The position numbers were made by a program, and so were the translations under genes. From assembly GCF_003253995.1 (NCBI RefSeq), contig NZ_QKZL01000029.1:1-37361 (forward strand): a stretch of DNA of 37,361 nt, in the 5' to 3' direction. Below, one piece after another: positions 1-37,361 of this stretch. This DNA comes from Palleronia aestuarii (GTDB taxonomy: Bacteria; Pseudomonadota; Alphaproteobacteria; Rhodobacterales; Rhodobacteraceae). Numbering within the stretch: position 1 is the first letter of the stretch; each line of letters begins with the position of its first letter. The notes under the pieces were generated by a model. That model saw only the letters and a list, made by a program, of their open reading frames with translations. It was not told the DNA's origin and made no database searches.

Positions 1-99
1 TTCAGGAGAGGCGCCGCGTTCGCGGACCTCGCCAGAACCCCCGCCCCGATCTTCGGCACCAGACCGGAGCCGGGGTGCCACCGCAAGAGGAGGGCAGAG

Positions 100-492
100 A
101 TGCCGAATTTGATGGAAATGACTCCCGAAGAGATCACCGACCGACTGCGGATCACCGCCATCGCCCAGCAGAACGATGCTTTTCGTCTGCGGATGGTCGG
201 GCGCGGTGGACCGCTCGCGCCGGAAGGCCGTGTCGTCGTCACTCGGTCCATCGCGGACATGGGCCGAGACTTCCAGACCGAAGCCATCCTCGCGGTGTCA
301 CAGGACAAGACGTTCACCGAGGAGAATGACCCCTACGGCGATCACTGTTTCGGCGCCGTGATGGTCGAGGGACGCAAGGTCTGGTGGAAGATCGACCTCT
401 ACGACACTGCCTATGAATACGGGTCGGAGGACGCCGCGAATACCGACGTCACGCGGCGCGTCCTGACGATCATGTTCCCCGAGGATTACTGA
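100..492 (+). CDS. DUF3768 domain protein
   Basis: A 130-residue protein matching the DUF3768 family, which is frequent on alphaproteobacterial plasmids; its function is unknown. The family signature is in the second half: a DPYGDHCFG segment, then KVWWKIDLYD, a GSEDAAN turn and the terminal RVLTIMFPEDY. No signal peptide or membrane segment is seen, so it should be cytoplasmic. The start is supported by an AGGAGGG ribosome site just upstream; an in-frame ATG at 115 is a weaker alternative. It is followed at a short distance by a ParB-like gene on the same strand, a pairing seen on Rhodobacterales plasmids, which suggests a replicon-maintenance neighbourhood. The family call rests on recalled motif similarity. 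Confidence 0.8.
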   Translation: MPNLMEMTPEEITDRLRITAIAQQNDAFRLRMVGRGGPLAPEGRVVVTRSIADMGRDFQTEAILAVSQDKTFTEENDPYGDHCFGAVMVEGRKVWWKIDLYDTAYEYGSEDAANTDVTRRVLTIMFPEDY

Positions 493-624
493 GATCGGTC
501 GCGGGCAGCAGGGCTGTCCGCAGCCGAGGCTGGGACCGTCGAGCAGCGACGAACTGAGCAGAAGACCTAGCCAGCTATCCCCACTCAAGCCGGAAAGGAG
601 GTGAGAACAACGAGCATCGAATGG

Positions 625-723
625 ATGCAAGCCCGACGCCGAGAGGCATGGGCGCTCATCAGGAAGGGCGGCTTCTCCGCTAAGATCGCCCGCCGCTTCC
701 TGACACAGCACGGAGCCTTTTAA
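625..723 (+). CDS. possible 32-residue basic ORF
   Basis: A short reading frame between the DUF3768 and ParB-like genes. It could encode a basic, helical 32-residue peptide with an Arg-rich start (MQARRREAWALIRKGG) ending QHGAF. A near-perfect anti-Shine-Dalgarno match, AAGGAGGTGA, lies at 595-604, about 20 bases before this ATG. A GTG at 601 is in the same frame but lies inside the Shine-Dalgarno match. The strong ribosome site is the main reason to list it. No family was recognised and it may not be translated. Confidence 0.35.
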   Translation: MQARRREAWALIRKGGFSAKIARRFLTQHGAF

Positions 724-811
724 GGCTTCCCCGCTCCGGCCGCCTCAACGGCCGGGGCACCAATAACACGAACGAAATCGACCACACCACGAAAATCGAG
801 AGGAAGCCCCA

Positions 812-2611
812 ATGTCCAACGTGACCGCGATCCGCGCCACCGAGAACGCCACCCCCGACACCGAGGCCGTGCCGATGGCCGACCTCTACCTGTCCGACAG
901 CATCCGCCTTCTGGGCCTGATCCAGAACCCCGCAGGCTTTCGCGATGCAGAGGGCCGCGTCGGGATCGTCGCCGGGGGCCGTCGCTTCCGGGCGCTGCAA
1001 CTTCTGGCCGAGACGCATCCGCACCTTGCGAGCGAGCGCCCCGAGATCGTCGCGCCGCACGTTCGCATCGCGCCCGACGAGGGGACGGCCCGCGCATGGG
1101 CCAGCGCCGAGAACGCCGCGCGGCAGGATCTTCACCCCGCCGACGAAATCCGGGCCTATGGCAAGATGGCCGCGACGGGTGCGCCCGTGCCGACCATCGC
1201 CAGCGCCTTCGGCCAGACCGAGGCGCATGTGCGCCGCCGCCTCGCGCTCGCGAACCTGCCCGCGCCGGTGATCGACGCCCTGCGCGCCGGGGAAATCTCC
1301 ATCGGTGCCGCCGCCGCGTTCACCGTCTCGGAGGACGAGGCGCTGACCCTGCACGTCCTCGAAGGCATCCGGGGCCGTTCCGTCTCGGAGCATCGCATCA
1401 AGCAGGAGTTGCAGCCGCAATCCCTCCGCCTGACCGACCGCCGCGTGTCCTTCGTGGGCTTGACCGGCTACGAGCAGGCGGGCGGCAAGATCACCCGCGA
1501 CCTTTTCTCGGAAGATGTGTTCCTCGCTGACCCGGCGCTTCTCAACGACCTTTTCGTGGCCGAGTTGGCGAAGGCGGGCGCGTCTATCGAGGCCGAAGGC
1601 TGGAAATGGGTCGAGGTCATCGAGGACAGCTATGTCGGCTGGGAGCGCATGGACAAGCTGGATCGGCTCTACAAGGTCGAGGGCGATCTGACCGAGGACG
1701 AGATGGCGCGCTACGACGAGTTGACTGACGCCGCCGAAGCCGAGGCGCTGGACGAGGACGGTGAAGCCGAGTTCGAGACGCTGACCGCGAAGCTGGACGG
1801 TCACTATACCGACGAGCAGAAGGCCCATTCGGGCGTCATCGCCTACGTGGATAATCGCGGCGCGTTGCAACCGATGCGCGGTCTCGTCACCCGTGCGGAT
1901 CGCGCCGCCGCCGTGGAGGCCGGTGTCCTGCCGAAGCCCTACCGGATGGAGCAGGACGACGCGCCGAAATCGCCCTATTCCGCGAAGCTGCAAGACGATC
2001 TGAACGCCGCCGCCCTTGGCGCGCGCCAGAACGCCGCCGTCGATCATGCCGACCTGATCCTCGATCTTCTGGCATGGCAGCTTTCTGGCGGGATGGGCTA
2101 TCGCCGCGCCTTCGAGGTTCGCGCCGACGCCCCCCGGAACGCGCCCGAGACGGAAACCGGGTTCGCGCTGGACGAGCGGCTGACCAAGGAAGGCACCAGT
2201 CTGAGAGACCCGTGGGGCAGCGACCTCGCCAAAGGCTTCCGGGCCTTCCGCAAGAAGGGCCGCGAGCATCGGGACGCCGAGTTGACCCGGCACCTGACCC
2301 GGCTTCTGGACGTGTCCGACGCAGGGTTGGCCAAGCTGATCGACAAGGAGGCCGGCACCAGCCTTCGCGTTGTCTGGACGCCCACGGCGGAAAACCTCTT
2401 CAAGCGGATGAAGGGCGACTGGCTGGACGCGCTCTGGATCGACCTTCTGGAACTGTCCCCCGAGCACCCGAAGGCGACCGCCTTCGCGAAGCTGAAAAAG
2501 GGCGAGAAGGCCGACCGGCTCGAAGCCCTGTTTGCCGATCCAAACCGCAATGGCGCGAACTTCACGCAAGCCGAGAAGATCGCCGCATGGGTGCCCGATC
2601 ACTTCGCCTGA
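812..2611 (+). CDS. large ParB-like (ParB N-terminal domain) plasmid protein
   Basis: A 599-residue protein of the large ParB/Spo0J-like type found on alphaproteobacterial plasmids. Visible in order: a ParB-type nuclease/CTPase core with GIVAGGRRFRALQ (about residues 51-63) and ENAARQDLHPADE (about 109-121); a KorB/ParB-like helix-turn-helix around 130-160 (IASAFGQTEAHVRRRLALA); then a long, partly acidic C-terminal region unlike chromosomal ParB. Related proteins carry an Asn-Pro-Arg motif and roughly 15-20 extra residues between the first strand (MADLYLSD) and SIRLLGLIQN; here these segments are directly joined, as if that box was deleted in frame. An AGAGGAAG ribosome site precedes the ATG. 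No parA is adjacent, so it may be an orphan DNA-binding or regulatory protein rather than a partition protein. Confidence 0.8.
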   Translation: MSNVTAIRATENATPDTEAVPMADLYLSDSIRLLGLIQNPAGFRDAEGRVGIVAGGRRFRALQLLAETHPHLASERPEIVAPHVRIAPDEGTARAWASAENAARQDLHPADEIRAYGKMAATGAPVPTIASAFGQTEAHVRRRLALANLPAPVIDALRAGEISIGAAAAFTVSEDEALTLHVLEGIRGRSVSEHRIKQELQPQSLRLTDRRVSFVGLTGYEQAGGKITRDLFSEDVFLADPALLNDLFVAELAKAGASIEAEGWKWVEVIEDSYVGWERMDKLDRLYKVEGDLTEDEMARYDELTDAAEAEALDEDGEAEFETLTAKLDGHYTDEQKAHSGVIAYVDNRGALQPMRGLVTRADRAAAVEAGVLPKPYRMEQDDAPKSPYSAKLQDDLNAAALGARQNAAVDHADLILDLLAWQLSGGMGYRRAFEVRADAPRNAPETETGFALDERLTKEGTSLRDPWGSDLAKGFRAFRKKGREHRDAELTRHLTRLLDVSDAGLAKLIDKEAGTSLRVVWTPTAENLFKRMKGDWLDALWIDLLELSPEHPKATAFAKLKKGEKADRLEALFADPNRNGANFTQAEKIAAWVPDHFA

Positions 2612-2715
2612 TCCATCTGGCAGGTGACGTGACCCCCATCGCTCATCAACTCGCGCCCTGCCCCAAGCGGGCAGTCGTTCACGGTCGGTAGCGGCCGGCC
2701 CATACCGGCCATTGA

Positions 2716-2741
2716 CCCATCGTCGACCAAGCTGCGATGGG
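2716..2741 (+). terminator. hairpin after the ParB-like gene
   Basis: CCCATCG at 2716-2722 pairs with CGATGGG at 2735-2741. It lies about 105 bases after the ParB-like stop codon and before the low-GC HEPN gene. There is no following T-run, so intrinsic termination is only a possibility. Confidence 0.25.
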
Positions 2742-2843
2742 GTCCGTCAGACCAGACCTTCGCTGCGGCTGCGTAACCTGATAGTTTCCCTGCCATCGGT
2801 TTCGTGAGAATCTAGACAGTAAATACTTGGGGCATATCAATCG

Positions 2844-4382
2844 GTGAACAACGAAGGCGACAAAAGCGAAGCGGAAAGCCCTAAAGACAGGCTCGAAAGC
2901 ATCAGAAAGCTCAGGAACGAGCTTCTTCAGTTCAAAATACTATTTGAAGCCGCATTCGAAGAACTTCATGGTGTCATCGTTGCAAAGATTTCTAAGCCGG
3001 GAATCTACATCGCTCCGCACTCTGACTACCCGCGGCGAAGCATCACGGACAGCGGTTTTCCAATTTTTCACAGCATTGGATTTTACTCTGATAGCGCTCC
3101 GAGGGATTATGCGAGCACCATAAAGCCATCAGGGCTATTAGGCTTTTTAAGCGGATCGTTTGATGTCGAAAGCGACGCACTTCCTGCGCTAGATAAATTC
3201 ATTAAATATCTTCAGTCACATCAATTTGGCTCGAGGCTCAAATACACAGATTACAAAGGTGAGACTTCCTTAGCAAAGTACACGATCAATGGGATCTTGG
3301 GTGGTGCTGTTGAGAAATACCTACATAGGCACGGCATAGAGGCTGAAGTCGACCAAAGAGCTAGGGATATGATCTTAGGACCCTTGCTATCCGGCGTCAT
3401 CCAACGGACACATGAATTATCTTTGATGGTTCCAATCGCACTCACGCACTTTGAGATCGAGCGGCTTCGTTTGTCAGAAACCACATACATAGCGCGTATA
3501 CCTGAGAGACTTCAGCTTTCTCGGGCTCGCATGCGCAACAGTGGAACTGGCGCTTCCGAACAAGTTGCGCATGCAGCAACTCATGCTTTCATATCCAACG
3601 GTTGGAGTTTGGAGGTGGAAAAAATCGACGACGTCTCAAAGTCGCTTTCATCCGCTTCGCAGGAAGCTTTGGATGCCGTAGACAGTTTTCTAGGCGCTCT
3701 CCGAGTAGCGACTGGCGTGAAGACTGGGTACGCTCAGTTAGTTTGGGTACCAAGAAAATGGGCACTTGATTATTATTGCGATTTACCGCCCGTGTACGGA
3801 ACAACCGTCAGGCAGTATCCAAGCGAATTCGATAACTATGGTTGGGTTCGAGAATGCCCTACTGTAACTAACGATGAAATGACCGATGTTCGCACCGTAT
3901 TTGAGCAAATGAACAGTAATCAAAGCGAAGCTGTTAGACTCGCTGTGCGGAGATTAAACAGCTGCCTGACCCGCAATGACCCATCAGATGCTGTGCTGGA
4001 CGGAACTATCGGCTTGGAGCTACTGCTAGGCGACGACCAAAATCAGTCTTTATCGTACAAGCTCAGACTACGTGCTGCTGCACTTACATGGTTAAGTGGC
4101 AGTTCTATGCCAGCAACCGAAATTGCTGATAAAGTAAAGCAGGTCTATGCGATAAGATCGGCAATTGTGCATGGGAAAAAGCCTAAAGCATGTAAGAAGG
4201 CTGTAGATAGCAATAGTACCCAAGGTGAAGATGATAGGCAGCTTGCGGCGGAGCTACTTCGTTTTGTTCTTCGGGTTTTACTTGCTCATCCAAGGTACCT
4301 CGATCCATCAATAATCGATTCTGAACTAATTTTAAGGGGCGCAAGTGTTGCGTCAGAAGGAGAGCCGGGCGCTGCGCTTTGA
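2844..4382 (+). CDS. HEPN (ApeA-like) domain protein, candidate anti-phage RNase
   Basis: A 512-residue protein whose C-terminal part resembles the ApeA-type HEPN domain. It has the helical segment LDGTIGLELLLGDDQNQSL, then SYKLRLRAAALTWL, then VYAIRSAIVHGKK. Arg438 and His443 form the R-x4-H pair that is the catalytic signature of HEPN ribonucleases. The long N-terminal region (residues 1-370) was not recognised and may be the sensor; the length is about that of ApeA-like anti-phage proteins. The GTG start is the first good in-frame start; no strong ribosome site is visible. Base composition drops to about 48 percent GC against mid-60s in the flanks, which points to recent transfer. It stands alone, next to an IS. 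Abortive RNA cleavage during phage infection is an inference from the HEPN family. Confidence 0.7.
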   Translation: MNNEGDKSEAESPKDRLESIRKLRNELLQFKILFEAAFEELHGVIVAKISKPGIYIAPHSDYPRRSITDSGFPIFHSIGFYSDSAPRDYASTIKPSGLLGFLSGSFDVESDALPALDKFIKYLQSHQFGSRLKYTDYKGETSLAKYTINGILGGAVEKYLHRHGIEAEVDQRARDMILGPLLSGVIQRTHELSLMVPIALTHFEIERLRLSETTYIARIPERLQLSRARMRNSGTGASEQVAHAATHAFISNGWSLEVEKIDDVSKSLSSASQEALDAVDSFLGALRVATGVKTGYAQLVWVPRKWALDYYCDLPPVYGTTVRQYPSEFDNYGWVRECPTVTNDEMTDVRTVFEQMNSNQSEAVRLAVRRLNSCLTRNDPSDAVLDGTIGLELLLGDDQNQSLSYKLRLRAAALTWLSGSSMPATEIADKVKQVYAIRSAIVHGKKPKACKKAVDSNSTQGEDDRQLAAELLRFVLRVLLAHPRYLDPSIIDSELILRGASVASEGEPGAAL

Positions 4383-4863
4383 TTGGCTGGCGGGTTGTTC
4401 TGGCACCGGCTCCGTAGAATTTTGAGGTGATGCCGGGATAGAGAGTTTAATTACCGATCTCGTCATTGCCAATGACGCGGCTCAACCACTAAACCGGCCT
4501 TCATGGTGGCCTATGGCCAACTACGGTCGCCGAGAGACCAAGAACGTGCACCGACGATTGCGCGTGACATACTCCATTGATCTCAACGATCAATCTTGAA
4601 TGTCAGCTTAGCTAATTATAATCAATAAGTCTTACCAGTGCAGCGAACGGCCTCTTCCCGCCCTTGGTGTCATTCGCCGCTCCCTGTTTCGCAACCGTCA
4701 TGGCATGGATGGGCCATACTCCCGATGATTGATCGATTGAGAATGCCGGTGGCGAGAACTCTCATCGCTCATCGCTCATCGCTCATCGCTCATCGCTCAT
4801 CGCTCATCGCTCATCGCCCGAAGCCGCATGCCTCTCAGGACGAAAAGCAACTTTGAGGTCTAT
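4383..4863. other. intergenic stretch with no recognised gene
   Basis: About 480 bases between the HEPN gene and the left end of the IS3 element. Up to about 4630 it keeps the lower GC of the HEPN gene. A short frame around 4460-4600 reads like the tail of a longer protein (containing RPSWWPMANYGRRE), but no start or family could be assigned, so it may be a gene remnant. The heptanucleotide repeat at 4761-4816 lies in its right half. Confidence 0.5.
4761..4816. repeat. heptanucleotide tandem repeat, 8 copies of CTCATCG
   Basis: Eight perfect head-to-tail copies of the 7-base unit CTCATCG (56 bases), starting 47 bases before the left end of the IS3 element. A 7-base unit shifts frame with each slip, as in phase-variable loci, but no convincing gene reads through it, so it is most simply a slippage-prone microsatellite. 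Confidence 0.95.
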
Positions 4864-4890
4864 TGAACCGCTCCGGGTTTGTCAGAGGCT
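4864..4890 (+). repeat. IS3 terminal inverted repeat, left
   Basis: Begins TGAACCGCTCCGGGT and pairs with 7631-7657 on the other strand, with four transition mismatches in 27 bases. It is preceded by the CTAT target duplication. Confidence 0.9.
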
Positions 4891-4902
4891 GAGTTTCGTT
4901 AG

Positions 4903-5202
4903 CTACGCGGCGACGGCATCGGCATCCAGAGCTGCGTAGAAGTTGGTTTCGGCTTCTGCGGGTGGGATGTTCCCGATGGGCTCGAGCAGACGGCGGTTGT
5001 TGAACCAGTCCACCCATTCGAGGGTCGCGTATTCCACGGCCTCGAAACTGCGCCAGGGACCGCGGCGATGGATGACCTCGGCCTTGAACAGACCGTTGAT
5101 CGTCTCGGCCAGTGCGTTGTCGTAGCTGTCGCCCACACTGCCAACGGATGGCTCGATGCCAGCTTCACCGAGCCGCTCCGTGTACTTGATGGACAGGTAT
5201 TG
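4903..5202 (-). pseudogene. IS3 transposase OrfB, C-terminal fragment
   Basis: The last 99 codons of OrfB, from the Gln codon at the insertion site to the stop. It begins YLSIKYTERLGEAG and contains YDNALAETINGLFK, whose Glu is the final residue of the DDE catalytic triad (Glu236 in the rejoined protein, 35 residues between it and the second Asp). A WVDWFNNRRLLEPIG segment typical of IS3 integrase cores follows. It is separated from the N-terminal fragment by the IS30 element. Rejoining the two parts restores one frame of 302 residues with no other lesion, so the gene was intact before insertion. Confidence 0.95.
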
Positions 5203-5230
5203 GGCGATCTCAACCGGTCGTCGCAACACT
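5203..5230 (+). repeat. IS30 terminal inverted repeat, left
   Basis: Contains TCTCAACCGGTCGTCGCAAC and matches the complement of 6644-6671 at 27 of 28 positions. Confidence 0.95.
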
Positions 5231-5248
5231 TCGGGGATGGAGGTTGCG

Positions 5249-6664
5249 ATGGCGAGGCGGAAACCTGGTCCGGATCGGCGGCTGAGGGCACCGCTGAGAT
5301 CACCGGGGCGGCCGGGCATAGCCAGGCGGGAGGATCGACGGCGGTTCTGGTTGGGGATCGCGGCCGGTCGCTCGAGCGAGGACGCGGCGGTCGATGTGGG
5401 GATATCCCGACCTTTGGGACCGCGGTGGTTCCGGGAGGCCGGCGGCATGCCACCAACACATCTGGCGCCATCGGCGGCAGTGCCATCGGGGCGGCACCTG
5501 TCGTTTGCCGAGCGTGAGGAGATCGCGCTGCTAAAGGCCCAGGGTCACGGGGTACGGGAGATCGCCCGACGGATCGGACGAGCCGGCTCAACAGTCTCGC
5601 GGGAATTACGCCGCAATGCGGCCACCCGCAGTGGCGGCCTGGCATACCGGGCGACGACGGCGCAATGGCATGCCGAGCGGGCAGGTCGAAGACCCAAGCC
5701 GACGAAACTCGCTACGAACACCGCCTTACGCTGCTACGTCGAGGACCGTTTGGCAGGGCGTATCGCCCATCCGGACGGCAGGCCGATCAAGGAACCGCGT
5801 ACGACGTGGAAGAAGCGCCGTCACGGACCACGACAGATGCGACGATGGGCTTGGGCATGGAGCCCGGAGCAGATCTCGGCCAGACTCAGGATCGACTTTC
5901 CCGAGGACGCAACAATGCGCATCTCTCACGAGGCGATCTACCAGTCCCTCTACGTCCAGAGCCGCGGAGGGCTTCGGCGAGAGCTGACCGCCTGTCTGCG
6001 AACGGGACGAGCACTGCGGGTCCCACGTGAGCGCGTCCGCGGCCGGGGCAAATCCTTTGTTTCGCCCGAAGTAATGATCTCCGCGCGCCCTGCCGAGGTG
6101 GAGGACCGGGCGGTCCCGGGGCATTGGGAAGGTGATCTGATCCTGGGCCTGCGTCGCTCGGCGATCGGCACGCTGGTAGAGCGGACAACACGCTTCACTA
6201 TCCTGCTTCACCTGCCACCCGACAAAGAGAAGTTCGCCGAGCGGGAACGAACCGCCACCGGCGTACGTGGAGCGGTCATGGGGCACGGCGCGGAGGCGGT
6301 GCGCGATGCCATCGCCACAGCGATCACCACGCTGCCCGCGCAGCTGCGCCGTTCGCTGACTTGGGATCAAGGCGCCGAAATGTCCCGGCATGCCGACCTG
6401 CGGATCAACCATGGCCTGCCAATCTACTTCTGTGATCCCAATAGCCCTTGGCAGCGCGGCACGAACGAGAACACCAACGGGCTCTTGCGCCAGTACTTTC
6501 CCAAAGGCACGGACCTTGCCGCGCACAGCCCCGATGAGCTCGACGCCGTTGCCGCTGCGCTCAACAGCAGACCGCGAAAGACGCTGGGATGGAGAACACC
6601 CGCCGAAGCGCTGGACGAGTTGCTGGCCAACACGCAAAATGACAGTGTTGCGACGACCGGTTGA
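5249..6664 (+). CDS. IS30-family transposase
   Basis: A 471-residue IS30 transposase. Near the N-terminus a helix-turn-helix follows [20 protein letters not shown] and includes [10 protein letters not shown]. The C-terminal DDE core shows HWEGDLI (first Asp), TWDQGAEM (second Asp) and [15 protein letters not shown] (Glu). It catalyses copy-out/paste-in movement of the element using the flanking repeats. The frame is open further upstream, but the ATG at 5249 is chosen because GGAGG lies at 5239-5243 and because upstream codons run through the inverted repeat into IS3 sequence. The reading frame is intact and the length is somewhat above that of the archetypal IS30 transposase. Confidence 0.92.
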
Positions 6665-6671
6665 GACCGCC
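6644..6671 (-). repeat. IS30 terminal inverted repeat, right
   Basis: Pairs with 5203-5230. It overlaps the last codons and stop of the transposase and is followed by the second TTG target copy at 6672-6674. Confidence 0.95.
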
Positions 6672-7283
6672 TTGGGAGCCGCGATCGGAGTGGTGGACCA
6701 GCCCCATCCCCTTCGTTGGTCGACGTTCGTGGACAGCCTGTTCCAAGGCATCGAGAACGAAGCCCGCGTGGGCCGAGGTGCTGACACGCCAGCCCACGAT
6801 CCTCCGGGCATAAGCATCAATGACGAAGGCGACATAGGCGAAGCCCTTCCATGTGGCCACATAGGTGAAATCGCTGACCCAAAGCATGTTGGGCGCCGGC
6901 ACGCGAAACTCGCGGTTTACCTTGTCCAGCGGGCATGGGGCCTTCTTGTCGGAGATCGTCGTTCTATGCGGCTTGCCGCGGATGATGCCTTGGATGCCCA
7001 TGCCCTTCATGAGCCGCGCCACCGTACAACGCGCGACATCGAACCCTTCCCGAATGAGCTGCCGCCAGACCTTGCGGACGCCGTAGACCTGCCAGTTCTC
7101 TTCGAACACACGCCGGATCTCGGGGCGCAGTGCCTCATCGCAACGGGCACGATCCGACAATCGGGCCGGATCGGCCCGCTTGGCCAGGCGATCGTAGTAG
7201 GTGGAAGGGGCGATCGGCAGAACAGCGCAGATCGGCTCGACCCCGTGCGCAACACGATGCGCCTCAACGAAATCCACCATCAT
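6672..7283 (-). pseudogene. IS3 transposase OrfB, N-terminal fragment
   Basis: The first 204 codons of OrfB. It has the HTH_21-like region ([16 protein letters not shown]) and the start of the integrase core with [10 protein letters not shown] (Asp138) and VHHSDRGSQ (Asp200). Translation would then run into IS30 sequence and stop after a dozen foreign residues, so the catalytic Glu is missing and this copy cannot transpose by itself. The start overlaps the orfA stop (ATGA). IS3 elements usually make the active protein as an OrfAB fusion by -1 frameshifting in this overlap. Confidence 0.93.
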
Positions 7284-7603
7284 TTCGACCGGCGGTCGAG
7301 CTCCGCCATCGCAAAATACGCCGACGCTTTCCGAAGAATCTCGTTGGCCTGGCGAAGCTCCCTGTTCTCCCGCTCGAGCGCCTTCATCCTATCGACCGTA
7401 TCGCTCGAGATCCCGGCACGCTGTCCGCTATCCACCTCGGCCTTCTTGACCCAGCTGTTCAGCGTGTTGGCCGAGCATCCGATCTTCGCGGCAATCGAGA
7501 CGATGGCCTGCCAGCGAGACCCGTGCTGACCCTGGTTGTCGAGGACCATCCGAACCGCGCGCTCGCGGACCTCCGGGGAAAACTTGTTCGTCGTCTTGCT
7601 CAT
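7280..7603 (-). CDS. IS3 transposase OrfA
   Basis: A 107-residue IS3 OrfA. The N-terminal helix-turn-helix ([13 protein letters not shown], then [20 protein letters not shown]) binds the element ends. A leucine-zipper-like coiled coil follows ([20 protein letters not shown]) and ends [13 protein letters not shown], the usual orfA terminus. The frame is complete. It lies just inside the right inverted repeat, and its stop overlaps the orfB start in a different frame, the standard layout for frameshift-made transposase. Confidence 0.93.
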
Positions 7604-7630
7604 GATGGCTCCATCCTACTCAAGAGTTGG

Positions 7631-7657
7631 AGCCTCCGGCAGACCCGGGGCGGTTCA
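7631..7657 (-). repeat. IS3 terminal inverted repeat, right
   Basis: On the minus strand begins TGAACCGCCCCGGGT and pairs with 4864-4890. It is followed by the second CTAT target copy at 7658-7661. Confidence 0.9.
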
Positions 7658-7666
7658 CTATGGCCT

Positions 7667-9061
7667 TCACGGAAGCGCGGTCACCGGCAGGGCCGACCAT
7701 ACGAAAAGCAGCACGCTCGATCCGAGCGCGACGCCCACGAGAGCCAGCAGCATGACGGCCTTCGACGGTGCTCCCAGGGCCTCGACCCGTTCGTCCGATG
7801 TGCCGAAGGTGACAGGACCGATCACGCGGGCGTAATAGAAGAGCGACAACACGGAGTTCGCGACCGCGACGACGGCAAGCCACGCATACCCACCGTCCAT
7901 CGCAGCCAGGAACAGAACGAACTTCCCTCCGAACCCAACCAGTGGCGGAATCCCCACCAGGGACAGGAACGCGAGGATCAGGGTCCCCGCCGCGAGCGGC
8001 TGGCTGCGGATCAGCCCGGCAAAACCGGTAATCGCGGTGCGTCCCCGCAAGTGGACGATCGCGGCCAGGGCCGCAATGTTCGCCACGACATAGGCGCCGA
8101 TGAAGGCGATGAGCGCCGGCAGCGCCCGGTCCGAGAGGCCGATTACCGCGACGGCCATGAGCGCGTATCCGGCCTGACTGACCGAGGACCAGCCGATCAG
8201 GCGCCGCACGTCGTCCTGCCAGAGAGCGGCGAGATTGCCGAGGGTCATCGTCGCTGCCGCGAGGAGCGCTACCAGCAGGCGCAACGACGATCCTTCTGCC
8301 GGCACCAGGGCCACCAGGCGGATCAGCGCGAGCGCGGCGGCGATTTTGGGCACGGTCGTGAGGAACGCCGCCACCGGCGCCGGCGCGCCCTCGGCCACGT
8401 CTGGCACCCAGGTATGAGCCGGCACGGCGCCGAGCTTGAAGAGGAACCCCACGAGGACGAGCATCAGGCCGATGAGGGCCAGGGGCGCTGTCAGGTCCGC
8501 CGTGCGCAGGGCGGCGTAGTCCGTGGTCCCCGTCATGCCCATCACGAGGACGATGCCGATTACCAACAGGGCATTCGCAAGCGCGCCGACGAGAAAGTAT
8601 TTCATCCCGGCCTCGAGCGAGATCGCCCAGTCCCGATGCCAGGCGGCCAGAACGTATCCGGTGACTGACGAGAGGAGGATACCCATGGCGAGCTGCATGA
8701 GGTCGGCCGCGCCCGCCATCGCCATGGCGCCGAGCGCGGAGAAGAGGACCATCGCGTAGAACTCGCCGTGGCGCCGGTCGGTCGCGAACCAGCGAGGAAA
8801 GAGCCCGATGCAGAGTGCCGTCGCGCCGAGGATCAGGAGCCGCGCGACGCCCGTCGCGCCGTCGAGCGCAAAGGTTCCCGAGAAGGTCAGACGGTGGGCG
8901 CCGAGCTGCGCCGTGGCGAGCGTGGCGGCGATAGCAAGCACGAGGAGGGCCAGGCCGGCGCAAACCCCATGCCGCCGCTGTGGCAGGGCCATCGCGGCCA
9001 GCAGGACGAGAACGGCGCCGACGAGGACCGCGATCTCGGGGGCGAGGTCGCCGATGGGCAC
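7667..9061 (-). CDS. nuoN: NuoN-like complex I membrane subunit
   Basis: A 464-residue antiporter-like subunit of the NuoN type with about 14 membrane segments. Conserved parts include EAGMKYFLVGALANALLVIG (Lys154), FKLGAVPAHTWVPDVAEGAP (Lys209) and TTVPKIAAALALI. The glutamate expected in transmembrane helix 5 (the LGLELLSL region of canonical NuoN) is replaced: here the segment reads MGILLSSVTGYVL with Leu129 at that place. It is the last gene of the operon, one base after nuoM, and its stop is ten bases from the IS3 end. In true complex I, NuoN is one of three proton-pumping subunits. Here the change may uncouple or alter this channel (inference). Confidence 0.88.
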   Translation of the reverse strand: MPIGDLAPEIAVLVGAVLVLLAAMALPQRRHGVCAGLALLVLAIAATLATAQLGAHRLTFSGTFALDGATGVARLLILGATALCIGLFPRWFATDRRHGEFYAMVLFSALGAMAMAGAADLMQLAMGILLSSVTGYVLAAWHRDWAISLEAGMKYFLVGALANALLVIGIVLVMGMTGTTDYAALRTADLTAPLALIGLMLVLVGFLFKLGAVPAHTWVPDVAEGAPAPVAAFLTTVPKIAAALALIRLVALVPAEGSSLRLLVALLAAATMTLGNLAALWQDDVRRLIGWSSVSQAGYALMAVAVIGLSDRALPALIAFIGAYVVANIAALAAIVHLRGRTAITGFAGLIRSQPLAAGTLILAFLSLVGIPPLVGFGGKFVLFLAAMDGGYAWLAVVAVANSVLSLFYYARVIGPVTFGTSDERVEALGAPSKAVMLLALVGVALGSSVLLFVWSALPVTALP

Positions 9062-9062
9062 G

Positions 9063-10538
9063 CTAGCCTCCCGCGACGGCGACGGGTGCCGTGCCGATCA
9101 TCTCGAGCAGCCAGATCGGCCAGACGCCGATCAGGACGACGAGGCCGAGAAGGCCCGCGAGGATCCCGAGCTCGATCCGCGTGAGATCCGCGAAGCCCGT
9201 TCGCGCCGCGGGAAGTGCGCCGAAGAACACGCGGCCGAGAAGCTGCAGGAAGAGCGCGGCGGTGATCAGGATGCCGAGGAGCCCGATGGCCGCGAGCCAG
9301 GGATAGACCGCGAAGGCGCCGAGGAAGATGTGCAGCTCGGCCACGAACCCCGCCAGCCCCGGCAGCCCTAGCGAGGCGAAGGCCGCGAGAGTCGTGGCCC
9401 CGGTCAGGCGCGGCGCCACCCCGGCGAGCCCGCCATAGGCTGCCATGTCGTAATCCTGGTGCCGCTGCCAGATCGCGCCGGCGATCAGGAAGAGCGCGCC
9501 GGTGATGAGCCCGTGCGCGATCATCTCGACCACCGCGCCGGTCAGGGCGATGTCGCGCGCCGCCTGCGTCCCCATGGCCGACCCTGCGACCGCGATCCCC
9601 AGGACCGCGTAGCCCATGTGGTTGACCGAGGTATAGGCGATGCGCCGCTTCAGATCGTCCTGCCCCAGGGCCACGATCGCGCCCCAGAGGATCGAGATCA
9701 CCGCCACCACCCCAAGCGGCAGCGCCCAGTCAACGAAGGTCTGGGGCATCATCTGCAGTGCCAGCCGCACGAGGCCGTAGGTGCCCATCTTCAAAAGCAC
9801 GCCCGCCAGGATCGCCGAGACTGGCCCCGGCGCGTTCACATGCGCCGGCGGCAGCCAGGTATGGACCGGGAAGAGCGGCGTCTTGATGCCGAACCCGACG
9901 AACAAACCCAACAGGACCAATGCCGCGGGCAGGCCCGCCGCCGCCAAAGGTGCCGCCGCGATGATCGCGCGCATGTCGAAGGTGATCTCGGGCATCGAGA
10001 GGGCCAGCGCGATGATGCCGATCAGGATCAGGAGCGATCCTGCCAGGGTATAGACGAAGAACTTCAGGGCCGCGGCCTGAGCCTCGCCGTGCCCCCAACG
10101 GCCGATCAGAAAGTACATGCCGACGAGGGACAGGTCGAAGAAGACGTAGAAGAGGATCAGATCAAGCGTCACGAAGAGGCCCAGCGAGACCGCGTAGAGG
10201 AAGGCGAACCACGCATAGTAGGCCCGCGCCCGCGGCAGGTCCGCCATCGGCCAGGCGACGGCGGCGAGGAACACCACGCCCGTCAGCAGCGACAGCGACA
10301 GCGACATCCCGTCCACGCCGACCCGCCAGGCGATGCCGAGCGACGGGATCCACCGTGCCTCGGCGACCGACTGGAAGCCCGCCCCCGGCGCGAAGCCCGC
10401 CCAGACGACGAGCAGGAGCAGCAGCGGGACCGCGGTGACCGCGATCGCGATCGTCCGCGCCGTGGACTCCCGGATCGACGGTATCGCGGCCAGCGCCAGG
10501 GCGCCAAGCAGCGGAACGAGGATGCAAAGGGTGAGCAT
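9063..10538 (-). CDS. nuoM: NuoM-like complex I membrane subunit
   Basis: A 491-residue antiporter-like NuoM subunit with about 14 membrane helices. Typical parts: GVDGMSLSLSLLTG, LKFFVYTLAGSLLILIG (Lys159), GFGIKTPLFPVHTWLPPAH (Lys219) and LAGVLLKMGTYGLVR (Lys250). The essential helix-5 Glu of canonical NuoM (FFWEMMLVPMYFLI in E. coli) is Asp135 here, in VFFDLSLVGMYFLIG, and the following Pro is Gly. Acid character is kept, so proton movement is plausible. It directly follows nuoL with no gap and is followed by nuoN after one base, so the three antiporter-like subunits are co-translated. Confidence 0.92.
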   Translation of the reverse strand: MLTLCILVPLLGALALAAIPSIRESTARTIAIAVTAVPLLLLLVVWAGFAPGAGFQSVAEARWIPSLGIAWRVGVDGMSLSLSLLTGVVFLAAVAWPMADLPRARAYYAWFAFLYAVSLGLFVTLDLILFYVFFDLSLVGMYFLIGRWGHGEAQAAALKFFVYTLAGSLLILIGIIALALSMPEITFDMRAIIAAAPLAAAGLPAALVLLGLFVGFGIKTPLFPVHTWLPPAHVNAPGPVSAILAGVLLKMGTYGLVRLALQMMPQTFVDWALPLGVVAVISILWGAIVALGQDDLKRRIAYTSVNHMGYAVLGIAVAGSAMGTQAARDIALTGAVVEMIAHGLITGALFLIAGAIWQRHQDYDMAAYGGLAGVAPRLTGATTLAAFASLGLPGLAGFVAELHIFLGAFAVYPWLAAIGLLGILITAALFLQLLGRVFFGALPAARTGFADLTRIELGILAGLLGLVVLIGVWPIWLLEMIGTAPVAVAGG

Positions 10539-12374
10539 CTAGCGGGCTCCCAGGATCAGGACGACGCCGCCGAGCGCGACGCCGGCGACGAGAAAGACGT
10601 AGTAATGGTGCGAAAGGCCGGTCTGGGTCCGGCGCAGGTCGGCGCCGGCCATGCCGAGAAGGCGCCCGGTGCCGGTCGGGATCAGGTCCATGGCGGCCTC
10701 GCCCGCGCGCGCGGCCCCCGTCGCGGCGGCCCGCGCGGCAACGACGAACGCGGCGAGAAGGCCGCGGCCGCGCGAACCGGACCCCAGTCCATCGATCACG
10801 TAATCGTCGAGACGTGCCGACAGACGCGCCGCCGCCAGGAACGGCGCGATCACCCCGTTATCGATCAGATCCGCGAGGCCGAGCCAGTCCCGGCGTTCCC
10901 CCGCGCGCGGATGTCGTGCCAGATAGATCCCGACGAGGACGCCGAGTGCGAGGGCGCAGAGCGTTCCGATTCTCTCGATCCACGGCCCCGGAGAGGGGAG
11001 CGCGATTTCGAAGAGACGCGCCACTCCGTCATGAGGTCCTGGGAGCCAGATACCCGACAGGATCACGGTCACGAAGGAGAGGGTGCCGAGCGCCGCCAAG
11101 GCGCGCCAGTTCGACCGCGACGTCTCATCGGCCTCGCCCGGCCAGAAGGCGAGGAGCGCGAAGCGCGTGGCATAGGCTGCCGATAGCCCCCCGGCGGCGA
11201 TGGCCGCGGCCGCGAGCCATGGCGAGGCGTGGCCGAGCGCGGTCACGATCTCCTCCTTGGTCCAGGCCCCGCCGAGCGGCGGCGCACCGGCGAGCGCCAG
11301 CGCTGGCGGGACCGCCAATGCACCGGTTACCGGCAGCGCCAGGCCGAGCCGCATCCGTCGCAGATCGAAGGTGCCCGCGCGCTCGTGCGCGAGGCCCGCG
11401 GCGAAGAAGAGCGGCGCCTTGAACGCGGCATGTGCGATCATGTGCAGGATCGCGAGCCCGGGCCAGCCCGCCCCCACGGCGGCGAACATCAGCCCGAGCT
11501 GCGCCGAGGTCGATCCCGCCAGCACCTTCTTGGCATGGTCCTGTCGCAGCGCCACGATCCCGCCGGCGAGGGAAGTGGCGAGACCCAGGGCCATCGCCGC
11601 ACCACCGAAACCCGGCACGTGGGCGAAGGATGGCTGCAGCCGCGCGACGAGAAACGCGCCGGCCGCGACCATGGTCGAGGAATGCAGGAACGCGGACACC
11701 GATGTCGGGCCGTCCATGGCGCGAAAGAGCCAGGGCGCGAATGGCCCCTGCCCGGCCTTCGCCGCCGCCGCGACGAGAACGCCGAAGGCGGCGAGCGCCA
11801 GGTATGGCCCGTCGAGACCGGTGAGGGCGGCATAGTCTACCGATCCCGCCCCGGCGAAACAGGCGAAGAGAGCCACGAAGAGACCGAGGTCGCCCGCGCG
11901 GGTCGCAACGAAGGCGTAGGTGGCCGACGGCGTTGCCTGCGCCTCCCGCCAGCGATGGCCGATCAGGGCCCAGGAGATTGCGCCCATGAGTTCCCAGCCG
12001 ACCAGGAGGCTGACGAGGTCGTTCGCGATCACCACGAGTTCCATCGCGCCGGTGAAGATCAGGAGAAGCCCGAGGAGCCGTGCCAAGCCGCGTTCCGCCT
12101 CGTGCACCCCGGCAAAGAGGATCACGCAGAGCCCGACGAGGGGCACCAGAACCGCGACAGCAGCCGTCATCGCAGACAGGCCGAACCGCAGGGTCAGCGC
12201 GGGCGACCAGGCCATGCTGGACGTGTCGCCCGTTGCCGCGACCACCAGCGACAGGAGCAGGGTGACGCCCATGGCCGCGAGGCCCAGGGCCGTCAGGCGC
12301 CGCCGCGATCCCCTGCTCAACATCCAGAGCGCCAGGCCCGCCGCGACCGGCCAGAGGGCGAGGCTCCAGATCAT
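10539..12374 (-). CDS. nuoL: NuoL-like complex I membrane subunit
   Basis: A 611-residue NuoL, about the same length as the E. coli protein. It keeps VGWELMGAISWALIG with the helix-5 Glu (Glu128), AAAAKAGQGPFAPWLFRAMDG with Lys206, and PTSVSAFLHSSTMVAAGAFL with the family His. After the antiporter core there is a long C-terminal stretch rich in Ala/Arg and a last hydrophobic segment (YYVFLVAGVALGGVVLI), as expected for the lateral helix and its anchor. The ATG at 12374 overlaps the nuoK stop. The NuoL with its lateral arm argues that a full piston-like membrane arm, not a free antiporter, is assembled. Confidence 0.92.
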   Translation of the reverse strand: MIWSLALWPVAAGLALWMLSRGSRRRLTALGLAAMGVTLLLSLVVAATGDTSSMAWSPALTLRFGLSAMTAAVAVLVPLVGLCVILFAGVHEAERGLARLLGLLLIFTGAMELVVIANDLVSLLVGWELMGAISWALIGHRWREAQATPSATYAFVATRAGDLGLFVALFACFAGAGSVDYAALTGLDGPYLALAAFGVLVAAAAKAGQGPFAPWLFRAMDGPTSVSAFLHSSTMVAAGAFLVARLQPSFAHVPGFGGAAMALGLATSLAGGIVALRQDHAKKVLAGSTSAQLGLMFAAVGAGWPGLAILHMIAHAAFKAPLFFAAGLAHERAGTFDLRRMRLGLALPVTGALAVPPALALAGAPPLGGAWTKEEIVTALGHASPWLAAAAIAAGGLSAAYATRFALLAFWPGEADETSRSNWRALAALGTLSFVTVILSGIWLPGPHDGVARLFEIALPSPGPWIERIGTLCALALGVLVGIYLARHPRAGERRDWLGLADLIDNGVIAPFLAAARLSARLDDYVIDGLGSGSRGRGLLAAFVVAARAAATGAARAGEAAMDLIPTGTGRLLGMAGADLRRTQTGLSHHYYVFLVAGVALGGVVLILGAR

Positions 12375-12676
12375 CCCTTCAGCGTCCCGAGACTCTCGGT
12401 CACGTCGGCCTGTCGCTTGCGGTAGACCGCGACGACGAGGGCGAAACCGATGGCCATCTCCACCGCCATGACCGCCATGACGATGATCGCCAGAAGTTGC
12501 GCCTCGGGCGGGCCGCCGATGCCCTGCGACCAGAAGCCCATGATTGCCAGAAGGGCGCCGTTCAGCATCAGTTCCAGCCCCATCATCAGCATCACGAAGC
12601 TCTGCTGCGACAGCGCGCCGTAAAGGCCGATGCCGATCAGGGCGGACGCTCCGAGGAGCACGATGGTAAGCGTCAT
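12371..12676 (-). CDS. nuoK: NuoK-like complex I membrane subunit
   Basis: A 101-residue, three-helix NuoK of standard length. Both key membrane glutamates are kept: MMGLELMLNGALLAIMGF in helix 2 and MAVMAVEMAIGFALVVAVY in helix 3. These link the quinone-side half channel to the antiporter subunits in canonical complex I. It overlaps nuoJ upstream and nuoL downstream by four bases each (ATGA), showing tight translational coupling. This is one of the least altered subunits of the cluster. Confidence 0.93.
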   Translation of the reverse strand: MTLTIVLLGASALIGIGLYGALSQQSFVMLMMGLELMLNGALLAIMGFWSQGIGGPPEAQLLAIIVMAVMAVEMAIGFALVVAVYRKRQADVTESLGTLKG

Positions 12677-13374
12677 GATGGATCCCCCTTCGCCGCATGG
12701 CCATGATGATGGCCGCCGTGGTCATGGCCCTGCCCGTGGTCGGACGCGCCGTCCACGTCGCCGCCGTGGTCGCCATGACCCCCGTGGTGCATGTGATGCC
12801 CGCCGCTCTCGTCGGGCACCCGGCCGGCCGGTTCTCCGTTCTCCGTCAGGCCCGGCGGTCGCGAGCCTTCATCCGCGGACCCGAAACGCCCCTGCTGTGA
12901 CGAGAGCACGACCGCGCCGACCATCGTCGCCAGAAGCGTGACGCCCGCCGTCTCGAAGATCAGCATCGACGGCCCGAGGAGCTCCAGCCCGAGGTCGAAG
13001 ACCACGCGGGTCTCCGGTGGCACCGGTCTGTCCGGCAGGTCCGCCGTCAGGACGGCGGCGGAAAGGCCCAGGAAGGCCAGCGCACCGGCCGCCATCGACA
13101 AGCGGTTCTGGTGCACCATCGACATCGGGTTGAGGCCGGCGGGGTTCATCATGAAGGCGACCATGAAGATCGCCATCACCATCATCTCGACCGCCATCAT
13201 GAAGACCGTCGCGACACCGATATAGGAGGCCGACATCAGCACGCCCGCCCCGCCCACGGCGACGAACGACGCGAGCAGCGAGAAGGAGGCCCGCACCATG
13301 CTGTCGACCACGAAGACCCGCCAGCCGGACCAGACCGCAAAGAGGACGAGGGCGAGGATCATCAGGTCGGTCAC
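12673..13374 (-). CDS. nuoJ: NuoJ-like subunit, Met-rich with a His-rich tail
   Basis: A 233-residue NuoJ-like subunit with five membrane helices in residues 1-160. In canonical NuoJ, helix 3 carries a VYAGA motif with a pi-bulge that couples the quinone site to pumping; here the region reads TVFMMAVEMMVMAIFMVAFM, with a Glu and many Met instead. Residues 193-226 form a hydrophilic tail with 13 His (including HHMHHGGHGDHGG and HDHGGHHHGH), a likely metal-binding extension. The GTG at 13374 is chosen because it overlaps the nuoH stop (GTGA); the ATG at 13362 is the alternative. The protein lies in a copper-gene neighbourhood, so the tail may bind copper or a similar metal (inference). Confidence 0.85.
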   Translation of the reverse strand: MTDLMILALVLFAVWSGWRVFVVDSMVRASFSLLASFVAVGGAGVLMSASYIGVATVFMMAVEMMVMAIFMVAFMMNPAGLNPMSMVHQNRLSMAAGALAFLGLSAAVLTADLPDRPVPPETRVVFDLGLELLGPSMLIFETAGVTLLATMVGAVVLSSQQGRFGSADEGSRPPGLTENGEPAGRVPDESGGHHMHHGGHGDHGGDVDGASDHGQGHDHGGHHHGHAAKGDPS

Positions 13375-14255
13375 AGCGCCAGCACCCCCGCGATCCCCAG
13401 ATGCAGAAACGACAGCGGGAGGACGATCGTCCAGATCAGTCCCAGCATCCGCGACGGCGTCGTCCGTGTGACGGACGTGCCGGCAAGAACGATCAGCGCC
13501 ATCACCGCCGCGGTCTTGAACCAGAGCCAGACAGGCCCCGGCAGGACCGGGCCGAGCGGTCCGCCGAGAAACACCGCCGCGGCCACGGCCGAGACGGAGA
13601 CCAGCATGGCCAGCCGCGCAATCTCCCATGCGAGGCGCGCGCCGCCGCCCTCCTCGGCAGAGGTGCCGCCCGCCATGTCCGCGGCGTCGGCGTAGTCCAT
13701 CGGGCCACGGAGCGTCAGTGTCAGCCCCACCATGACGAAAAGCGGCAGGCCGAGCGGCTGGCGCACCACGTTCCAGATGTCCCGCTGGGACTCGACGATG
13801 GCCGACAACGACAGCGATTCCGCCGGCAGCGCCGCCGCGATCAGCACGAACATCGAGGGCAGCATCACCGGCAGGGCGATGGCGACGTAGCGATAGGCGC
13901 CGATCAGCGGGAAAGGCGCGTTCGGCGACCATCCGTGCAGGAAGACCGCGATAATCGTCAGCGCCTCGCAGCTCCCCCAGATCACGATGCCCACCGGGCT
14001 CTCGACCAGCGCCGCGCCGGGTGCGAAGGGCACGACCGAGAGCCCGACGGCGGCGAGCGCGAGATAAAGGATCGGCGCGAGCCGTTGGAGCAGATCGTCG
14101 GGCGCCTCGGTCCGCACGCTCCCACGCACGGCGAGGGCGGCTGCGGCGCGCAGCGGGCCGGCACCCCGCCCCGCGACCACCCGGTCGAGCCAGCCTCCGA
14201 CGAGAACGCCGCCGAGAAGCGTGACGACCAGGGCAAGCGCGAGAAGCAGGATCAT
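13371..14255 (-). CDS. nuoH: NuoH-like complex I membrane subunit, divergent
   Basis: A 294-residue NuoH-like protein with about eight hydrophobic helices. The overall order of the family is visible (HGWSPNAPFPLIGAYRYVA, then ESQRDIWNVVRQPLGLP, then VFLGGPLGPVLPGPVWLWFK and the end IVLPLSFLHLG). Two parts that form the quinone chamber in real NuoH are missing or degraded: the GPNRVG-type loop after helix 1 is absent, and the RAPFDLPEAESELVAG loop is reduced to RGPMDYADAADMAGG. The ATG at 14255 overlaps the upstream stop by four bases. It probably holds the arm together as the proximal subunit but may no longer bind quinone in the usual way. Confidence 0.85.
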   Translation of the reverse strand: MILLLALALVVTLLGGVLVGGWLDRVVAGRGAGPLRAAAALAVRGSVRTEAPDDLLQRLAPILYLALAAVGLSVVPFAPGAALVESPVGIVIWGSCEALTIIAVFLHGWSPNAPFPLIGAYRYVAIALPVMLPSMFVLIAAALPAESLSLSAIVESQRDIWNVVRQPLGLPLFVMVGLTLTLRGPMDYADAADMAGGTSAEEGGGARLAWEIARLAMLVSVSAVAAAVFLGGPLGPVLPGPVWLWFKTAAVMALIVLAGTSVTRTTPSRMLGLIWTIVLPLSFLHLGIAGVLAL

Positions 14256-15151
14256 GCATCCTCCTTCGAGATCGCGACATGGGCGAGCGTCGCCGGGCTG
14301 AAGGAGTTGATCACAAGCATCGCCTCCGACCATTCGAGACCCGGCAGGAGAGTTGCGAGAGCCGGCGCGGCCTCCGGACCCCGCTCTCCGGCGAGCCAGC
14401 CGGCGAGCCGCCCGCGCGCGTCCTGGCCATCATGGCGGCCGAGCCCCTCCGGGATTGCGCGCAGCGCCGTGATGGCCCGCAGCCGTGCCCCGCGCGCGAC
14501 GCGGTCCGCATCGCGCGGGAGGCCCACGAGCCGCAGCATCCGCGCTGCGCAGAAGTCGGGCGCAGACGCGTCATCGGGCTGGGCGAACGGCGCCGCGCGG
14601 ACCTCGGCCGAGACGATCACGTCGCCCTGCAGCGTCACCTCGAGTACGAGCCCCGGTGGCAGCATCGGCACGAAGGGTCCGAGCCGTGCGGTGTAGGCGT
14701 CGAGCGCGAGGCCGTCGCGCGGATCGTCGGCGGTCATCGCCATGGGTCGTCCATAGGGCGTGCCGCCCATCATGCCCTTGCCGCCCTGCCCGTGGGGGCC
14801 GACGCCGCACCAGTCGTTTGGAGGCGCGTCGGGGCGGCGATCGGTCTCGGTATCGCCCCCCGCCGCCAGATCGCGCCAGAGATCGCGAAGCGCCGGCTCC
14901 GGGTCCCCGGTTCCGTCCCAGCGAAAGGTCTGGCGCGGATGCGGCACCTGGTCGTGGACCCGGTCGAGCGCCTCCTGCGCATGGTCGGGGATCTCGCCTG
15001 CGACGAGCAGGATCGCCGCCGCCCGCGGCGTTGCGACCCGGTCAAGCGCAGGCGACAGGCAAAGCCGCTCGACGGCAGCCTGAATGCCCGGCCCGATGCA
15101 TGTGAAGACGGGCGCGGGCGCCGCCGCGGCGAGGCGCGCAAGCCAGTTCAC
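14252..15151 (-). CDS. NuoB-like/NuoD-like fusion, Fe-S ligands lost
   Basis: A 299-residue soluble protein between nuoA and nuoH, where nuoB, C and D normally lie. Residues 15-75 resemble NuoB: VFTCIGPGI sits where NuoB has LACCAIE, and VATPRAAAILLVAGEIP, then RVHDQVPHPRQ, match RASPRQSDLMIVAGTLT and KVYDQMPEPRY. Only one of the four cysteines that hold cluster N2 is left in place (Cys18); the later two positions are gone. After a Gly/Met-rich linker (GGKGMMGGTPYGRPMAM, about 123-139) residues 150-200 resemble the start of NuoD, with LGPFVPMLPPGLVLE and LQGDVIVSAEV. The GTG at 15151 overlaps the nuoA stop. I infer a scaffold that replaces the quinone-reducing arm without redox chemistry. The assignment rests on remote similarity. 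Confidence 0.65.
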   Translation of the reverse strand: MNWLARLAAAAPAPVFTCIGPGIQAAVERLCLSPALDRVATPRAAAILLVAGEIPDHAQEALDRVHDQVPHPRQTFRWDGTGDPEPALRDLWRDLAAGGDTETDRRPDAPPNDWCGVGPHGQGGKGMMGGTPYGRPMAMTADDPRDGLALDAYTARLGPFVPMLPPGLVLEVTLQGDVIVSAEVRAAPFAQPDDASAPDFCAARMLRLVGLPRDADRVARGARLRAITALRAIPEGLGRHDGQDARGRLAGWLAGERGPEAAPALATLLPGLEWSEAMLVINSFSPATLAHVAISKEDA

Positions 15152-15519
15152 TGCCACCGGAACACCCCCTCGCGCCAGCCGTAGAGGATGCCGACCGACA
15201 GGATCCCGAGGAACATGCCCATCTCGGCCAAGGCCTTCACGCCCTCTTCCACGAAGACGACGGCCCACGGGTACATGAACATCATCTCCATCTCGAAGGC
15301 GATGAAGACCAGCGTCATCGTGTAGGCCCGGAAATGGAAGCGCTGCCAGGCATGGGTGTCGGGGGTACCGCCGCCGAGGAACGGCGCCGCCATGGGGGCG
15401 CTTGTGCCGGCATCATGGCGTGGCGCCATCAGCAGGAAAGACAGGCCGAGAGCCAGGACGATCGACGCGGCGGATACGAGAACGAGCGTCATAAATATTT
15501 CTCGAACACGTGTCGGCAC
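15148..15519 (-). CDS. nuoA: NuoA-like complex I membrane subunit
   Basis: A three-helix NuoA of 123 residues. The family core is plain: YTMTLVFIAFEMEMMFMYPW corresponds to the FDVEVVFLYPW region, with the first acid changed from Asp to Glu and the second Glu kept, followed by VGILYGWREGVFRWQ. The coded start is a GTG at 15519; the ATG at 15492 gives a 114-residue protein and cannot be excluded, since neither has a strong ribosome site. It is the first clear nuo gene of the operon, preceded by a 128-base gap and the 41-residue peptide gene on the same strand. In complex I it clamps the NuoH/NuoJ junction. Confidence 0.88.
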   Translation of the reverse strand: MPTRVREIFMTLVLVSAASIVLALGLSFLLMAPRHDAGTSAPMAAPFLGGGTPDTHAWQRFHFRAYTMTLVFIAFEMEMMFMYPWAVVFVEEGVKALAEMGMFLGILSVGILYGWREGVFRWQ

Positions 15520-15647
15520 GTTCTCAAGAGAGACGCCCCATCACCGGGCGGTGGGTAAAAGCCGAAAAGGGTTTAAATGAAATCATGATGTCGTTGCCCG
15601 GTCGGGTCCGTGATCGATGCGGGGGGAAACGGAAAGCAATCGATCCG

Positions 15648-15773
15648 TCAGCTTCGCAGGTATTTCACCGAGGCCAGCGTGACGGTGGACAAGGCGGCCA
15701 GGAGAAGAAGGCCCGCCAGGCCCATCGTCGCCACCATCGCGGGGCCGCTCATCATGCACTCACCGGCCATCAT
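15648..15773 (-). CDS. 41-residue Met-rich membrane peptide
   Basis: A small gene encoding a 41-residue peptide that starts MMAGECMMSGPAM, has one membrane helix (GLAGLLLLAALSTVTLA) and ends SVKYLRS. A good ribosome site (AAGGAG, seven bases before the first ATG) supports translation. It is the first gene after the putative copper-responsive dyad at 15819-15842 and precedes nuoA by 128 bases on the same strand. Small Met-rich single-helix peptides of this shape occur near metal-resistance genes; a role in metal binding, or as an accessory of the nuo-like complex, is inference. No named family was recognised. Confidence 0.7.
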   Translation of the reverse strand: MMAGECMMSGPAMVATMGLAGLLLLAALSTVTLASVKYLRS

Positions 15774-15818
15774 GCGTCGTCTCCTTCACTTTCGTCTGTA
15801 AGATCCGAAATCCGAACC

Positions 15819-15842
15819 GGATTCCAGCGCTGGAGGGTTCCC
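15819..15842 (-). promoter_or_regulatory. weak CueR-type dyad before the nuo-like operon
   Basis: On the minus strand ACCCTCCAGCGCTGGAATCC closely matches the dyads before copA and copZ, but the -35 box is GGAACC rather than TTGACC and no clear -10 is seen. It lies between the DUF3047 stop (15848) and the 41-residue peptide start (15773). Confidence 0.5.
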
Positions 15843-15847
15843 GGAAA

Positions 15848-16492
15848 TCAGCGCAAGACCAGATCCGAGACGCTTGCGTCGATCTCGCCATCGGTATCAT
15901 CGCTGTCGGCGGAGACGGCGACACCGAGCAGCTCCGCATCCCGCATATCGAAGATCGCCGCGAGATCGCTGGCCAGGTCGACGCGTTCCGCATGGCGTCC
16001 CGTTCCCGCGCCACGAAGAACGATGGTGGTGCCGCGGCCCTCGAGATACGGGTTCGGAAGGATCGCGCCCCGTCCGGCGGACCCGCCCCAGACATAGGTC
16101 AGGACCCGGACGCCCGAGGTCGAGAGAAGTCGCCGGAGCGGCTGGCCACGCAAGCCCGCGGCGGTTCCGGGGTCGGCGAACACGAAGTAGATCGCGATGT
16201 TGCGGTCGTCACCCCCCTTCCGGGTCAGATCGGTCGCCGCGACGCCGCGGCTCACGCTCCACGACCAGGAGGCCCCCTGCACGTCCCCGCTCGTCTGCGG
16301 CAGACGCCTGTAGAGGATCGAGACGGTTCCGTCTGACCGGATCCCGAGAGCGTTGCCCTCTTGCGCGTAATCGTTCGACGACAGGCGCAGGAATCCCTGC
16401 TCTTCCCAGCTTCCGTCGAAGGGAACGCTCTGCTGGGCGGCTGCCATGCTCGCGGCCAGCATCAGGGCGATCGCCGGTGCCGCCACTCTCAT
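15848..16492 (-). CDS. exported DUF3047 domain protein
   Basis: A 214-residue protein with a signal peptide (MRVAAPAIALMLAASMAAA) and the DUF3047 pattern: ASWSWSVSRGVAATDLTRKGGDDRNIAIYF followed by FVF, and a C-terminal beta-rich region. It should act in the periplasm; the family's function is unknown. The ATG at 16492 overlaps the cueR stop (ATGA), so it is translated with the regulator and belongs to the copA-cueR transcript. Its presence at the end of a copper operon is the only clue to its role. Confidence 0.8.
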   Translation of the reverse strand: MRVAAPAIALMLAASMAAAQQSVPFDGSWEEQGFLRLSSNDYAQEGNALGIRSDGTVSILYRRLPQTSGDVQGASWSWSVSRGVAATDLTRKGGDDRNIAIYFVFADPGTAAGLRGQPLRRLLSTSGVRVLTYVWGGSAGRGAILPNPYLEGRGTTIVLRGAGTGRHAERVDLASDLAAIFDMRDAELLGVAVSADSDDTDGEIDASVSDLVLR

Positions 16493-16911
16493 CGGACGTC
16501 GTCCGTGACTGGCTCCGGCCGGGCCTCCTCGGCCGCGAGATCGAGCAGGATCGGGCAATCGGGGCGATCATCGCCGGCACAGGCCGCGACCAGGCGCGTG
16601 AGGGAGGCATGCATGGTCGTCAGTTCGGCGATCTTCTCCTCGATCGTCGTCAGGTGCTCTTCCGCGATCCGTTTCACATCGGCGCTTTCCCGATCCGACT
16701 TTTCCCAGAGCTGCAGGAGGGAACGGCAATCCTCGATCGTGAAGCCGAGCGCCCGGGCGCGTCCCAGGAAGGCCAGCTTCTGCACCTCGCTCTCGCGGAA
16801 GGCGCGGTACCCGTTGGCATCGCGCAGCGGTTTGATCAGACCGATATCCTCGTAATAGCGGATCGTCTTGGCGGGCAGGCCCGACCGGCCCGCGGCTTCA
16901 CCGATATTCAT
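16489..16911 (-). CDS. cueR: CueR-type MerR-family copper-responsive regulator
   Basis: A 140-residue MerR-family activator. It has an N-terminal winged helix (MNIGEAAGRSGLPAKTIRYY, then LIKPLRDANGYR), a dimer helix and the metal loop CAGDDRPDCP with Cys111 and Cys119, equal in spacing to Cys112/Cys120 of E. coli CueR. ESADVKRIAEEH keeps the Ser that marks sensors of monovalent ions (Cu+, Ag+, Au+). It lies 12 bases after copA on the same strand and is probably co-transcribed with it. The matching dyads before copA, copZ, the cytochrome, dsbA-like and DUF411 genes are its likely targets, each with the long 19-20 base spacer that MerR proteins correct by bending DNA. Confidence 0.9.
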   Translation of the reverse strand: MNIGEAAGRSGLPAKTIRYYEDIGLIKPLRDANGYRAFRESEVQKLAFLGRARALGFTIEDCRSLLQLWEKSDRESADVKRIAEEHLTTIEEKIAELTTMHASLTRLVAACAGDDRPDCPILLDLAAEEARPEPVTDDVR

Positions 16912-16923
16912 CTTTGATCCTCC

Positions 16924-19425
<2,502 letters not shown>

Positions 19426-19453
19426 CGTGAGGTCTCCTCATTGCGACACGACG

Positions 19454-19485
19454 CAATATCGGGGTTCCAGCCGCTGGAAGGTCAA
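19454..19485 (-). promoter_or_regulatory. CueR-type promoter of copA
   Basis: On the minus strand TTGACC (19480-19485) is followed by the dyad CCTTCCAGCGGCTGGAACC and, after 19-20 bases, an AT-rich -10 (GATATTG). This long spacer with a central dyad is the hallmark of MerR/CueR promoters. It lies about 30 bases before the copA start. Confidence 0.85.
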
Positions 19486-19523
19486 GGTGCCGGCGAGAGA
19501 TTTCTTGTTGTCGGCGGCGCGGC

Positions 19524-19555
19524 TTGACCTTCCCGCGCTGGAAGTCCCCATCTGG
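19524..19555 (+). promoter_or_regulatory. CueR-type promoter of copZ
   Basis: TTGACC at 19524-19529 runs into the dyad ACCTTCCCGCGCTGGAAGT. The -10 expected near 19549-19555 is weak (CATCTGG), as is common for activator-dependent promoters. It is divergent from the copA promoter 38 bases away. Confidence 0.8.
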
Positions 19556-19580
19556 GATGAGGCAGCGAAAGGATCATCCC

Positions 19581-19781
19581 ATGACACGTCTCGACGTCTC
19601 GAACATGACCTGCGGGCATTGCAAATCCGCGGTCACGAAAGCCATCGCCTCGGTCGATCCCGACGCGGTCGTGACGGTCGATCTGCCGGGGCGCACCGTC
19701 GAGGTGGAGAGCACCGCCAGCGACCAGGACCTTCTCGCGGTCGTCAAGGCGGAAGGCTACAACGCGACGCTCGCCGCCTGA
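19581..19781 (+). CDS. copZ: CopZ-like copper chaperone (HMA domain)
   Basis: A 66-residue single heavy-metal-associated domain with the beta-alpha-beta-beta-alpha-beta pattern and the Cu+-binding MTCGHC motif near the N-terminus. Proteins of this type carry Cu+ in the cytoplasm and hand it to the HMA domains of CopA. The frame is open further upstream, but the ATG at 19581 gives the normal family length and upstream codons run through the promoter. It is transcribed divergently from copA, each gene with its own CueR-type promoter. Confidence 0.9.
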   Translation: MTRLDVSNMTCGHCKSAVTKAIASVDPDAVVTVDLPGRTVEVESTASDQDLLAVVKAEGYNATLAA

Positions 19782-19800
19782 GGCATTTGTAGACCTCGCG

Positions 19801-20262
19801 CTACGGCATCGCGCTTCGCTCGGCCTGGACATTGCGGATCCGGTCCGGCCAGGTGGACTTGATGTAGGCGAGGATGTTCCAGATGTCCTGATCCGACAGG
19901 GTCTCGCCGAAGGCTGGCATTCCGCTCTCGAACCCCTCGACGCCGCTCTCGGCGAGCGCCGCCCGCCCGCCGAGCTTGGTATAGTCGAAGAGCATCGCAT
20001 CGCCGTGATGCCAGGTATGGCCGGTCTCGTCATGGGGCGGCGCCGGAAGCCGCCCGTCCGGGCCGGGCGTTCGCCAGTTCGGCTGTCCGCCGAGGTCGGC
20101 GCCGTGACAGGATGCGCAGTTCTCCGCGTAGAGCCGCTTCCCGGCCGCGATGTCGACGGCTTCGGGCTGACGGATGGCCTCGCCGCCGGCGCTGGAGCCC
20201 ATCCAGAGACCGAGACTTGTCAGAGCGATTACCCCGATCGCCCCCAATCCGATCCGTATCAT
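19801..20262 (-). CDS. exported class I c-type cytochrome
   Basis: A 153-residue protein with an N-terminal hydrophobic anchor or signal (IGLGAIGVIALTSLGLWMG) and one c-type haem site, CASCH, at about residues 49-53. The sixth ligand is probably the Met of GFESGMPAFGETLSD, and DQDIWNILAYIKSTWP is the usual C-terminal helix. It is a periplasmic electron carrier, as often found next to copper oxidases. The ATG at 20262 places the signal sequence at the N-terminus; the longer open frame upstream has no signal. A CueR-type dyad lies about 175 bases upstream. It converges with copZ (20-base gap). Which enzyme it serves is not visible; the multicopper oxidase at 25821 is one option. Confidence 0.85.
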   Translation of the reverse strand: MIRIGLGAIGVIALTSLGLWMGSSAGGEAIRQPEAVDIAAGKRLYAENCASCHGADLGGQPNWRTPGPDGRLPAPPHDETGHTWHHGDAMLFDYTKLGGRAALAESGVEGFESGMPAFGETLSDQDIWNILAYIKSTWPDRIRNVQAERSAMP

Positions 20263-20435
20263 CGGTGCATGCCCCGCGCCGGGGTGCTTCGAAGATCGAC
20301 AATACCCGGCCGCCGACCGGGGGACCGATGCCGAAGGACGTCCATCGTCGCGCATCGGGCCGGATCGTCGATAGGGCGTGCCAAGCGTCTGTGCATCCGT
20401 GTCTCTTGTTAAATCCAAAATTTTCACCTCCCGAA

Positions 20436-20460
20436 CGGCATTCCCGGGCTGGAAGGTCAA
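20436..20460 (-). promoter_or_regulatory. CueR-type dyad upstream of the cytochrome c gene
   Basis: On the minus strand TTGACC (20455-20460) leads into CCTTCCAGCCCGGGAA. The -10 is poor, and the leader to the cytochrome start is about 170 bases with no clear gene in it. Confidence 0.65.
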
Positions 20461-20560
20461 AGGCCGCGTGGTCACGAGAGCGTCATGCGTGGCCTGCGGT
20501 GATCGGGCCGCGCATGACCGTGATGTGATCACTCTTGCCTTTCGATACGGGCAAGACGTC

Positions 20561-20591
20561 TTGACCTTCCCCCGGAGGAAGGTCGCAGCCC
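20561..20591 (+). promoter_or_regulatory. CueR-type promoter of the dsbA-scsB pair
   Basis: TTGACC at 20561-20566 followed by a nearly perfect dyad, GACCTTCC and GGAAGGTC around CCCGGA. It lies 25-55 bases before the dsbA-like start. The -10 is weak. Confidence 0.75.
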
Positions 20592-20615
20592 GATGCTTCA
20601 GACCGAGGACCACGC

Positions 20616-21413
20616 ATGATGGCGGGATCACGTTTCTCCAGACGGACGTTCTGGGTCGGCCTCGCGGCCGGCGCCGGAGCGCTCTACCTCGCCCGCGATC
20701 CGTTGGGCGATCTCTTCGGGAGCGATCTCGAGTTCGAGCCTTATCCCGGGCTGCCGGGTTTCCGGCGAATGGCCGGGGGAAGCCAGTCCACCGCCGGTTC
20801 GCCGGGTGGAAGTTTCAGCCTCTTCGTCGGGCTCGAGGCCCCCGGAGAGGCGGACCCGGAGTTCGAGGGGGTGCTCGCCTCCGTCCGGTCGAATGTCTGC
20901 GCCGCGCTCTATCCGGAGCAGGGCCCATCCGACATGGTGCCGGTCGCCTCGTTCTCGGACTACAATTGTCCCTATTGCCGGGTTCAGACCGAAAAGCTTG
21001 CGGAGATCGCCAAGAATGGTGGGATCGCGGTGGCCTGGCACGAACTGCCCCTGCTCGGCGATGCCTCCGTCACCGCGGCCCGGGGGGCGCTCGCGGCCAA
21101 GCGGCAAGACGCCTATCTCGCTTTCCACAGGCGTCTCATGCGGGCGCCCTTCCAGACCGATCGAACCTATCTTGGCCTCCTGGCACGCGAGATCGGCGTC
21201 GACGAGGCCGAGTTCATCGCGGACATGGACAGCGCGGCGGTCGCCGACGAGATCCGGCGCAGCCGGGCCTTGAGCCGGATCTTCGGCTTCGTCGGAACGC
21301 CGGCGCTCGTCGTCGGACGGACCGTCGTGCAGGGCGAGATCGGTAGCGCGACCATGCGCAGATTGATCGAACGCGAACGCGCGGACGGGACGATCCCGGG
21401 ATGTCTTTCGTGA
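20616..21413 (+). CDS. DsbA/ScsC-type thiol oxidoreductase
   Basis: A 265-residue DsbA-family protein. The N-terminus has a twin-arginine-like start (FSRRTFWVGLAAG) before a hydrophobic stretch, so it is exported, possibly by Tat, or anchored. The thioredoxin fold carries the active site FSDYNCPYCRVQ (Cys118/Cys121) and the cis-proline loop GFVGTPALVVG. It likely forms or isomerises disulfides of periplasmic proteins under copper stress, as ScsC does. It overlaps the scsB-like gene, its probable reductant, and has a CueR-type dyad just upstream. A GGACC-rich leader gives no clear ribosome site; the next Met (codon 2) is equivalent. Confidence 0.88.
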   Translation: MMAGSRFSRRTFWVGLAAGAGALYLARDPLGDLFGSDLEFEPYPGLPGFRRMAGGSQSTAGSPGGSFSLFVGLEAPGEADPEFEGVLASVRSNVCAALYPEQGPSDMVPVASFSDYNCPYCRVQTEKLAEIAKNGGIAVAWHELPLLGDASVTAARGALAAKRQDAYLAFHRRLMRAPFQTDRTYLGLLAREIGVDEAEFIADMDSAAVADEIRRSRALSRIFGFVGTPALVVGRTVVQGEIGSATMRRLIERERADGTIPGCLS

Positions 21414-23503
21414 GCGTGCGACACGGCTTCAGGCTGTACGTCGCGGCACTGATTGCCGTGATCCTCTCAGGCGCACCTCTCGCCGCCTCCGTGTCCGACC
21501 GCGTTGGCGGCGAGGCGGTGAACGCCGTCCTCGTGACGGCGGAGGACGGTGTCGCGCCCGATGCGACGACGCTCTCGGCCGGTCTCGACGTGACCCTCGG
21601 GGATGGCTGGAAGACCTATTGGCGCTCACCCGGAGAGGTGGGTCTTCCTCCCGCGATCTCCTGGGACGGATCGACGAACGTCGCCTCCGTCGATGTCCTC
21701 TGGCCGGCCCCGACGCGATTCCGCGCCTTCGGGATCGAGAATTTCGGATATGCCGAGCGCGTCACGTTCCCCCTGCAGATCACGCTGGAAACGCCCGGCG
21801 CGCCGGCCGCCTTGCGCGCCTCGGTCGATCTCCTGATCTGCTCCGATCTCTGCGTTCCGCAAACGCTGGACCTCGCTCTCGATATGCCCGAAGGCGCGGG
21901 CATCGACGGGGAGGCGGCCGATCTCATCGCGGCCGCCGTAGCGCGGGTGCCCGATGCCGAGGCCGCAGGCCTCACGCCGGGGAGCGCGCATCTCGACTCG
22001 GAGGAGGCCACGCTGACCGTGACCGCCCGCAGCGAACGTGCCTTCCGAAACCCCGACGCCTTCCCCGAACTGGACGGCGCGGCTTTTGGGGCGCCGGACA
22101 TCCGGCTGGGAGAGAGCGGCCGGCTTCTCTGGGCGCGGTTCCCGGTTCTCTCTGCGGCCAGCGGGACGACCGATCTGAGGGTGACGATCACCGACGGAGA
22201 CCGCGCGGGAACGGTGCGACCACCGCGGATCGACGAGGCCATTCCTCCTCCGTTCGCCCTCGACCGGGTCGTGCTGGGATCGAACGACCTGTTCCGCATC
22301 GCGCTGATCGCGTTCCTGGGCGGGCTGATCCTCAACGTCATGCCCTGCGTCCTGCCGGTCCTGTCCATCAAGATCGCCACCGCCCTGAAGATACACGACG
22401 GCGCGCCCCGGCGGGCGAGGATCGGGTTCCTGGTCTCCGCGCTCGGCGTGATGGCCTTCATGGCGGTCCTCGCCGCGGGAACCATCCTGGCCAGGGCGGC
22501 GGGCCTGTCGGTGGGGTGGGGTCTGCAGTTCCAGAACCCGGTCTTCCTCGCCGCGATGATCGGTCTTTTGACGCTTTTCTCGGCCAATCTCCTCGGCCTG
22601 TTCGAGATCACGCTTCCCGCTTCCTGGATGACGGCCCTCGCCCGCCGGGAGACGCGGCCCGGCTACGGGGGCGATTTCGCGACCGGCGCCTTCACGGCCA
22701 TCCTCGCCACCCCCTGCTCCGCGCCTTTCCTGGGCACGGCCATCGCCTTCGCCCTGGCCGGACGCGGGATCGACATCGTCATGGTCTTCGCCGCCCTTGG
22801 GCTGGGCCTTGCTCTGCCCTATCTGGGTCTTGCCATGCGACCGTCGCTTCTCCGCGCGCTTCCGAAGCCCGGGCCGTGGACGATGGTCGTAAAGGTCGCC
22901 CTGGGGCTTTCGCTCTTGTTCACCGTCGCCTGGCTGATCTGGGTTCTCTCCGGCGTTGCCGGTCATCCCACCGCCGGTCTCGTCACCGCCTTCGCGGCGA
23001 TGACGGTTCTGTGCCTCTGGCAATCGCACCGTCTGACCCGTTCGGTCGCGATCGCGGGATTGGGAATTGCCGGTGCCGGTATGCTGACGGTGCCCGCCCT
23101 GACGATCTCGGAGCCGGTACCCGCCGCCAGGACCGAAACCCTCTGGCGAGATTTCGACCGTTCCCGGATCCCGAGGCTCGTTTCCGAAGGTCAGGTCGTC
23201 TTCGTCGACGTGACGGCCGATTGGTGCCTGACCTGCAAGGCGAACAAGGCGCTTGTCCTCGATCGAGGTGAGGTGGCGGAGGCGCTGACCGCGCCCGATG
23301 TCGTGCCCATGCAGGCGGACTGGACACGGTCCAATCCCGCCATCTCGCGTTATCTGGCCGCCCACGGCCGATTCGGCATCCCGTTCAACGTCGTCTACGG
23401 ACCCGGGGCGGCGGAGGGTCTGCTCTTGCCGGAAATCCTCACCACCGAAACGGTACTCGAGGCCCTCTCGACGGCGGCAAGCCGGGTACAGGTCGATCGG
23501 TGA
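21401..23503 (+). CDS. scsB: ScsB/DsbD-like transmembrane thiol reductase
   Basis: A 700-residue protein of the DsbD/ScsB type that moves electrons from cytoplasmic thioredoxin to the periplasm. In order: signal peptide (1-30); periplasmic alpha-like domain with Cys147/Cys151 in LICSDLCVPQ; membrane beta domain with MPCVLPVLS (Cys316) and ATPCSAPFLG (Cys439) on about eight helices; C-terminal thioredoxin domain with DWCLTCK (Cys609/Cys612). All three cysteine pairs are present, so it should be functional. The long N-terminal domain is ScsB-like rather than E. coli DsbD-like. The ATG overlaps the dsbA-like gene by 13 bases; a GTG at 21410 would give a GTGA overlap. Confidence 0.92.
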   Translation: MSFVSVRHGFRLYVAALIAVILSGAPLAASVSDRVGGEAVNAVLVTAEDGVAPDATTLSAGLDVTLGDGWKTYWRSPGEVGLPPAISWDGSTNVASVDVLWPAPTRFRAFGIENFGYAERVTFPLQITLETPGAPAALRASVDLLICSDLCVPQTLDLALDMPEGAGIDGEAADLIAAAVARVPDAEAAGLTPGSAHLDSEEATLTVTARSERAFRNPDAFPELDGAAFGAPDIRLGESGRLLWARFPVLSAASGTTDLRVTITDGDRAGTVRPPRIDEAIPPPFALDRVVLGSNDLFRIALIAFLGGLILNVMPCVLPVLSIKIATALKIHDGAPRRARIGFLVSALGVMAFMAVLAAGTILARAAGLSVGWGLQFQNPVFLAAMIGLLTLFSANLLGLFEITLPASWMTALARRETRPGYGGDFATGAFTAILATPCSAPFLGTAIAFALAGRGIDIVMVFAALGLGLALPYLGLAMRPSLLRALPKPGPWTMVVKVALGLSLLFTVAWLIWVLSGVAGHPTAGLVTAFAAMTVLCLWQSHRLTRSVAIAGLGIAGAGMLTVPALTISEPVPAARTETLWRDFDRSRIPRLVSEGQVVFVDVTADWCLTCKANKALVLDRGEVAEALTAPDVVPMQADWTRSNPAISRYLAAHGRFGIPFNVVYGPGAAEGLLLPEILTTETVLEALSTAASRVQVDR

Positions 23504-23513
23504 CGGCGTTTCG

Positions 23514-23951
23514 TCACTCCGGGGGCGTGTCTTCGGATCGCAAGATCCGCGTATGAATCGTATAGATGAAGGACGCGGAGCAACTGATCAGCAGAAAGCC
23601 GTTCAGCGCCTCGACGCCGGAGATGAAGCGCAGGTGACCGTCGGGATAGATCGCCCCCAACCCGAGAGACGTGTAGTTGACCAAGGAGAAGTAGAAATAC
23701 TCCATGGCCGACATCGCCGCCTCCTTCTGGAAGCTTCCCAGACCCAGCGTTTCTCCGGAGGCAAAGGCAATGGCGTAGAGACCGGCCTCGGACACATGCG
23801 CGGCGCCGGCGGCGTAGAGAGCCAGCACCAGCTTTGCCGGGTGTGGCAAGGCAGAGGCGGTTAGCCAACGCATGGCAAAGGCCATCACGGCAAAGTGCAA
23901 CAGCCCGACGAGACCGAAGGTCAGAACAGTGATGAGTACGGCCGTCAGCAT
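23514..23951 (-). CDS. small ion-channel-like membrane protein
   Basis: A 145-residue membrane protein with four hydrophobic segments. The third region, YFYFSLVNYTSLGLGAIYPDG, resembles the pore helix and filter of two-helix potassium channels, with TSLGLG in place of TVGYG, and is followed by a final helix. This pattern is seen in bacterial proteins annotated as ion channel or two-pore-domain potassium channel family. Ion selectivity cannot be read from the sequence. It is convergent with scsB, and a perfect 13-base hairpin lies just upstream of its start. A role in copper stress is suggested only by location. Confidence 0.75.
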   Translation of the reverse strand: MLTAVLITVLTFGLVGLLHFAVMAFAMRWLTASALPHPAKLVLALYAAGAAHVSEAGLYAIAFASGETLGLGSFQKEAAMSAMEYFYFSLVNYTSLGLGAIYPDGHLRFISGVEALNGFLLISCSASFIYTIHTRILRSEDTPPE

Positions 23952-23971
23952 GGTTCTCGCTGAAATGTCCG

Positions 23972-24001
23972 CAAGGTGAAGCGGTGTCCCGCTTCACCTT
24001 G
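23972..24001 (-). terminator. perfect 13-base-pair hairpin
   Basis: CAAGGTGAAGCGG and its exact complement flank a 4-base loop. It starts 18 bases after the stop of the three-repeat protein gene and 21 bases before the channel-like gene start, both on the minus strand. No T-run follows, so it may terminate weakly or shape the mRNA. Confidence 0.7.
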
Positions 24002-24018
24002 TCCACATTATCGAAGGC

Positions 24019-24594
24019 TCAGCCCAGTTCGGGGTTCTTCAGAATCTGCCTGATGCGCAATCCGCTCTTCGGCTCATCGTCTTCGATGTACGCCTTCAGC
24101 CTGACCAGCTGCGCTATCGAGTAGAGCCCCGGCTCGACCCCGACGCTTCGGGCCAGCTGAGCGGCACCTGAAGATACCTGCGACCGGTTCGAACGATCAT
24201 CAGACGATTTTGACGCCAGGATGAAGTCGACGCGCGTTCGATCATTCTGCTCCAGGGCAGATTTGAGCGCGACCAAGTCCTGCGGCGACAGCCGGCCGGG
24301 TTCGACACCCGCGGAAAGGGCAAGATTTTGCCAGCCCGCCAGATTCGGATCGGGTGCGGTACGATGGTGGGTGACCAGATCGCCACCTGCGCCCTCAGGG
24401 TGATCGAGAATCTCCCGGATCTGAAACTGTTCCCCGTCCTGGGAACGAAGACTCTGCAATCGAACAAGTTGTGGAAGCGAATAAGCGCCGGGTTCGACGC
24501 CAAGGCTGGAGGCCAACTGCTCGCTTCCATGCGAGGCGTGAGCACCTGTCCCGAAGGTCAGGGTGACGAGGGTAGCTGCGATGAGACGTTTCAT
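24019..24594 (-). CDS. exported protein with three GVEPG repeats
   Basis: A 191-residue exported protein of unknown function with a signal peptide ending GTGAHA. The mature part is built of three repeats of about 45-60 residues, each starting with QLA or NLA, then S-x-GVEPG, then a helix L-x-Q/D-LV-x-LK and ending near an IL pair. Repeats begin near residues 25 (LASSLGVEPGAYSLPQLVRL), 92 (LALSAGVEPGRLSPQDLVAL) and 145 (LARSVGVEPGLYSIAQLVRL). No Cys is present and His are few, so it is not an obvious metal binder. It lies between cusF and the channel-like gene, separated by hairpins on both sides, so it is likely its own transcript. Confidence 0.75.
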   Translation of the reverse strand: MKRLIAATLVTLTFGTGAHASHGSEQLASSLGVEPGAYSLPQLVRLQSLRSQDGEQFQIREILDHPEGAGGDLVTHHRTAPDPNLAGWQNLALSAGVEPGRLSPQDLVALKSALEQNDRTRVDFILASKSSDDRSNRSQVSSGAAQLARSVGVEPGLYSIAQLVRLKAYIEDDEPKSGLRIRQILKNPELG

Positions 24595-24617
24595 ATATTT
24601 GGTCCTTGCGGAGTTGA

Positions 24618-24637
24618 GGGAGGGCGACTGCCCTCCC
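24618..24637. terminator. 8-base-pair hairpin GGGAGGGC
   Basis: GGGAGGGC and GCCCTCCC pair around GACT, between the cusF-side hairpins and the three-repeat protein start. It could end transcription from the copper oxidase operon or lie in the leader of the repeat protein. Confidence 0.4.
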
Positions 24638-24706
24638 GTTTGTTGCGTCTTACGGAATGCGCCTGACTTGCCTGGTAAGGCATTCCGGATGACAATGGCT
24701 TCGTGT

Positions 24707-24736
24707 ACGGAAGGTCGGTGCCAGCCGGCCTTCCGT
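24707..24736 (-). terminator. hairpin after cusF
   Basis: ACGGAAGG and CCTTCCGT, extended by partial pairing inside, form a stem 11 bases after the cusF stop codon. A second stem (24654-24661 with 24679-24686) follows. Together they probably mark the end of the multicopper oxidase operon; no T-run is seen. Confidence 0.5.
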
Positions 24737-24746
24737 ATTCCTGGCT

Positions 24747-25031
24747 TTATTTTAGGTCGACGACGGTGAGCTTGCCTTCGACCCGGTCGGCGACGAACTC
24801 GATGTCCTTGCCTTCGCTCAGGTCGTCCATCATGGCCTCGTCGGCGACGCTGAACACCATGGTCATGGCTGGCATGCCAAGATCGACGAGTTCTTCGTGG
24901 ATGATGGTGACCTTGCCGGCCTCTGCATCGACCTCCTTGACGGTGCCCTTGGTGAACGTGGCGGCGGAGGCCATCGTGAGGCCAAGGCCAAGGGCTATGG
25001 TAGTGGTGGACGCGAGTTTCAGAAGTTTCAT
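24747..25031 (-). CDS. cusF: CusF-like periplasmic copper-binding protein
   Basis: A 94-residue exported protein: signal peptide (MKLLKLASTTTIALGLGLTMASA), then the small beta-barrel of the CusF family. The copper-binding part is IIHEELVDLGMPAMTMVFSV with one His and the MxM pair, as in CusF (His36, Met47, Met49). The Trp that caps Cu+ in E. coli CusF is not present. It likely carries Cu+ in the periplasm for oxidation or efflux. It is the last gene of the operon, 25 bases after the cupredoxin gene, with hairpins following. Confidence 0.87.
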   Translation of the reverse strand: MKLLKLASTTTIALGLGLTMASAATFTKGTVKEVDAEAGKVTIIHEELVDLGMPAMTMVFSVADEAMMDDLSEGKDIEFVADRVEGKLTVVDLK

Positions 25032-25056
25032 TACGGTTTCCTCTTTCTAGTCAGGT

Positions 25057-25593
25057 CTAGTTTTCAACGGTGGAATTGGGCGTCTCGGATTCAACGATGA
25101 CCTCGTCGGCCATTCCCGCTTCGACGGCGACAGGGCCGTGCATACCGGCCTGGTAGTGGCCGGGGATCAGGCAGGCGTATTCGAAGGTCCCCGCATTCGC
25201 GAAGGTCCAGACGATCTCGCCGCTTTCCCCCGGCTGGAGCCGGATCGCGTTCGGATCGTCGTGCTCCATCCCCGGGAATTCTTCCATCAGCGCCTTGTGC
25301 TCCATGATCTCCTCGTTGGTATCGAGGACGAACTCGTGCTCCAGCTCACCGGAATTGGTGATGTCCAGCTTGATGGTTTCGCCTTCCTCGAAGGTCAGCT
25401 CGGCCGGCTCGAACACCATTCGGCCGTCGTCGGTCTCTCGCATCGAAACCTCCACGACCCGGTCCACCTGACCGGCATCGCCGGGCTGGCCGACGGCCAT
25501 CTCGTCGCCGTGACCGCCCGAATGCGAGCCGGCGGCAAAGGCTGGCGCCGTCATCGACAGGATCATTGCTGTGGTCATCAAGTATCTGCTCAT
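25057..25593 (-). CDS. periplasmic cupredoxin (blue copper-like) protein
   Basis: A 178-residue exported protein with a plastocyanin/azurin-like fold. The signal peptide (MSRYLMTTAMILSMTAPAFA) is followed by a His-rich segment (GSHSGGHGDEM). Type 1 copper ligands are visible: His in LEHEFVLD, then Cys, His and Met in YACLIPGHYQAGM with C-x4-H-x4-M spacing. ETIKLDITNSGELEHEF and GESGEIVWTFANAGTFEY are typical strands. It may bind Cu or pass electrons to the oxidase. It is encoded between the multicopper oxidase and cusF. The 227-base gap to the oxidase gene shows no gene. Confidence 0.88.
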   Translation of the reverse strand: MSRYLMTTAMILSMTAPAFAAGSHSGGHGDEMAVGQPGDAGQVDRVVEVSMRETDDGRMVFEPAELTFEEGETIKLDITNSGELEHEFVLDTNEEIMEHKALMEEFPGMEHDDPNAIRLQPGESGEIVWTFANAGTFEYACLIPGHYQAGMHGPVAVEAGMADEVIVESETPNSTVEN

Positions 25594-25820
25594 TCTGATT
25601 CCTCGAAGTTTCTGGGGGTTGAGGGCCGACCGGTCGGTCGACCGTGGAGTCCGGCCAATCGAGTGCCGGAACAGAGCGGGCGATCGCGAAGCCGGTCGGC
25701 TTCGAGAACGCTCGCGGCAGCTGCCCTGCTGCGCCGCCGTTGAACTGATCGGCGCAGGGGGACGGCATCCGCCGCGGCGAACGCCGCGACGTATCTCGGG
25801 ATCGGGCCTATGCCCACGTC

Positions 25821-27179
25821 TCACCCCGCCGACTTCGGCCGGTCGGTGAGCAGCGTGCGGGCATCGTCCCGCCGGGTCAGTTCCGGCAGCTCTCCGGTCC
25901 ATTCCCAGGCCTGCGTGCCCGGCGGGTTCTCGTACCAGCCGGGATCGGAATAGTCGTCGGCTGCGATCCCCGGGCGGACCTTCACCACCGAGAACATGCC
26001 GCCCATCTCCAGCGGCCCGTGCGGACCCCACCCCGCCATCATCGGGATCGTGTTGTCGGGAAGCGGCATGGCCATCTCCGCCATGTCGGCCATGCCCGCC
26101 GTCCCCATGGGCATGTACTCGGGCTGGACCTGCCGGATCTTTGCGGTCGCCTGCCGCTTGTCGACGCCGATGAAGGTCGGCACGTCGTGGCCCATGGCAT
26201 TCATCGTGTGGTGCGACTTGTGGCAATGGATGGCCCAGTCGCCGACATGATCCGCCACGAAATCGTAGGCCCGCATGGCGCCCACGGGGATGTCGATCGA
26301 GACCTCGGGCCATTGCGCGGCCTCGGGCACCCAGCCGCCATCGGTGCAGCTGACCTTGAAGTCGTAGCCATGCATGTGGATCGGATGGTTCGTCATGGTC
26401 AGGTTGCCGACGCGCACCCGGACCTTGTCGCCCTGGTTGACCACCAGCGGATCGATGTCGGGGAAGATCCGACTGTTCCAGGTCCAGAGGTTGAAATCCG
26501 TCATCTCCATGATCCGCGGCACGTAGGTACCGGGATCGATGTCGAAGGCGTTCAGCATGATCAGGAAATCGCGGTCGACCGGACGGAAGGTCGGATCCTT
26601 GGGGTGGACGACGAACATGCCCATCATGCCCATGGCCATCTGGACCATCTCGTCGGCATGCGGGTGGTACATGAACGTGCCCGACTTGATCAGGTCGAAC
26701 TCGTAGACGTAGGTCTTGCCCGGCGGGATGCCGGGATGGCTGAGGCCGCTGACGCCGTCCATTCCCGAGGGCAGGATCATCCCGTGCCAGTGAACCGAGG
26801 TATGCTCGGGCAGCTTGTTGGTGACGAAGATCCGGACTCGATCGCCTTCGACAGCCTCGATCGTCGGTCCCGTGGACTGGCCGTTATAGCCCCAGAGATA
26901 GGCCGTCATGCCTTCGGCCATCTCGCGCTCCACCGGTTCGGCCACGAGGTGGAACTCCTTCACGCCGTTGTTCATCCGGAAGGGAAGCGTCCAGCCGTTC
27001 AACGTGACGACCGGATTGTAGTCGGGACCGGTGGTGGGCCGGACGGGCGCCTGCGTCGCGGCCGTGTCCATCATCGCCGCCTCGGGCAGGCCCATGTTGC
27101 TGGTCTGGCCCGCGGCTTTCGTGGAAATCAGGGCAGCCGCGCCCGCGCTCGCCCCCAGAAGTTGACGTCTGTTCATCAT
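25821..27179 (-). CDS. periplasmic multicopper oxidase
   Basis: A 452-residue three-domain multicopper oxidase, which detoxifies periplasmic copper by oxidising Cu+ to Cu2+ with O2. The N-terminus has a Tat-type signal (MMNRRQLLGASAGAAALIS). All copper motifs are present: HTSVHWHGM, YHPHADEM, NHPIHMHGYDF and HCHKSHHTMNAMGH, the last giving the type 1 Cys, His and Met (HCH-x3-H-x4-M). A Met-rich segment (PMGTAGMADMAEMAMPLP) near the C-terminus resembles the Met-rich copper-binding parts of CueO/CopA-type oxidases. Two adjacent ATGs exist (27179, 27176). It follows the TolC-type gene after 11 bases. Confidence 0.93.
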   Translation of the reverse strand: MMNRRQLLGASAGAAALISTKAAGQTSNMGLPEAAMMDTAATQAPVRPTTGPDYNPVVTLNGWTLPFRMNNGVKEFHLVAEPVEREMAEGMTAYLWGYNGQSTGPTIEAVEGDRVRIFVTNKLPEHTSVHWHGMILPSGMDGVSGLSHPGIPPGKTYVYEFDLIKSGTFMYHPHADEMVQMAMGMMGMFVVHPKDPTFRPVDRDFLIMLNAFDIDPGTYVPRIMEMTDFNLWTWNSRIFPDIDPLVVNQGDKVRVRVGNLTMTNHPIHMHGYDFKVSCTDGGWVPEAAQWPEVSIDIPVGAMRAYDFVADHVGDWAIHCHKSHHTMNAMGHDVPTFIGVDKRQATAKIRQVQPEYMPMGTAGMADMAEMAMPLPDNTIPMMAGWGPHGPLEMGGMFSVVKVRPGIAADDYSDPGWYENPPGTQAWEWTGELPELTRRDDARTLLTDRPKSAG

Positions 27180-27190
27180 CGCTTCTCTCC

Positions 27191-28651
27191 TCATTCTTCC
27201 GCTTCGCCGCCGCCGGCGAGCTCGATGTCCACATCCTCGCCATCCGCATCCGCCCCACCGCCGTAGATTGCCGCGGTCAGGTTCGCCGAGGCGATCCAGA
27301 AGTCCCTCTTCGCCTCCGCGGCCTCGAGCTCGCTCGCGAGCTTCTCGCGTGTGTCGATGAGGAGTTCGAACGTGTTGGTGATCATGCCGCTGTAACTCAG
27401 CAGGGCCTCTTCCTCGATCGTCTCGCGCAGCGGCACGACGACGTCGCGGTAATGCCGGGCGATGCGGTGGCTGGAGCGGTAGTCGGTCTCCGCGGCACGC
27501 GCCTCGGAACGGACGTTGACCGCCCGTTCGGCCAGGACATTCGCGGCCTGGAGGTAGGCAAGTTCCGCACGCCGCAACCGCGCCCGGCCGCTGTCGTAGA
27601 TCGGGATCGCGAAGGCAAGTTCGACCTGGGGAGTCGTCACCGTCTCGGTATCGCCCTCCTCGACCTCGCGTTCGGCCTCGACGCCTGCGACCAGCTCGAG
27701 ATCGGTCAGGATCCGCGTCGCATCGGTGAGCCCGAAGGCGCGCGCCGTGGCTGCCAGCCCAAGTTGTGCGACCTCGAGGTCGACACGATTGGCGAGGGCC
27801 GCACGTTCGACCGATTGCGGAACCGACAGTCGGCCAGGAAGGGCCGGAAGCGCGTCGGGGACGTAATAATCCACCTCCGTGCCCCAAAGGCCCATGAGCC
27901 GCGTCAGGTCTTCTTTCGCCAGGGCGGCGTTGAGGCGGGCCCGCGCCAGTTGGCCGGCCAATTCCGCCGTGAAAGCCTGCTCGCGGGCTTGTCCCGCCTT
28001 GTTGAGCGAGCCGGTTTCGCCGAGGCGGGCAGCGAGCTCGGAGGATGCATCTGCAGCCACGCTGGCGCGCTGCAGGTACTGGACCGTTTCGAACGCGCCG
28101 ACGGCTTCGATCCATGCCTGACGGGTGCTGTTGGCCAGGGTCAGGGTATCGACTACCGCTTCGAGCTGCGCTTCCTGGAAGGCCGCCGAGGCGACGGCAA
28201 CGCGCTGCTTGCGCGTCCGGGCCGATAGCAGGTTCGTTCCGATCAGGGCTTCAAGGGAGCGGTAAAGCCCTAGTTCGGGGGCGCCGATCCCCAGAACCCC
28301 GACGGACACGACCGGGTTTTCCGGTGTCGCTTCCTGCCAGACCTCGGCCGCGGAGAGGCCGATCGAAGCATAGGAAGCCTGGAGGCCCTTGTTGTTCAGG
28401 AGCGCAACCTGAACGGCCGTGTCGGCAGAGATGGTCTTTTGATGGACGAGGCCATGAACACGCCGATTGACCGCGGCCGCCTGTTCCCGGGTCTGGGTCA
28501 GGGTCGCCTGCTGGCCGGTGGCGGTACGGGTCCGTGCATCCACCGTCGCGAACCCTGCTCTGCTGTCGGTAATGCCGGGCGGCAGGGCCGTGGCGCAGGC
28601 ACCGAGAAGCAGGGGGGCGAAGATGGCCAATTTCACTCCGGATCGCAGCAT
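27191..28651 (-). CDS. TolC-family outer-membrane efflux lipoprotein
   Basis: A 486-residue outer-membrane factor. The start is a lipoprotein signal with lipobox LLLGACAT; the rest is alpha-helical with two related halves (Asn-rich NNKGLQASYASIGL and later RVDLEVAQLGLAAT), typical of TolC trimers. IPIYDSGRARLRRAELAYLQA is the usual second-half motif. The C-terminus is acidic (DADGEDVDIELAGGGEAEE). It provides the outer-membrane duct; no cognate RND pump or membrane-fusion protein is encoded in the window, so the inner partners must be elsewhere or differ. The ATG overlaps the stop of the small lipoprotein gene (TGATG). Confidence 0.88.
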   Translation of the reverse strand: MLRSGVKLAIFAPLLLGACATALPPGITDSRAGFATVDARTRTATGQQATLTQTREQAAAVNRRVHGLVHQKTISADTAVQVALLNNKGLQASYASIGLSAAEVWQEATPENPVVSVGVLGIGAPELGLYRSLEALIGTNLLSARTRKQRVAVASAAFQEAQLEAVVDTLTLANSTRQAWIEAVGAFETVQYLQRASVAADASSELAARLGETGSLNKAGQAREQAFTAELAGQLARARLNAALAKEDLTRLMGLWGTEVDYYVPDALPALPGRLSVPQSVERAALANRVDLEVAQLGLAATARAFGLTDATRILTDLELVAGVEAEREVEEGDTETVTTPQVELAFAIPIYDSGRARLRRAELAYLQAANVLAERAVNVRSEARAAETDYRSSHRIARHYRDVVVPLRETIEEEALLSYSGMITNTFELLIDTREKLASELEAAEAKRDFWIASANLTAAIYGGGADADGEDVDIELAGGGEAEE

Positions 28652-28881
28652 CAATTGCCCTCCCCGGTCGATTGGGAATCGTTCAGACTGCGCCACGGCG
28701 CCGGTTCGACGACCGGTCGCGCGGTGAAATCGCCGATCGGATCTCGATAGGCCGTGGTGCGACCGGGAACGGCTTGAGTGGCAGGCGCCTGTAGCGCCGC
28801 GATATCGGGAAGCGGCGTCGGGCTCGCAGTGCACGCGCCTGCCAGCAAGGGCATGGCCCCGGCAAGAAGATAGCTTTTCAT
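28651..28881 (-). CDS. small lipoprotein at the head of the copper oxidase operon
   Basis: A 76-residue predicted lipoprotein, starting MKSYLLAGAMPLLAGACTAS with the lipobox Cys at about residue 17. The mature part is Pro- and Ala-rich and ends WRSLNDSQSTGEGN. An ATG nine codons upstream (28908) is possible but places extra residues before the signal. Its stop overlaps the TolC-type start, so the two are co-translated. No family or function was recognised. It appears to be the first gene of the operon; no clear promoter was found in front. Confidence 0.7.
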   Translation of the reverse strand: MKSYLLAGAMPLLAGACTASPTPLPDIAALQAPATQAVPGRTTAYRDPIGDFTARPVVEPAPWRSLNDSQSTGEGN

Positions 28882-28971
28882 TTGGAAAACCTGAGAAGTC
28901 TGGATCATGCCTCAGGCGGTGGAGACGATATGCAATCGTCCCCGCCACACAAGGCGCACTGTCAGATCAAC

Positions 28972-29346
28972 TCAGGCTCGCGGCGGGCGAAGCAATCCGT
29001 CCGAATATGTCGGAAGATGTTCGACGACGTGCGTCGCATCATGAACCATCGGCGGAACGTACAAGGGGTTTGAGGGATCATCGCTCAAGGTCATCGACAG
29101 GCACGTCCCCGAGCAGCACACATCCTGACAATCGCTGGTCGTTTGTTCGGGATCGACAGAATGGGCGTGACCCGACGCATGGTCGTCCTGTTGCTGGGCG
29201 ACCGACGTCAGATCAGACGCACCTTCGATGGACAGATTCATATGCGCTGCCATGGATGGTGTGGCCGCGAGCATCAGCGAGAGAACCATGGCAGACCATA
29301 GTTTCGCAAAGCCGGAAATGAGCCGCGACCATTCCATGGGGCGCAT
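28972..29346 (-). CDS. exported Cys/His-containing protein, unknown
   Basis: A protein of about 124 residues with an internal hydrophobic export signal (LWSAMVLSLMLAATPSMA), then a hydrophilic part with HASGHAHSVD and a Cys cluster SDCQDVCCSGTCLSM, which could bind a soft metal. The start is uncertain: the frame is open to 29448, with Met codons at 29397, 29346 and 29337, none with a good ribosome site. A TTGACA box with an 18-base spacer to CATATG (29344-29373, minus strand) looks like a promoter but would overlap the 29346 start. No family was recognised. Its place beside the copper oxidase operon suggests a metal-related role. Confidence 0.6.
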   Translation of the reverse strand: MRPMEWSRLISGFAKLWSAMVLSLMLAATPSMAAHMNLSIEGASDLTSVAQQQDDHASGHAHSVDPEQTTSDCQDVCCSGTCLSMTLSDDPSNPLYVPPMVHDATHVVEHLPTYSDGLLRPPRA

Positions 29347-29594
29347 ATGGAGACGGTCGGAACGCTGTGTCAAGACACGGTGGGGAGAGGTCGGCATGGA
29401 AACGCCACGTTGGTGGAACGGTATCCCTTCCTTCGCAAAACGCCTCACGACGTTCTGAATCCGTTAATTTTTTGCCGCTGCACCCATCAGTCGTGGCTGT
29501 TCGGGACGAATAGTGGCGAACACGTCAGCGGGCGTAAGCAGAGATCAATAAAATCTAGCGTGTGCGGCGTCTGGACGCCTCACGCCGTCGAGAC

Positions 29595-29625
29595 TTAACC
29601 TTCCCCTGCTGGAAGGCTCCATCTC
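29595..29625 (+). promoter_or_regulatory. CueR-type promoter of the DUF411 gene
   Basis: TTAACC at 29595-29600 followed by ACCTTCCCCTGCTGGAAGG, the same dyad as before copZ. It lies about 40 bases before the ribosome site of the DUF411 gene. Confidence 0.75.
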
Positions 29626-29660
29626 CTCGTCGAAACGATGTGATGAAGGAGCGAGACGCC

Positions 29661-30110
29661 ATGAGGTTCAGACAGCTTGCCGCGTCGATCGCGTTGTCCG
29701 GGATCGCGTCCGCCGGTGCTGCCCAAACGGCGATGACGGTGGCCAAGGATCCGAGCTGCGGGTGTTGCACCGCCTGGTCGGAGATCATGCAATCTGCCGG
29801 CTATGCCGTGACCATCGAGAACACATCATACGACGCGCTCGACGATCTGAAGGCGTCCCGCGGCGTTCCGGATCGTATGGCCGGATGCCATACGGCGACG
29901 ATCGAGGGCTACACGATCGAAGGCCATGTCCCCGCAGCAGATATAGATCGGTTGTTGGCCAAGCGCCCGGACGCCATCGGGCTGGCCGTTCCGGGAATGC
30001 CAATGGGATCGCCGGGCATGGGACCGGAAACCAGCCGTGACGCCTATGACGTGATCCTGATCGGTGCCGACGGAGGGACCGAGGTTTTCGCCTCATATCC
30101 GGCCCGATGA
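29661..30110 (+). CDS. DUF411 exported metal-binding protein
   Basis: A 149-residue DUF411 protein. The signal peptide (MRFRQLAASIALSGIASAGAA) is followed by VAKDPSCGCCTAWSEIM, where the CGCC cluster (about 33-36) is the proposed metal site, then GVPDRMAGCHTATIEGYTIEGHVP with a conserved Cys-His and a typical C-terminal half (AVPGMPMGSPGM). DUF411 proteins are often encoded with copper-resistance genes; the exact role is not established. The ATG at 29661 is chosen because AAGGAG (29646-29651) is nine bases before it; an ATG at 29643 is in frame. Its dyad upstream puts it in the presumed CueR regulon. Confidence 0.87.
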   Translation: MRFRQLAASIALSGIASAGAAQTAMTVAKDPSCGCCTAWSEIMQSAGYAVTIENTSYDALDDLKASRGVPDRMAGCHTATIEGYTIEGHVPAADIDRLLAKRPDAIGLAVPGMPMGSPGMGPETSRDAYDVILIGADGGTEVFASYPAR

Positions 30111-30197
30111 TGTCGAGGTAATCGGTATTGCTGCCGGATAGTGCGGATCGACTGAGTTCGAGCGATCTCGGATCTGAGAGTCGACCATACGTTTGAC

Positions 30198-30623
30198 CTA
30201 TGGGGCATGCTCCCACGGGTTTAGGATCTCGATCCCGGCGTCCAGAAAGTCCTTTACGTTCCGCGTCGCCAGGGCCGCGCCTCGTGAAGCGGCAATGGCC
30301 GCGATCTGGCAGTCGGCTTCCCTGACCGCCTTGCCTGATCGACGCCGCTGGGCCGCGATCACGGCATAGGTCTGAGCTGCCCGGCTGTCGAATGGCAGGA
30401 TGCGATCGGTGAATTCCTCTTCGATCATATCCTCCAAAGCGGCAGCGAGGCCGTCGCGCCGCTTTCCGTCAGGCATCAGAAGGATGCCGAAGCGAAGTTC
30501 CGCCTCTACGATCACCGGAAGAAATAGATCAGCCGAGGCTTGGCCAGCAAACCAGTCGAGCACGACCTGAGCTGGCGTCGGACGCATCACTTCCGACACC
30601 ACGTTCGTGTCGAGCAGGATCAT
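30198..30623 (-). CDS. PIN-domain toxin (FitB/VapC type)
   Basis: A 141-residue PIN-domain protein. Acidic residues expected for the Mg2+-dependent RNase site are visible: Asp5 in MILLDTNVVSE, Glu in VEAELRFGILL, Asp in READCQIAAIAAS, and a late Asp in NVKDFLD. Such toxins cleave RNA (often tRNA) when not held by their antitoxin. It starts seven bases after the antitoxin gene stop on the same strand, the usual order. The frame is open further upstream in the antitoxin gene, but this ATG gives the normal family length. Confidence 0.9.
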   Translation of the reverse strand: MILLDTNVVSEVMRPTPAQVVLDWFAGQASADLFLPVIVEAELRFGILLMPDGKRRDGLAAALEDMIEEEFTDRILPFDSRAAQTYAVIAAQRRRSGKAVREADCQIAAIAASRGAALATRNVKDFLDAGIEILNPWEHAP

Positions 30624-30630
30624 TTCGCGC

Positions 30631-30873
30631 TCAGTCGAATGTCGGCGTCTCGCGAACCGGAGACCGGTCCGGGAGGTCAAGATCAACCCCGCCCTGTGAA
30701 GCAAAGCGCCGGTGGATAGCCAAGCCGAGATTCCCTGTGGGCGCCCGCGTTTTGACAGCGCGCCGCAGGATGTCTCGAGCCTCTTCTTCCATAGAGCGTC
30801 CATGCTCGGCGGCGCGCACCCGCAGGCCCTGCTTCACGGCGTCGTCGAGGTTTCGAATGGTAAGGCTGGCCAT
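30631..30873 (-). CDS. FitA-type ribbon-helix-helix antitoxin
   Basis: An 80-residue antitoxin. The N-terminal MASLTIRNLDDAVKQGLRVR and AAEHGRSMEEEARDILRRAV form a FitA-type ribbon-helix-helix DNA-binding domain; the acidic tail (VDLDLPDRSPVRETPTFD) should wrap the toxin. It would neutralise the PIN toxin and repress the pair's promoter. The ATG at 30873 is preceded by GGGAGG, a good ribosome site; an upstream in-frame Met at 30921 would add Cys-rich residues not typical of the family. Confidence 0.88.
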   Translation of the reverse strand: MASLTIRNLDDAVKQGLRVRAAEHGRSMEEEARDILRRAVKTRAPTGNLGLAIHRRFASQGGVDLDLPDRSPVRETPTFD

Positions 30874-31176
30874 GATCGTTCCCTCCCACCCTTTGGTACA
30901 TGCACAGTGATTGCATCGCAATCAATGATTTCATATAGCCGAGTGCCAACAAACGAACGGTTGTTGGCAGGCCATAGAACCAACAGAAATTGATGCCAGA
31001 GAAATAGCCTTCGGACTTTGCGGCAGGGACTTTCCGACACCCCCCTTTGTTGGCTGGCTTCGGGTGGCGTCGTTTGTCACATATAAGTTCAGCGGCTCGA
31101 CATAGGCGGTTCAGTGAGCGCCCGCAGCACCGAAGCGGTCGTTCGTGGATTGCGCGGCGAACGGCTGGAAGGAGCC
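30874..31176. other. intergenic stretch, toxin-antitoxin leader to IS
   Basis: About 300 bases between the antitoxin start and the IS1182-like element. The part next to the antitoxin should hold its promoter, but no clear boxes were identified. No gene was recognised in the rest. Confidence 0.5.
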
Positions 31177-32760
31177 AATTTCGTTGAAGAAGTCGCCTGA
31201 GATCGACGCTGTACCGGCCGAGCGAGGGCAGGTCGCGGCTTTAGTCTCGGGCGTTGGCCCGGCGGCTTGGCCCTCCGGCCTGCTCAGATCACACCGTGAC
31301 CTCCATCATGGTCATCTGGGGCCTGAGCTTTGCGAGCTTCCGAAGGTTCTGCGCGATGGCGGCCAGGGTGAACTCGTCTTTTGCGCCGCAGGGGCCGCGC
31401 AGACGAAGACGGCCGAGCCCCAGGATCCGTTTGAGATGGGCGAAGAGCATCTCGACCTTCCTGCGCCGGGGACCGGCGATCTTCTTATAGACCTCTGAGG
31501 CGACGCATTCCCGGGCGAGGTCGCGGACATCCTCATGCTCCTCTCGGGTGACGAACCTCGCGTCGGCATTCGGGCAGCAGCGGAGCTTCGAGGGACAAGC
31601 CTGGCAGACGGACTTCTGCGCCCGGTACTTCTTCCGCCCTTCCTTGGGCTGCCCCCTGCTCGGATCCGAATAGTTGCGCCGGTACTGGAGAAGCTCATGG
31701 CCCTCGGGGCAGAGGTAACGATCGTTCTCTGGTTCCCAGATGAAGTCCGAGCGCGACCAGGTGCCATCGGTCCGCGTGGACTTGTCGAAGACGGGGATGA
31801 AGGGGACGATCTTCTTTGCCCGGACCACCCAATCGAGGGTCTCGGCCGAGCCGTAGGCGGTATCTGCCGTCAGCCATGTCGGTTTCAGACCGAAGCGTTG
31901 CTCGACGCGATCCACCATGGTCCGGGCCGCCCCGACCTCGGCCTGCCGGATCGAGCGGGTCGCCTCGACGTCCAGGATGACGGCATTGTCGGTGTCGATG
32001 AGGTAATTGTCCGAATACGTGAACACGGCCGGCCTCTTTTGCGCTGCCGTCCACTGGCTGGCCGGATCGGCGTGGGAGACGAACTTCGGCAGGACCGGGG
32101 TCGCGGCGCCGAAGGCGGCGTCATCCAGCGTCTCGAGATATTCGCGGACTGCGCGCGGGGCCTTCTGCGTATCGATGGCGTCAATGTCCCATTCGGCCTG
32201 TGCGCTTGAATTCATCTTGGCGACATCGGCCAGGATAAGACTGGCGTCGACCGCGAACCCCGCGCCGCCGACCAGCCCTTCCTCGATGCATCGTGCGACG
32301 ACGCCTTCGAAAACCAGCCGGAGCAGGTCGCTGTCGCGGAACTTGCCATGACGGTACTTGGAGAAGGTGGAATGGTCCGGCACCCGGCCATCGAGCCCGA
32401 GCCGGCAGAACCACCGATGCGCCAGGTTGACGTGCACTTCCTCGCAGAGCCGTCGCTCCGATCGGATGCCGGTCAGATATCCGATCAGCAGCATCCGCAC
32501 GACCAGCTCGGGATCGATCGAGGGGCGCCCGAGATGGCTGTAGAAGGGCCGGAGCCGAGCACGGATGTCGCCCAGATCGAGAAACCGGTCGACCTTCCGC
32601 AGCAGGTGATCGGCCGGAATGTGGCTCTCCAGATCGAAGTCGTAAAACAGCTTCGCCGGTGCCGTTTGCCTTCCCATCATCGCCAAATCCTCCCCACAAC
32701 CCATTATCGAGTGAATCAGGGGGCTTGCCGCGCCGCAACAGCTACTTTTTCAACGAAATT
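31177..32760 (-). mobile_element. IS1182-like insertion sequence
   Basis: About 1.58 kb with 20-base terminal inverted repeats, AATTTCGTTGAAGAAGTCGC at 31177-31196 and its complement at 32741-32760 with two mismatches. The ends may extend a few bases further out. No clear target duplication was found. It encodes one intact transposase. It lies 36 bases after the stop of the restriction-enzyme-like gene and does not interrupt a recognised gene. Confidence 0.8.
31289..32680 (-). CDS. IS1182-family transposase
   Basis: A 463-residue IS1182-type transposase. The N-terminal DUF772-like region is clear (LFYDFDLESHIPADHLLRKV, then PSIDPELVVRMLLIGYL and FCRLGLDGRVPDHSTFSKYR). The DDE core has GFAVDASLI, LTADTAYGSAE and RRKVEMLFAHLKRILG (Glu). 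A Cys cluster CQACPSKLRCCP sits between. The ATG at 32680 is chosen because GGAGG lies eight bases upstream; the next codon is also ATG. The frame is complete. Confidence 0.9.
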   Translation of the reverse strand: MMGRQTAPAKLFYDFDLESHIPADHLLRKVDRFLDLGDIRARLRPFYSHLGRPSIDPELVVRMLLIGYLTGIRSERRLCEEVHVNLAHRWFCRLGLDGRVPDHSTFSKYRHGKFRDSDLLRLVFEGVVARCIEEGLVGGAGFAVDASLILADVAKMNSSAQAEWDIDAIDTQKAPRAVREYLETLDDAAFGAATPVLPKFVSHADPASQWTAAQKRPAVFTYSDNYLIDTDNAVILDVEATRSIRQAEVGAARTMVDRVEQRFGLKPTWLTADTAYGSAETLDWVVRAKKIVPFIPVFDKSTRTDGTWSRSDFIWEPENDRYLCPEGHELLQYRRNYSDPSRGQPKEGRKKYRAQKSVCQACPSKLRCCPNADARFVTREEHEDVRDLARECVASEVYKKIAGPRRRKVEMLFAHLKRILGLGRLRLRGPCGAKDEFTLAAIAQNLRKLAKLRPQMTMMEVTV

Positions 32761-32796
32761 CGCCCTTTCTTTCAGAACCACGCTGGTTCGGGAGGC

Positions 32797-33858
32797 TCAA
32801 TTTCCTCCGACCACAATGCGCCGGTGCCTCGCCTCGACATGCATGTTCACGGGCGTGTTGCTGAGTACATGGGTAACGAGTTTTGCGAGGAAGCCAGCCG
32901 GATCGAGATAATCCGGCACGTTGTCCGTGAGGATCTCTACGGCCGGAAGGCTTGCGACCGCCTGCGCCACCGCTTCACCCTTTGCGTCTGTCTCCGGTAA
33001 CGCGTTGTCGTCTTCATCAGGACCCGGATCCTCGATCTCGTCTTCGGGCTCCGAGCCGTCGTCGGCCGCTGCGACCTCATCGCCGTACTCGATCAGGACG
33101 ACGCAGGTGGAATGGTAGGCGTCATCTTCGCGCCCAAGCTTGCCGATCTGGTCAAGCAACCAGGCGGCAGTGTCCGGCTCCTCATGCAGGATCGTGGAGC
33201 GAAGGCCGAACAGGAACCCAAGTGCGGAAATCGGGTGTCGCAGCCGAAGGTTTTTCGCATCCCCGTATGACTCCTCGATCCTGTTCGGGGCGTTCTTGCC
33301 GAACGATGAGTCCATGCGCTTCGTCGAGATGAGCAGCTCGGGGCCCGTCGCCCAGTCCGTCATGATGACGTCGACCTGCTTAAGATAGTTCTTCCCCAGG
33401 ATCGATGCGCTGGCCGACGTGACACCGGGGATCGCGCCCTTTCGCGCAAGACGCGCTTCCAGTTTCGGCCGTTCCCGCTTCGGGATCGCGTCGAGCAGTT
33501 TCACCACCGATAGCGGCAGGATGCGCGGGTGCTGAGGCCTTGGCCAGATCTGGTCAGAGACAAAGCCGGCCCGGCGGAGCTCGTAGCTGAGCCAAACATC
33601 AAGCGCGAGCGCAGGAATCCCGGACTGCGTCGTCGCCTTGAACTGCAGCGGCACTCCGAGCAGCTTTCGAAGGACATCGTAGTCCGGTACGAAGCGGAGC
33701 TTGCCATCCTCGGCGGGCTCCCAGGGGTTGCCGTGCTTCCCGTCCGGCGCTGCCTCGGCCACGATGTGATCGAAAAGCGGCCATGCCTGGGCCTTCAGTG
33801 ATTTGCTTGAAGCCACGCCGTTCTTCTCAGTTCCGAGGGTAGCGCTGATCGAGAGCAT
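32797..33858 (-). CDS. putative type II restriction endonuclease
   Basis: A 353-residue protein next to an adenine methyltransferase. The centre looks like a PD-(D/E)xK nuclease: QVDVIMTDWATGPELLISTK, then RMDSSFGKNAPNRIEESYGD, with Asp, Lys and the conserved FGKN-NRIEE segment seen in several restriction enzymes; the (D/E)xK acid appears to be Ser. A strongly acidic linker (DDGSEPEDEIEDPGPDEDD) follows near residues 265-285. The annotated ATG overlaps the methyltransferase gene by 32 bases; a GTG at 33813 would avoid the overlap. It should cut the sequence protected by the methylase; the recognition site cannot be read. Confidence comes mostly from context. Confidence 0.65.
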   Translation of the reverse strand: MLSISATLGTEKNGVASSKSLKAQAWPLFDHIVAEAAPDGKHGNPWEPAEDGKLRFVPDYDVLRKLLGVPLQFKATTQSGIPALALDVWLSYELRRAGFVSDQIWPRPQHPRILPLSVVKLLDAIPKRERPKLEARLARKGAIPGVTSASASILGKNYLKQVDVIMTDWATGPELLISTKRMDSSFGKNAPNRIEESYGDAKNLRLRHPISALGFLFGLRSTILHEEPDTAAWLLDQIGKLGREDDAYHSTCVVLIEYGDEVAAADDGSEPEDEIEDPGPDEDDNALPETDAKGEAVAQAVASLPAVEILTDNVPDYLDPAGFLAKLVTHVLSNTPVNMHVEARHRRIVVGGN

Positions 33859-35335
33859 AGTGCCGCCAGCGCTGAAGTTCGGCGACGGTTTCCTGTGCGA
33901 GGTCCTCGTTGAGCGCTGCCAGTCCCTCCCTATCCGGTATCGCGACCCGGGCCGCTTCGCGGGGCTCCAGCTTCAGCATGCCGCCCCCTAGGGGGTGCCC
34001 CTCGATCTCGCAGGAGAGTTGGAAAGCCGGTGTCCGCCGCACCGCGCCGATCGCGGCTACATCCCGGCGGTCCTTTAGTGTTACGCAATGCAGCGTGTTT
34101 GGACAGGTCGCGCGGGCGTCGTTGCGCACGAGGCCGACCGAACGGCCCGACATGTAGCTGAGGAAGTAGTGCGGCACCTTGATGTCCGGGACTGCGTACC
34201 ACGGGTCGCGCACCCGGCACTTGTAGGCCGTGCGCGCCACCTGCCCCGCTGGGCTGTCGAGGTAGCGACGTACCTCGCGCGGCACATCCTGCCCCCTGTG
34301 CAGTCGCAGCAGATGTATGGGGGCGTCCTCTCGCACGAGGCGGTCGAGGCCCGCGCGGTTCAGCACCGCGCCCGGCAGCATGCGGCCGTTGCGGATCGCG
34401 GGCTGAAGCAGGGCTGGCGGAATGCACCAGTACGCTGCCTCGGACGAGCGCAGGTGGAAGAAAGCGTTCGCCCCGCTGACGTAGCCAATTCCCACCGAGG
34501 CCAGATCACCCAAGCGACGCGTGCCAGGGCGCTTTGCTAGCCCGGCGTATAGCGCGCGGGCCTCGGCTGAGAGGAGAAACGGACGAAGGCGGCGGTTCCA
34601 CGTCGCGCGCCAGTCCACCAGGGGCACCCTTACCGTAGTCTTGGGCGGTGCGTTCGAGGCGGCGAAGCGCTCTAGGACGGTCATCGCGACGTGATCGGTG
34701 CACCCCCCCGCCCCTTCGGCATAGAGCAGCCAGCAATCCTCTGAGAGGCCCGGGAACAGTTTCTCGCGGACCGCAACGATCTGCACGTGGGCGAAGCGCC
34801 CACAGAGCCATTCGATTAGCGGCGCGGCATAGGGCGCGTGTCCGATCTCTGCAGGCACCACAAAAGCCATGCGCCCGCCCATACGTACAAGGCTTCCCGC
34901 CGCTACGAGGAACGGTGCCCAGGATGAGGCGAGGCCGCTGAGCTGCGCGCCATGGCGGGCGCAGAGTTCGAGCGCCGCGCGGCGGGTCTCGCCCTTGAAA
35001 AGTTGATAGCGGATGAAGGGCGGGTTGCCCGCCGCACAGTCGAAACGCGCTTCGGTGTGCGCGGCCCAGCGAAAGAAATCCCCCTCGTGCACGAGCGCGC
35101 CCGGGGCGCGAGTCTTCGCGACCGCGGCCGAACGGGGATCCTGCTCAACGCCTACGGCATTCACATGGCCCATTAGGAACCGGCCGTCCCCGCAAGCGGG
35201 GTCGAGCATCGCATCCGTCTCGTCCCGCACTGCCCAGGACACTAGAGAGCGCGCCACTGCGTCCGGCGTATAGTAGGCGCCGTTCGCCTTGACGTCAGCG
35301 GGGATGTAGGTCGTGGGGTCGAGAGAGGTGGTCAT
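33827..35335 (-). CDS. type II N6-adenine DNA methyltransferase
   Basis: A 502-residue gamma-class adenine methyltransferase, like M.PaeR7I in layout. Motifs in order: motif X GAYYTP (19-24), motif I DPACGDGRFL (45-54) for S-adenosylmethionine, and motif IV NPPFIRY (104-110), the N6-adenine catalytic site. The C-terminal half holds the target-recognition domain. It transfers a methyl group to adenine in the target site and protects host DNA. The restriction-enzyme-like gene follows directly, overlapping. It is divergent from the unknown gene at 35434. Confidence 0.88.
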   Translation of the reverse strand: MTTSLDPTTYIPADVKANGAYYTPDAVARSLVSWAVRDETDAMLDPACGDGRFLMGHVNAVGVEQDPRSAAVAKTRAPGALVHEGDFFRWAAHTEARFDCAAGNPPFIRYQLFKGETRRAALELCARHGAQLSGLASSWAPFLVAAGSLVRMGGRMAFVVPAEIGHAPYAAPLIEWLCGRFAHVQIVAVREKLFPGLSEDCWLLYAEGAGGCTDHVAMTVLERFAASNAPPKTTVRVPLVDWRATWNRRLRPFLLSAEARALYAGLAKRPGTRRLGDLASVGIGYVSGANAFFHLRSSEAAYWCIPPALLQPAIRNGRMLPGAVLNRAGLDRLVREDAPIHLLRLHRGQDVPREVRRYLDSPAGQVARTAYKCRVRDPWYAVPDIKVPHYFLSYMSGRSVGLVRNDARATCPNTLHCVTLKDRRDVAAIGAVRRTPAFQLSCEIEGHPLGGGMLKLEPREAARVAIPDREGLAALNEDLAQETVAELQRWRHYALDQRYPRN

Positions 35336-35433
35336 GATGGCACAGTGTCAGTGAGCGGTTCTGTGCTGAAGTAGAACATTTTGGGAACTATGACTACATC
35401 GAAGACGAACAATTGCGTCCGGGGAGAGGTCCC

Positions 35434-35988
35434 ATGCATCACTTTACCACCGGCGATCTGGTGACAGACCAGAACCTTGGCCGGCTTGACCACCTCGCTG
35501 ATCTGGCACAGCTCGCCCCGGGGCCCGAGCAGATGCACAACTGGCTTCTGGCTGTCATCGGCTCGAAGGAGATGCTGCCGCCCGCGGTCGCACAGCAGAT
35601 CAAGGGTAACTTCTACCTAGGAGACCTTCATTATAAGTGGTCCGAGGAATTTAGAACACGGGAATGGACTAAATTGATCGAGGGCCTCCGCCGCGACATT
35701 GATCAACTCGCGTTGCAGGACCTGACGGTCACCGCGACGGATCGCCCTTGCTCGCGCGGCGAAACCATTGTCGAACTCTGTGACGAGTTGGACGCTGAAG
35801 GTCATGGCACGCTGCGTTTCAATACGCTCGTCCGCCGGCTCAGGTCGATCGCGGTTTACGATACCGTCTCAGATGCGCGGACGCTCGAACGATTGGCAAA
35901 GCGCAAGAAGGTTGATCCCTACGAGATCACTCGAACCATCCATCACTTGAAGCTCGTCGCCAGGCGGATGTTCTACGTGAAGGACTGA
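35434..35988 (+). CDS. unknown protein divergent from the restriction-modification pair
   Basis: A 184-residue hydrophilic protein with no signal, membrane segment or recognised domain. It begins MHHFTTGDLVTDQNLGRLDH and has helices around WSEEFRTREWTKLIEGLRRD and a basic C-terminus (THHLKLVARRMFYVKD-like end). The ATG at 35434 is preceded by GGGGAGAGG; a TTG at 35413 is a weaker start. The gene is divergent from the methyltransferase across about 100 bases, so it could be a control or accessory protein of that system, but nothing in the sequence shows this. It converges with the nuclease gene after five bases. Confidence 0.6.
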   Translation: MHHFTTGDLVTDQNLGRLDHLADLAQLAPGPEQMHNWLLAVIGSKEMLPPAVAQQIKGNFYLGDLHYKWSEEFRTREWTKLIEGLRRDIDQLALQDLTVTATDRPCSRGETIVELCDELDAEGHGTLRFNTLVRRLRSIAVYDTVSDARTLERLAKRKKVDPYEITRTIHHLKLVARRMFYVKD

Positions 35989-35993
35989 AGCCT

Positions 35994-36389
35994 TCAGCAC
36001 CAAGCCCTGCGGCGGCCGCCATTGTAGGTCCGGGCCAATCCTTCATTCACCATCAGTTCCGCGACGTCGCTGGCTCCGATGAAAAGCCGAGCCAGCCCAC
36101 GATCGTAGCGGTCGCGCTCGCCCGTTCGGGCGAGCCGGACGACTTCGCCCGATGCCAGGAGGTCCTCGAGCCGGCGCGTGGCGATCCGGGCCTTGCGTTT
36201 CTCACCCATGCATCGCGGTTCCGATGCCTCCGGCGTGTCGTAGCCGATGAGCCGCAAGCGCTCGCCCGAAAGCTTGATCGTATCGCCGTCGATGACACGG
36301 ATCGACGCTGGATCGACGCGCTCGCCCTCCGGCCCGCACGACACCATCAGGCACAGGCACGCCAGTGCGATCGGCCGTTTCAACCACAT
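35994..36389 (-). CDS. staphylococcal-nuclease-like lipoprotein
   Basis: A 131-residue thermonuclease-family protein. A lipoprotein signal (LACLCLMVSC, Cys18) suggests an envelope location. The SNase core is IRVIDGDTIKLSGERLRLIGYDTPE, which keeps the Asp, Arg and Glu active-site residues (Asp36, Arg46, Asp51, Glu54), and DRYDRGLARLFIG with the second Arg. It would cut DNA or RNA outside the cytoplasm with Ca2+. The ATG at 36389 gives a normal signal; the longer open frame upstream lacks one. These small nucleases are common on alphaproteobacterial plasmids. Confidence 0.85.
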   Translation of the reverse strand: MWLKRPIALACLCLMVSCGPEGERVDPASIRVIDGDTIKLSGERLRLIGYDTPEASEPRCMGEKRKARIATRRLEDLLASGEVVRLARTGERDRYDRGLARLFIGASDVAELMVNEGLARTYNGGRRRAWC

Positions 36390-36530
36390 CTTCAGTCGAC
36401 CGCGTGCAAGCTTCCCGGTGTTTGACCAAAGTGTGCAGATCAGGGTGTATAGCACGTTGCCCCCTGCCCTTTCGTGGAGGGAATTTCGACATCCGGAGGT
36501 GCGGCTGCGTGCCCGGTGACGATCACCGCC

Positions 36531-37223
36531 CTACGCCGCCGATGAATCCGACCAGGCGCGATCCAATTTCAGGCCCTCTCCCTGTTGATGGACCGTCATC
36601 GCGGAGGCGGGGAACGGCACGATCAACTTGAACGCCGCCTCTGCGCTGTCCACGAGCCACCCATCGTAATCCTCGGGCCGGAGAATGACCGGCATCCGGT
36701 CGGGGTGGGTATCGCGCACGAGGTCGTTCGGTGTCGTGGTGACGATCGAGGAGGTCACGAGCTCGCGGTACTCGCCGCCGTAATCGCCTTGGAACCTTTG
36801 CCAGATGCCAGCGAAGGCGAAGGGCGGCCGATCTTCGTCGCCCTCGAGACCGAACCAGACATAGGTCGCAGGGTTGCGGCCCTTCGCTTCGCAGAAGCTC
36901 GTCGCCGGGATCAGGCATCTGCGCGCCTCGAAGCTTGGCTTCCAGAACCGCGACGTCCGCAGCTTGTCGTCCCGGGCGTTGTTCACCGCCTTCGGCTGGA
37001 TCGGCTTGCCGGTCTTCTTCGAGACCTGCGGAAGAACGAAGCCCCAATGGGTGTTCTGGAGCGTGCGCGTCCCATCGTCGTCGAGAATGACTGCCGGGGC
37101 CCCGCCTTTTGGAAATATCGCGGGAAGCGGCTCGGCGTTGCCGAGACGGTCGTTGCTGGGGTCGACCTTGAAGAGCCGGCGCATTGCCTCCTGGGGCATC
37201 GTGTTCGCGAAGAGATTGCACAT
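36531..37223 (-). CDS. SRAP domain protein (YedK/HMCES family)
   Basis: A 230-residue SRAP protein. After removal of Met, Cys2 (MCNLFANT) is the catalytic nucleophile that cross-links to abasic sites in single-stranded DNA. Also visible: WGFVLP, NNARDDKLRTSRFWKPSF (substrate Asn and Arg), RRCLIPATSFCEAKG with the key Glu, and the C-terminal HPDRMPVILRPEDYDGWL with His. The ATG at 37223 is required because Cys must be residue 2; the open frame upstream is not used. The role is repair of abasic lesions. Such genes often travel on plasmids and phages. Confidence 0.92.
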   Translation of the reverse strand: MCNLFANTMPQEAMRRLFKVDPSNDRLGNAEPLPAIFPKGGAPAVILDDDGTRTLQNTHWGFVLPQVSKKTGKPIQPKAVNNARDDKLRTSRFWKPSFEARRCLIPATSFCEAKGRNPATYVWFGLEGDEDRPPFAFAGIWQRFQGDYGGEYRELVTSSIVTTTPNDLVRDTHPDRMPVILRPEDYDGWLVDSAEAAFKLIVPFPASAMTVHQQGEGLKLDRAWSDSSAA

Positions 37224-37258
37224 GCGCCTGCCTCGACATCGGACCTTCGTGGCCCCTG

Positions 37259-37280
37259 CCGCCAGTCTATCGCCTGGCGG
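37259..37280. other. short inverted repeat near the window end
   Basis: CCGCCAG and CTGGCGG pair around an 8-base loop, 36 bases upstream of the SRAP start. It could be an operator or a terminator of an upstream gene outside the window. The last 80 bases hold no recognised gene. Confidence 0.3.
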
Positions 37281-37361
37281 CACCGCGCTCTAGTCGGGCC
37301 GGGTCCGGCCCTCCCCGAGCCCCGACCCCCTGCCCTCCCTGCGGCCTGACGGGCGCCCGGC

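Follow-up and report, generated by a model that had tools for sequence, protein, structure and literature searches.

The window (the whole 37,361-nucleotide stretch of Palleronia aestuarii DNA that was analyzed, taken from base 1 of contig C29) carries a set of eight genes, flanked by transposase genes on one side and by cueR and copA on the other (Table 1). Gene calls and Pfam, which assigns A, H, J, K, L, M, and N among the window proteins with E values of 4e-13 to 9e-65, bear out the first-pass annotation of eight overlapping or abutting genes at this place. Adjacent genes overlap by 4 bases or abut, with a gap of one base between nuoM and nuoN, and the start of the fusion gene (BD) overlaps the stop of nuoA.

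Table 1. Features of the eight-gene locus and its copper-related flank (NuoJ residue numbers omit the start codon)
Feature	Position	Strand	Remarks
Whole eight-gene set	15492 to 7667	-	NuoA, NuoB-NuoD fusion (BD), NuoH, J, K, L, M, N
nuoA	15148..15492	-	Start ATG 15492; Pfam Oxidored_q4, E 1e-21
BD, NuoB-NuoD fusion without redox center	14252..15151	-	Start GTG 15151; GTG 15157 is an alternative
BD Met/His linker, residues 113-149	14708..14818	-	Predicted disordered
nuoH, quinone-pocket acids lost	13371..14255	-	Start ATG 14255; Pfam NADHdh, E 1e-37
nuoJ with C-terminal His-rich tail	12673..13374	-	Start GTG 13374; Pfam Oxidored_q3, E 4e-13
NuoJ helix 3, residues 58-75, Met stripe and Glu62	13147..13200	-	Eight positions identical in 37/37
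NuoJ His-rich tail	12676..12804	-	13 His past residue 150
nuoK, both E-channel acids kept, Met added	12371..12676	-	Start ATG 12676
nuoL, seven proton-path residues kept	10539..12374	-	Start ATG 12374
nuoM	9063..10538	-	Start ATG 10538; NDH_I_M match exceeds model cutoff
nuoN, helix-5 Glu lost	7667..9061	-	Start GTG 9061
DUF3047 gene, between cueR and nuoA	15848..16519	-	
cueR-like MerR regulator	16489..16911	-	69% to an annotated cueR
copA-like P-type ATPase, two HMA domains	16924..19425	-	
CueR-type box before copA, 2 mismatches	19527..19546		Pattern match
Copper island	19801..30110		Cytochrome c, DsbA, DsbD, CusF, cupredoxin, multicopper oxidase, TolC, DUF411

NuoC, -E, -F, -G, and -I had been reported as absent from the window, and none of its 30 proteins has a Pfam match to any of them; no nuoF was found on the contig and no such genes were found within the operon. 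The ordinary complex I of the same genome lies on a different contig. Use of a peripheral arm borrowed from a resident complex I was considered and rejected, because three complete genomes (G193, G395, and G314) carry the operon and lack canonical nuoB, and the set therefore seems to be self-standing. It is nuoB, not nuoF, that carries this argument: the nuoF-like matches in these genomes (387 to 434 bits) fall below a cutoff of 559 that also misses nuoF in four of eight control genomes.

BD of the window has no Pfam match and gives weak matches to NuoB models (NCBIfam E value, 0.002). It is called a NuoB-NuoD fusion on the basis of longer relatives with both NuoB and NuoD matches, a PDB profile search, and the predicted fold; the best Foldseek matches of its AlphaFold model (pLDDT, 81.8) are NuoB/PSST, and the model of the Marinobacter BD has a pLDDT of 71.5. 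No Cys column is conserved among the 17 BD sequences compared, and six BD proteins are entirely without Cys, so that, judged from sequence, BD cannot hold a redox center (no N2 cluster). The NiFe-binding Cys expected in the large subunit of a [NiFe] hydrogenase or FHL are likewise missing. The quinone-loop His of the NuoD part is lost in all 17 BD sequences, and acids 180 and 214 of the NuoH quinone pocket are lost in 37 of 37. The suspicion that the redox and quinone parts are degraded was thus well founded, as was the idea, supported by these losses and by the nuoB-free hosts, that the set is an ion machine with complex I ancestry and is not driven by NADH. A still-functional redox machine, in which Cu(I) oxidation or some other donor would supply electrons to quinone and so drive proton pumping, might explain the multicopper oxidase, cytochrome c, DsbD, or cupredoxin genes of several islands, but the missing N2 Cys and quinone-loop His, the altered NuoH pocket, and the lack of any NuoI-like carrier among the genes seen make it very unlikely.

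The proton path is largely kept. NuoK retains both E-channel acids, NuoL retains seven proton-path residues in 29 of 29 sequences, and the Lys residues of NuoM and NuoN are retained; Glu144 of NuoM is Asp, and the helix-5 Glu of NuoN is lost in 29 of 29 (the comparison with canonical NuoN covered key residues only). These signature residues are as first read from the window. The NuoN loss means that the proton path is partly changed, which counts against copper antiport.

Helix 3 of NuoJ is the pi-gate of complex I. In this family it carries Met59, Met63, Met66, Met70, and Met74 on one face, together with a new Glu62, and positions 58, 59, 62, 63, 66, 70, 74, and 75 are identical in every one of 37 sequences. 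The stripe and Glu62 are found in 0 of 31 canonical NuoJ proteins, which have Tyr, Val, Leu, Val/Ala, and Leu at the stripe sites and Ala at position 62. Fixed Met residues have also been gained in NuoA and NuoK, adjoining the kept acids; in NuoA, Met70, Met73, and His53 are present in 35/35 and Met68 in 33/35. A Met census against canonical subunits found NuoJ and NuoK enriched in both clades and NuoA mainly in clade 1. NuoH contains less Met than its canonical counterpart, which counts against copper transport. The few family-invariant Met residues of NuoL (3/3), and most of those of NuoM (4/5), are shared with the canonical subunit of the same genome.

Putative metal-binding segments occur elsewhere in the set as HMBD (heavy-metal) domains, His-runs, and tails, with copper as the presumed metal. 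HMBD domains are present in BD at all 11 clade-2 loci tested, and three of four clade-3 BD proteins have His-runs, in both cases at the site occupied by the Met/His linker in the window. A His-rich NuoJ tail with 4 to 32 His is a trait of the window's own clade (21 of 21 clade-1 proteins). The HMBD of L026 resembles a stretch of CusB (NCBIfam E value, 2e-6). Two features count against a copper-transporting role: the HMBD model describes a heavy-metal domain that is not copper specific, and BD contains few His in some members (only 6 in the window and 5 in L150).

The same eight-gene order recurs at 42 loci, spread over two phyla and in many cases plasmid borne, as far as each contig extends; such recurrence is not due to chance. 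Current annotation names for these proteins are NADH-quinone oxidoreductase subunit, hypothetical protein, and heavy metal-binding domain-containing protein. A decaying complex I riding on plasmids would account for the damaged or split copies (L025 and the NuoM of L011 and L030). Against such decay, the family forms a well-supported separate branch, reading frames are open in almost every copy, residues are identical across two phyla, and the operon occurs without ordinary nuoB; we give the idea almost no credence and rejected it on conservation.

The link of the eight-gene complex to copper is strong. Copper-gene homologues lie close to 13 of 29 loci, compared with 1 of 20 controls (Fisher P = 0.003), and annotated copper or heavy-metal genes were present at 8 of the 12 plasmid loci opened. 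In Rubrobacter, genes for a heavy-metal ATPase, a metal-sensitive regulator, and a copper-binding protein lie directly upstream of nuoA. A pattern search with what we take to be the CueR box motif, to which a 6-base spacer fits better than a 7-base spacer, found a box upstream of nuoA at 2 of 20 loci, in favor of a copper role. Several observations count against copper transport. First, 16 of the 29 loci have no copper gene in the fetched stretch. Second, the pattern search found no CueR box upstream of the window's own nuoA. Third, CopA already exports copper.

Copper on BD and NuoJ might instead switch a proton, Na+, or K+ valve, so that the flow of these cations guards the membrane potential or the pH during copper stress while copper itself is not moved. 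The retained proton path would suit a valve, as would the potassium channel gene directly upstream of nuoA in L023 and the similar gene adjoining nuoN in L119, but a transmembrane Met stripe exceeds what a cytoplasmic sensor needs, and we regard this explanation as unlikely though credible. Inward movement of copper, or transport of another metal such as silver or zinc, appears less probable again; the generic nature of HMBD and the Zn/Cd-type ATPase adjoining L123 would allow it, but among neighbors with a clear metal most are copper genes.

With middling confidence, we read the locus as encoding a membrane machine of complex I shape that most likely carries Cu(I) and is powered by the proton motive force. 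It is probably, on this reading of residues, a Cu(I)/H+ antiporter that uses the site where Mrp moves Na+. The steps would be as follows. (i) The BD linker, the HMBD domains or His-runs, and the NuoJ tail would collect cytoplasmic Cu(I) where complex I binds quinone. (ii) Cu(I) would enter by way of the Met stripe on helix 3 of NuoJ. (iii) It would then meet the acids of NuoA, NuoJ, and NuoK, now amid fixed Met residues. (iv) Protons moving inward through NuoL, NuoM, and NuoN would pay for its expulsion. We tentatively propose, in short, that a complex I has lost electron transfer and been remodeled into a Cu(I) exporter driven by protons. In this exporter Cu(I) would be loaded at the quinone cavity, and the pi-gate helix, which rotates, would act as a moving Met ladder handing Cu(I) to the E-channel. 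We infer that copper is moved rather than only sensed, and the same applies to direction, stoichiometry, and exit route; no path leading copper out to the periplasm could be traced, which counts against transport.

How quinone chemistry in complex I drives distant proton pumps is the subject of a long argument centered on the E-channel and the NuoJ pi-gate, and copper handling is not, to our knowledge, a role of the complex I family. Here the membrane arm is kept, the redox chemistry is removed, and apparent metal sites have been added both in the gate and next to the former quinone cavity. Should copper have taken over from quinone as trigger or cargo, an ion that can be supplied, withdrawn, and quantified would allow coupling to be tested. 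If the proposed exporter is real, the moving part of complex I that is most disputed works with an ion rather than a quinone, and the operon would represent a new class of heavy-metal pump and a new kind of copper defense, carried on plasmids of two phyla.

A literature search recognized no description of the eight-gene operon. Relative to complex I (NDH-1), NuoA, -H, -J, -K, -L, -M, and -N are homologous and in the usual order, the L/M/N proton path is shared, and remnants of NuoB and NuoD are present in BD; the differences are that no NADH module is seen, N2 ligands are absent, quinone residues are lost, and metal-binding segments and a Met stripe are added. Mrp antiporters also have antiporter-like subunits and are redox free. 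According to passages of PMC7419157, the Na+ exit path of Mrp runs where the E-channel region and the NuoJ-like part of MrpA lie, and Mrp is without a NuoH-like subunit. A cation path is expected in the NuoJ/NuoK-like part of both systems. The first-pass annotation rightly set Mrp apart: in place of MrpA to MrpG without NuoH, the eight-gene set has NuoH, NuoA, BD, and three antiporter-like subunits. In DAB inorganic-carbon pumps (DabA/DabB), as far as the excerpt of PMC13144422 describes them, a NuoL-like subunit powers a different task with no electron transfer involved, a feature shared here; those pumps combine DabA with one NuoL-like subunit, whereas this locus has a whole membrane arm and no DabA was noted. 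A plain Mrp or DAB system was rejected because the subunits do not match. The CusCBA and CopA exporters share the copper setting, and HMBD resembles a CusB stretch, but their fold and energy coupling are unrelated to those of the eight-gene complex.

The eight minus-strand genes of the window, in which every neighboring pair overlaps or abuts, encode a complex I-like membrane arm with a NuoB-NuoD fusion protein (BD), as the first-pass annotation had proposed. Unlike the other seven products, the window's BD received no Pfam name, and its NuoB matches were weak. Pfam Complex1_49kDa (NuoD) was nevertheless matched by two divergent BD members (E values of 3e-16 and 8e-15), by two Halomonas-type and one Marinobacter BD (3e-7 to 5e-6), and, more weakly and under the cut-off, by two further relatives; NuoB matches in the NuoD-matching relatives were weak and under curated cut-offs. 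A profile of 17 BD sequences matched NuoB/PSST chains in the PDB (E value of 1e-9). A structure model predicted for this BD of the window (mean pLDDT of 81.8, the floppy linker at residues 113 to 149 excepted) gave NuoB/PSST chains as top Foldseek matches (probability of 1.00, E values of 0.007 and above, none ≤0.001) and also matched the 49-kDa subunit weakly.

Coordinates of the operon genes, their neighbors, and damaged copies (L numbers denote loci carrying the operon)
Locus	Feature	Position	Strand	Basis or remark
Window	nuoA	from 15492	-	Pfam match
Window	BD	from 15151	-	Weak NuoB matches; fusion shown by relatives, profile, and predicted fold
Window	nuoH	from 14255	-	Pfam match
Window	nuoJ	from 13374	-	Pfam match
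Window	nuoK	from 12676	-	Pfam match
Window	nuoL	from 12374	-	Pfam match
Window	nuoM	from 10538	-	Pfam match
Window	nuoN	9061-7667	-	Pfam match
Window	ParB-like gene	812-2611
Window	Transposase genes	5156-7603, 31289-32704		Pfam, HTH_38/rve-type and DDE type
Window	IS3-like pair	6561-7603		Assigned by eye
Window	DUF3047 gene	15848-16519		Between cueR and nuoA
Window	Potassium-channel-like gene	around 23556
L023	Potassium-channel-like gene	12744-13148
L119	Potassium-channel-like gene	5019-5528
L156 (Nitratireductor)	DUF3047 gene	21560-22126		Downstream of operon
L122	Copper nitrite reductase gene	3348-4517		Over cut-off; near clade 2 operon
L125	Gene with a start similar to that of the L122 copper nitrite reductase gene	5912-7093
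L011	Shortened NuoM	15177-15981
L030	NuoM split across two frames	15314-16761

A scan of genome contigs found ten relatives, every one ordered A-BD-H-J-K-L-M-N, and plasmid and whole-genome searches brought the total to 42 loci including the window (L028 and L008 are one species). Comparison of BD homologues, suggested earlier as a check, found this order preserved across the 42 loci to the limits of each contig; the operons of L125, L126, and L127 are interrupted by a contig end. Besides the damaged NuoM genes, there are numerous frame breaks in L025 and one TGA in the BD match of host genome G466, and these copies may reflect sequencing error or decay. Among the hosts are Roseivivax, Sulfitobacter, Paracoccus, Aurantimonas, Jiella, Fulvimarina, Stakelama, Acuticoccus, Nitratireductor, Marinobacter, and Halomonas; plasmids carry the operon in five actinobacterial genera (Rubrobacter, Pseudonocardia, Arthrobacter, Rhodococcus, and Gordonia). 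BD matches with E values of <1e-20 occur in at least 15 of 295 genomes of the window's bacterial family, its own counted; among the matches listed, weaker ones mostly span profile positions 37 to 79 and look like ordinary NuoB. A tree built from NuoH (30 family members, 31 canonical proteins) set the family apart with full support and split it into clade 1 (19 members, including the window) and clade 2 (11 members). Clade 3 (actinobacterial L149 to L151 and L153) is defined by BD type and lies outside this tree. NuoJ relatives were also among the matches listed on plasmids of Mycobacterium species.

The operon seems to function apart from ordinary complex I, which in the window's genome sits on another contig (C4). 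Canonical nuoB was present in 17 of 20 host genomes tested; in the other three (G193, G395, and G314, all recorded as 100% complete), the sole nuoB-like match was BD, and no nuoF exceeded a cut-off that misses some control nuoF genes, nuoF-like genes falling under it. The product is not complex I: NADH module, cluster N2, and quinone site were all tested and found wanting, upholding the earlier view of an ion machine without NADH drive and with degraded redox and quinone parts. No Cys column is common to more than four of 17 BD sequences, and five of these (Aurantimonas, Jiella, two Fulvimarina, and Acuticoccus) have no Cys whatsoever, as is likewise true of the Pseudonocardia BD; in such proteins N2 therefore cannot form. 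The quinone-loop histidines of NuoD, scored against the canonical motif, are missing in 17/17. Two NuoH acids invariant in 31 canonical proteins are lost in all 37 family members, one being replaced by Arg or Lys, and further canonical-invariant columns are variable.

The proton machinery is largely kept. In E. coli numbering, NuoL Glu144, Asp178, Lys229, His254, His338, Lys342, and Lys399 are kept in 29/29 proteins, as is NuoM Lys234; NuoM Lys265 and Glu407 are kept in 28/29, the exception being the shortened L011 protein. NuoN retains Lys217, Lys247, and Lys395, NuoK both E-channel acids (with Asp at one of them in four members), and NuoA its two. The first-pass annotation had read NuoK and NuoL correctly, and the helix 5 loss it noted in NuoN is that of a Glu, missing in 29/29; its Glu-to-Asp change in NuoM (position 144) holds for 19/19 clade 1 proteins, with Glu in 10/10 of clade 2.

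Helix 3 of NuoJ carries Met58, Met59, Met63, Met66, Met70, Met74, Met75, and Glu62, identical in 37/37 family members; the corresponding residues of 31 canonical proteins, all of a single phylum, are V/I, Y, V, L, V/A, L, V/I, and A, respectively, the alignment being less certain past position 74. At 100° per residue, positions 59, 63, 66, 70, and 74 span within 80°, and Met83, Met85, and His87 are further additions in the loop after the helix. Met29 and Met70 of NuoK are found in 37/37 and Met74 in 36/37; NuoA has Met70, Met73, and His53 in 35/35. Mean Met counts in shared columns for clade 1, clade 2, and canonical proteins were 15.8, 18.6, and 8.1 (NuoJ); 9.1, 8.4, and 2.9 (NuoK); 8.6, 4.1, and 3.5 (NuoA); and 8.1, 7.9, and 11.8 (NuoH). 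In published work, A, J, K, and part of H build the E-channel, and half of NuoJ helix 3 is the π-gate, which rotates almost 180° in complex I and has as its key residue a tyrosine at the Met59 position (PMC10212512); the cytoplasmic half is the moving one (PMC8357420).

Metal-binding segments are added elsewhere. Clade 2 BD has one to five heavy-metal-binding domains (CPMHPEV...CPKCGM type), interspersed with His runs, between the NuoB and NuoD halves (11/11 loci tested), and this motif type is also present in L152 and L154 to L156. In clade 3, His runs lie between the halves in L149, L151, and L153 (43, 32, and 32 His in the whole protein; five in L150). The clade 1 linker (GQGGxGMMGGxPYGRxMAM type) is almost fully invariant across 16 sequences, and the clade 1 NuoJ tail has 4 to 32 His past residue 150 (21/21 proteins); clade 2 tails have 0 to 4. 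This tail should be cytoplasmic, because two sources place the NuoJ helix 3-4 loop at the quinone site (PMC10036122; PMC10212512) and the latter gives NuoJ five helices.

In the window, copA and cueR lie upstream of the operon and share its strand; the island that holds them also has genes for cytochrome c, DsbA, DsbD, CusF, cupredoxin, multicopper oxidase, TolC, and DUF411. Copper gene homologues occur in 9/18 clade 1 and 4/11 clade 2 stretches, i.e., 13/29 loci versus 1/20 controls (Fisher P = 0.003), and are absent from 16/29 stretches. Among 12 opened plasmid loci, eight (L022 to L024, L149, L150, L152, L155, and L156) have annotated copper or heavy-metal genes and L151, L153, and L154 have none; L025 plasmid genes are almost all annotated as hypothetical. 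In Rubrobacter, genes for a heavy-metal P-type ATPase, a metal-sensitive regulator, and a copper-binding protein lie immediately upstream of nuoA on the same strand. Scanning 20 loci with a CueR-type motif located boxes shortly upstream of nuoA in L003 and within the pre-nuoA gap in L023. In clade 2, loci L119, L121, and L124 have a nearby Cu-type ATPase that scores over the model cut-off; the ATPase by L123 is Zn/Cd type.

Transposase genes bracket the window's island, which, with its ParB-like gene, is probably a plasmid or mobile island. Homologues of egtB and egtD (ergothioneine type) immediately adjoin the operon in L005, L024, L029, L030, and L031, and a thiol ligand for copper may be part of the system. 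A recurrent DUF6692 gene adjoins it in L023, L117, L118, L006, and L007, in three of them between cueR and nuoA. Potassium-channel-like genes, recurring beside or near three operons, are a possible counter-ion path.

Judged from sequence, the best interpretation of the product is a copper(I) machine driven by protons, with export its most likely role, because a largely intact proton path is combined with no redox chemistry, metal-binding arms, and a methionine ladder. The arms would be placed at the old quinone site and the ladder where Mrp moves Na+. The main rival is a copper-gated proton valve. Copper is very probably the relevant metal, and the chances that it is moved by antiport are about even. 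A literature search, with most subscription papers outside its reach, recognized no described system as this operon. Its subunit content does not match that of Mrp, and by its parts the operon belongs to the complex I/Mrp superfamily as a new branch.
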